Source: a virus
DNA length: 44,434 bases
Reading direction: 5' to 3' (one strand)
Virus record (IMG/VR): IMGVR_UViG_3300009128_000036
Coordinates: 1 to 44,434 of that record
Shown: piece after piece, positions 1-44,434 of the stretch
Numbering within the stretch: the stretch's first letter is position 1
Layout of the letters: the number at the start of each line of letters is the position of its first letter
Made by a program: the position numbers and the translations under genes
Notes under the pieces: generated by a model
Databases searched by the model: none
What the model saw: the letters and a program-made list of their open reading frames with translations, nothing else
What the model was told of the DNA's origin: nothing

Positions 1-125
1 GCATCCCAATCTGCTTCTATCTCAAGCAAATATTTATCAAGTTCTTCAGCAATGATTTGTTCTAAAAGAAGGCTCTTGACCTCTTCTAAAACAATCTGTC
101 GAAGTCTTGCTTCTGTGATGTTCAT
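1..125 (-). CDS. Small helical protein, N-terminal part only (runs off left edge)
   Basis: Only the first 41 codons are in the window; the gene continues past base 1. The ATG is at 125-123 and lies 1 nt downstream of the primase stop codon, so the two genes are probably co-translated from the primase mRNA. The visible peptide begins MNITEARLRQIVLEEVK and is rich in Glu, Leu and Ile, predicting an amphipathic helix. Short proteins opening with a similar 'ITxxxLRxIVxEE' motif are common in large marine phages, from memory, and have no assigned function. Nothing in the visible part indicates an enzyme. The coding call is supported by the tight spacing and same-strand context. Confidence 0.6.
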   Translation of the reverse strand, partial: MNITEARLRQIVLEEVKSLLLEQIIAEELDKYLLEIEADWD

Positions 126-126
126 A

Positions 127-1065
127 TTAAACCGCCGATAGTAAATCTAGCAGTAAATAGTTGTCTCTATCGATAAAGGACGCTTTATTCTTTCTTTCAA
201 AAAACACTTCTTTCGGCATTGAGCCTACATCTTCGTACCCAGAAATATCAATCTTGTAAAGTTCAATATCATATCGCAAAAGCATTTCAATGATCCTTCT
301 CTCTTTGTTGGCTGCGTCCGGATCAAGTGCGACGTAGATTGGGGTGTCGTTTCGTACAATCTTTCGTAATAAGTCGGATCCGGGTCGTAAGGTTGAGCCC
401 AATATAGGAACAGCATTTCCGGCGACCAATGCATCAAATACTCCTTCAACCAATACTAGGTCTCTATTCCAGTCAATATATAGGTCGTTAAACACTATAT
501 CCTTGGATGCTCTTGGGTTTTTATACTTATAGGAGTCCCCAGTATAGGATCTCGCGATAAAGTAGCTACAATCGCCATCTTCGTCAAAAGACGGTATAAT
601 GATTCGGTTGCGATATTCACCACTAAAACAAAAACCAATCTTCCACTTAATTATGTCTTCTTTTGTAAGTCCTCTTTTGAGTAAATATTTGAGGGCGTAA
701 GCACCTGTTGCTGGGACTTTGTTTGTGCAGAGTGTTGTGAATTCTTCTGGTAATTGTATTTTTTCACTCCTTGTTTCAGGCTCATGTTCATCAAAGAGTT
801 CATTAAACTTTTCCAAGTCTGTCCGAACTGTAATTTCGTCCCAGCGCTGGAGTTGTGTAAAAGAACCAAAACGCCTAATAACACGCCTAATATTACGACC
901 GCGATAATCACAAACCCAACACTTAAAAGCATTTTTATCCAAATTAATAGAGAACTTACGCTTGTGATGATTGCATGCAGGACACGTGAAAAGAAGTTCC
1001 TGTCCTTTGCCAATGTTGTTTCCAAACGTTTCATATAATATTCTCTTTGCTTCTTTCTTATTCAT
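127..1065 (-). CDS. DnaG-type DNA primase (zinc ribbon + Toprim)
   Basis: This 312-aa protein should synthesise RNA primers for lagging-strand replication in the infected cell. An N-terminal zinc ribbon is visible: C28-x2-C31 and C49-x2-C52 within the first 55 residues, matching the template-recognition domain of DnaG/T7 gp4 primases. A Toprim core follows, with the acidic motif VEGVFDA (E207, D211) and the DPD motif (D248, D250) that bind metal in this family. There is no helicase domain after it, so a separate helicase is expected elsewhere. It is shorter than bacterial DnaG (about 600 aa) but within phage range. The ATG at 1065 is preceded by GAGGG (1069-1073) and by a good sigma-70-type promoter at 1080-1108. 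It lies downstream of a terminator, so it starts a new transcript. Confidence 0.9.
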   Translation of the reverse strand: MNKKEAKRILYETFGNNIGKGQELLFTCPACNHHKRKFSINLDKNAFKCWVCDYRGRNIRRVIRRFGSFTQLQRWDEITVRTDLEKFNELFDEHEPETRSEKIQLPEEFTTLCTNKVPATGAYALKYLLKRGLTKEDIIKWKIGFCFSGEYRNRIIIPSFDEDGDCSYFIARSYTGDSYKYKNPRASKDIVFNDLYIDWNRDLVLVEGVFDALVAGNAVPILGSTLRPGSDLLRKIVRNDTPIYVALDPDAANKERRIIEMLLRYDIELYKIDISGYEDVGSMPKEVFFERKNKASFIDRDNYLLLDLLSAV

Positions 1066-1079
1066 ATGCCCTCAAAGCA

Positions 1080-1108
1080 AATTTATCATGAATCAATGTC
1101 CATGTCAA
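1080..1108 (-). promoter_or_regulatory. Sigma-70-like promoter for the primase gene
   Basis: Read on the minus strand, a perfect -35 box TTGACA (1108-1103) is followed by a 17-nt spacer and a -10 box TAAATT (1085-1080, 4 of 6 consensus). It starts about 3 nt after the terminator hairpin that ends the FKBP transcript. The predicted start near 1073 would leave only about 8 nt of leader before the primase ATG at 1065, and the GAGGG at 1069-1073 would sit at the extreme 5' end. This is unusual but consistent with a near-leaderless mRNA. The match is to host housekeeping sigma, not to a T4-type late promoter. Confidence 0.75.
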
Positions 1109-1110
1109 GT

Positions 1111-1135
1111 AAAAACCCCGCCGAAGCGGGGTTTT
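1111..1135 (-). terminator. Intrinsic terminator with UUCG tetraloop after the FKBP gene
   Basis: On the minus strand a perfect stem (AAAACCCCGC paired with GCGGGGTTTT) closes on a TTCG loop and ends in a run of five T. The C(UUCG)G loop is exceptionally stable. The hairpin begins about 5 nt after the FKBP stop codon (1142-1140). Because the stem is flanked by A and T tracts it could act in both directions, but no plus-strand gene approaches it. It isolates the FKBP transcript from the primase transcript. Confidence 0.9.
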
Positions 1136-1139
1136 AATT

Positions 1140-1718
1140 TTACTGTGCTTGTAAGGCGTCAATAATTTGGGCCTTAGTAGACTTTGTGTTGACCGGCAAG
1201 CCTCGCGACTTTGCAACTTCAAGAAGTTCAGACTTCTTCATACTAACACTCCAGTCAGTGAATGTAATATTGTCTTCGTCTGTTGCTAAGCCTTTAGTAA
1301 CGCTCATCAATTCGATCTCAAAAGTTAACTCTTCTCCGGCTAGCGGATGATTAAGGTTTAATACAACCTCGTCTTCTAAGATCTCGTGAATCTTGGCTAA
1401 AAAAGTCCCTTGGGGGCCATTTCCCTGAACTACCTCCCCTACCACAAAATCAAAACCATCACCAAAAGCTGATTTCGGTGCTGGACGAAGTGCGTCAGGG
1501 TTTATAGGTCCGTAGGCTTCTTCTGGGGAGAGTTGGACTACAGTCTTTTCCCCCTCGGTCATGCCGACGACGGCATTCTCAAAACCTTCAATCATGGTTC
1601 CGGTACCAAGATTAAAATTTAAAGTTTCGCCACGTGTGCGTGAGTTGTCAAATTCGGTACCATCAATCAAGGTACCTCTGTAATGGACACTAACTCTGTG
1701 TCCTGTTTCTGCTTTCAT
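1140..1718 (-). CDS. FKBP-type peptidyl-prolyl isomerase (SlyD-like) with SAP/HeH-like C-terminal helix pair
   Basis: The 192-aa product is a predicted cytoplasmic prolyl cis-trans isomerase and folding helper. Residues 1-65 give the FKBP half (VHYRGTLIDGTEFDNS, then GTGTMIEGFENAVVGM). Residues about 68-115 form an insert-in-flap chaperone domain (PEEAYG start). Residues 121-137 carry the SlyD hallmark NHPLAGEELTF. SlyD's His-rich metal tail is absent. Instead residues 159-190 (MKKSELLEVAKSRGLPV then TKAQIIDAL) form a SAP/HeH-like helix-extended-helix, often a nucleic-acid-binding element. The ATG at 1718 has AGGAG at 1725-1729, 6 nt upstream. The gene has its own promoter (1755-1783) and terminator (1111-1135). 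It lies between resolvase and primase, and its client protein is not apparent from context. Confidence 0.9.
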   Translation of the reverse strand: MKAETGHRVSVHYRGTLIDGTEFDNSRTRGETLNFNLGTGTMIEGFENAVVGMTEGEKTVVQLSPEEAYGPINPDALRPAPKSAFGDGFDFVVGEVVQGNGPQGTFLAKIHEILEDEVVLNLNHPLAGEELTFEIELMSVTKGLATDEDNITFTDWSVSMKKSELLEVAKSRGLPVNTKSTKAQIIDALQAQ

Positions 1719-1724
1719 TTTTAT

Positions 1725-1729
1725 CTCCT
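1725..1729 (-). promoter_or_regulatory. Ribosome binding site of the FKBP gene
   Basis: On the minus strand AGGAG lies 6 nt before the ATG at 1718, a strong Shine-Dalgarno at ideal spacing. It fixes the start codon and, with the promoter and terminator, completes a self-contained expression unit. Confidence 0.8.
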
Positions 1730-1754
1730 AGGTTGATGAAAGAACATCATGTGT

Positions 1755-1783
1755 AAGATAACACACAAAGATTTGTTTGTCAA
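1755..1783 (-). promoter_or_regulatory. Sigma-70-like promoter for the FKBP gene
   Basis: On the minus strand TTGACA (1783-1778) is separated by exactly 17 nt from TATCTT (1760-1755, 4 of 6 match to TATAAT). The -35 box contains the TGA stop codon of the upstream resolvase gene (1782-1780), so promoter and coding sequence share bases. The predicted start near 1748 leaves about 30 nt of leader containing the AGGAG site. No terminator separates it from the resolvase gene, so read-through transcription is also possible. Confidence 0.75.
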
Positions 1784-2337
1784 GAACATTCTGTGTTATA
1801 GCCGGCTTGGGCTATTATAATAGCATCTGCTCTATCGTAAGATTCTGGCTTAGGGTTTCCGTGCCTTGTATATTCAATTTTGAATGCTGGCTCGTTTTCT
1901 AATAGATGTTTTAATACTACTTGCTTAGCCTTTTGTCCGCGTGGGACTTTAATTCCAGCTAGCTTTCTAGCGGAGGTGGCGCCGAGAAATTTGGGCTTAA
2001 TTTCAAAAAGCTCATAAACAATCCAAGACACAATTCCATTAAATTTTTGCAATGTAGCCATAGTTTTAGCGGACGAACCGCCAGAATTAAAAAATGTAAA
2101 AGGCTGCTCAATATAAATATGTTCAATGGGATATTCAGAATTTCCAAGACGTCCTACATCTTCGTTGTTACACTGATACATTTCAAACAAATCTAGCAGC
2201 TTCTCTTTTATAGCTACAGTTTTATCAAACACATCTTTGTATTTTCTTAGATCAATTGAATCATAAAAAACTAATTGACCTTCAGCTACGATAGCAAAAC
2301 CAGTAATACTGGTGCTAATATCAATTCCCAAAACCAT
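1780..2337 (-). CDS. RuvC-type Holliday junction resolvase
   Basis: This 185-aa protein is a predicted crossover-junction endodeoxyribonuclease that would cleave four-way or branched DNA during recombination-dependent replication and packaging. The RNase-H-like fold is visible from the opening beta strand MVLGIDISTSITGFAIV. The four family acids can be placed as D6, E77 (IYIEQPF), D168 and D171 (YDRADAIIIA), the canonical D-E-D-D set, so it should be active. The start ATG at 2337 lies 1 nt after the stop of the zincin-like gene, with AGGG inside that gene as a likely ribosome site. Length is close to bacterial RuvC (about 170 aa). Confidence 0.85.
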   Translation of the reverse strand: MVLGIDISTSITGFAIVAEGQLVFYDSIDLRKYKDVFDKTVAIKEKLLDLFEMYQCNNEDVGRLGNSEYPIEHIYIEQPFTFFNSGGSSAKTMATLQKFNGIVSWIVYELFEIKPKFLGATSARKLAGIKVPRGQKAKQVVLKHLLENEPAFKIEYTRHGNPKPESYDRADAIIIAQAGYNTECS

Positions 2338-2338
2338 T

Positions 2339-2680
2339 TTAAACCCTATATTTTCGCCAACTATATGGTTTTCTATTATCTAAATAGCTCTCGTTGAACA
2401 TCTGAGCATATGCTTCTTGCTCAAAACGAATCCTGCGATATGCTAATTCTTTATCTCGGAACTTTATATACCCTCTCAGGTAATCCCAACCATATAACAT
2501 ATAAAAGAATACCACAAAAAGTTCTTTTTGTTGAGCAATATGTATGCTTTCGTGATTTAAAACATCCTCGGACATTTCTTCGCGAGCTATAATAAATGGA
2601 TATAATGTAATTGCACAGATGTCAACTACCCAAGAAATCGCTTTCAAAAATTTTGGAGCTATTATTAATATTGGCTTCAT
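2339..2680 (-). CDS. Small HExxH zincin-like putative metallopeptidase
   Basis: The 113-aa product contains NHESIHIAQQ, a HExxH zinc motif (H43, E44, H47). About 40 residues later comes FEQEAYAQ (E87, E89), a plausible third glutamate ligand, which is the gluzincin pattern. Hydrophobic stretches at about 10-31 and 53-66 (ELFVVFFYMLYGW) suggest membrane association. No dedicated partner is visible. Its start overlaps the stop of the 431-aa structural gene by 1 nt (TAATG), so translation is probably coupled. It could act on the host envelope or on a virion protein, but substrate and localisation are unknown. Peptidase activity is inferred only from the motif. Confidence 0.65.
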   Translation of the reverse strand: MKPILIIAPKFLKAISWVVDICAITLYPFIIAREEMSEDVLNHESIHIAQQKELFVVFFYMLYGWDYLRGYIKFRDKELAYRRIRFEQEAYAQMFNESYLDNRKPYSWRKYRV

Positions 2681-3975
2681 TATATGTCTATCTTCAATTT
2701 AAACGAATAATCGTCATCTTCATTTTTCAGTACTGGATTAGCTAAAGTTGCCACACCCATTAAGTTTTTATGTTCGTCATATATTGCAATTCTTGAAATA
2801 TACACTTGTCTTTTAAAATCAGCATTGTGCCCCATATAGCTTGACGATACTACATTAGCTATCAATTTATTTTCATTTTCCTGATAAACTTGGGACGAGG
2901 AAATCGCGATTTTCTTTTGTCCATATTTTATATATGACGGATTATTAGAATAATTCACTTCGCCCTTTTTGGCATGCGCAAACATGGTGACAACCTGTGT
3001 GTCTGTTTGTCCCCTAAAAGACAGATTAAAAGAAGCAGACACAAAATTTCCGCCGGCGGTCGTTTGATTAACACCATCTAGCGCGCCGGCTCCGAAATAG
3101 ATCCAGCGCGGCCTGTCGCTGGTTGTATCGCTTTTGATCGGAATGGAATCACCCTCAAGTTGCCAAGATCCTGTTAACAATAGGAAGCCTTCATCGTAAA
3201 GAACAACGCCGGCCACAGAACCTGAGCCAGTAGAGCCTGCGGGCCCGACTTGTACAAGTTCTCCATTTCGCTTTTCATCTCTAAGTTCGCCAACAAGTGA
3301 GCCTGTAAAATACCACTTGAGAGAAACTGTGCCGGGTTGCAACTGGGTGCCATAAAATATTGACGGTATGGAAACTAAGTTAATAATTTGGTTGTCTTTG
3401 TTCCAGTTCCAGTATACACCATCAGCGGCATCCATAGCGCCGCCTTGTGATTCTACTAGATAGTGACGACTTCGAGTCTCTCCATAAAAATTTAACCGGT
3501 TCTTCAAAGCAAAATAAAATGGATGAAGGGGGGCGCCGGTGGCTGTGCGGGTGCCCGTATTGGTGTCAACAACCGTATCTCTTTGACTAGGATTGGCCAT
3601 ATAATAACGGTGTATGGATGCTGACATTGGGTAGCTACTGGTTATAGTATCACCAAAGACGAATTCATTACTATAGCTAGCAGGACTAGCTGTTCTGAAG
3701 CTGGCGCCGGCGGAATCCTTTGTGATAAACGGATAAATTGACTTCGCGGTCGACGGCTTTGCAGGTGTGCCGCGGTCAATTACACGATCAATATTATACT
3801 CGTATAAACTTATGTGGCCTTCTGGAACATTATAAACGTCGTGCGATAAGACACCAGATTGTTCTGGTATGCTATTGTAAAATACACGACTATCAAATAT
3901 TAAAAACTCAACGCGAGGATGGGCTCGCATTGTGTTGATTATAATATCTTTGTCCGAGAACTTCTTTAGGGACAT
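2680..3975 (-). CDS. Structural (virion/tail) protein, 431 aa, shares C-terminal module with the next gene
   Basis: I do not recognise a named family. The protein is rich in Ser, Thr, Gly and beta-prone segments, as expected for a tail or fibre-associated protein. Residues 336-431 form a module also found at the end of the 374-aa protein encoded just upstream: YSNNPSYI, then YISRIAIYDEHKNLMGVATLANPVLK, ending in FKLKIDI. The paralogue has YSTNPTYV, ITTVGMYSAAGELLATAKLSEPLRK and LRVRLDY at the same places. The middle section (about 150-330) contains alternating hydrophobic strands with no catalytic motif. The ATG at 3975 follows AAGGGGGG. It is the last large structural gene before the replication genes. 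Confidence 0.75.
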   Translation of the reverse strand: MSLKKFSDKDIIINTMRAHPRVEFLIFDSRVFYNSIPEQSGVLSHDVYNVPEGHISLYEYNIDRVIDRGTPAKPSTAKSIYPFITKDSAGASFRTASPASYSNEFVFGDTITSSYPMSASIHRYYMANPSQRDTVVDTNTGTRTATGAPLHPFYFALKNRLNFYGETRSRHYLVESQGGAMDAADGVYWNWNKDNQIINLVSIPSIFYGTQLQPGTVSLKWYFTGSLVGELRDEKRNGELVQVGPAGSTGSGSVAGVVLYDEGFLLLTGSWQLEGDSIPIKSDTTSDRPRWIYFGAGALDGVNQTTAGGNFVSASFNLSFRGQTDTQVVTMFAHAKKGEVNYSNNPSYIKYGQKKIAISSSQVYQENENKLIANVVSSSYMGHNADFKRQVYISRIAIYDEHKNLMGVATLANPVLKNEDDDYSFKLKIDI

Positions 3976-3986
3976 AACAGCCCCCC

Positions 3987-5111
3987 TTAGTAATCCAGCC
4001 TGACGCGGAGGGTTAATTCATTTGTTGGATCTTTGCGCAGCGGCTCAGACAGCTTGGCAGTGGCTAACAGTTCGCCGGCGGCACTATACATGCCCACAGT
4101 GGTTATATATGATATTGGAATATCACTAGAGATGTTTTTAACAACAATTGAGGCGCCCGAAACATAAGTTGGGTTTGTACTATAGTTAAATTTATTCCAA
4201 GGCACACGACAGAAGAAGATGTTTGAGTTAATTTCTGTTGTGTTGTTGAAAGCAATGTTCGTGATCCTGTGGCGTAATGCGTTGCAGGCGCCTGAAATTG
4301 AGGAACCGGTCATAACCCCCAGAAGCGATTTACAACTTTCGCCCAAGTCACCACGTTGTCGTGAGAAATCTTGGCTAGCGCCTTCTGGGTGATCCTCAAA
4401 CGCTGCGCCGGCGACTTGAGCAGCTTGGAATAAAGAGGAGGTAATAACAGCAATTCCTGCTTGATAAAAGATATTTCCTACTGCAGCGGTTCCAAGTTCC
4501 GTGGCTGCTGCGCTATCAGAAAGATAAAGAATGCCATACTCACCGCCAAGTGCTGAAACAGTTCCTTGGTTGTCAGAAGCACTAACATCAGCTATAGTTA
4601 CCACTTGGCCAGCAGTTGTAGCGTCAGTCCACGAGCCAGTGGCCAGTGTCATGCTGAAAGTCCCTTTCTTAATTTGATCTTTTGTTAAAAGTCTGGAGAA
4701 ATTAACAAAAAATACTGAAAGCATCTGATTGTCGTTATCTGAGACGTCTAGATCTGATTCGAATCTTTCAACAAATTCACCTGTATCTTTACTGTACCCC
4801 AAAAGTACCTGAGCCATTGAATTGTACATATTGATTTTTTTAGCGTTCTGGATGCTTGCGGAGCCGCTGAACACACATGCTTCGTCATAGCCAACAGCAA
4901 GATCAAAAATATGATTTGCTGATGAACTTAAATAAGGGTAGTCATAGACCGACTGGAACTGACCATGGCTAAAGTTCTTAATATTTTCTCCGATATAAGA
5001 GCCGGTGCCGAACTTGTAAATTGCTCCGGTCATAGGGATTGCTTCATGAAGCAAAGTTTTTGTCGTTATGACGTCCGTACTTAAATTAAACGGCTGAAAT
5101 TGGTTAGGCAT
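3987..5111 (-). CDS. Structural (virion/tail) protein, 374 aa
   Basis: The product is a predicted virion component of unknown exact role. It opens with a region rich in aromatic and small residues (IGENIKNFSHGQFQSVYDYPYL). A Ser/Ala/Thr-rich middle follows (about 155-260, low in charge). Its C-terminal about 70 residues are homologous to those of the 431-aa protein encoded 11 nt downstream, which implies a duplicated attachment or assembly module. The C-terminus ends in LRVRLDY, a pattern I associate with marine phage structural proteins. The ATG at 5111 has GGAG a few bases upstream and lies 12 nt after the stop of the 343-aa gene. No enzymatic motif is visible. Confidence 0.75.
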   Translation of the reverse strand: MPNQFQPFNLSTDVITTKTLLHEAIPMTGAIYKFGTGSYIGENIKNFSHGQFQSVYDYPYLSSSANHIFDLAVGYDEACVFSGSASIQNAKKINMYNSMAQVLLGYSKDTGEFVERFESDLDVSDNDNQMLSVFFVNFSRLLTKDQIKKGTFSMTLATGSWTDATTAGQVVTIADVSASDNQGTVSALGGEYGILYLSDSAAATELGTAAVGNIFYQAGIAVITSSLFQAAQVAGAAFEDHPEGASQDFSRQRGDLGESCKSLLGVMTGSSISGACNALRHRITNIAFNNTTEINSNIFFCRVPWNKFNYSTNPTYVSGASIVVKNISSDIPISYITTVGMYSAAGELLATAKLSEPLRKDPTNELTLRVRLDY

Positions 5112-5123
5112 TAGTAAACTCCA

Positions 5124-6155
5124 TTATACTTTCCTTACTACTCTAATAGGTATGTGTGCTGTGACACCTGATGTTTTTCCAACTACGTACACAATGGTAT
5201 CAATATAATCGTATGTGTTTCCATCGCCAAAAAGATCTTGACCAACTTTACCATGTAGGGCATATTTTGCAGCACTATCCATAAGATCTGTGTGCGCGTA
5301 GAATCTCAGACTGGTTATAACACCGCTGGGGCCATTAATCATTGAGAAAAGATTCGCCTCGGTGCTACCGTCACTGCGGGCCGAGATTTGGGTAGTGACA
5401 GTGGGCACAATAGCCGTGCCGTAATTAGAAATTCCTATTCTGTTGGTGCCGGCCTTCGCTGTGCCACCAACCATCATTGTAATTTGTGCTTCACCTTCAG
5501 GGGGATAAAGCCACACAGATGTTGATGGTGAAGGGTGAGCAAGACTGGTTAGAAATCTTGTATCCATTGAAACATCCATGTTGTTGTCTATCAAATGTTG
5601 ATCTGAGAGATATGCTTGTTTGTTGACGCGGCCTTTTGTTCTCGGCGGATCAGCATTAATGGAATCAATGCCAGTCTCTACGTAGATGGCGGTATCCGCT
5701 CCGCCCGGGGCCTGATAATAACCAATACCGTTGCCGGCGCCGAAGTCATCATCCAATGCGGATCTGAGTGCGTCACCGGTGGCTGTATTGACCGCGATAT
5801 AATAGACGCTCCCGCTGGTTCTTTGGATTTGGGGTCCATCTACTGGGGCAGTCTTGTCCCAAACCTTTAATGTTGGCATGTAAAGCAAGTTCAAATTACC
5901 ATTGAAACTTACTAAACCATAGTTAATGTTTGCGTTTGATGAGGCGAAGGCCTCCAATACCGGTGTTTGCAAAATTTCTAAATCATAATATGCCGAACCG
6001 GACGGGTGGTTTTTGTTATAAATTCTATAATCAATTTCATCATCCCCTAAAGCAAATTGAGTAATTCTAAAATTACCTTCTGCCATTCTTTTGCGACCTA
6101 AATCTGTTAAAACTGCATCGAGAACAATGTCTCCGCTGTTGTCTAAAAAAGCCAT
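5124..6155 (-). CDS. Structural protein, 343 aa, with 'LTxxGR...GDDEIDY' N-terminal module
   Basis: The first 45 residues (FLDNSGDIVLDAVLTDLGRK, then GNFRITQFALGDDEIDY) match a module that recurs in virion proteins of large marine myoviruses, as I remember them. The same module, more diverged, opens the 352-aa protein at 14998-16056. The rest is beta-rich with Gly/Ser/Thr and no catalytic signature, ending in IPIRVVRKV. Preceding the ATG is AGGAGAGAGG, a long purine-rich ribosome site. It sits in the tail/fibre cluster, so a tail or baseplate-peripheral role is likely. Confidence 0.75.
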   Translation of the reverse strand: MAFLDNSGDIVLDAVLTDLGRKRMAEGNFRITQFALGDDEIDYRIYNKNHPSGSAYYDLEILQTPVLEAFASSNANINYGLVSFNGNLNLLYMPTLKVWDKTAPVDGPQIQRTSGSVYYIAVNTATGDALRSALDDDFGAGNGIGYYQAPGGADTAIYVETGIDSINADPPRTKGRVNKQAYLSDQHLIDNNMDVSMDTRFLTSLAHPSPSTSVWLYPPEGEAQITMMVGGTAKAGTNRIGISNYGTAIVPTVTTQISARSDGSTEANLFSMINGPSGVITSLRFYAHTDLMDSAAKYALHGKVGQDLFGDGNTYDYIDTIVYVVGKTSGVTAHIPIRVVRKV

Positions 6156-6194
6156 TTATTTTCCTCTCTCCTGATAAATAGTAGCCAAAATTGT

Positions 6195-9056
6195 TTATCC
6201 CCTTGACAATTCATAAGTAATGTTCAAATCAATTTTTTTACCTGTCTTCTTTGAAGTTAAGCGAATCTTAAAGGTTTTGTTCCAAATGGGATCTTCTACG
6301 AGCCCAACTTTAATTTTTTCTTTTTGGCTATGTGCTGGCATGGAGTAATCAACATCCCCATCGTCTAACATCAGCTGCTGAATGTTGGGTACAAGGTTAA
6401 ATAGTTTTTTAAAGTCTTTTGTTGTATTAATCATAACGTTGGGATCCAAATCGTATGGGTAAATGACGTCAAAAATAGGATATAAATAGCCGCCATCGTT
6501 CACAAGCTCAGCGCAATATACAGCGCTAAATTGGCCCGGCTCTCGGCGTTCATTCAGAAATCTCATAGTATAATAATATTTCTTATTTGGCTGAATTTTG
6601 TCATAAAATATCGCCTCGGAGGCAGTTGATATATCTTTCAAAACTATGTTTTCACCGCTGGAATTGATTAGTGGTTGGTGAGGCAGCTGGGACATTGCTT
6701 TAGCAAAAGCCGTTGATGTTCTCGCTACGGCTTCTACTTTGTCCGCGGACAGGGGCATGAGTTCTGCCATGGCTTTATGGTTTGTTAAATCAATTAGAGA
6801 CACTCGCTCACCATCAAACTCTTTATAACTTGTTGGCTTATAATCAAGTTTATAAATCTCGAGGAAGCGGGCTGCGGAGACTGATTCTTTTTTCAATTCT
6901 GTAGTTTCAGCAAGACTGTTGGAAACTAGGTAGTCACTTTTATTTTTTTCCTCTGTGGCCGTTAAGCATGGTGGGTATGGGAGCTTTTCAAATGCTCGGT
7001 GTTCAATCTCAAAACCAATTCTATTAGAATCATCCTTAACCGGAAAAGGGTTGGCGTACGCGGGACTGGGCGGGTGGTCAAGGACTCTAACAGTCTTTGT
7101 GGCCACTGGGATTTCAAGCAATTTGAGCGATGGTTGGATCGAAATATTTAAATCAGCCAAATATTTATAATTCTCGCTAGCAACTTGTGCATCTGTAGCG
7201 AATTCGTTTTGTAAGGCGCGCGCGGCAAGGGATGGGTTGCCCTGAGCAGGGTCGCCCGGTCGCATAATGTCAATTAATTTATCTTTTCTTTCTTCAGTAA
7301 ACGGGTCATAAAATTCAAGACAGTACAAGGGATTCATCTTTTCAACAGTTAAATCAGTTATAACCTTCGTGACCCTCAAGTCGCTAGCTTGATATCTAGA
7401 GCCGTTCACGAGTACATAAGCATAGATTCTATAAGTGTATTCCTCACCATATTTCACCTGAGTGTCAACAAGTTCTGCCCTATGAATGTCATGAGCATTC
7501 ATCAGATAAAAGTTTTGTAAAACGTTTTGTTCTTGATTATCGCCAATTGCTGGTCCACCAATCTTTTCAATCCTGAAGGCCATGGTTTCGGCGAAATTTG
7601 ATTCTCGCACTGATTCAAAATAAGGACTTTTAATCTTTTCTAAATATGTGTCATTATCAGTATTATCAATATAATGTGTCAAAGCATTAGTAGTCGCGAT
7701 TGTGTTCAAGTGTCTAAAAAATCCGTCCGAATCATAAATTGCTCTTTTTGAAGGCTCGTTCATGTTACCAACGCAATAGAAGTCGTCTGAGGTGTTTAGG
7801 TAATTTTCTCTCATATAAAACAGCAACTTGCCCATATCTACTAAATTTATATCGGCATCGTAAAACTCGTTGCGTTCTTTGTTGGGATTTAAGTTTTGCG
7901 TTTCTTGTACTGAGAAGGTCGTGGTGGTAGTTTTCAAAGTTGCTGATTTATCGACAAATAATTCCTTAAGTGTCAACAAAAATTTACCGGTTGCATCATT
8001 TTGAATTATATTATCGGTTATAGGTCCCGATCCTTGGGGCGGTAATTTAATTCTATTGTACATCGGGAGTGCTTTCTGGTTGGCTAATACTTCTTGGAAC
8101 TCTTTTTGCAACGAGCTATGATCAAATATTATATTTTTTAATTTTTTGCGGACGTATAATTTTGTTTTATCGCTCAAAGGTGTAATATCTAAAGTGTTAC
8201 AATATTTTTTAATCTGCGATGACTCACCCATATATGAGAATTCTGCTGGTTTTGCAGCCATCATATTATAATAATCGTTGGTAGTTTTAAGTAATTGACC
8301 GAGGGCGTCGGCCGGCCACACGCTTTCACGATTTACATAATTAAGTATGTCAGGCTGACATTGTGAATAGACATAATCTTCCAAAGGTACCGCGGGCCGG
8401 GCATCGTCTGCTGCATAAACTTCGTCAAGCGAACTGACCGTCTGTAAAATATACGCATTTGGTATAAGAAGTTCGTCTTCCAGTGTTGACAAATGTTCTT
8501 CATACTCTTTATAATAATAATTGTATTCATATCCTATATCAATATTTGAAAAAGAATCTTTGTTTACTACATTAGATTCCGCCAATTGCAAGGCTTCATA
8601 TGGCAACGAATAATCAAACCAATGATCATAAAATTCCTCGCCGGCGTATAAGCCAGCATAAGTTTGGTTGTTGAAATCTCCGCCGGCCAAAATTGTTTGC
8701 CAGTGTTTGTCGTTTTTTATTAATTTGTTGTTCCCATATAGTCTAATAGGGTACTTTATAATTGGTTGTACAACTTTTGAAGCATAATGTTGACTTCTTA
8801 TGATATTTTGATCATGATCAAATCTCAATACATAAGTTATATATGGATTTGGGTACAATTCTACGGGAACTGTCGTGTTTCCATTTCCGGGCGGTATCGG
8901 TTGTGCACGGTTAACTGACTCTATCGTATATTCCTCCCCCCTCTCGGAAGAACTGACCACTTGCCAGCTTCCACCAAGCGCAGTGCGCAAATAATCAGAC
9001 GATCCAGAAATCAAGTTCTTATCAAAAATTCTAAGTTTTCTAGTGTATAAGTTCAT
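6195..9056 (-). CDS. Large structural protein, 953 aa, Fn3-like segments
   Basis: The protein is a predicted virion component. It is rich in Tyr, Asn and Asp and has no recognisable catalytic motif. Two segments resemble fibronectin type III strands: KYGEEYTYRIYAYVLVNGSRY near residue 540 and NKKYYYTMRFLNERREPGQF near residue 820. Both have the Y-x-Y/R-V-x-A strand pattern. A Thr-rich run follows LFVDKSA near residue 370. The last 100 residues (PAHSQKEKIKVGLVEDPIW onward) look like a separate beta domain. The ATG overlaps the stop of the 454-aa gene in an ATGA arrangement (9056-9053), indicating translational coupling and stoichiometric production. A baseplate-to-fibre connector is possible but unproven. 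Confidence 0.75.
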   Translation of the reverse strand: MNLYTRKLRIFDKNLISGSSDYLRTALGGSWQVVSSSERGEEYTIESVNRAQPIPPGNGNTTVPVELYPNPYITYVLRFDHDQNIIRSQHYASKVVQPIIKYPIRLYGNNKLIKNDKHWQTILAGGDFNNQTYAGLYAGEEFYDHWFDYSLPYEALQLAESNVVNKDSFSNIDIGYEYNYYYKEYEEHLSTLEDELLIPNAYILQTVSSLDEVYAADDARPAVPLEDYVYSQCQPDILNYVNRESVWPADALGQLLKTTNDYYNMMAAKPAEFSYMGESSQIKKYCNTLDITPLSDKTKLYVRKKLKNIIFDHSSLQKEFQEVLANQKALPMYNRIKLPPQGSGPITDNIIQNDATGKFLLTLKELFVDKSATLKTTTTTFSVQETQNLNPNKERNEFYDADINLVDMGKLLFYMRENYLNTSDDFYCVGNMNEPSKRAIYDSDGFFRHLNTIATTNALTHYIDNTDNDTYLEKIKSPYFESVRESNFAETMAFRIEKIGGPAIGDNQEQNVLQNFYLMNAHDIHRAELVDTQVKYGEEYTYRIYAYVLVNGSRYQASDLRVTKVITDLTVEKMNPLYCLEFYDPFTEERKDKLIDIMRPGDPAQGNPSLAARALQNEFATDAQVASENYKYLADLNISIQPSLKLLEIPVATKTVRVLDHPPSPAYANPFPVKDDSNRIGFEIEHRAFEKLPYPPCLTATEEKNKSDYLVSNSLAETTELKKESVSAARFLEIYKLDYKPTSYKEFDGERVSLIDLTNHKAMAELMPLSADKVEAVARTSTAFAKAMSQLPHQPLINSSGENIVLKDISTASEAIFYDKIQPNKKYYYTMRFLNERREPGQFSAVYCAELVNDGGYLYPIFDVIYPYDLDPNVMINTTKDFKKLFNLVPNIQQLMLDDGDVDYSMPAHSQKEKIKVGLVEDPIWNKTFKIRLTSKKTGKKIDLNITYELSRG

Positions 9057-10417
9057 GCCGAGTAACCACCCGAGCCGCCGCTGTCGCCCTCAACGGCATC
9101 GTCTGTCATTTCTTCTTCAGGTGCCGGTGGCCACATCGCATCCAATCGTTCATAGTAGCCGGTGTCGTGAAATCCGCCGGCCGGGCTTGTGGGGGCCCTA
9201 TACGCTTCCCCACTATATGTGTCAACATAGTCAGACGGATAGTAGCCTGTTGTACTAAATGGGACATCGTCTGTGCTAACTTGTGCATTTATAATATTGG
9301 TGCCCGGGGATAATGCCAAATTGGAGGGGGTGACTTGTTCCGGAGTCAGTTGTTGTGTATCTACTTTCTTAAATGTATAGGCCACTTCAATGGTGGTCGT
9401 TGCCAAAAAACTTGCTAGCCCTATATACAGGCCATTTAGTGTTGTGCTCAAGTCGGCTGTTTGGCCAAACCGCCGTTGAAGTGCTTCCTTTTCTATTATA
9501 TTATAGGTGACTTTATATTCATTTTCACGAGGTAGTTGGCGCGCCTTATACAAACTTTTGAGGTTTTCCTCTCTGTATAAGTTCAGGCCGTTTCCGGGAG
9601 TTCCGGCCGTAAATTCAAATGCATCAACGACCTCAGAAGGGAAAGGCACTTCAAAAGATAACACTGCTTCAGAGGTGGCTGCCGCTGCGACCCAGTCGGC
9701 GAAGACTAGTACCCGGTTCTTGGCGGCGCCGTTCTCGGACGGCCTATACTCACCATCAATAGGATCCCGGTACTCTTTATTCGGTGTGAGAAAGTTGCCG
9801 AATCCATGCTCGTCTCTGGCCCAGCTATCCAGAACCGTTTTACGGTCGGGACTAGTCAATGCGGCCTTCACAAAAGGCATACAATATCTTATGCCATCCG
9901 TAGTCTCAATTATAACATTTTTTGGCCTCATGAGGGTCTCGTCGACATCCCAATCAACATCTTCAAGCTCTTCAGCCGTCCAACCCAATTGGGTTGCGTA
10001 TGAGCCATGCTCGCATTTCCAGAAATCGCCAGAAGGGTCTTCACCATTAGTATTGACAGTAACCATAATTGGAGGATCACCAATTGGGTAATAAGTTTTA
10101 GCATACCGGACACTACCTTGCTGAATAGAATTATACACAGAATTCTTCGTCCACCCAATCGCAATTTCAGAATTAGTTCTTTGATCAAAAGCTGTCAGCC
10201 GCTCATTAGTTGACTGGGCTGAGATGGGAAGAAAGCTTTCCTGGTCATAGCCTACGATTGCAAATGAACCAGCGCCAAAAATATTTTGAGCGCTGGGATC
10301 CAGGTCTGTGGCTAATTGGGCGACCTTGGGGCCATGGCCGGACGCGATGTCGTTGGTAAGATCCTCGTCCGCTAATTCCTGGTAGGCCGCGGCCATTTCA
10401 CCATATGGTGCTCCCAT
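9053..10417 (-). CDS. Structural protein, 454 aa, unrecognised
   Basis: I do not recognise the family. The N-terminus is Ala/Glu-rich (MGAPYGEMAAAYQELADEDL). The middle is mixed alpha/beta. A hydrophobic segment (LNGLYIGLASFLATTTIEVAYTF, near residues 320-345) reads as buried strands rather than a membrane helix. The C-terminal 90 residues are Pro, Ser, Thr, Gly and Asp/Glu-rich (SPAGGFHDTGYY, PAPEEEMTDDAVEGDSGGSGG) and probably disordered. GGGAGG precedes the ATG, and the stop couples to the 953-aa gene. Its place between structural genes implies a virion role. Confidence 0.7.
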   Translation of the reverse strand: MGAPYGEMAAAYQELADEDLTNDIASGHGPKVAQLATDLDPSAQNIFGAGSFAIVGYDQESFLPISAQSTNERLTAFDQRTNSEIAIGWTKNSVYNSIQQGSVRYAKTYYPIGDPPIMVTVNTNGEDPSGDFWKCEHGSYATQLGWTAEELEDVDWDVDETLMRPKNVIIETTDGIRYCMPFVKAALTSPDRKTVLDSWARDEHGFGNFLTPNKEYRDPIDGEYRPSENGAAKNRVLVFADWVAAAATSEAVLSFEVPFPSEVVDAFEFTAGTPGNGLNLYREENLKSLYKARQLPRENEYKVTYNIIEKEALQRRFGQTADLSTTLNGLYIGLASFLATTTIEVAYTFKKVDTQQLTPEQVTPSNLALSPGTNIINAQVSTDDVPFSTTGYYPSDYVDTYSGEAYRAPTSPAGGFHDTGYYERLDAMWPPAPEEEMTDDAVEGDSGGSGGYSA

Positions 10418-10420
10418 TAT

Positions 10421-11086
10421 TTAACCTCCCTGTTTCCCATATACTATTTTAAAATGTGGCGCCATAAGTCTTGTGCTTCTTTTTGAAATACGTTTCTGCT
10501 GGGCACTTAGTTTTTCCACCAATTTCACAACATTGGGGGTACTGATTTTCTGTATTCTCATTCTGTGTTGTTTTTCCAGATCTGTTGGGTTGTCATCTGG
10601 TTTAAAAATATTAGAACTCTCGTCATCACCAAGCTCTGAAGGTGGTTTGTATAATTCACTTATTTTAACCATGAGTGTGCTACCCTGTTTCTTACTAAAA
10701 CTAACTTTATCAAACAATCTTGCATTTGGTATGCTTGTGGCATCTGTCTCCAATTGTAGTAACGAAAAATCACTAGCAAATGGCGCCACGAGATCGTCAG
10801 GAGATCGAGGGCTAGGCGATTTTGGTGCCGTTGTAACAAACCCGATCCCCATCGATGAGAGAATCCCGAGGGCGTCGTCATTAGGCGTACTATTATCAGG
10901 CGCTTCGGCCAGAAGGCCCTTTTGGGCGAAATGCATTCTAGCTTGCTTTATATTTTGAACATTTTGACTAGGGCCCGATCTTCTGTTGCAGCCCGGACAT
11001 CTTATATGAGTTCGGCGTGCACCGGTCGTACTACCGGGAGTATCTTGCGCATGAGCGAGATCTTTGGGGCGTATTTGTCTTGGCAT
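10421..11086 (-). CDS. Basic 221-aa protein in tail cluster with a CxxC motif
   Basis: The product is unrecognised. It is Arg/Lys-rich at both ends (ARRTHIRCPGCNRRSG near residues 23-38; SAQQKRISKRSTRLMAPHFK near the C-terminus). The N-terminal CPGC could be half of a zinc knuckle, but no second Cys pair is present, so a complete ribbon is unlikely unless two chains share the metal. The central 70 residues are Ser/Pro/Asp-rich and probably unstructured. The ATG at 11086 is preceded by AAGGAGA at ideal distance, after a 48-nt AT-rich gap. It may be a small assembly factor or virion cofactor; this is inference from position only. Confidence 0.65.
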   Translation of the reverse strand: MPRQIRPKDLAHAQDTPGSTTGARRTHIRCPGCNRRSGPSQNVQNIKQARMHFAQKGLLAEAPDNSTPNDDALGILSSMGIGFVTTAPKSPSPRSPDDLVAPFASDFSLLQLETDATSIPNARLFDKVSFSKKQGSTLMVKISELYKPPSELGDDESSNIFKPDDNPTDLEKQHRMRIQKISTPNVVKLVEKLSAQQKRISKRSTRLMAPHFKIVYGKQGG

Positions 11087-11134
11087 GATGTTGTCTCCTT
11101 GTTTAATTAGTATTAACGTTATATTTTTGTTTGT

Positions 11135-14100
11135 TCACATCTTACGGCCGACGTGGTCTTCACCAATGTTGCTGGTTTGTTCGTCTGACCTTTCATCAAA
11201 CCCGGTGTTAGCCTGATCCATCGCAGATTCGTGCTGTTGGCTGGTCGTATATTCGCCCGAAGACACTTGTTGGCCCTCTGGGCCGGCGCCCAAGCCGAGC
11301 CCGGACGCGTCGTTTAGATATTGTTGGTAGGTTCTCCAATGTCGAATAGAATCAAATCCCGGAATATGAACTTCGTAGCCGCCGTCCGGTGGATAGGTGC
11401 TTTCTAATTTTGCTTTGAGGTCGCCTCCATGCATGTCGTCGCGTTGCGTGAACAGCTTTGAGCGATCGCCGCTTGGGGATCCAGCAAACCCGCCATACCT
11501 TCTTTCTCCCTTGTCACTTCCCTTCTTATCGCGGCGCTGGTCTCCAGGTCTGTATTTATAATTACGTTTTTGATATCGGCAGTTCAGGCCCTCCTTGTCA
11601 CGACGATAGCCGGCAAAATATGTTGGTTCACCGTATTTTTCAACATCATACCATTCAACGACATCGTCTTCGTAGTATGGATCAATCCAAACATAGCCGT
11701 ATTGATCATTGGCAATGCCGTTTGGGTTGATATCGCTAAATTCGTCCGCGTCGATCCAGCCGGTACCATCGCCAAAGAGGTCTATGACGTCGGCGCCGAC
11801 ATGGGAGAAATCTGCCCTTCCATTCCAAGCATCCCACCACCAAACGTATTGGCATCCGCCGCCCCAAGAAATGCGGGCGGCTTCATAATCTATCTTTTCT
11901 GCGTAAACGACTGCTCGCTCGTCAAACAGCGCCTTGATGTCTGCAGCTATTTGGCCTTTGTATGACGCGAGGGCTTCTTCGGCATACGCCGACGCATCGG
12001 CATATCTTTTCTGTTCAGCATTAATGACACTTATAAATGCATCGCGATCTGCTTCGGTCTGATTGGAGTAGCTTTCATCACTCCAGCTGGCCTCAAGAGT
12101 CAGTGTTTGTATATATGGGGTGGCGAAGGAGGTTGGCCCGGGTGGACCACCTCTCGGTTCCGACATATATTTACCAAGGGTAGAAGATTCAGAATAATAT
12201 GTTTCATAAAAATCAATATAATTATAATAAAAGGATCGAAGTTGTTCTAGGGTACCCGATCTCGGTGATATTTTTTGAGCGATATTGCGGGCCTCGATCA
12301 ACAACTGTGCTGGATCACCGCCCCATTTATTTGTCATAAAATCTAGATTTTTAACATAAGCGACCGCGGCCATGAGCCATGGTTCTGTACCGGGAGCAGG
12401 AGTATATAATGCTTCCATAGCCTCAGCAAAAAAATCGTTAAACACTCCATCAATATTATTGTAGCTGCATTCCTGTGACGCGTCTAGCAGATATGCTCTG
12501 AGGGCCTCTCCAAGATAAAAATAATGATTAACAAGATCAACCATTACTTGTTTCGTGCCGTCCTGTACATGTATTTCGTAATCGTACCGGTCGACAACGG
12601 GGAGCATATACTCGCCCAAGGTGGCATGTTGATCTATATTCTGAAATTCAAATGCCATCAGCTTACCTTGATTATTTGAGGCTGATTCAGCATCACCAAG
12701 GAATCCCACATTTCTTTCAGTTAAATAATGTTGCAGTAGCTGGGACCTTTTGGTGGTGACTTTTTCAGGATATGCTGCTAGATTTATTTCTTTGCCAAGT
12801 GAGTTTGGCCCGGGGCCGGTATAGCGATCAACTGTGCTAGTGGAGAGGTCGGGGTCATATACTGTTGCCGGATCCCACCCGGGTGTAGCTGTCATTTCTC
12901 TAGTATATGTAAGAATTGGATTCCTTGGCATGCTGGAGAGCAGCCGATCAGCCTCGGATGTGATTGTTACAGGCATATATTTTTTCAGTACTGCTTTTTT
13001 GGGTACGAAATACCTTTGTAACAATTCATTGCCAAAATGCTGCTGAAAACTTCTGACATTCACCATGGTTGCCAAAAATGAGTTATTAACAATATGTTGC
13101 TGCCAGTCATAAAGAAAGTATCCAAAACTAATATTGTATTCTTCTTTAGCAAAATAGTTTGTCTGAAACAAGCCAGCGTACGCCGGATCATCAACAGCAA
13201 TTGTTTTTCTACCTAGTAAGGAGTCCATGTGGATTATGAGATGGCCATCTTCGTCAATCTCAAAGCTGTAGTTGATGTTTCCTTCGCCACCAGTGTTTCT
13301 GTTGCCAGTCGTACGACTGTACTTATCCTCCAACTCTCTAGGGCCCGGTGTGCCCGGGCCAAAATCGGCGCCGGCGCTCGGAATAAATGGTTCATCTTTT
13401 AAATAATCTGCTAATGTTACCCTATACGATGGCTGATTTGTCCAAATAATATTTCTCCCTAGCCTAAAGTTTTGCAATAATTGATCGCCCCTTAAGGGCT
13501 GTGGGTTCGGCAACTCATAGCCGGCGTCACGGTATTTTCTTTCGTCCACGATCTTAGTATTAATAGTCAGCTTCTTCGTTAGAGGAGTGCCAGAGGTTAC
13601 AATACTATTAGCTCGGCCTAATAATTCTCCAGAATCACTATAAAATGCGCCTGTTTTAGTACCAGACGAGCGATCTAAAATAGTACGCCGAGCAGATGCA
13701 AGCCGCGGCACAAGATTTGCGGATTTCGCGAATTTTGCTAAGATATAACTGACTGATTCTAATGATGCTTCAAGCAATGGATCTGCGCTCTCACTATCAT
13801 TTAGCGGCTTCGCGCTCCCGGCGGAGACGACTTTGACACCCAAGCGCTTAAACGAGGGTATTAATTTATGATAACTGTCTATAAGCTGCTTAAATTCGGA
13901 CACAATTGCTTTATGATTTGTGCTGTCAGCTTTATAATACTTTCCATCTAGTCCCCTTAAGGGAGTTTGGCCATAAATTTCATTATTTGCATCAAAATAA
14001 CTATACTCAATTTGCGAGTCTGCGATGGCGCCATCGACAAGGACATGTTCATAGGCTACGTCGCCGAACGCCATGGAGAGGGCGGCATTTGTTTTAATGT

Positions 14101-15010
14101 CTGAAGACCGGAGTTGTTCGGGCGTCAAAATGCTGGAAAATGCTAAAACATTAACATTGGCATTGTAAGATTCTGCATATCGATACTTAAGCTCTGGTCT
14201 GGGTGGAGTGCCCGGATAGCCGAGATCGGGGGCAAGGTAACGAGCACGCTCTTCAGCCGTAAGTGGTATTTGTTCTGGAACCTTAACAACGGTTTGGTGG
14301 TTTTGAACAGTCTGCACCTTCAGAATTTTTTGGCCAGATTTAGAATAAAATGTAGTATATTGGCCGGATTCTATGGCGGTCAGAATATCTTCTTTTGAGA
14401 TGTGTATTATATCATATGAAATACCTTTATTCGGTTCTTCAGGATCGAAGGCTGTTGTGTGAGCCCCTATGTTTTGGTAAGAAGTTGGCGGCGGATCTTT
14501 CAACAATTCAACCAAAATGGAGCTATCGTATAATAATAGTGATAATTCGTCAACAGCATCGTCGGCGGCTGTAAAATCAATCCCGGTAGCATCTTTATAT
14601 TTTTCCATCTGCTCGGAGTGTTGTTTTTTAGGACTAGTGATTCCATCAGTTATTGAGTAAAGAATAGAAGATGAGCCTATTTCGTAGTCGAACCCGAAGT
14701 CGACCCTGTGTGATTCCAATCTATCAAACAGGGCTGTGCCTTCAGCTGTGGACTTAGTGATAATGTAATAAAATTGTAGTCTATTAACTATGTCTTTAAC
14801 AAAGTTGATATCATTGTTTGGTACGTTAGGATCAAACTCTGGCACTGTAAACAAAAGAGAAGACCGGAGTTCCATTGCAAAGGCGCCCCTCATTGATTCG
14901 CCGGTTGTGGAATTGGTTACGCTTCTTAATATAACCAAATCAATATAAGGAGTTGGAAAAAATTCTCCAAAGTTTTTGTTTAAATCGCCGCTATATACTA
15001 ATCTAGACAT
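11135..15010 (-). CDS. Large structural protein, 1291 aa, with charged aromatic C-terminal region
   Basis: This is a predicted tail or fibre protein with no family I can name. Residues 1-150 are a mixed fold (PTPYIDLVILRSVTN near the start), and the middle 800 residues are alpha/beta with many Tyr. An Ala/Glu-rich helical stretch (about 990-1050) precedes an unusual C-terminus: a Trp/Tyr/Asp-rich part (YVWWWDAWNGRADF), an EF-hand-like loop (GDGTGWIDADEF, near residue 1085), a basic Gly-rich part (KYRPGDQRRDKKGSDKGERR) and a polar tail. The start overlaps the stop of the 352-aa gene by 13 nt. No enzyme motif was found. The C-terminus could be a metal-stabilised receptor-contacting or assembly region, which is speculative. 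Confidence 0.75.
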   Translation of the reverse strand: MSRLVYSGDLNKNFGEFFPTPYIDLVILRSVTNSTTGESMRGAFAMELRSSLLFTVPEFDPNVPNNDINFVKDIVNRLQFYYIITKSTAEGTALFDRLESHRVDFGFDYEIGSSSILYSITDGITSPKKQHSEQMEKYKDATGIDFTAADDAVDELSLLLYDSSILVELLKDPPPTSYQNIGAHTTAFDPEEPNKGISYDIIHISKEDILTAIESGQYTTFYSKSGQKILKVQTVQNHQTVVKVPEQIPLTAEERARYLAPDLGYPGTPPRPELKYRYAESYNANVNVLAFSSILTPEQLRSSDIKTNAALSMAFGDVAYEHVLVDGAIADSQIEYSYFDANNEIYGQTPLRGLDGKYYKADSTNHKAIVSEFKQLIDSYHKLIPSFKRLGVKVVSAGSAKPLNDSESADPLLEASLESVSYILAKFAKSANLVPRLASARRTILDRSSGTKTGAFYSDSGELLGRANSIVTSGTPLTKKLTINTKIVDERKYRDAGYELPNPQPLRGDQLLQNFRLGRNIIWTNQPSYRVTLADYLKDEPFIPSAGADFGPGTPGPRELEDKYSRTTGNRNTGGEGNINYSFEIDEDGHLIIHMDSLLGRKTIAVDDPAYAGLFQTNYFAKEEYNISFGYFLYDWQQHIVNNSFLATMVNVRSFQQHFGNELLQRYFVPKKAVLKKYMPVTITSEADRLLSSMPRNPILTYTREMTATPGWDPATVYDPDLSTSTVDRYTGPGPNSLGKEINLAAYPEKVTTKRSQLLQHYLTERNVGFLGDAESASNNQGKLMAFEFQNIDQHATLGEYMLPVVDRYDYEIHVQDGTKQVMVDLVNHYFYLGEALRAYLLDASQECSYNNIDGVFNDFFAEAMEALYTPAPGTEPWLMAAVAYVKNLDFMTNKWGGDPAQLLIEARNIAQKISPRSGTLEQLRSFYYNYIDFYETYYSESSTLGKYMSEPRGGPPGPTSFATPYIQTLTLEASWSDESYSNQTEADRDAFISVINAEQKRYADASAYAEEALASYKGQIAADIKALFDERAVVYAEKIDYEAARISWGGGCQYVWWWDAWNGRADFSHVGADVIDLFGDGTGWIDADEFSDINPNGIANDQYGYVWIDPYYEDDVVEWYDVEKYGEPTYFAGYRRDKEGLNCRYQKRNYKYRPGDQRRDKKGSDKGERRYGGFAGSPSGDRSKLFTQRDDMHGGDLKAKLESTYPPDGGYEVHIPGFDSIRHWRTYQQYLNDASGLGLGAGPEGQQVSSGEYTTSQQHESAMDQANTGFDERSDEQTSNIGEDHVGRKM

Positions 15011-16056
15011 ATTTCAGCCTCCGACACACTACCATAGATATCAAACACCAAATCTTCCTCTTCTTCAAGATTATCGCAATCAAAATCCAAATCAACATAA
15101 TAAGAATCTTTATTAAAATTAGAAGCCGCCATACATGCGGATTTGCGCGGGATATCGGCGTCAAGCACTAAATCAAAAAAGTATTTAACGTCTTGAGGGG
15201 TTAAAGTATTATTAGTGTCGCCGGTAGCCGAATATGAGCCTTCAACAGTTTCCTCCAGAGCGCTTTCATCAAAATTTGTTGGCATTGTCATATAACCATT
15301 AATGATCTGAGGTGGGGTCTTGGGAAAATATTTTCTCTTGAGATGTTGAAATTCTTCTCCTACTACTTTATCGCTGTATTCAAATATCTCTATTTCAAAA
15401 TTTTTAGTCAACAACTCTGTATTCATTTCTTCAATATAAAAGAGAGGATCTTGTCTTTCTAGAAAAATTATCTTTTTATCTATAAACTCAACAGTTGCTA
15501 GCTCAAAGTCTCTTGGTTCATTAGAGTTAAATGATTCACCATAGTACGATTCAGCTGTCACAGTTCTTAGAGAGTAACTAGCGGTTAAGTGTAACTGCGG
15601 AACTCTGGAATTATTTTGAGCATCCATAAAGCTGCTAGAAAGAATACTATTGTTCAAAGAAACTGCTTTCCAAGCTGGTGCCACTCGTGCACCGCCTTGA
15701 AGAGAGGCGTCCCCCAACACTTGATCGAATCTAAAAATATCTTTTCGAGGCGATTCTAAAGATGGCTCAATGTCAACAGTAAAAAAGTTAATTTCCCCTA
15801 CGCCATCGCGATTATTAATTTCTTCAAGATCGCGAAATAGAGTCAAGCCTTCCAAATATTGTGTTTCTTCTTTGATTCGCTTGTGAGCTTCATTCTGAAC
15901 CTCTGTTAGGCCAGCATATTGCGAATCGTATAATATGTTATCGTCAAAAAACGCATAATAAGTGGGCTTAAAATTGCCGCGACCAAGGAGATGTTTGCCA
16001 TAAGACGTCAGCTTAAAATCAATTACATCCTGCTTTTTATTTAGAAATCTTGCCAT
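14998..16056 (-). CDS. Structural protein, 352 aa, paralogous N-terminal module
   Basis: The N-terminus (FLNKKQDVIDFKLTSYGKHL, then GRGNFKPTYYAFFDDNILY) aligns with the first 45 residues of the 343-aa protein at 5124-6155. Shared positions include FL, D, LT, G, GNF, A, DD and Y. This suggests a common docking domain on the virion. The remainder is Glu/Asp/Phe-rich and ends in an acidic tail (DLDFDCDNLEEEEDLVFDIY). No catalytic motif is visible. The ATG at 16056 has AAAGGA upstream, following a 76-nt spacer after the giant gene. Its stop overlaps the start of the 1291-aa gene, suggesting coupled translation. Confidence 0.75.
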   Translation of the reverse strand: MARFLNKKQDVIDFKLTSYGKHLLGRGNFKPTYYAFFDDNILYDSQYAGLTEVQNEAHKRIKEETQYLEGLTLFRDLEEINNRDGVGEINFFTVDIEPSLESPRKDIFRFDQVLGDASLQGGARVAPAWKAVSLNNSILSSSFMDAQNNSRVPQLHLTASYSLRTVTAESYYGESFNSNEPRDFELATVEFIDKKIIFLERQDPLFYIEEMNTELLTKNFEIEIFEYSDKVVGEEFQHLKRKYFPKTPPQIINGYMTMPTNFDESALEETVEGSYSATGDTNNTLTPQDVKYFFDLVLDADIPRKSACMAASNFNKDSYYVDLDFDCDNLEEEEDLVFDIYGSVSEAEICLD

Positions 16057-16132
16057 TTTTGAATCCTTTATTAATTAGTCGCTTGTGAAAGTTAAGTTAG
16101 ATTGTTAGGTTAAGGGGAGTGAATACGACTCC

Positions 16133-19100
16133 TCATGAGACGTCTTCGGGAGAGCCGGGTGGTGGTGGGGGTGCTCCTCCGGGGGCTGGGAGAGCAATCG
16201 GGGATATTTTGAAGGCTGCAGCTGCAATCTCGGCGTTGCGCGGGCTGGAGTATACTTGTGGTAGTGTTTGGGCCGTCTTCTTGATGAGTTCCAAGGGGTC
16301 GGTTGATGCCGGCAATGCTGGTGGGAGAGTGGCAGGAGAGGTTGTTTCTCTAATCAAAGATTTGCCCCTATTTGATTCATCATCAAACAATATCTCAATA
16401 TCAACCTTAATGCCCTCGACAATTGACACAAAGTCGTAAGGCCAGTTATATTGCACTTCGTATGCTTGCACTGGGGGCTGGGCTGGTTCGGCTTCACCGG
16501 GGGCGCCGGTTGTGCCCGTTTCTTCCTCGGCAGTGTTTGCGCCGGCGCCTCCTCCGCCGCCTGCGGCCAAAGCGAGGTGGCCACCGGGCTCCTCGCCGAT
16601 TACAATGCCACCGCCGGCCCACTTACTTCTACGGGCGCCTAAATTACCAACAAATGTTACTCCTGTGACCTTAGCCATTGATTCGCCGGCTTGTTCTAAT
16701 ACATGATTGTAATAGTCTCCAACGGCCTTTTGTTTGACCTTGAATGCCATGAAGCGTACATCAGGTGTATCAACTATTTGACCATCCATCGGCATGGTAC
16801 CCATAAGATGACTGGCATTTAATAATTCACTGGTATCTAGGTTGTGCGCAATTGATTGTTCTTCAAAATAAATACGCTTGTACTTTCTTGGCGCGAGGTT
16901 CTGCCACATGTATGATAAATCATCTTTGCTAAATCTCTGACTAAACTCAAATATATACATAACAATAGGGGTAGTTTCTGGATTTCTAAGAAAGTCAAAT
17001 TCTGGTGGCAGTATATATTTATCCATTTTGGCAATGAGTTTTCTTATTGATTCGCCGGCGACATCTAAATTGGCGCCTGTTGCAGTTTGGGAATTGGCAG
17101 TAATGGCTGCCTGAACCGCATGTGGCGGAATACCAAAGAATTGTTTAGAAACATTCAAAGCATTATCATCAGCCTGCTCAGGGTGAGTTGAAAGCGTGGC
17201 ATCAAATTCTTTGGTTGTTATATATGGAATCAATACGACCGCCTCTTTAATTGTTCTCTTGCTCGCGAGGTTACCAAGTCTTGTTCGTTGTCTTGTGGAA
17301 TCAAATCCGAAAAGTTTGGTAAGTGATCTCATTCTATGCTTGACTTGGTTACCAAAAGACATTGGGTCATCGCTGTTGCCGCCGGCGTCAGCCGCTTGTG
17401 AAGCGCGCATTTTATTATATACAGACGGCTCATTAACAACTTTATAGTGATTTGTTAGCCATTGCTTTGGAATATCACCAATTTCCATAAATATCCCTTT
17501 ACGTTTATCAGGTTCAATAATTCCAAATTGATGCCACATTCCGCGAGCAACTGCGCCCGAGCCAAATGTTGGCAACGTAAGGCTACCTGAAGCTGCTGAA
17601 ACGGCTCTTACGTCAGAATTGAAGTTCAACATTGGTGTTTCGAACTTAGGCTTAATAACCCAACGCATGGCTTTGGTCTCGTTACGAGTTTCAGATAGAA
17701 GCTCAAGAGCATCGTTGGCTTCGAAAGGTACTCTCTCAATGCCGAACAGGTTCACGCTGGCTGTGAGTTGCATCGCATGATCGTTGATAACACGGCCACC
17801 AAAAATATAACTACGATTGTTGCCGCCGCCTTTATAATCATCAATAATAGCCGGGGTGGTGCGGGTCGTATGTAATCGAGTATAGACTTCTGGGCCGGGG
17901 TCGACGCGCCAATACACTACTTCAGATCTTCTTAAAATCTCATCTGCTGTGTATTTTTTTGTTTCATCTGGATAGAATAATATATCAGCCCAAGCTTCGC
18001 CATGGTAATAAGGTGGAGTAAACGACCAGTTGTGGCCGGTCCAGCAATCTAAATTACCCGACATGGTTCCGCTCATTGCATCATCCGTGCTCGGCATGCC
18101 GTCCGCGCTGGAAAAGTCGGTGGCAACAGGGGGCCCAAACGCTGTTGTACGACTATACATAGTAAAATTTTCGCGTTGTTGTGAGCCGCTGGTATTATAT
18201 GGGTCTTGGGGGAGAGGGTAGGTCGCGCCCGCAAACCTTACATCCAAGTTGCCGGAATTCCATACTAAGCGGCGGCCTCCGTTTGTTCCCAAAGAACAAG
18301 AAGCTATATGGCGAGCGGCAGTGGAATAACCGTCAGTGAGACCTCCTTGGCCAGCGACACCCCAACGATAACCAAATGAAGTAAAATTGAAGCTATAATC
18401 TCTGGAGCCAGTCATAGAGCGTCGTAACTTAATGCGGGCACCGTACATTGAACCACTTGGCACTAATATACCCTCATGAGGGATTTCTCGCGATTTCAGG
18501 GATGAATAGTCACCGCCTTGAAGATAGAAGTTAGCAGTCTCTCCAAAAAAGTTTCTAGCCATTAATTCATACTGTGGGTTTCCGTTGGCCGTAGCCAGCG
18601 AGGCTGTATAAGGCAGTGTGCCAGATGGATGAGGGTTATTGTCAGCAATGGTTATCCCCAATAGGTGTTCTTCTGGTTTCACGGCGGCCTCAAAAGGCAG
18701 TCGCTCATCCCAAAAAGTTGTGCCCGGGCCCCATGCGGATGAATCCGCTTGGTCATCATCAGTCATAGCGCCATCCTGAAAACCAGCATAGACATGACAA
18801 GCTTCGCCATATAGGGAGTGATCTCGGCCGGCATCTGCTAGTGAAAATGCAGCGCGCATATTCGGTTTTCTAATTCCGCCATGCAAGATGGGATAGTCAA
18901 CAGCCATGCCCGACTTAATTGCATTGTGAACAATACCGGGACTGAACATTGCTTGCATAATTGGGCGGGTCAAACCACCGACGGCGGTCTTATCCAGATG
19001 TGAAAGATCAACTGTATTAACAGTATTGGAGGAAATAAAAGAATAAGTTGTGGTAATGGTTGGAAAATACGTTTCTGCAAATTGAGCAGAAAGGTCAACA

Positions 19101-22100
19101 GTGCGCTGGGCAGGATAAAACCCCTTATAAGGGTTGAATTTTTTAACTGCGGCGACTGTAATTCTAATCTCTTTTGGAGTCATGGTGGTCTTGGCATTTA
19201 TTGCCCGGGCATACATTAGTTTTTCTGAGTTTGTGTAATCCCTGTAGAATGATGAGGTTACTGCCCTCATTGCTGTTCCGGGGATCTCAAGATAATCCTT
19301 AAATTTTGACCAATGGTTTGTCAACAATTCTGGCACGTGCTCGCTCATTCTAAATTCAGGCACAATAGCATAGTCTTTAGCCAATATTCGTATTTCATCA
19401 CGAAAATCTTGATAATTGTCGTACCATGGCTTAGACTTGTATGATTTGAACACTGGATGGAGTTTCATGTCCAGCGATCTAGACATTTGGATGATCCCTG
19501 CTTGCTCACCAGCTTCCCAGTGAGCTTCGCCACAACCAACATCAACCACTCCGTTCGTCCATGGGCCTATTGAAGACGAGCCGAGGGGCAATCCAACCCC
19601 ATAGGATGGAATAGAACCAGTTTCAGGAATCAGCATTCCCGATGGGCCTACAACAGATTTAACATGCGCCAGCATGTGCTTTCTTGCATATAACGCTCCG
19701 GGTGCAATTGTATTCGGCGCGGTGAGCCATGTCATGAAGCCACCAGGGTACGTCTTGCGGGCCGCGTCGTAGTAAAATTGAGTATAATTATTTTGAAGTT
19801 CGCCGGCTTTTCCTAATGAGCGTAAGCCACCGTAGTAAGCTCCAACCGCTGTGGTTGGGCCGTGGTTGGGCTGATATTGAGACGCTGTATATTCATTGAT
19901 CTGGTTGTCAACTGATGCCGTTCTAGTTAAAAAGTCTTCTTGGGCATCCAATGGCCATGCGCTTTGACTAACAATAGCTAGACACGAATTTAACATCGTG
20001 TTACCAAGCGTTACACGTTCAGTTTGTAAATCACGCCAGAACAAGTTGTCATAATTCGTTCTTCTTCTCGATGATGAAACGAACTCCATTCGCTGTGATG
20101 GGAAAATATTTTCTTTATATATCAGATAATTTGGATCTGCCCAGCGGGCCTCTACACTGTCCATGGTGGCCAGAACATAATCAAAAGGTGTTAATATTTC
20201 ATGTGGATCTATATCGGCGAATGTATTTAAACCATTGGAATTAAAGAATATTTTATTATTATTATCTGTCGCCCTTAAAGTAACTGAACGGCCCAAAGGC
20301 GCGGTGGCTTCTCCACACGGTAACGTATCCGTATTTGGTGTGTAGTTGATGATTGCTGGCCGGCCACGCATTGAAACCGGTGGAAGCGTGAAATTAGTTA
20401 TAGCTTTTGTTCTTTCTTGTCCAATTATTTGATGATACGGATTCCAATGTAAAGGAGAGAGGACCAATGCACCCTGCCACACGTCTCTTTCGGCATAAGT
20501 TATAACTGAAAGTTCGCTTGATGACCTTTCGTTACGCAACACAGGATGGTTGGGGTTGCGACGGAATTGAGCATGTGTTCCATATCCGTACGGGCCGTTT
20601 CGTTTAAGCATCAAAGTGTTGAAAAGATAGCCATGGGCTTGTGTGGAGGCCCAGTATTTAAGGCCGGAACCGAGACCCGAAGAACTAACTGTTCCGTGGA
20701 ACCACCCAACATAACCAGTTTTAACCTTGTTTCTATATTGCCCGTCGGTCGGAAGAGTGTTAGATTGATCAAAAAGTGGCACAGCAAAGGGGTATCCCAA
20801 TATATTTGTCGAAGAAGATATGGGTTCATATATTATTGTATTGAGGCCGGCAAAATCTTGCGGCGTCCAGTCTTTTGATATATCTGAATTTTGTTCGGCC
20901 CATTTTTTTGGTGCACCATATGCCTGCTGGTCATCCCAATCGTTATCAAAAACTCCAAAATCGCTAGCTGAGATCATGGTTAGCCATGGCTCCCAGCCAG
21001 AAGATGCAGAATAGCGACCCTGTTGCTCACCAAACAGTGGCATGTAGCCAGAATATCTAAAGTTGTGGTTACAAGGATCAGTGTGCTCCATGGCTCCTGT
21101 CATCCAAGCGTATTGACGATCCCCTCTGGGAATTGGGTGAAACTGGTTAAGGTTATCGTAATGATTTCCACAGGAATAAGTTGTAGATGAAGAGTAGCCA
21201 AGGACCGTCGCGACACAGCCGGTCATCGGGGTGGGATAAAGGCCACCTTCGGTGCCGTCGCTAAAACTTAGAGCGTTGTTTGTGGTAATGGAAGAATAAG
21301 CTACCGGAAACAAATGATTTTCTGCCCATCCATTCGAATTCCATACGGCGTTTGTACCCGAAATAAATACTTTCGGGTTGTTTGCCTTAACCACATCCGT
21401 TTGATTGCCTTCACCAAGCTTATACCAAGCGAACAGGCGCTCTTTGGCGAGGGGTTGAGTAAGATCATCCGAACCAGTAATATCACAGGGAACACCATCA
21501 TTGTAAAGTGCTCGAGTCTCTGAAGCGCTCAGGGCTACATCCCACAAGGTTATTTGATCCAAGGCGCCAGATAAAGCATTACCCTGAATTGAGGTTTTTG
21601 ATACGTCGTGGCCAAACCCTAGCACCGAATCGCTTTTTCTCGGCACGGAACTAAGCACACTGTAGGCTGATTCATCAATTTTTTGATCAAAATAGGCGTA
21701 TGGAGATGTACTCTCCACAACTCGCTGCACGACTGAATTAAATAATATTGTTGGGAAGCTAGGGCCGCTGACTCCGGCAGAAACAGGCAATCTGACCACA
21801 ACGTGGACCCACTCTCCGGCATTCATCCTAGCAGCTTGGGCGCCGTCGGTGGGTGTAGACGGGAGGCTGCTTGTAGTAGACACTTTCCATACCGCGCGGC
21901 GGTGGGAGCCACCGAAGCCGGATATATGATTTCTTGTTGCTACTTCTAAATTGAAGCTAGCAGAAACTTTTGAAATTTCAATGAACGGCTTTGAAGAGGC
22001 GCCATTCTTTCCGACAGTAAACAAACACGCACTTCCATTGGTTGGCGACATTCTAAACCATCCAGAAAATGTAAACCCTCTAGAACGAGCACCAGTCAAA

Positions 22101-25100
22101 AAGTTAGTACAGGATGCCGATGCTGCATTAAGCAACATGTGGCCGTAGTTAGCTGAATCTGTGAAATACAGGGCTTTATCATTTATCAAAGACGAGCCGG
22201 TAGTAACCGCATAATGTGTTTCTGAACCTTCTTTGGCGCGCCACAAATTATTTCTATGAACTCGGTGAAATGCTGGCTTTTCTTCATATGTGGCGCCCTG
22301 ATTGCTGGGTACTAATATAGAATCTCGGAAAAAACGTTCGGTATGGCGGGCGGCGTGTACAGTGTGCCCGAAATCATTGCCATGAATATCATAAACTCTA
22401 ATGCCATCTTCTTCGGCTGAGCCAGAAACAATCGGCGGACTTTGGAATGGACGCTTAACAGTTAAGTTTCTGTTATTCAACATGTTATAAACTGAAAATT
22501 CTCCAGATCGGAAGTCTTGATAACCCCTAGACATAACTTCAATGCCGCCGGGCGCACTAAATTTAGAAACAAACACTGAGTTATTAGTGGTTGCTTGGCC
22601 TCCTAGGGGTGTTGTGGTATATCCGAGGCCGCCTTGCAAGTAATCGGTGGAATAATCGCCACTCCAATCTGTATGTGGTTTGGCGCCTGATAAAATTATC
22701 GCTGAGCCAGTTTCATCATTGTAAACGCCATCTCGCGATCCGCGATGAATGTCCAGCAGTGTTCGCACCGATGTTGAGCTTGACATGTAGTCGCTTTTAA
22801 TTGTAGTTGGTAAGTTTGGCTGCTTTTCGATGAATTGTCTTGGATTAGACCAACCACCGTGGGCGTTAACTACTTCATAGTTATGGCTATAATTTCCAAG
22901 AATTGTGGAACCAGTGGTGTGGTGAATATTTCTAATGTTGACAGGACGTTTAGCCGTGAACCCTCTGTAATAGATAGCCTTCTGCGATGCAGTATGAGGG
23001 TATTGTCCCAACTCTTCTGGTGCATTAGCCAAGGGATAGTCCGGGCCCACCATACCGATCGCGCCAGATATGGGCGGATCGTCAGCTTTACCAAGAAGTA
23101 TTTTCCATGCTTCAGGTCTAGAATCCCATCGATCCAATCCACCTACACCACCAGCCATTCCGCTTATAGCATATGGCCAAGTGCCCGTGGAGGTGATAGT
23201 AATGTTGCCAACTGAATAATCAGGTGAATTAACAAAATTTGTTAAGCTGGCTGTACCATTTGATGTTATGCCTGCTTTAATTGTAAAGCCCGGATACGAA
23301 TTGATAGCGGCCACAAGATTTTCCATTGTATCGGTTGTGTCGCCGTCAATATCAGCATCTTCTGGGTTAGTGGGCGATGAGGTAAACGTGAAGTCTACAG
23401 ACGTACCACCATCATTTAATGTTAAGGTGTCGCCTTCATCCGGCAGCTCGTTCATCGAAACTTCACCAGTTGGGAAATTTGAACCAACCGTAACCTTGTT
23501 CACCTTTACGTGTCGTGATTGATGGCCACCTACGGCATAATTGGTAAACGGGCCTTGCATTGGCCTTTCCATGTCAGGGCCATATACATCATTATGTAAG
23601 TTGGTAATAATAACACCGGACATTACACGAGCATCCACATTCTTTTGATATCCGGCAGTAACGCTTCCGCTAATAATATTAAAGGGGAAGGAAATATCTG
23701 ATTTTATGTTTTTATAGCCTATTCCTTCTTCCCAGTCTCTACCATGTTGTACTTTAACTGTTCTCTTTACTTTATCATTAGGCTTAGAAAGTGGATCTTG
23801 TATATTTTTAAGTCTTACAGTTTCATCTTCTTCGCCATTAATACCATATACAGACGAAAACAATACGTTTTCTGGAACGTATGCGCCGGCATCTTGGTTA
23901 ACAGGTCCATGGGGGCGTGTGGCATTGTAGGTTAAGTCAATCTTCTTGTTTCTTTCAAAGTTTACGCCACCTTTAATCGGCATTACCGGTGAGGCTGTAC
24001 GATACACAGTAAGTTTATAAGGTTTTGATAGCTTGCGAATACGGAAAATAGAACCGCTGTGTACACCATTTGACAGAGTTGAGAGTATATTGAGTTTTTG
24101 GTTGTTGTCGTTCTCAATTGACATTCTCATATTGTCTCTTTCCGCATCGACATAGCTGTTACCGCTGCTGATATCAGACTTTTGTCTTTCCGCTCTCTCT
24201 TTCCACCATTGGGCGTTCAGCATTTGTTTAGAAGAGCCGGTTAGATCCGAGGATGGGTGATGATTAACTCTCCAGTTGTAAAGTCTTTCATTAATTCCCA
24301 TTATTGGAGTAATCGGATCATCAAGCCTAAACTCAATTGTTGGAAATTGTGACTTATACTTATTTCTTTCCAATACATGACTTTCAACAATATTCATTGT
24401 ATCGTCAGTAAATTTTGAAGAGGCAGGCATTAGCTGACCAATAATTTGAGAAATTGTATCATCAAACCATTGATAATATTCAATATATTTTTCAACGTCT
24501 GAAGTAGTAGATACCCTACGGAAAAATGCTTCTCTCAGTTTTTCTAATTTTTTATAACGAGCACGATATCTGTTGACTGGCTCGCCAATCATATTATTAA
24601 AATCTAGGGCTCCGGCAAAGAAATTTAGCATTTCATCTGAAATTGCTGCGTACATGCTTTTCTCTACCGTGTGATGATAGTTGGGGATTGTCTCTGTGAA
24701 TCCGAATGCGCGGTCATCCGAAGTCAAAATTTGAACCATGTCGGAAGATATTGGCGATTCGGGGTCCATAAACTTGAAAGTGTTGGTAAGAAATTCTCTT
24801 TGTACTTTGCTGGAGTTTACAGTAAACCCGTATCCCAAACCGGGATGTTTATATCTAGACAAGCCGCCAAGCCAACCGAGGGCGCGACGATCTTGAGCAG
24901 AGCCTGATGACATATCTAGTGTTAAAAATTGGCCGGATGCATCTGAACTCGTCACATCATTGAAGTTCCAGTCTAATGCCAGTGTGTTGATATTTAAAAG
25001 ATCTAAATTGTTTGAATTTGGATCCAACGGAGAAAGATGTTGAAAGGAGCCCGAAATACCGGCATTATCAATATCGTATATGTGTTGTTTTAGTGAATCT

Positions 25101-27757
25101 TCATCTAAAAATTTACCCCAATAGCGTGCATTGAACAGTCGTATATCAGTTGGGTGATTTACTGTACCTGAAAAGTTGGTTCTATTGGCGCCGGCATAAA
25201 AACGTTTTGAGCCGGACAAAAAGTGTTCAGCAGTAGTTCTGCTTACCGATGCTGTCAACACGAACTGATTTTCAATGTTGCCCAGCTTCGTATTTAAGCC
25301 TTGGAATATTAAATCATATGTGTAGCCGATGTCAGATCCGGATACAGTTTTTGTCATTCCAAATGTGCTTGGTTTGAGGCGTACTGACACATTCCAATCT
25401 GAATTATCATAAGCATCAAAAAATACACTGCTTGTTAGAATCGGGAAGGGGCCGGCATTCGGATTCAACCACGGGGTACTGCCGGCTGGATCATTCGGAT
25501 AGTATGACGATGAAAGCATGAAGAATGCATTTTTAGAATATCTCTCTTCTCTGACAATATATACTTGGAAATTGGCACTGTCATACACGTGCCAATTAGT
25601 GTTTGTGTCTTCGCCGGCTGAGGCGCTGTACATTCCGTAAAGTGATGACACCTCAAAGGAGCGGTCTACACTGTCATAGTCAGTTTGAAAAGATGGCACA
25701 GTAAAGTCAGCCTCTGCTGTAAATCCGTACGGATATTCGTAACCGAACTGGCCAGAGCCAGAAATATAGCCTCTAGTGGCGGATGTGTCGTCTGGGTCTT
25801 GGTATTGGAAGCATGTTGCATTAATGTGACTTGAAGTATTAAAATAAAGCGCTTTTTTGTTGACCAGCGTTTGTTCCAAACGAGGAGTCCGGGCATCTAG
25901 ATCATACACTGTATTGTCTACATAAGTTCTTACTTTTACTATGGTGTCATCTAAATTAAAACACCTTAAAACATTTTTAATTGTCTTTTCAGTACCCTTA
26001 GTTTTGTAAATGTTTGTTAAGTTATTATAAAGGTTCTGGTAGATCAGGTTTTTAGTATCGGTCAAATCTGCTTGAAATCTAAAATCATCTGTTTTGTTCG
26101 CGAATCTGCTTATTACTTTTGCATCAACGAACAATTGCGGCATATAAAGGCCCAGAGATTGAGGCAAATGTTCTGCAAACGGCAACGGAGTATATGACGC
26201 ACTTGTCATCTGCAGCTGCTTAAAAGTTGGAATAGCTTCTATTTGATTGTAAATTTTGTCAAAGTAGGCGCCAAGAATGTGGGCTAATAATTCAACATTT
26301 GTATTTCCGAGAGCCTCGTGCTCTTCTAAAATCCAACTTGGGACCAAGGTTTTTAAATTTGAAGTGTTGTTTCTATCGTGATAAGAGCCAGAATTGAAAA
26401 GACCTTGGCGCAAATTAACCACATCTGGATGCAAGGAGTAGATGATCGGATCTTTATACTCACTGGCGGCGGCCGAAGCCTCGACGAGGGCGGAACTTAA
26501 TGTTCTTGAGGGGGTGCCCGTCCAAGTACCATTGGTGATACGACCAGAATAGTCCAGCACGTTTTGGTCTAAATAACCATAGCCGGAATTTCCTTCATTA
26601 AATTTGTAATACACTCCTAAAGTTGTATTATAAATGTCTGTGTTTGTTCCGCCGCGGACCTGCGCGAACCAGTTTCGGCCGATCTCTTGTGCATTTCGGG
26701 CAGTCTTCCAAAATCTAAACTCATCTACTGAGCCTGTCAATGTATGAGTATTTGCTGTACGAGTACTGGCGGCTGCATCGGGCCTGAAAGGCACAGTTAT
26801 CAAGGCGCCTATTCGGGCCTTCATATCTTTTGATGGAATTTCTCCTATAGCTAAGTCCGAATTAACAACCGTATGGTTGAGGTATCCGTTAAGATAAAAA
26901 TTGGTTCTAAAATCAGAGCCAGAATTTTGAAATACGAAGGCATAGTGGTTCCAGTCATCTAGTGTGGTGGAAGTTATAGTTTGGCCGATTGGTTGTTGGA
27001 ATAATGTGCCGGATCCGGGCGCACCAGATGTCATAGAACCAGACTGAACTGTAAATAAGAATGGCGAAGTTGAAGAAGCGCTCAAAACTTCAATGGTCAT
27101 TCGCCCCATATCATGTGAGCCAGACGCGTTATCGTTCCACATATCAAACACAATTGAGTTGGCGTTGGCTCCGAGATCTTCAGCTTTTAACCAAAACTCA
27201 ACTGTAACGCCGCTATCAAAATTTGCTCTCAGATTTGATTGTCGTGAACCCGTGCCATAGTTGTCTGGAAGGCCTGCGGTTTCATATATATTTTTATCGT
27301 ACAGGTTCGCAGAATGTCTTTTGCTATCGTTGGGGTTATTGAATAATTGATTTACCGTATCATAGGTTACACCATGTGGGCCTCCCTTAAAATCAATATA
27401 AGAACTAGAATCAAAATTAGCATATCCATTGGTTCTCGGAAACAGATTATTGAAAATATATTTTTCAACATCTAATGATTTGTTGTAAAACTCATGCTGC
27501 TCGGCATCAGAACCATCATACGGATAATAGTCTACAATTCGCCCTAGGGCGCCGCTGTAATAATAGTAGGCGGAACCGAACTTGGCAAAATTTTCAGGCT
27601 TACCATAATCAATTTGCGGAACAAAAGTCTCTTGTTTGATAGAGAGTTGTTTCAAGTTTTCTTTTGATTCTATATCACTGAAAACATTTTTTTGATTAGT
27701 CTCGGCTAGATAATTTCTACTATTTTCAACAGAGCCAAAAAGCTTTTTAATACTCAT
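16133..27757 (-). CDS. Giant 3874-aa structural/adhesin-like protein with two LamG-like domains
   Basis: One uninterrupted 11.6-kb frame, a quarter of the window. Residues about 155-350 form a concanavalin/LamG-like domain (VTVEFWLKAEDLG, WNHYAFVFQNSG, SVDEFRFWKTARNAQEI). Residues about 1860-2060 form a second (FTFSGWFRMSPTN, WVHVVVRLPV, ALDQITLWDVALSASETRALY). Between them are a helical segment near 1025-1160 and a beta module near 1430-1535 (DTLTLNDGGTSVDFTFTS, NLVAAINSYPGFTI). The C-terminal about 250 residues (FDFLRNPETTPIVMYIFEF onward) look like another conserved domain. They are followed by Gly/Ala/Glu-rich and Pro-rich (GGAPPPPPG) linkers. Composition is Ser/Thr/Gly/Tyr-rich with no membrane helix. 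LamG folds usually bind glycans or ligands, so host recognition or virion decoration is the likely role. The start overlaps the 514-aa gene by 11 nt. Confidence 0.85.
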   Translation of the reverse strand: MSIKKLFGSVENSRNYLAETNQKNVFSDIESKENLKQLSIKQETFVPQIDYGKPENFAKFGSAYYYYSGALGRIVDYYPYDGSDAEQHEFYNKSLDVEKYIFNNLFPRTNGYANFDSSSYIDFKGGPHGVTYDTVNQLFNNPNDSKRHSANLYDKNIYETAGLPDNYGTGSRQSNLRANFDSGVTVEFWLKAEDLGANANSIVFDMWNDNASGSHDMGRMTIEVLSASSTSPFLFTVQSGSMTSGAPGSGTLFQQPIGQTITSTTLDDWNHYAFVFQNSGSDFRTNFYLNGYLNHTVVNSDLAIGEIPSKDMKARIGALITVPFRPDAAASTRTANTHTLTGSVDEFRFWKTARNAQEIGRNWFAQVRGGTNTDIYNTTLGVYYKFNEGNSGYGYLDQNVLDYSGRITNGTWTGTPSRTLSSALVEASAAASEYKDPIIYSLHPDVVNLRQGLFNSGSYHDRNNTSNLKTLVPSWILEEHEALGNTNVELLAHILGAYFDKIYNQIEAIPTFKQLQMTSASYTPLPFAEHLPQSLGLYMPQLFVDAKVISRFANKTDDFRFQADLTDTKNLIYQNLYNNLTNIYKTKGTEKTIKNVLRCFNLDDTIVKVRTYVDNTVYDLDARTPRLEQTLVNKKALYFNTSSHINATCFQYQDPDDTSATRGYISGSGQFGYEYPYGFTAEADFTVPSFQTDYDSVDRSFEVSSLYGMYSASAGEDTNTNWHVYDSANFQVYIVREERYSKNAFFMLSSSYYPNDPAGSTPWLNPNAGPFPILTSSVFFDAYDNSDWNVSVRLKPSTFGMTKTVSGSDIGYTYDLIFQGLNTKLGNIENQFVLTASVSRTTAEHFLSGSKRFYAGANRTNFSGTVNHPTDIRLFNARYWGKFLDEDSLKQHIYDIDNAGISGSFQHLSPLDPNSNNLDLLNINTLALDWNFNDVTSSDASGQFLTLDMSSGSAQDRRALGWLGGLSRYKHPGLGYGFTVNSSKVQREFLTNTFKFMDPESPISSDMVQILTSDDRAFGFTETIPNYHHTVEKSMYAAISDEMLNFFAGALDFNNMIGEPVNRYRARYKKLEKLREAFFRRVSTTSDVEKYIEYYQWFDDTISQIIGQLMPASSKFTDDTMNIVESHVLERNKYKSQFPTIEFRLDDPITPIMGINERLYNWRVNHHPSSDLTGSSKQMLNAQWWKERAERQKSDISSGNSYVDAERDNMRMSIENDNNQKLNILSTLSNGVHSGSIFRIRKLSKPYKLTVYRTASPVMPIKGGVNFERNKKIDLTYNATRPHGPVNQDAGAYVPENVLFSSVYGINGEEDETVRLKNIQDPLSKPNDKVKRTVKVQHGRDWEEGIGYKNIKSDISFPFNIISGSVTAGYQKNVDARVMSGVIITNLHNDVYGPDMERPMQGPFTNYAVGGHQSRHVKVNKVTVGSNFPTGEVSMNELPDEGDTLTLNDGGTSVDFTFTSSPTNPEDADIDGDTTDTMENLVAAINSYPGFTIKAGITSNGTASLTNFVNSPDYSVGNITITSTGTWPYAISGMAGGVGGLDRWDSRPEAWKILLGKADDPPISGAIGMVGPDYPLANAPEELGQYPHTASQKAIYYRGFTAKRPVNIRNIHHTTGSTILGNYSHNYEVVNAHGGWSNPRQFIEKQPNLPTTIKSDYMSSSTSVRTLLDIHRGSRDGVYNDETGSAIILSGAKPHTDWSGDYSTDYLQGGLGYTTTPLGGQATTNNSVFVSKFSAPGGIEVMSRGYQDFRSGEFSVYNMLNNRNLTVKRPFQSPPIVSGSAEEDGIRVYDIHGNDFGHTVHAARHTERFFRDSILVPSNQGATYEEKPAFHRVHRNNLWRAKEGSETHYAVTTGSSLINDKALYFTDSANYGHMLLNAASASCTNFLTGARSRGFTFSGWFRMSPTNGSACLFTVGKNGASSKPFIEISKVSASFNLEVATRNHISGFGGSHRRAVWKVSTTSSLPSTPTDGAQAARMNAGEWVHVVVRLPVSAGVSGPSFPTILFNSVVQRVVESTSPYAYFDQKIDESAYSVLSSVPRKSDSVLGFGHDVSKTSIQGNALSGALDQITLWDVALSASETRALYNDGVPCDITGSDDLTQPLAKERLFAWYKLGEGNQTDVVKANNPKVFISGTNAVWNSNGWAENHLFPVAYSSITTNNALSFSDGTEGGLYPTPMTGCVATVLGYSSSTTYSCGNHYDNLNQFHPIPRGDRQYAWMTGAMEHTDPCNHNFRYSGYMPLFGEQQGRYSASSGWEPWLTMISASDFGVFDNDWDDQQAYGAPKKWAEQNSDISKDWTPQDFAGLNTIIYEPISSSTNILGYPFAVPLFDQSNTLPTDGQYRNKVKTGYVGWFHGTVSSSGLGSGLKYWASTQAHGYLFNTLMLKRNGPYGYGTHAQFRRNPNHPVLRNERSSSELSVITYAERDVWQGALVLSPLHWNPYHQIIGQERTKAITNFTLPPVSMRGRPAIINYTPNTDTLPCGEATAPLGRSVTLRATDNNNKIFFNSNGLNTFADIDPHEILTPFDYVLATMDSVEARWADPNYLIYKENIFPSQRMEFVSSSRRRTNYDNLFWRDLQTERVTLGNTMLNSCLAIVSQSAWPLDAQEDFLTRTASVDNQINEYTASQYQPNHGPTTAVGAYYGGLRSLGKAGELQNNYTQFYYDAARKTYPGGFMTWLTAPNTIAPGALYARKHMLAHVKSVVGPSGMLIPETGSIPSYGVGLPLGSSSIGPWTNGVVDVGCGEAHWEAGEQAGIIQMSRSLDMKLHPVFKSYKSKPWYDNYQDFRDEIRILAKDYAIVPEFRMSEHVPELLTNHWSKFKDYLEIPGTAMRAVTSSFYRDYTNSEKLMYARAINAKTTMTPKEIRITVAAVKKFNPYKGFYPAQRTVDLSAQFAETYFPTITTTYSFISSNTVNTVDLSHLDKTAVGGLTRPIMQAMFSPGIVHNAIKSGMAVDYPILHGGIRKPNMRAAFSLADAGRDHSLYGEACHVYAGFQDGAMTDDDQADSSAWGPGTTFWDERLPFEAAVKPEEHLLGITIADNNPHPSGTLPYTASLATANGNPQYELMARNFFGETANFYLQGGDYSSLKSREIPHEGILVPSGSMYGARIKLRRSMTGSRDYSFNFTSFGYRWGVAGQGGLTDGYSTAARHIASCSLGTNGGRRLVWNSGNLDVRFAGATYPLPQDPYNTSGSQQRENFTMYSRTTAFGPPVATDFSSADGMPSTDDAMSGTMSGNLDCWTGHNWSFTPPYYHGEAWADILFYPDETKKYTADEILRRSEVVYWRVDPGPEVYTRLHTTRTTPAIIDDYKGGGNNRSYIFGGRVINDHAMQLTASVNLFGIERVPFEANDALELLSETRNETKAMRWVIKPKFETPMLNFNSDVRAVSAASGSLTLPTFGSGAVARGMWHQFGIIEPDKRKGIFMEIGDIPKQWLTNHYKVVNEPSVYNKMRASQAADAGGNSDDPMSFGNQVKHRMRSLTKLFGFDSTRQRTRLGNLASKRTIKEAVVLIPYITTKEFDATLSTHPEQADDNALNVSKQFFGIPPHAVQAAITANSQTATGANLDVAGESIRKLIAKMDKYILPPEFDFLRNPETTPIVMYIFEFSQRFSKDDLSYMWQNLAPRKYKRIYFEEQSIAHNLDTSELLNASHLMGTMPMDGQIVDTPDVRFMAFKVKQKAVGDYYNHVLEQAGESMAKVTGVTFVGNLGARRSKWAGGGIVIGEEPGGHLALAAGGGGGAGANTAEEETGTTGAPGEAEPAQPPVQAYEVQYNWPYDFVSIVEGIKVDIEILFDDESNRGKSLIRETTSPATLPPALPASTDPLELIKKTAQTLPQVYSSPRNAEIAAAAFKISPIALPAPGGAPPPPPGSPEDVS

Positions 27758-29291
27758 AATTCTCTACTCTAAACCTGAAGGCTTCATCTTGCTCAACCCA
27801 ATCACTCAGGCTTGAATCATAGAAGGCAAATTTAAATGCATATTCGTATCCGGGTTCGAGAAGTGACATATCAAAATCAAAATAATTACCTGATATGTCG
27901 TGTGACAAGACTGTGTGTAGGTCGCTGCCCGTGCCATGTGGAATGGCATTGAGACTGTCTATTACACGATATATTCTGTAAGACGCGCTCTCAATCGTTG
28001 TGGTCTCTATGTCGTTATTGGCCTTAGTGTAAATTGTTGGTGACCAGAACTTTTCTCTAACATATAAATTAAATCTTGCGTTCTCTTTGGAGCGGTATTT
28101 TTGTTTCAAATTTGTAATATTCAAATAGTAGCTTGGCCTAATTGAGATTTCGTTACCCTCAAACGTCTGCGGCTTAAATGAGCCCGTAAAGAACCTTGTG
28201 CTGCCTGTATACCAAACATCAAACATGTCTGTGATTTTGTTTCTTGATGTTCCTGTGATTGCTAGACTACAGCTGTAGATTCCTGTTGAGACTTGACCAG
28301 CAGTGGCATACAGCTGGGAATCGCCATATCCAGTGCGGTCATCAACACAAAGCGTTAAAGCACTTCCAGATGGCTCTGTATTGTCCATTGAGCCGGAATG
28401 AAGTCGAACTCTCAAAAGGCCGGTTCCTACGCTGGGTAAGTTTTGCAATTTGCCGCGTACATAATTATAGAAATATAATGTATTTACATTTTGTTCGCCG
28501 GATGCCACAGAGCTACTGTAATAAAAATTTGCTCGATCGTCTTTAATGCTGGAATCCCAGCGTGCTTCAATGACCGGTCGTTTAAAATAATATTGAGTAC
28601 CGCGAGCGAAAAATCTTTTTGTATAGAATGAGTTGGCGCCACCTGTTAAGTTATAGGATGCAGTCACTTCCTGCGATGCGGTTAACATAATACCAAAACC
28701 ATAATTATGGTATACAGGCGCAGAGCGCATCCATTCTTCCATCAAAATAGTTACATCTACCTCTAAGTCTTCTAATCCACTTTCAAAACTCTGATTGAAG
28801 TTTGAAGCAGTAAGATAATCTCCGCCAGATGAAGACCAGTTTGTAACGGTACCATTGCCATTTCTTCTGCACTGTGTCCAGTTTGAACCAGTATTGCCTA
28901 CTGTGTAATCAAGATAATTTTCTAAATCTAGGCCAGAACCTTCTTGCCAAGACTGTGACACTGGTTTGACTGTAAGTGTATAATTTTCAGGTACTGTTTT
29001 GGATGTTTCAGCATTATATAATTTTAAATAAAAACTAACACTCCCGCTAGCTGGAATGGCTCCGTTGCTTCTATCGGTGCTAATTGAATCAATTGGAAAC
29101 TTAACTAATATTCTTGAAAGTTCAACTTGCTTGTTTTCGGCCGACGATGTGTATGCCCGGGCGTATACAGAGTAAACCTCTAACACGTCTGCGGCACCCA
29201 TATTAGAGCCTGTAGCACGTCGAGTCAAATTAGCCTGCCACGCATTTGAAATTGTGTTATCTGCTGTCGCGGTGTAACGCTTTATCGCCAT
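27747..29291 (-). CDS. Structural protein, 514 aa, DNRLRE-like N-terminal domain
   Basis: Residues about 1-200 (RYTATADNTISNAW, then VELSRILVKFPIDSI, then VKPVSQSWQEGSGLDLENY) follow the pattern of DNRLRE/disaggregatase-related beta-sandwich domains found in surface proteins. The C-terminal 90 residues (SYRIYRVIDSLNAIPHGTG, LEPGYEYAFKFAFYDSSL, FRFRVENYEY) resemble an Fn3-like sandwich. Both suggest a fibre or baseplate-attached adhesin. It follows directly after the gp6-like wedge gene (TAATG overlap at 29291) and its stop overlaps the start of the giant LamG gene. It may therefore link the wedge to the peripheral adhesins; this is inference from gene order. Confidence 0.75.
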   Translation of the reverse strand: MAIKRYTATADNTISNAWQANLTRRATGSNMGAADVLEVYSVYARAYTSSAENKQVELSRILVKFPIDSISTDRSNGAIPASGSVSFYLKLYNAETSKTVPENYTLTVKPVSQSWQEGSGLDLENYLDYTVGNTGSNWTQCRRNGNGTVTNWSSSGGDYLTASNFNQSFESGLEDLEVDVTILMEEWMRSAPVYHNYGFGIMLTASQEVTASYNLTGGANSFYTKRFFARGTQYYFKRPVIEARWDSSIKDDRANFYYSSSVASGEQNVNTLYFYNYVRGKLQNLPSVGTGLLRVRLHSGSMDNTEPSGSALTLCVDDRTGYGDSQLYATAGQVSTGIYSCSLAITGTSRNKITDMFDVWYTGSTRFFTGSFKPQTFEGNEISIRPSYYLNITNLKQKYRSKENARFNLYVREKFWSPTIYTKANNDIETTTIESASYRIYRVIDSLNAIPHGTGSDLHTVLSHDISGNYFDFDMSLLEPGYEYAFKFAFYDSSLSDWVEQDEAFRFRVENYEY

Positions 29292-31087
29292 TATCTAACT
29301 TTTCCTTTAATATCTATCTCTGGAAATTTAACCTCAACAATAGCATTTTTAGGTACCATCAAATAATTGCCGTCTGGCGATAGATTATCGTTAATACTGA
29401 TGCTTGCTTGGTTGTATTCAGAAGTTGTTTTTGGTACTATTTTAACTTTTAGTGCATCTAACACACCGGGGACTTCCTTTAGAAATGAGTATACATCACT
29501 AATTGAAAATTGTTCACCGATATATTGTGTGTCAGTGAATTTTGAGCGAACTGCGCGTACAGCCCGGTCTAAAACAACGAATTTATTTGCTGCTGGCATT
29601 GGTTTTATGACAAATTCAATGCCCACATTTAGGATATATGGATCCAATATATCAATGGTATCACTAAGCATTCTGTAATTATTCAGCCATGTTTTAAGAT
29701 TTTTCTTTATTGTATTGTTGGATAGCGTCAGCTTGCCAAATTTGTCTTCCGAAACAACATACATATTTAGATTACGTTTCTGGGAATCCGGGTCTCTCTG
29801 AACCGAAACTCTCTTGATTGAGCCATATTTGGCCGGCATTCTATATGCTAAATTTTCATAATCTGCTTGTGTTACTGCTCTATTTTGAGTTGGAAAAGTG
29901 TCAAACACTCTTCTCTTAAGTTCTTCCGCCGACAAAAACGATGTATCACCTAAAATTGGTTTTTCGTTAGTAACCTCCAGTGAATCATTAATATCTTTTA
30001 TAGCAGTGCTGCTCAGGCCGGCGCGCTTTGGATAATCAAAAAGCTTGCTTGCTACATTAGTCAAGGCATTCACAGCAACGTTAGAGTTAGTGGGGTTTGT
30101 TGATCTATAAACAATTGTTAGAGATGTGTTAGAAGGAACAATTCCAAAATTTTGATTATTAGCCAACTTAGTTGGGTCAAATGTCTTATCAGTAGTATAA
30201 CTTTTGCCATAAATATCCATAGCCACCGATTGTGGATTGGCTACAACATTGGATTCGGATTCATTACCACTGCCGAACTGAAGTATCGTTCTATCTCGCT
30301 GATATTCAACTACAAACTTTCTGGCGACTAAATAAGGCTTTATAATTGAGGGTACATTGTCATTTTTATAATTATCATTGGCAAGCTCTTTAAACACAAG
30401 ATCTTGTGCTAGATAATCAACTTCAAAATATTCGTTGCCTTGAGAATCAAAAACAGAAATTATTTCAGAGACATTTGTAGTTGAAAGCTCAATATTTCTA
30501 AATCTCTGAAATGGGCCGACTTCTATTATTTCCTGATTTAGCATACCAGAAACAACATGGCCATAAGCTCTTATAGCATAATATGTTGGAGCGCCGGTGG
30601 TGATATCGTTCCGTGCAATAGCAACATCATTTTTAGGATCGGAGAAATCAACGTTTTCTGTGAGCATAAAACTTAAACCTGCGGATGATGTGAACCGTGC
30701 GCCGCGGCGAAGAACAGGTAAATAATTTTCATCGGGACCTAGAGCAACCGTGGAGGCAGGAACAATTATAAAAAGTGTGACCTGTCCAAAAGTTGAGGGC
30801 CGGCCATCAGCTTTATAACCTAAGATCCTTCCGTGTCTTAAAATATTGTTGTATTGATATGCGGTATCTAAAAAAGCTTCATTTATATTATAATCTAAAT
30901 AAAAATTTAGTTGGTCGCCAACGTATGCTGCAGCATCTAAAACAATCGCGCCGAAGGAGGCCTCGCTAAAATCTTGAAAAGTGTCTGGATAAAACCTTTC
31001 TGCCATATCCAACAAATCTTCTCTAATAGAGCCAAATTCTCTATTAGTGTAATTTATGGGCATTATTTTTTTCTGATCGTCCGACAT
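29291..31087 (-). CDS. Baseplate wedge protein, T4 gp6 / J-like
   Basis: The 598-aa product should form the dimeric wedge arms of a contractile-tail baseplate. The N-terminal signature of the gp6 family is clear in residues 1-110: INYTNREFGSIREDLLDMAE, FYPDTFQDFSEASFGAIVLD, AAYVGDQLNFYLDYNINEAF, and NILRHGRILGYK. The C-terminal half (LKRRVFDTFPTQNRAVTQADY, then PAKYGSIKRVSVQRDP) matches the J-like domain. Length is close to T4 gp6 (660 aa). It lies immediately downstream of the gp25-like gene, the same gp25-then-gp6 order as many contractile phages. GGAG precedes the ATG by about 10 nt, a somewhat long spacing. Confidence 0.9.
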   Translation of the reverse strand: MSDDQKKIMPINYTNREFGSIREDLLDMAERFYPDTFQDFSEASFGAIVLDAAAYVGDQLNFYLDYNINEAFLDTAYQYNNILRHGRILGYKADGRPSTFGQVTLFIIVPASTVALGPDENYLPVLRRGARFTSSAGLSFMLTENVDFSDPKNDVAIARNDITTGAPTYYAIRAYGHVVSGMLNQEIIEVGPFQRFRNIELSTTNVSEIISVFDSQGNEYFEVDYLAQDLVFKELANDNYKNDNVPSIIKPYLVARKFVVEYQRDRTILQFGSGNESESNVVANPQSVAMDIYGKSYTTDKTFDPTKLANNQNFGIVPSNTSLTIVYRSTNPTNSNVAVNALTNVASKLFDYPKRAGLSSTAIKDINDSLEVTNEKPILGDTSFLSAEELKRRVFDTFPTQNRAVTQADYENLAYRMPAKYGSIKRVSVQRDPDSQKRNLNMYVVSEDKFGKLTLSNNTIKKNLKTWLNNYRMLSDTIDILDPYILNVGIEFVIKPMPAANKFVVLDRAVRAVRSKFTDTQYIGEQFSISDVYSFLKEVPGVLDALKVKIVPKTTSEYNQASISINDNLSPDGNYLMVPKNAIVEVKFPEIDIKGKVR

Positions 31088-31110
31088 AAAAAATGGGCTC
31101 CTTAATTAAA

Positions 31111-31479
31111 CTAAATAGTAAATTGTAGCAAATCTGAGACTGAAATACCCGGTAAATAATAAGAAATGCTGACTGCTAATTTGTTTGCATCTTGCTCAGC
31201 TTCTGAAAATCTAATCTCATTTATTTGTATTGCCGGCATGTAAATTGCAATTTGTTCTCTTATTTTGCTATCAATTTCGCTATATGTCTCTTGCGTAAAA
31301 TTATGAAACAAGTATTTTTTCATACCTACACCATAGTCTGAATCCATCACTCTTTCGCCCGGAATCGTAAGCAATAACATTTTAAGATTTTGTTTAGCAG
31401 TTGTGGCAATCCTCTTAAGCATTGTAAAGCCATCAATATCATTTTTTGTTAAAGGGAGTGCTACACCAATTGAAGCCAT
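31111..31479 (-). CDS. Baseplate wedge protein, gp25-like (GPW/gp25 family)
   Basis: The 122-aa product matches the T4 gp25 / P2 gpW family, a small lysozyme-like-named but non-enzymatic wedge protein that joins the baseplate to the first sheath ring. The family core is visible in residues 30-62: NLKMLLLTIPGERVMDSDYG then VGMKKYLFHNF. The C-terminal half (IREQIAIYMPAIQINEIRF, then VSISYYLPG) is the usual beta-alpha-beta ending. Length equals family norm. AGAGG precedes the ATG, and the gp6-like gene follows after 23 nt. Confidence 0.92.
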   Translation of the reverse strand: MASIGVALPLTKNDIDGFTMLKRIATTAKQNLKMLLLTIPGERVMDSDYGVGMKKYLFHNFTQETYSEIDSKIREQIAIYMPAIQINEIRFSEAEQDANKLAVSISYYLPGISVSDLLQFTI

Positions 31480-31522
31480 TTTTATTACCTCTTATTTAAA
31501 TATGTGTTAAAACAATTACTTA

Positions 31523-34500
31523 TTATTCTTTTTTACAAATATCACCATTTGCATTGAAAGGATTAGAGCGAAGCATTTTGCGTTTGTGCCACGATATGTG
31601 GCGCAGGGCGGCATTAGATACAAACATGCTTTTATAATTTTGGAGATGATGAGGCTTGTTCAGTTTTCCAATTCCGAGGCCGCCGGATCCCGCGGGCTTG
31701 CTGGGATCAAACTTTCTATGGAAATAATTTGTTTTGAACATTGCTTTGATCTTTGATTTTGTATAGTACAATTCAGACCGGTCCCAATTATCAAAATGTA
31801 GTAAATGTTTTCCATAACCACGAGCAAATCCCGGGTAGCGCTGCCACTTTTGAGCCCAGCCATCGGCGCCGTCGACCAGTGAATACACAATCTGATCATT
31901 TTCATCCGTTGAGGTTTCAACACTCATGCCCGGTTTTTCAGCGATATCCGCGTTGATGGTATTTCTCTGTATTTCTCCGATTGAAGGTAAAAAGCCCATG
32001 GCTGAATATATTGCCAAAGATGAGATAAACTTAGGTATTGGAAATACGTATTTAAACAGTAATTGAAATGCCGGCTCATCAATTAAATTATTTACCAAGC
32101 AATACATCAGTTTGCTGTCATATTCTAAAGGTTGTATTCTGCCGATTGGGATGTCAAGAGCATCAACCTCGGTACGTAGAAGTATTCTTTTTCTAGTATC
32201 CATCACTAGACTAAACCTGAGTCCATACCGGACTCCCAATTCTCCTTCAATACCTACAACCTGCTCTGTTGTGCGGCCGTCTGCGTCAGTAACGGGCGCA
32301 GTAGTGAGTTTCATGGTGCCGGGGTATACTTCTGAAATATTTTTTGTTGCGTCGGCCGGGTTTGATCTGAGCTTTGCCATACCAGCTTCTACAGAATATT
32401 CTTCGTTATTAATAAGCATATATGTTTCTGCTATAAACGGTTTGGATGTATCAGATACTGCAGCAAAGCTGCCGATGCCACCGATCGGCAATTTTACTCT
32501 ATTTGCCAAAGGCTCTAAAACCTCATGATCCGTATCAGTGTGTTCCTCACCTTCCATAAAAATTATTTTATTTTCTTCATTTCTATGTACATGATAATAT
32601 CCAACATAAGAATTACCATCTGGATAGATCAGCTCACCGCCGGACGTGTAAAGCCCAGAGGTTTCTTCTTCAGGAAACCCGATCGGCTCTTCTGAAATAG
32701 TTTTATGCAAGTCTAGCTGAGTATTGGAAGACAGATTTTGAAGCACGTAATATCCCACATTGCGGTACATGGAATCGATGCCCTCCATCTTTGCTGTAGT
32801 TAGACTTTTCTCAAAAGCCACACCAAGAGAATCAAGCTCAATAGACACGAATTCGGTCAATATGATCTTAGCATCGTCTTCGGTAGCCTGCACACCTTCT
32901 AGTACTTTTTCGTACCGGTAATTTTTGAATGATTCTTTGCGCGATGTATCTCCGATAAGTTTTGCTATATTAAAATCATTTTTTGTAGGCATCTTATAGC
33001 GCATCTCAAAGTTCTCCATTCTTTCAAGAGCGGCTATGATTTCATCTGATGGTTCTCGGATGTCGCCTGTTTCAATTAATCTAGCATATGTTTGGACAGC
33101 TTGTTCCAAAAATGCATACCAAAATTCATCATCTTTGAATGATGTAAACAACTCCATGATATCATTTTGTGCATCTTTAAGGCCTTCTTCCATAACTTCT
33201 ACAACATACGAAGCAAAAAGGTTGCTATAATTTTCTTTAAAGTCTGGAGCAAATTTACTAATCACTGGGTAAGCTTTGATCATTTCCATGCTGCCGAATA
33301 CTCTACATGCAGCTTTGATGACCGCTTCAATGGTAGACTTCGGTGCACGATGTAAAATTCTGTTGTATGGTTTCTCAGAAACACATGAAGGGTTTTTTTG
33401 TAATCTCTTGTCTTCGGCAATTTTAGAATATGATGTATCAATACTATCTTTTATTTCTTCAAAATCAACAAATGGTCGGCTTCCAGGTTCGCATGCGGAG
33501 TGCTCTGGATATAGGGCCTGTGCCATACCCAACCAACCGGATGCTGGCGGTGATTTAATATAAAATGGAGGATTCACATTTTTGCCGCCATAATCTTTTG
33601 GATCTAAATAAAATACTCGGTTTTCTGGTCCGTCGTTGTTTTCTTCATCCCATTGCATGCGACTTATTCCCAAAGGCATCTCTCTCATCTTCCAGTCAGA
33701 ATCTTCCGATAATCGTTTCATGACATATTCCCAAACAGTCAAAAATTGTCCGTTTTCTTCAAATCCATAATCTATTTGGCTCTTGGTTATAGAATCTGCT
33801 GCAGCACCGTAACGGAAGGCCGGCTCATTATTTGCGACTTCGCTAGACAGCGCTTTCCAAATTTTGTTCATAGTATCATTGTAGACCGACTCTATAGTTC
33901 CTCCGAACATCGATTGGCCGAGGGCGCCCTTCCTAACCATCTCACTCATCAAAACAAGCTGTGGGGGCAGCAGGGAGGCTTCAACGGGCTCGATCAAAGC
34001 TTTATCAAAATCCATATAATAGCCAGTGCCGACAAGCGGATTATTGTCTAGCTCGTTGTCTTTGGCTATAAATTCATACTCTTGCCATGTGATCGAATGT
34101 GATGGACTGTCATCACGACCTTCGCTCTCATGCTCGCCGGCAATAAAGAAACTATCGCCCATGCTCGCGAGAGACGGAGCGGTAGTTTTATGAACGACCA
34201 TTCTTGAGGTATCGCCCGGGCGCCAATAGAATTGCCCATCTTCTTTTCTAATATCATTGGTGAACAGCTCTATGTCAAATCCGTATGTAAATATGTTATG
34301 ATCATTAACCGTGTCGGGAGTTCCGAAAAAGCCACCATCTCTATAACTTAAGCTTAAGTCCGGGGTTCTCTTTCTGGCATATTTCATGAATTTGACACGC
34401 TGTGCATCCCACTCAACAATTGGCTTCACATTGTAGCCATGATCTGGTAATATTGTTAATTCTACATCAACATCTGTATATTCTTGTGCGCCGATGCCAA

Positions 34501-37500
34501 ACCATCCTCCGGATGTTTTCCCTTTTCTAATAAACCCAAGCTCTTCATAATTTTGATAAAATATTTCAGTGTCTGCCACATCCCGGGTTGCCCTGAAATC
34601 ATGGTTATCTGGTAATTGCTGGAATTCACCTTGAAGTTGTTTGGCTATAGTTTTTGGATATGCACCATACTGATCTTCGTGACCAGCCCACGCACTTCTT
34701 TCAGTGGGCGGGTCGTTGGGAGTATAAGGTATATAATAATCGACATCTCTAGTGAACCCAAAGATGCTTGAGAATGCTGTCACATCACTATGATATGAAT
34801 ATGGTCTTCCCATCGTATCCGACAGCACCATGTTCAACCATCCCCATTGGTGAGCCCTCTTATTACCCTCACCCATCATATCGCGATAGAAGGCTGCTTC
34901 TATTGAGGCAAATGCTGCTTTTGATGTGCTGGTAACCGATTCTCGGAGAACAGGTGGCTCGTATGGTAGCACGCCATCATCACAAGTTGGGTCGGTTGAC
35001 ATAATAGGTGGCATATTATCTTCCAACCAAGCCGGGACTCCTTTTTGAAAAATGTCTCCAATATCCTGCAATTCTTCTTTGAGCGTATCGCGCCCGGAGT
35101 CACAAAGGCGTTGAATTTGGTTCGGCGAGGCGCGCCCTGCGAGTAATTGGGCGCGGTTTGCGCAGAATTCCTCTACTTGCTCTGGAGTAGCACAAAGGCT
35201 GGGGTTGGCCGGCATCATATCATCATCTTCAAGCATGCCTCTAAATTTGTTGAGTTCATCTCTGGCTTCAAGTGGCATCAACTTACCGATATTTTCAAAG
35301 AAGGCTTCGGCCTTGGCCCGGTTTCCGAATGTGCTAGCAAACTCTGGGTATTCAAACTCAACGAGGCTTTCTAAAACATTCAAGAATGTGCTAGACGCGT
35401 CTCCAGAAACCGCATCGGTTAACTCTTTACGAGTCACAGCCGAAGATAAATCTTCAACAAAGTTGGTAACCTTTTGTTTATCAGAGAAGGCAGCAGAGCC
35501 GTCGCCGAAGCTTTGGAAAATGCCTTGAATTGTTTCTTCTATTTGTGCCGGATCTGAATCCGGCCCACAAATTGCATCTTTGATAACCTCATGAAGAGTT
35601 TTTGGTGAACCTGTAAGGGCGTTCGCGACGGCAGATCCAACAATTTCTAAAGCCTTGCAAAGAGCGTCTGACAGTAGCTGACATAACCAGATCATTAATC
35701 TCATAATAATAATAATGAGTAGTTGTTGTAAAATTTTCTTTGCTAACCACCACAAGAACGCCAGAAAATCATCTAGCTTCGGAATCCATGCAAATAAGTT
35801 ATCCATTCTTGGTAAACCGATGTGCCACTTACCCTGACAAAATGGAAGCGCCAAATCGCCCAAGAAATCAGCCAGTGTTGGGTTGAACAATGGTGGACGT
35901 GGGCAGTCCAAAGTAGCAATTAAGTATTTAATTATTGGGGCGCCGGGGAGATCATCAAGAAGTTTTATCAAGTCTGTGAGGTTATCAGAATATTCTTCTA
36001 TCAATAGACTGATATATGCCTCCATAACAACATTTGGATTTAAGTCGTCGCCGATGCCTTTTAATTGCTGGGCCGCGGTGGCTCTAGACAGTTGAGATTC
36101 TCCTTGGCCACGGTTTGGTCGACCAGTTGGCGAGAAGCCGGATAGCGGGCCTTCTCTCATATAGTTTCTTTTTTGTTCCTCAACTACTTCTTTGTTGTCC
36201 CAAGGTTTTTCAATTACAATCTTTTTAGCAAACAAGGGCTGTCCGTGGGGCACTGATGAGCTTCCATCTCTATTTCTAGTTTCAATAGAGTCGGACAATC
36301 TCTGACCCGGTGAACCTTCTCTTAAGATGTCACCGGAAGCCAATTTCTGCTTAACCATCGCGTCAAGTCGGGCCTGCTTGTCGGGGGGCAAGCCAATAAA
36401 TAAGAATCCAAAATCTTCAATAGACATAGCCCTCAAGGCAGATCTGACGGCTGATGCTATTAGTTCTTCAAAAGTAAGGCCTGAAAACAAACATTCAATT
36501 ACATCCAAGAACATGTCCATTAAATAGCACAGCATGGCAGGGTCTAGGCCGTCACGCCAAATTCTATCTAACGTGTTTTGTTGTGAGGCGAATTCGCCGC
36601 CGGGGAAGCCGGCCATGGAGTTGAAGCGTGCACATATGCCGGCAAATAATATATCTTTGTCTTTAATTTCACCAAATGCCTGCTCTTGAGCATATTGGAA
36701 TATATTTTTTTCCCTTTCTTCACGTGAAAGGTTAGGGTTTGCACCCGGGTCATCAATTTTTCCGATCTTGAATTCTTCTTCTAAGAGTTCTACATAATCT
36801 CCGATACACAAAGACTTATGGAATTGGGCAGCGAGAGCATCTCCCATATCAAAAATATCATCTTTGATATCTTGACCCAATTGCTTAAATTCAGCTTCGA
36901 GCGCATCACCAATACAACCCATGATTGTTCTTTCGCCATCGCCGGCATCAGACCGGTCGGATAGTTTTATTGGATCTGCAACTTTGACGCTTTTAATGGG
37001 TGGATAAGTATAATTGATCACCGTATCTAACCACGGCTTGGGGGCCCGGGCCGATGCATCTCTCAGAATTTCATTTTGGCGTACAAAATATGCAACTGCG
37101 GTAGGATCATTCCAGCCCAACTTAACGAGCATGCGGCTCAGCTTGCTTTTACCAAATATTTTTGGTGCGCAATCGCCTTGCGTATGGACTTTCATCTTCT
37201 TTAATTCATATTCGTATGTGAAAGTAAAATCAATTTTGGTCGCGACATCCCACTGCATATTAAAAAACATAGGAAATGGATGTAAGAAAATATCATATCT
37301 TTCTAAAAATTTGGACAGTTCTGGAATTAATCGTTCTGTAACTGAGTTGCCGAAGGGCGCCGAATCTCCGTATAAGTCAAGATTGAAGACACCACCTTTT
37401 ATGAAAAATAAATTTTTGCCCTCTAGGGCGCGGTACACTTTTAAATTACTTGAATAAAAGTCTAACGCTCTTCGGAGGCGTACCATGTTTTTTATTAATT

Positions 37501-38053
37501 TTGAGGCGAAGAAAGTTACCTCAATATCGTCAGTATCGGGCTCCGGCTCTTCGTCATTGTACGGAGCCTCTGGCAGTTCTTCAAGCGTATCATGGGGTAC
37601 TGAGTATAAAAATTTAAGATGAGACATTGGGCGAGCGTCGAGATCCCAATCTGACCACTCCATGTCGTCCACTAATTTTTTAATTGATGTTTCGCTCGTA
37701 TCCTTATTGTAATATTCAGCTAACGCTTCTGCGGCATTATCTTTAAAGGCGTCGGCGCGCTCTTTCAAAACTATTTCGGCCTGTTCTTCAGTTGCATTAG
37801 CGCCATATTTTTCATACACACCTGTATCAGTGTGAGGAGTTGGATATGTTATTTGATACACACACCTCCTTTCATTCAAAAACGGATCATTCTTGCTCCT
37901 TGGGCGCCAGCGTGGTACCAAGGCTGTTGGCTTTGGTAAACACGATGGACACTTTGGTGTCTGAATCGGTTTTTGTGGAGTACACACATCCGGCAAACCA
38001 TCATTGTTCTTATCTTGATATTTTAAAAATTTTGAAACTTCCCAATTTGACAT
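31523..38053 (-). CDS. Large baseplate-region structural protein, 2176 aa, with TSP3-like motif and hydrophobic segment
   Basis: I do not recognise the family. Residues 11-25 (KYQDKNNDGLPDVC) match a thrombospondin type-3/dockerin-like calcium loop, followed by a Cys/Pro-rich linker. Residues about 760-812 (FLAFLWWLAKKILQQLL, IIIIMRLMIWLCQLL) are strongly hydrophobic, like a membrane-active segment. The region around 400-1000 is mainly helical. The C-terminal 200 residues are basic (SWHKRKMLRSNPFNANGD). It lies between the spike/lysozyme genes and gp25. Size and the hydrophobic helices invite comparison with a tape-measure or hub protein, but long heptad helices are not evident. A hub-associated or DNA-ejection role is possible. 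No frameshift is seen. Confidence 0.75.
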   Translation of the reverse strand: MSNWEVSKFLKYQDKNNDGLPDVCTPQKPIQTPKCPSCLPKPTALVPRWRPRSKNDPFLNERRCVYQITYPTPHTDTGVYEKYGANATEEQAEIVLKERADAFKDNAAEALAEYYNKDTSETSIKKLVDDMEWSDWDLDARPMSHLKFLYSVPHDTLEELPEAPYNDEEPEPDTDDIEVTFFASKLIKNMVRLRRALDFYSSNLKVYRALEGKNLFFIKGGVFNLDLYGDSAPFGNSVTERLIPELSKFLERYDIFLHPFPMFFNMQWDVATKIDFTFTYEYELKKMKVHTQGDCAPKIFGKSKLSRMLVKLGWNDPTAVAYFVRQNEILRDASARAPKPWLDTVINYTYPPIKSVKVADPIKLSDRSDAGDGERTIMGCIGDALEAEFKQLGQDIKDDIFDMGDALAAQFHKSLCIGDYVELLEEEFKIGKIDDPGANPNLSREEREKNIFQYAQEQAFGEIKDKDILFAGICARFNSMAGFPGGEFASQQNTLDRIWRDGLDPAMLCYLMDMFLDVIECLFSGLTFEELIASAVRSALRAMSIEDFGFLFIGLPPDKQARLDAMVKQKLASGDILREGSPGQRLSDSIETRNRDGSSSVPHGQPLFAKKIVIEKPWDNKEVVEEQKRNYMREGPLSGFSPTGRPNRGQGESQLSRATAAQQLKGIGDDLNPNVVMEAYISLLIEEYSDNLTDLIKLLDDLPGAPIIKYLIATLDCPRPPLFNPTLADFLGDLALPFCQGKWHIGLPRMDNLFAWIPKLDDFLAFLWWLAKKILQQLLIIIIMRLMIWLCQLLSDALCKALEIVGSAVANALTGSPKTLHEVIKDAICGPDSDPAQIEETIQGIFQSFGDGSAAFSDKQKVTNFVEDLSSAVTRKELTDAVSGDASSTFLNVLESLVEFEYPEFASTFGNRAKAEAFFENIGKLMPLEARDELNKFRGMLEDDDMMPANPSLCATPEQVEEFCANRAQLLAGRASPNQIQRLCDSGRDTLKEELQDIGDIFQKGVPAWLEDNMPPIMSTDPTCDDGVLPYEPPVLRESVTSTSKAAFASIEAAFYRDMMGEGNKRAHQWGWLNMVLSDTMGRPYSYHSDVTAFSSIFGFTRDVDYYIPYTPNDPPTERSAWAGHEDQYGAYPKTIAKQLQGEFQQLPDNHDFRATRDVADTEIFYQNYEELGFIRKGKTSGGWFGIGAQEYTDVDVELTILPDHGYNVKPIVEWDAQRVKFMKYARKRTPDLSLSYRDGGFFGTPDTVNDHNIFTYGFDIELFTNDIRKEDGQFYWRPGDTSRMVVHKTTAPSLASMGDSFFIAGEHESEGRDDSPSHSITWQEYEFIAKDNELDNNPLVGTGYYMDFDKALIEPVEASLLPPQLVLMSEMVRKGALGQSMFGGTIESVYNDTMNKIWKALSSEVANNEPAFRYGAAADSITKSQIDYGFEENGQFLTVWEYVMKRLSEDSDWKMREMPLGISRMQWDEENNDGPENRVFYLDPKDYGGKNVNPPFYIKSPPASGWLGMAQALYPEHSACEPGSRPFVDFEEIKDSIDTSYSKIAEDKRLQKNPSCVSEKPYNRILHRAPKSTIEAVIKAACRVFGSMEMIKAYPVISKFAPDFKENYSNLFASYVVEVMEEGLKDAQNDIMELFTSFKDDEFWYAFLEQAVQTYARLIETGDIREPSDEIIAALERMENFEMRYKMPTKNDFNIAKLIGDTSRKESFKNYRYEKVLEGVQATEDDAKIILTEFVSIELDSLGVAFEKSLTTAKMEGIDSMYRNVGYYVLQNLSSNTQLDLHKTISEEPIGFPEEETSGLYTSGGELIYPDGNSYVGYYHVHRNEENKIIFMEGEEHTDTDHEVLEPLANRVKLPIGGIGSFAAVSDTSKPFIAETYMLINNEEYSVEAGMAKLRSNPADATKNISEVYPGTMKLTTAPVTDADGRTTEQVVGIEGELGVRYGLRFSLVMDTRKRILLRTEVDALDIPIGRIQPLEYDSKLMYCLVNNLIDEPAFQLLFKYVFPIPKFISSLAIYSAMGFLPSIGEIQRNTINADIAEKPGMSVETSTDENDQIVYSLVDGADGWAQKWQRYPGFARGYGKHLLHFDNWDRSELYYTKSKIKAMFKTNYFHRKFDPSKPAGSGGLGIGKLNKPHHLQNYKSMFVSNAALRHISWHKRKMLRSNPFNANGDICKKE

Positions 38054-38062
38054 TTTTTTCTC

Positions 38063-39100
38063 TTATGTTACCCTAATGCTTCTACTACCAATAAATTTAT
38101 ACCCGGCATGCTCTAAATAATCAAAATCTATAGCCATGTGTTGTGCACGAGAATGATATAAGCCATTTTGCTGTAAAGTCATAACGATGGAACCAAGCAT
38201 ACCCACGAGGGTCTGAACAATTATATTAAGTATTGACTGCGGAGACGTGGCGATTGGAATGAAAGTCGCGCCTAGGTTCATAATAACCGTACAAATATTT
38301 TGCAGCAAGATTGATTGATTCGTAAGAGCGCTGTACATATCATCATGCAGTGCTGCTACTTCCTTTAAGTAGTCTCTAACATTGTATGTTTTGCAGACTG
38401 GCTGTAAGTCAATCAATTGTTCTGGGATATTCCACGGATTCCATACGAGACGGTCGCCATTGAATGCGCCGGCGATCATATCAATTCCGCCGGCGACAGG
38501 GAGTCGTCCGCCCTTTGATGTTGTTTCTCCGCGAATGCCGAAGCCTCTAACATTGTTGCCGCCACCGGTGCAAATTTTAATGCCGGAGCGACCCATAATC
38601 CTCGTTTGGTCCGATTTGATCGCCACAGTTGAGACACCTTTTGGGTTTCCGACGATACCTTCAACTAAACCAAAATTTTGATCTACGTTGGTTGTTTCAC
38701 ATATATAAATTCTTGCAGCATCGGCGAAGAAATTATTGTCGACGTAAGTTCCGGGCGGTACGCCATCTCCATCGTTGACCGACGCCATACGACCCACAAC
38801 CAAATCAATTCTAGAAGATCCAATACTTTTATTTTGAAGACCGGTCCAGCCTCGGGCTCCGAATCCAGAACCACGAGAATCGGGACGATCAAGGCCAAGT
38901 GTTATTTGGGCGCCTCCCGGATTAGAAATAACCGTTTCATTTGAAGCATATTTATAAAGCGCTCTTGGGGTACCTTTCGGATCTGAATTTAGGATGCCGG
39001 CTTCTGCCAATCCATTGTTAATTAATTTTTGTAAGTCTTTGTATGGCTTGCCACCTCTTTTACTATAAGATGAACTTCCTTTCGGATTACCTTTCTTCAT
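38063..39100 (-). CDS. Baseplate spike-like protein, 345 aa (beta-helix-type repeat)
   Basis: The central part contains VVGRMASVNDGDGVPPGTYV, then DAARIYICETTNVDQNFGLV and VAIKSDQTRIMGRSGIKICTGG. This last pattern (xIKxDxxRIxGRxGIKIxT) is typical of conserved marine T4-like myovirus structural proteins, as I recall, and fits beta-helix or OB-fold spike elements. The N-terminus is Lys/Gly/Ser-rich and basic. The C-terminal about 100 residues (VAALHDDMYSALTNQSIL, LLQNICTVIMNLGATFIP) are helical with some hydrophobic runs. The gene sits directly after the lysozyme gene and before the 2176-aa gene, so it may supply the spike function that T4 gp5 carries in its C-terminal beta-helix. AAAAGG precedes the ATG. 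Confidence 0.7.
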   Translation of the reverse strand: MKKGNPKGSSSYSKRGGKPYKDLQKLINNGLAEAGILNSDPKGTPRALYKYASNETVISNPGGAQITLGLDRPDSRGSGFGARGWTGLQNKSIGSSRIDLVVGRMASVNDGDGVPPGTYVDNNFFADAARIYICETTNVDQNFGLVEGIVGNPKGVSTVAIKSDQTRIMGRSGIKICTGGGNNVRGFGIRGETTSKGGRLPVAGGIDMIAGAFNGDRLVWNPWNIPEQLIDLQPVCKTYNVRDYLKEVAALHDDMYSALTNQSILLQNICTVIMNLGATFIPIATSPQSILNIIVQTLVGMLGSIVMTLQQNGLYHSRAQHMAIDFDYLEHAGYKFIGSRSIRVT

Positions 39101-39147
39101 TTATTTTCCTTTTAATAATATTTGTTATGTTCATTTTAGGCTCAAGT

Positions 39148-40344
39148 TTAAGCTGTCGGTGTCGTAGTTGCCGGGAAGCCGCCGGCTATAAAATGATTAG
39201 CTTCGCGAGATCGTCGTCTGACGAGTCCGGGAAACGTCCTCAGTACCCCATCCTTACCTTTTGATTTTGTAGGTCCGTTAACAATAGCCATAGCTGCGGC
39301 TGCGTAATCTTCTCTATTTATAGCTTTACAGGCTTCTAAAACCGAACGTGCGTTGTTGCCACAATTAAAAGCTAATGAAACCAAAGAATCAAACATTTCT
39401 TGCGTAACAGGCTTTTTAATATGTTTCCGAAATTTTGAATGGTCTTCAATATCTTGATCCCACAAGGCTGTAATTTCCGCGTCCGTCATTTTTCCCGGAG
39501 TAGCACCTACTAAATATTTGCTAAACTTACTTTCTTCATTTGGAGTAATTAAGTGGCCGACACCGATTGTGGGCTGTCCCTTTACATCACTATAGCTTGA
39601 TACTTCAATACCACCCTTGTCATCATACACAGAATAGCGCTTACCTTCATCTCCGCCAAGGAAAGCTTTGCCTTCTTGTGACAGTTTGAGTGGTGTAGGG
39701 GCCGCAGTTCCAGTTCCCACATTACTGAGATCTATTCTTGCGGTGGCCACTGTGGAAGTGAAATCGAGTCCGGACTTATCATCAATACAGGATTGTTCAG
39801 TTAGCGTTTGTTCATTAAAATACATGCTAGGTTTCGTTATGGTAGATACAAAACGACCTACTTCTAAATTATATCCAAATTGGGCGTTATCAAGCTCTAC
39901 TAACACTACCTCTCCGACCGACGGTAATACTTCACCGGATGGAATTGTATAATCTTGTGGTGAAAGAAATAAAGTGTGCATTGAAACCAATTTGAATTTT
40001 GAATCCGGTGGAAGTTTTTTAGATATTGAAGTGGCACAAGGATCAGGCAAAAAGCCATGAGGTGAGTTTGGGCCGATAATCCTAGCTCTGAATCCAAACA
40101 CACCGGGGCGGTTAACAGTATCGCCAAGAAACTGATTGTCTGATGATTCCTGTTCTGGCTTAGGCACGCCAATGAGTGCGCCGGCTTGATCGGAGTTATA
40201 AGGTACTGGAGGAGAGAGGACAACAGCAGGAAATTTAGTTTTTCCAGCATAAGCATCATATTCAAAGATAGAGCGCGTAGATTCGTCAATTAGCTGGGTA
40301 GCACCAGTCCACAATTCAGAAAAATCAAACATTTTAATGCTCAT
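39148..40344 (-). CDS. Tail-associated lysozyme, gp5-like (OB-fold + GH24 lysozyme)
   Basis: The 398-aa protein joins an N-terminal baseplate-hub part to a C-terminal muramidase that would cut peptidoglycan during infection. Residues about 80-170 look like the OB-fold (GVFGFRARIIGPNSPHG, PSVGEVVLVELDNAQFGYNL). Residues about 221-390 are a T4-type GH24 lysozyme: E233 in GGDEGKRY, D253 in YSDVKG, T259 in PTIGVGHLI match the T4 catalytic E11, D20, T26. SLAFNCG corresponds to T4 SLVFNQG. About 10 extra residues separate E233 from D253 compared with T4. The protein ends after the lysozyme, so the T4 beta-helix is missing. The start overlaps the upstream gene stop (ATGA). Confidence 0.88.
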   Translation of the reverse strand: MSIKMFDFSELWTGATQLIDESTRSIFEYDAYAGKTKFPAVVLSPPVPYNSDQAGALIGVPKPEQESSDNQFLGDTVNRPGVFGFRARIIGPNSPHGFLPDPCATSISKKLPPDSKFKLVSMHTLFLSPQDYTIPSGEVLPSVGEVVLVELDNAQFGYNLEVGRFVSTITKPSMYFNEQTLTEQSCIDDKSGLDFTSTVATARIDLSNVGTGTAAPTPLKLSQEGKAFLGGDEGKRYSVYDDKGGIEVSSYSDVKGQPTIGVGHLITPNEESKFSKYLVGATPGKMTDAEITALWDQDIEDHSKFRKHIKKPVTQEMFDSLVSLAFNCGNNARSVLEACKAINREDYAAAAMAIVNGPTKSKGKDGVLRTFPGLVRRRSREANHFIAGGFPATTTPTA

Positions 40345-40634
40345 TTCGTTTCTCCTTGAATCATATCAAAAATATTAGCCTTATCTTCCTCACTCAGGCC
40401 GACGTCTTGGGATGTTTGTTTTTGTTTTATTGAGATAATCTTGACAAGTTGTTCATTTGAGCGCTGCATTGTTTCAACATGCTTTGCGGCAACAGGTGAC
40501 AAAGAACGATTATTGTCTGGATCTTTAGCAATTTCATTGGCCAACTCATTAAGAAACTCGCGCGCAAGTTTGCGATCATTGCGAATGTTGTCCAATGCTT
40601 CGTCGACTAAATTATTTAAATGCTTTTCACTCAT
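40341..40634 (-). CDS. Small helical protein, 97 aa, between late sigma and tail lysozyme
   Basis: Unrecognised. The product is charged and predicted mostly helical (HLNNLVDEALDNIRNDRKLA, REFLNELANEIAKDP; then SPVAAKHVETMQRSNEQL), without a membrane segment. I chose the ATG at 40634 because it overlaps the sigma gene stop as ATGA (40634-40631), a standard coupling arrangement. A TTG six codons upstream (40652) would give 103 aa but would lie deeper in the sigma gene. Its stop in turn overlaps the lysozyme ATG. It may be a regulatory partner or assembly factor, which is inference from position only. Confidence 0.7.
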   Translation of the reverse strand: MSEKHLNNLVDEALDNIRNDRKLAREFLNELANEIAKDPDNNRSLSPVAAKHVETMQRSNEQLVKIISIKQKQTSQDVGLSEEDKANIFDMIQGETK

Positions 40635-41359
40635 AGCTCGCCATTTTCCCAATCTTTCTTAAATCCTCTGTATAAAACTCTAAATTTGTTCAGAGAACTG
40701 ACAACTTGTTTTGTGTTGAGGCCGGTGATTTCTCGCAGGTACAGATAAATAGCTTTTTTATTAAAAATTTCAATTTCATCTTTTGATTCAAATAATATAA
40801 TAATGGCCTGATGAACTTTTTGATCGTTCGCCCTCATTTTGGATACGTCCCATGTCTTTAATTGTTTATAAAAGGAATCCCAAAACTCTTCTTCTAATTT
40901 GTCAGTAAGCCAAGATTGTTGAGTTGAGAGATATTCTTCTTCGTAGTTCTTGGGTACTGCATCATAATCAACTTCTCTTTTATTTCTTTTTTGTTGTTTT
41001 TTTACTTTATGAATAAACCAATTTTTTGTTATTACCGAGAAATACGAGAATGCTTTATACCCTTTATCCGGATCATATTTATCAAGGATGGTCATTAGCC
41101 ATACTTTACATTCATCCCTCAAATAATCAATATTGGGTAACGTTGTAAATTTATAGGTAAAAACAATCTTATCCACCATTTCATCGAATGCGGGTTCTAA
41201 AAACTTTATATATAGTTCAGTACGTACACGAACACAATTGGTCTTACAGTATTTTACTACTGCATCTTCGTGCTCTTTGGTAAAATAATATTTTTTTGTT
41301 GTTTTCTTTTTAGTTTTCTTCGGGCTCTTGGTCGTCCCGGCCGTCTGCTGCGTCTTCAA
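40631..41359 (-). CDS. Late-transcription sigma factor, gp55-like
   Basis: The 242-aa product is a small sigma-70-family protein expected to redirect host RNA polymerase to late promoters. An extended Lys-rich N-terminus (residues 10-23) precedes region 2-like sequence at about 60-125: KFTTLPNIDYLRDECKVWL, YDPDKGYKAFSYFSVITKNW and the basic KVKKQQKRNKR. The AFSYF...I..NW pattern is the core-binding and -10 recognition helix seen in gp55. A short C-terminal helical part (KKAIYLYLREITGLNTKQVV) follows. The only in-frame canonical start is TTG at 41359, with AAGGAA at 41367-41372 about 7-8 nt before it. It overlaps the upstream membrane-protein gene by 50 nt. The structural genes lie directly downstream. 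Confidence 0.85.
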   Translation of the reverse strand: MKTQQTAGTTKSPKKTKKKTTKKYYFTKEHEDAVVKYCKTNCVRVRTELYIKFLEPAFDEMVDKIVFTYKFTTLPNIDYLRDECKVWLMTILDKYDPDKGYKAFSYFSVITKNWFIHKVKKQQKRNKREVDYDAVPKNYEEEYLSTQQSWLTDKLEEEFWDSFYKQLKTWDVSKMRANDQKVHQAIIILFESKDEIEIFNKKAIYLYLREITGLNTKQVVSSLNKFRVLYRGFKKDWENGEL

Positions 41360-41663
41360 AATTTGTTTCCTTTTCTTCTTCGCTAGTAAGTGAATAAATT
41401 ACCTCAAATGTTTCTAATTGTTCATTTAACGAAACTGCGTGTTCCATCAAAGATTGCAATGTATGATCACCATAAAACATTTCTAAATTATATACTTCGC
41501 TAACATGTTTTGCAAAACTATCGATCATGTCTTGTAAATCGCCTAACTCATCTGATACAAATAATAACCTAGCCAATACTGAACGTACATAGGCCAATAG
41601 ACCAATATTCGCTAGCACAGATAATGTTAATACCAATGTTAATACTATTTCAAGACGGCTCAT
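41310..41663 (-). CDS. Single-pass membrane protein, 117 aa
   Basis: Residues about 4-30 form a hydrophobic helix (IVLTLVLTLSVLANIGLLAY), then RSVLARLLFVSDELGDL, a helical region and a strongly acidic tail (TSEEEKETNFEDAADGRDD). An N-terminal anchor with a cytoplasmic coil is likely. A similar small protein with a 'SRLEIVLTLVL' opening occurs in many marine myoviruses, from memory, with no assigned role. I chose the ATG at 41663 over a GTG three codons upstream (41672), because of codon strength and an AAGAG site 8 nt before it. The start lies within the zinc-ribbon gene end. The last 50 nt overlap the sigma factor start. Confidence 0.7.
   Translation of the reverse strand: MSRLEIVLTLVLTLSVLANIGLLAYVRSVLARLLFVSDELGDLQDMIDSFAKHVSEVYNLEMFYGDHTLQSLMEHAVSLNEQLETFEVIYSLTSEEEKETNFEDAADGRDDQEPEEN
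41367..41372 (-). promoter_or_regulatory. Ribosome binding site supporting the TTG start of the late sigma gene
   Basis: On the minus strand AAGGAA lies about 7-8 nt before the TTG at 41359, inside the 3' part of the membrane-protein gene. No ATG or GTG exists in frame for many codons downstream, so this site decides the start. A weak start in a 50-nt overlap would make sigma synthesis depend on translation of the upstream gene. Confidence 0.6.
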
Positions 41664-41910
41664 AATTTTCACTCTTTGAAGAATTTTTTAAATCTTCTAG
41701 AACTTCTTTATTGGATTCAATATATTCTTTTGTAATCTGTCCCGTTATCTGCTCGCCGGCTTCACTTGTTTCAACCTTGTAAGGTTTAGTCAAAAGTTTT
41801 GATATCTCCAGCGACTCACAGTGAATACAAGATTCTTGTCTTTCATTAATATAATGAATGACCATAAATTCATGCATGCAGGTGTGGCACATGTAACGGT
41901 ATCTTGGCAT
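41650..41910 (-). CDS. FmdB-type zinc ribbon protein
   Basis: The 86-aa protein begins MPRYRYMCHTCMHEFMV, the typical opening of FmdB/PF09723-like putative regulatory zinc ribbons, with Cys pairs C8-x2-C11 and C28-x2-C31 (SCIHCES). The remainder is acidic and helical, ending in polar residues. FmdB domains are thought to bind zinc and may act as regulators or partner-binding modules; no reaction is known. Its start overlaps the stop of the 72-aa gene (TAATG). It lies just upstream of the late sigma gene, so a role in transcription switching is conceivable but only inferred. Confidence 0.8.
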   Translation of the reverse strand: MPRYRYMCHTCMHEFMVIHYINERQESCIHCESLEISKLLTKPYKVETSEAGEQITGQITKEYIESNKEVLEDLKNSSKSENYEPS

Positions 41911-42128
41911 TATTTTACCATTTTTAATAAATCATCTTCTGTAATTGGAGTGTCGTTAGAGACCCTAACAGTCGGGGGGTTTGTGACTGCTAGTCCTTCT
42001 TCAGTCTCAACAAGCTCAAAGCTCTTGAGAATCGGGACGATATCCAATTCGTTCAATAGTGACTCTTGAAGAGCCATCATGACGGCGCCAAGCGCCTGAT
42101 TTGAAAGTTTGTGTGTAGGTGTGTTCAT
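41910..42128 (-). CDS. Small conserved-looking protein, 72 aa
   Basis: No family recognised. The sequence has a helical first half (SNQALGAVMMALQESLLNEL) and a beta-prone, Thr/Pro-containing second half (GLAVTNPPTVRVSNDTPIT) and is mildly acidic. It is 1 nt from the UDP-glucose dehydrogenase stop (TAA then ATG) and overlaps the zinc-ribbon start. The length and operon fit support a real gene. Its function cannot be guessed from sequence. Confidence 0.6.
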   Translation of the reverse strand: MNTPTHKLSNQALGAVMMALQESLLNELDIVPILKSFELVETEEGLAVTNPPTVRVSNDTPITEDDLLKMVK

Positions 42129-42129
42129 T

Positions 42130-42978
42130 TTAATTTTCCTCCGAAATTGCTCTACCTTTTAATTTTTCCCAGTCTCTCTCTGGGCGGACTTCTAAATTCT
42201 TTTGCCATGCTCCGGAGAGTACGGGTGTGTTGATGCCCATCTCTGAAGCATAATAAATTAATGCATTAATATCTTTAGGGAAACATGACCCTCCAAATCC
42301 AGCGTTGCCATCTGGGCCGGGTGATGAAAAGTGTGATTTTCCAAGTCTCTGATCATACAAAGCATATTCTACTACTTTATCATAATCTACATCAACTTTG
42401 TCGCATATTTGTTTAAATTCATTAGAAAAACTAACTTTAGTGGCCAAAAATGTATTAATAAAATACTTTACTGATTCTGCAGTATCTGAACCTGTTTTTA
42501 TAATTGGAACTTCTTGAAACACTTTTCTAAACATATTTTTAACAAGCGTGGAGGCAGGTCGTGGTCCCCCAATAATTATTCTGTTTTGATTTTTAAAATC
42601 ATCAATATAATTTGCTTCTGTTAAAAATTCTGGATTAAATACTATCTGAATGTTTTTGCAAGATTCATTAAATTTTGCGGTGGTTCCGGGAGGGATAGTT
42701 GATTTAATTACGACAATATTTTCTAGTTTATATCCGTTAATATCATCAATAACTTGCTGCAGTATTGATAAGTCACATGACCCATCTTTTTTCATTGGTG
42801 TTGGTAAGCAAACAAAAACTATTTTTGCTCTTTGGCACACATCTTTCATATCAGTGCAGCTGGATTTTTTCTCTAAAAATTTATCATAGGTGTGAACATT
42901 AAAATGTTCTCTGAGACCTTCATAAGTGGCAGTACCCACAAAACCCTGACCGATGATACCGATGTCACTAGTATTCAT
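42130..42978 (-). CDS. Short UDP-glucose/nucleotide-sugar 6-dehydrogenase
   Basis: The product should oxidise a nucleotide sugar (UDP-glucose or a relative) with NAD+ to a uronic acid. Motifs of the family are visible: Rossmann GIIGQGFVG (G10, G12, G15), the VCLPTP loop at about 56-61, KSTIPPGTT at about 92-100, NPEFLTEANYI (E118), and the catalytic cysteine C232 in GFGGSCFPKD. At 282 aa it stops soon after the central dimerisation domain. It lacks the C-terminal UDP-binding domain that brings typical enzymes to about 390-450 aa. Short versions of this enzyme are known in phages, so it may still be active. The ATG overlaps the epimerase stop (ATGA). Confidence 0.87.
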   Translation of the reverse strand: MNTSDIGIIGQGFVGTATYEGLREHFNVHTYDKFLEKKSSCTDMKDVCQRAKIVFVCLPTPMKKDGSCDLSILQQVIDDINGYKLENIVVIKSTIPPGTTAKFNESCKNIQIVFNPEFLTEANYIDDFKNQNRIIIGGPRPASTLVKNMFRKVFQEVPIIKTGSDTAESVKYFINTFLATKVSFSNEFKQICDKVDVDYDKVVEYALYDQRLGKSHFSSPGPDGNAGFGGSCFPKDINALIYYASEMGINTPVLSGAWQKNLEVRPERDWEKLKGRAISEEN

Positions 42979-43853
42979 TTTTTAATCCTCGCGAAGCAAT
43001 CATCAATGCCTTCAAATATATCAACGCCGGCGGTCCAGCCCATACTCTTAAGCGGGGATATTTTGGCCCTTGTTTCTCTAACATCGCCGGGTCTGGGTGG
43101 TCGATATTCAAATTCAACGCTTGGAAAATGTTTATTTACAATTTCTTTAATTTGGTTTAAGGAGATATTTGTGCCTGTACCAACTTCCAAAACCTGACCA
43201 TGGAAATCTAAACCACATTCCATACAAAAGATATTTGCATTAACGACGTCGGCGACATTTACCATATCCCTGCGATGCTCGCCGTCGCCATTGATATGTG
43301 GTGTTATATCATTTCTAATTGCGTGCATCCAGTTTGATATCGCTGTCGCATACGGGCCATTGATTGTTTGATCATGAGAGTATACATTGAAATAACGCAA
43401 ACTTACTGTATCAAGCCCATAAAGCTTAGAATACAACGTTGTTTCGATCTCGGTTGTATATTTTTGGAGTGCGTACGGACTCTCAGGGCCGTTGCCGTTC
43501 CCCATAACAGATGAGGAGCTAGAATAAATTACGCGCTTAACAGAGCCCACTTTTCTTGCAAAGTTAAGTAACACAGTGCCGGCTAAAATATTATTACGGC
43601 CGGTGGAAACAGGATTCTCAACGCTATATCCAACACGTGGCCAGCAGGCCATATGAAAAATATACTCAGGCTGAAAATTGTAGTAGTGTGGGTGGAATTT
43701 ACCATCACTGCCTTCTGCTAGCATTGAAATTACATCTTTTCGAGGGTCTTCCTCAAGATCAATTCCCATAACGGTGTGACCAGATTCTTGTAAAGCCTTG
43801 TAGAGCTTTGAGCCAATATAGCCTTTATAGCCAGTTACTAAGCATCTAGCCAT
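42975..43853 (-). CDS. NAD-dependent sugar epimerase/dehydratase (extended SDR)
   Basis: A predicted nucleotide-sugar epimerase, probably GalE-like or a close relative. The Rossmann motif is VTGYKGYIGSKL (G8, G11, G14). The Ser run VIYSSSSSV (residues 108-116) and YALQK (Y127, K131) give the catalytic Ser-Tyr-Lys set. SLRYFNVYS is the conserved downstream loop. Length, 292 aa, is slightly short of bacterial GalE (about 340). Substrate cannot be fixed from sequence. It is paired with the UDP-sugar dehydrogenase by an ATGA overlap and overlaps the 72-aa gene upstream by 8 nt, so the sugar enzymes are translationally linked. Confidence 0.85.
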   Translation of the reverse strand: MARCLVTGYKGYIGSKLYKALQESGHTVMGIDLEEDPRKDVISMLAEGSDGKFHPHYYNFQPEYIFHMACWPRVGYSVENPVSTGRNNILAGTVLLNFARKVGSVKRVIYSSSSSVMGNGNGPESPYALQKYTTEIETTLYSKLYGLDTVSLRYFNVYSHDQTINGPYATAISNWMHAIRNDITPHINGDGEHRRDMVNVADVVNANIFCMECGLDFHGQVLEVGTGTNISLNQIKEIVNKHFPSVEFEYRPPRPGDVRETRAKISPLKSMGWTAGVDIFEGIDDCFARIKK

Positions 43854-44064
43854 CTTGTTTCTCCAATCTTTCTAAATTACGATCTATGAAAGTCATAATA
43901 TCACTATGCTTGAAACGATATATGTAATACAATTTATTGTCATACTTGCCATTAAAATAATTTATATCTTTGTAATTCATTACTAATCCAGTCCCGGCGT
44001 CTTTAACAATTTCGTCAGCATATAATTCGTACCATTTTACCAAGTCACCCACCTTTGCCAACAT
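43846..44064 (-). CDS. Small unknown protein, 72 aa, within sugar operon
   Basis: The product begins with [20 protein letters not shown], a Tyr-rich, probably beta-strand-rich short protein ([14 protein letters not shown]). Small proteins with a similar 'KVGDLVKW' opening occur in many marine phages in my memory, with no function assigned. AAGGAG at 44073-44078 lies 8 nt before the ATG at 44064, so the start is well supported even though it overlaps the GMD gene end by 20 nt. It may be an accessory to the sugar genes or unrelated. Confidence 0.6.
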
Positions 44065-44434
44065 TAAAAAGTCTCCTTAAGTCTTCATCATACATCATTT
44101 GAGCCAATTCTTTAAATTTAACTTTGGGTTCCCATTTAAGCTTTTTCTTGGCTTTAGTAGCATCGCCCAAAAGCAATGGCACCTCGTGTGGCCTAAAGAG
44201 TCTTTTATCGGTCTCAAGATATTTCTTGACACTAAGGCCGGCATAATCAAAAACTTCATGTAAGAATTCTTCAACTGTGTGAGTCTCGCCGGTAGCTATA
44301 ACATAGTCGTCTGGATTTTCTTGTTGTAGCATTAACCACATTGCCTCAACATAATCGCCGGCGAATCCCCAGTCTCTTTTCGCCTCAAGGTTACCTAATT
44401 GAATTTTGTCTTGAAGGCCCATCTTAATTTTGGC
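44045..44434 (-). CDS. GDP-mannose 4,6-dehydratase, C-terminal part (runs off right edge)
   Basis: Only the last 129 codons are present; the gene extends beyond base 44434, and the internal ATG at 44422 is not the true start. The sequence ([20 protein letters not shown] then [51 protein letters not shown]) is the strongly conserved C-terminal half of GDP-mannose 4,6-dehydratase, which makes GDP-4-keto-6-deoxymannose, the precursor of GDP-fucose and related deoxysugars. The N-terminal NAD-binding domain and catalytic residues are outside the window. With the epimerase and dehydrogenase it forms a nucleotide-sugar cassette. Confidence 0.92.

Follow-up and report, generated by a model that had tools for sequence, protein, structure and literature searches.

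The window, by which we mean the complete 44,434-base virus record, encodes an FKBP-type prolyl isomerase between the genes for a RuvC-like Holliday-junction resolvase and a DnaG-like primase. The FKBP gene is the sole credible open reading frame in that interval (Table 1). Baseplate, endolysin and sugar-nucleotide genes are found farther up; those for UDP-glucose dehydrogenase and a sugar epimerase (42130-43853) lie near the endolysin gene (39148-40344), at the upstream end of the structural region. A single open reading frame of 3874 residues occupies positions 16133-27757. Two other proteins of the window, of 2176 and 1291 residues, had no PHROG family match, and no relatives of a 454-amino acid protein were found in described phages. 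The preliminary description of this DNA had assigned to the FKBP gene its own promoter, an AGGAG ribosome-binding site and a terminator with a UUCG loop, and all of them were found where it had placed them, with the resolvase stop codon falling within the -35 hexamer of the promoter. Its portrayal of the rest of the window as a dense overlapping operon was overstated, as seven gaps of 39-76 nt were present, among them the two on either side of the FKBP gene. The view that the unit is set inside one operon did not hold, since the primase gene behind it has its own promoter, conserved in 27 of the 30 FKBP-bearing relatives described below. The G+C content of the FKBP gene (44.6%) is only mildly different from those of its neighbors (36.2% and 38.8%) and of the window (41.7%).

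Table 1. Features of the FKBP locus in the window, and slots with other cargo in relatives.
Feature	Position	Strand	Basis
RuvC-like Holliday-junction resolvase, upstream slot border	1780..2337	-	PHROG 159 E=2.8e-12, PHROG 827 1.1e-9
FKBP promoter, TTGACA (1783-1778)-N17-TATCTT (1760-1755), extended -10 TG	1755..1783	-	30/30 orthologues
CTTTCAT leader element (candidate), complementary to start ATGAAAG	1736..1742	-	TTTCAT in 28/30 leaders
AGGAG ribosome-binding site	1725..1729	-	Conserved
FKBP-type prolyl isomerase with SAP/HeH-like tail, 192 aa	1140..1718	-	Pfam FKBP_C, model, Foldseek
FKBP domain with insert-in-flap, residues 1-142	1293..1718	-	Alignments; dN/dS 0.09 against L003
Disordered linker, residues 143-154	1257..1292	-	pLDDT <50 at 145-153
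Helix-loop-helix SAP/Rho_N-like tail, residues 155-192	1143..1256	-	Profiles, model, Foldseek, dN/dS
Intrinsic terminator, stem of ~10 bp, UUCG loop, T run	1112..1135	-	Hairpin kept, stem changed, in L004 and L006
Primase promoter, TTGACA-N17-TAAATT	1080..1108	-	Primase promoter in 27/30 FKBP slots
DnaG-like primase, downstream slot border	127..1065	-	PHROG 47 E=5.2e-44; Pfam DNAG_N
Other-cargo slot in relative L092	5575-7016		Same resolvase-primase slot
Other-cargo slot in relative L073	4436-4921		Same resolvase-primase slot
Other-cargo slot in relative L063	4525-4971		Same resolvase-primase slot
Slot with other cargo besides FKBP in relative L108	5640-7291		Same resolvase-primase slot

The 192-amino acid protein matched Pfam FKBP_C at 1.3e-22. 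Alignment with FKBPs showed that the active-site equivalents Y13, F23, D24, R29, I43, F46, Y69 and F133, which we take to be the positions that form the isomerase pocket, are kept. The predicted model had a mean pLDDT of 86.9, and Foldseek matched it to FKBP12-IF(SlpA), SlyD and SlpA at E about 1e-15. In NCBIfam the protein scored 75.7 bits with FkpB/SlpA (cut-off 125) and 55.6 bits with SlyD (cut-off 174), below both. Alignments and model together identify it as an insert-in-flap FKBP of the SlyD/FkpB kind, IF domain included. The metal-binding His/Cys-rich tail of SlyD is absent, as had been pointed out. The accompanying idea that this tail was replaced is misleading, since the FkpB model scores above that of SlyD and FkpB, to our knowledge, has no His-rich tail; with such relatives, the missing tail is no strong indication of a replacement. 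A tree of FKBPs built to find the donor of the gene was set aside, as too few columns were available to resolve it. The structure of SlyD in complex with the phage protein E was also among the Foldseek matches of the model; in the lysis caused by that protein, SlyD is known to act as a host factor.

Beyond the FKBP domain, a short linker leads to a C-terminal tail with the pattern W..SMKKxELLEVAKSRGLPVNTKSTKAQIIDAL, found in 22 of 30 orthologues located at the same place and missing from the other eight. Residues 159-190 matched Pfam SAP at 0.0029, with a PF02037 score (22.2 bits) just below the gathering cut-off (23.9 bits), and the SAP and Rho_N profiles matched 20 of 21 tails. Modelled alone, the tail formed two helices and a loop (pLDDT 87.6). 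Foldseek compared this model best with the C-terminus of T4 endonuclease VII and also with the SAP domain of Ku70 and the N-terminus of Rho, all at E of 0.3 or worse; no match at E<0.001 was obtained, as expected for 40 residues, and a PDB sequence search with the tail gave nothing useful. The C-terminal domains of CDNF/MANF were among the matches as well, and SAP-like folds also bind proteins. Profiles and model thus support a SAP/HeH-type fold, consisting of helix, extended loop and helix, and back the earlier proposal of a SAP/HeH-like C-terminus as a fold, not as a function. The dN/dS of the tail was 0.09-0.2 where computable. That of the linker was 0.84 against L003 and 1.3 against L008, values that rest on about eight synonymous sites or fewer. 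These rates indicate that the tail, like the FKBP domain, is under purifying selection and is carried on a fast-evolving linker. Its absence from 8/30 orthologues points to a module that is dispensable on an evolutionary scale. No convincing copy of the tail was found at 80 bacterial FKBP loci, and in nine related phage records it was found only on the FKBP.

On its flexible tether, the SAP/HeH-type tail would most likely concentrate the isomerase on nucleic acid or nucleoprotein, for example the replication machinery. Alternatively, the same cargo gene could encode a general folding factor for virion assembly, acting on the very large proteins (3874, 2176 and 1291 amino acids), with the tail serving as a protein-protein or self-association module. 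The region of T4 endonuclease VII that is the best structural match of the tail serves dimerisation, and one tail gave a weak match to the Pfam model for endonuclease VII dimerisation. A comparable module is present in a head-fibre family of phages, and in active lake phages a phage FKBP gene ranked among the 100 genes with the highest transcription (PMC9723584). However, the SAP and Rho_N profiles, which represent mostly nucleic-acid binders, match more tails and match them better, and similar tails end phage families of endonuclease VII-like proteins and Arc-like repressors. We consider this alternative rather unlikely.

The signals around the gene were assessed by conservation and strand bias because a consensus scan alone did not go beyond chance (75 promoter-like sites in 20 kb, 16 of them scoring at least 10/12, compared to 44.9 ± 5.9 in shuffles). 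Across the window, the combination TTGAC-N17 plus extended -10 has just two occurrences on the coding strand, at 1783 and 1108, and none on the opposite strand. TTGAC-N16/17-TAnnnT precedes the FKBP gene in 30/30 same-place orthologues, with a divergent spacer. In the five viral contigs compared at first, whose FKBP gene shows 60-100% identity, the -35, the extended -10 and the 17 bases of spacing are retained around a changed spacer sequence. The ratio of coding to opposite strand for such sites was 79:0 in 45.7 kb of slots versus 97:45 in 635 kb outside them. A terminator was recognized by the scan in 18 of the 30 FKBP slots, with none visible to it in 12, and the most distant of the five contigs, L006, retains the hairpin with a wholly different stem sequence. 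These conserved signals suggest that the host RNA polymerase with a housekeeping sigma factor most likely transcribes the FKBP gene alone, from a start near 1748 to a stop at the hairpin at 1112-1135. In longer records of relatives, about 5-12 such promoters were counted per record, nearly all of them on a single strand. The FKBP unit is therefore not alone but belongs to a set of several units with independent starts.

The leader holds a further candidate element. TTTCAT lies about 14-20 bases 5′ of the start codon in 28/30 leaders, can pair with the start ATGAAA, and is absent from the leaders behind 20 other promoters examined. At least six pairs between leader and start are possible in 28 of 30 cases, compared to seven expected from shuffles, and in 31% of control genes. 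A hairpin that sequesters the start codon is a suggestion only and was not adopted, because the control genes pair too and TTTCAT stayed in L042, L050, L135 and L091, where the start had changed; the sole double change, in L013, concerns one pair. This covariation is too thin for calling TTTCAT a switch. An alternative upstream hairpin, GATGA/TCATC, competes in the leaders of L004, L005, L008, L043, L045, L047 and L108, and L128 has a GATGC/GCATC version of it. A search of positions 1-3000 of the window against Rfam returned no family above the gathering score.

The junction between the resolvase and primase genes was compared across relatives, using contigs found by short conserved patterns and junctions collected by searches with FKBP, primase and resolvase alignments. 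Among 81 distinct junctions, 34 were empty, 30 had the FKBP gene, always next to the resolvase, and 17 had other cargo only. In 27 of the empty ones the two genes overlap by 25-61 bases, and in the other seven they are 21-41 bases apart. Cargo other than FKBP includes UvdE (Pfam 2.6e-59), Hsp20 (1.7e-20), a fatty-acid hydroxylase (about 1e-10) and several small uncharacterised proteins. A quick tree of resolvase plus primase, without bootstrap, placed every FKBP-bearing slot within a group of 51 and most overlapping junctions outside it, and required four changes between presence and absence of FKBP. The most economical reading of this tree is a single gain in the ancestor of the large clade, followed by several losses or replacements; the FKBP cargo would thus be old and mostly vertically kept. 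Five of the seven non-overlapping empty junctions (L049, L053, L060, L072 and L075, with gaps of 27-41 bases) keep a TTGAC primase promoter, which is found in 0/27 overlapping junctions. These five lie inside the cargo-bearing clade, and their promoter and gap are likely the scar of lost cargo.

Several other observations were made at and around these slots. In L012 and L132 a short, strongly basic ORF (about 30 residues) lies between FKBP and primase, with the sequence MSRKAPHSKARRRRKLGSKRRRNRRLRKKK in L012. At the same place L087 has an ORF (5135-5767) that, on inspection by eye, resembles GIY-YIG homing endonucleases; such an enzyme could be an agent of exchange at the slot. Insert-in-flap FKBPs with no tail are also encoded in 19 other viral contigs (L015-L033), and no such resolvase or primase neighbor was present in the available stretches of 4-12 kb.

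A moron has been defined as a single gene with its own promoter and terminator located between genes that are adjacent in relatives (PMC4378225); further marks are a nucleotide composition that sets it apart from neighboring genes and independent expression, during lysogeny in temperate phages. The FKBP gene had been proposed to be one, and the comparison bears this out: the flanking genes are adjacent or overlapping in 34/81 related junctions and are parted by other cargo in 17. The decisive point is this comparison of empty, FKBP and other-cargo states at one junction. At the level of sequence, it is well supported that the junction is a cargo slot and that the FKBP gene agrees with the definition. 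The unit resembles the morons of, for example, lambdoid or Mu-like phages in being a single gene with its own signals and with flanks adjacent in relatives. It differs from them in its age and its retention across most of one clade, in a composition that is only mildly different, in its location within a replication module and in that the core gene downstream also has its own promoter. Another reading makes the FKBP gene no cargo but a regular core gene of the lineage, distinguished only by a promoter of its own; the gene is old, no close relative lacks it, and such promoters also precede several further genes of these phages. That reading is largely refuted by relatives in which the same flanking genes enclose nothing (34 junctions) or other cargo (17); we rejected it as very unlikely.

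Taken together, the FKBP gene would be an autonomous cargo gene, or moron, in a variable resolvase-primase slot of an uncultured phage group, of which several contigs measure about 190-200 kb. Sequence and model show that the insert-in-flap FKBP keeps both the prolyl-isomerase pocket and the chaperone flap, and it most likely speeds or protects the folding of abundantly made phage proteins. We consider it probable that the best explanation of the locus is an autonomous cargo FKBP that folds phage proteins, with a tail that concentrates the enzyme on nucleic acid or nucleoprotein. Because the tail-less orthologues share the slot and the promoter, folding would be the function common to all, with targeting by the tail as an optional addition. 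In L108 the slot contains Hsp20 as well as FKBP, and the length and start of an ORF point to the same pairing in L013 and L043; this sharing fits a role in proteostasis. An FKBP that isomerises a host protein, as a conversion or counter-defence factor, would agree with the moron position, with the host-type promoter and with the action of some morons on the host (PMC4378225), but no defence gene was recognized in the slot and we regard such a role as extremely improbable. A broader proposal is that the slot is a dedicated exchange site for self-contained stress or proteostasis units (FKBP-SAP, Hsp20, UvdE and lipid hydroxylase), with FKBP-SAP tethered to the phage replisome or nucleoid and its translation further controlled by the TTTCAT leader; we think this unlikely and put it forward as speculation. 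The overlapping genes, the filled slot and the emptied slot with its leftover promoter form an unusually clean natural series for following how cargo is acquired, insulated and lost by a phage within an essential module.

The phage protein shares with FkpB/SlpA and SlyD the fold, the flap insert and the pocket. It differs from them in being phage-encoded, in scoring below both family cut-offs and in its additional C-terminal SAP-like module. An FKBP joined to a module that directs it to chromatin or ribonucleoprotein is known from human FKBP25 and yeast Fpr4 (PMC4496705, PMC3958658). These resemble the phage protein in the combination of FKBP and a nucleic-acid- or chromatin-type module, but they are eukaryotic and their extra domain is a different one, at the N-terminus. 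The C-terminal region of T4 endonuclease VII, the SAP domain of Ku70 and the N-terminal domain of Rho are alike in the predicted fold of the tail; there the module is carried by nucleases, repair and termination factors, whereas here it is carried by a prolyl isomerase. No described phage was found to encode a compact FKBP with a SAP-like module fused to it, and within the open-licence literature no paper joined FKBP, SAP domain and phage in such a sense. The fusion raises the question of whether phages recruit prolyl isomerases to their own nucleoprotein complexes. Large phages also encode folding help in the form of Hsp20, HSP60, HSP10 and DnaJ, the first of which shares the slot described here; the survey of 224 jumbo phages that covers them makes no mention of FKBP or prolyl isomerases (PMC7824862). 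FKBP genes in phages are thus known but little noted. Prolyl isomerases had been called rare in phages, which is true of described phages (16 of 50,697 records matched, 11 of them resembling bacterial contigs), but the family is common in uncultured ones. These 11, entered under phage names (Acinetobacter phage MD-2021a, Salmonella and pieces of Escherichia phage ECO95), contain fkpB, slyD and fklB.
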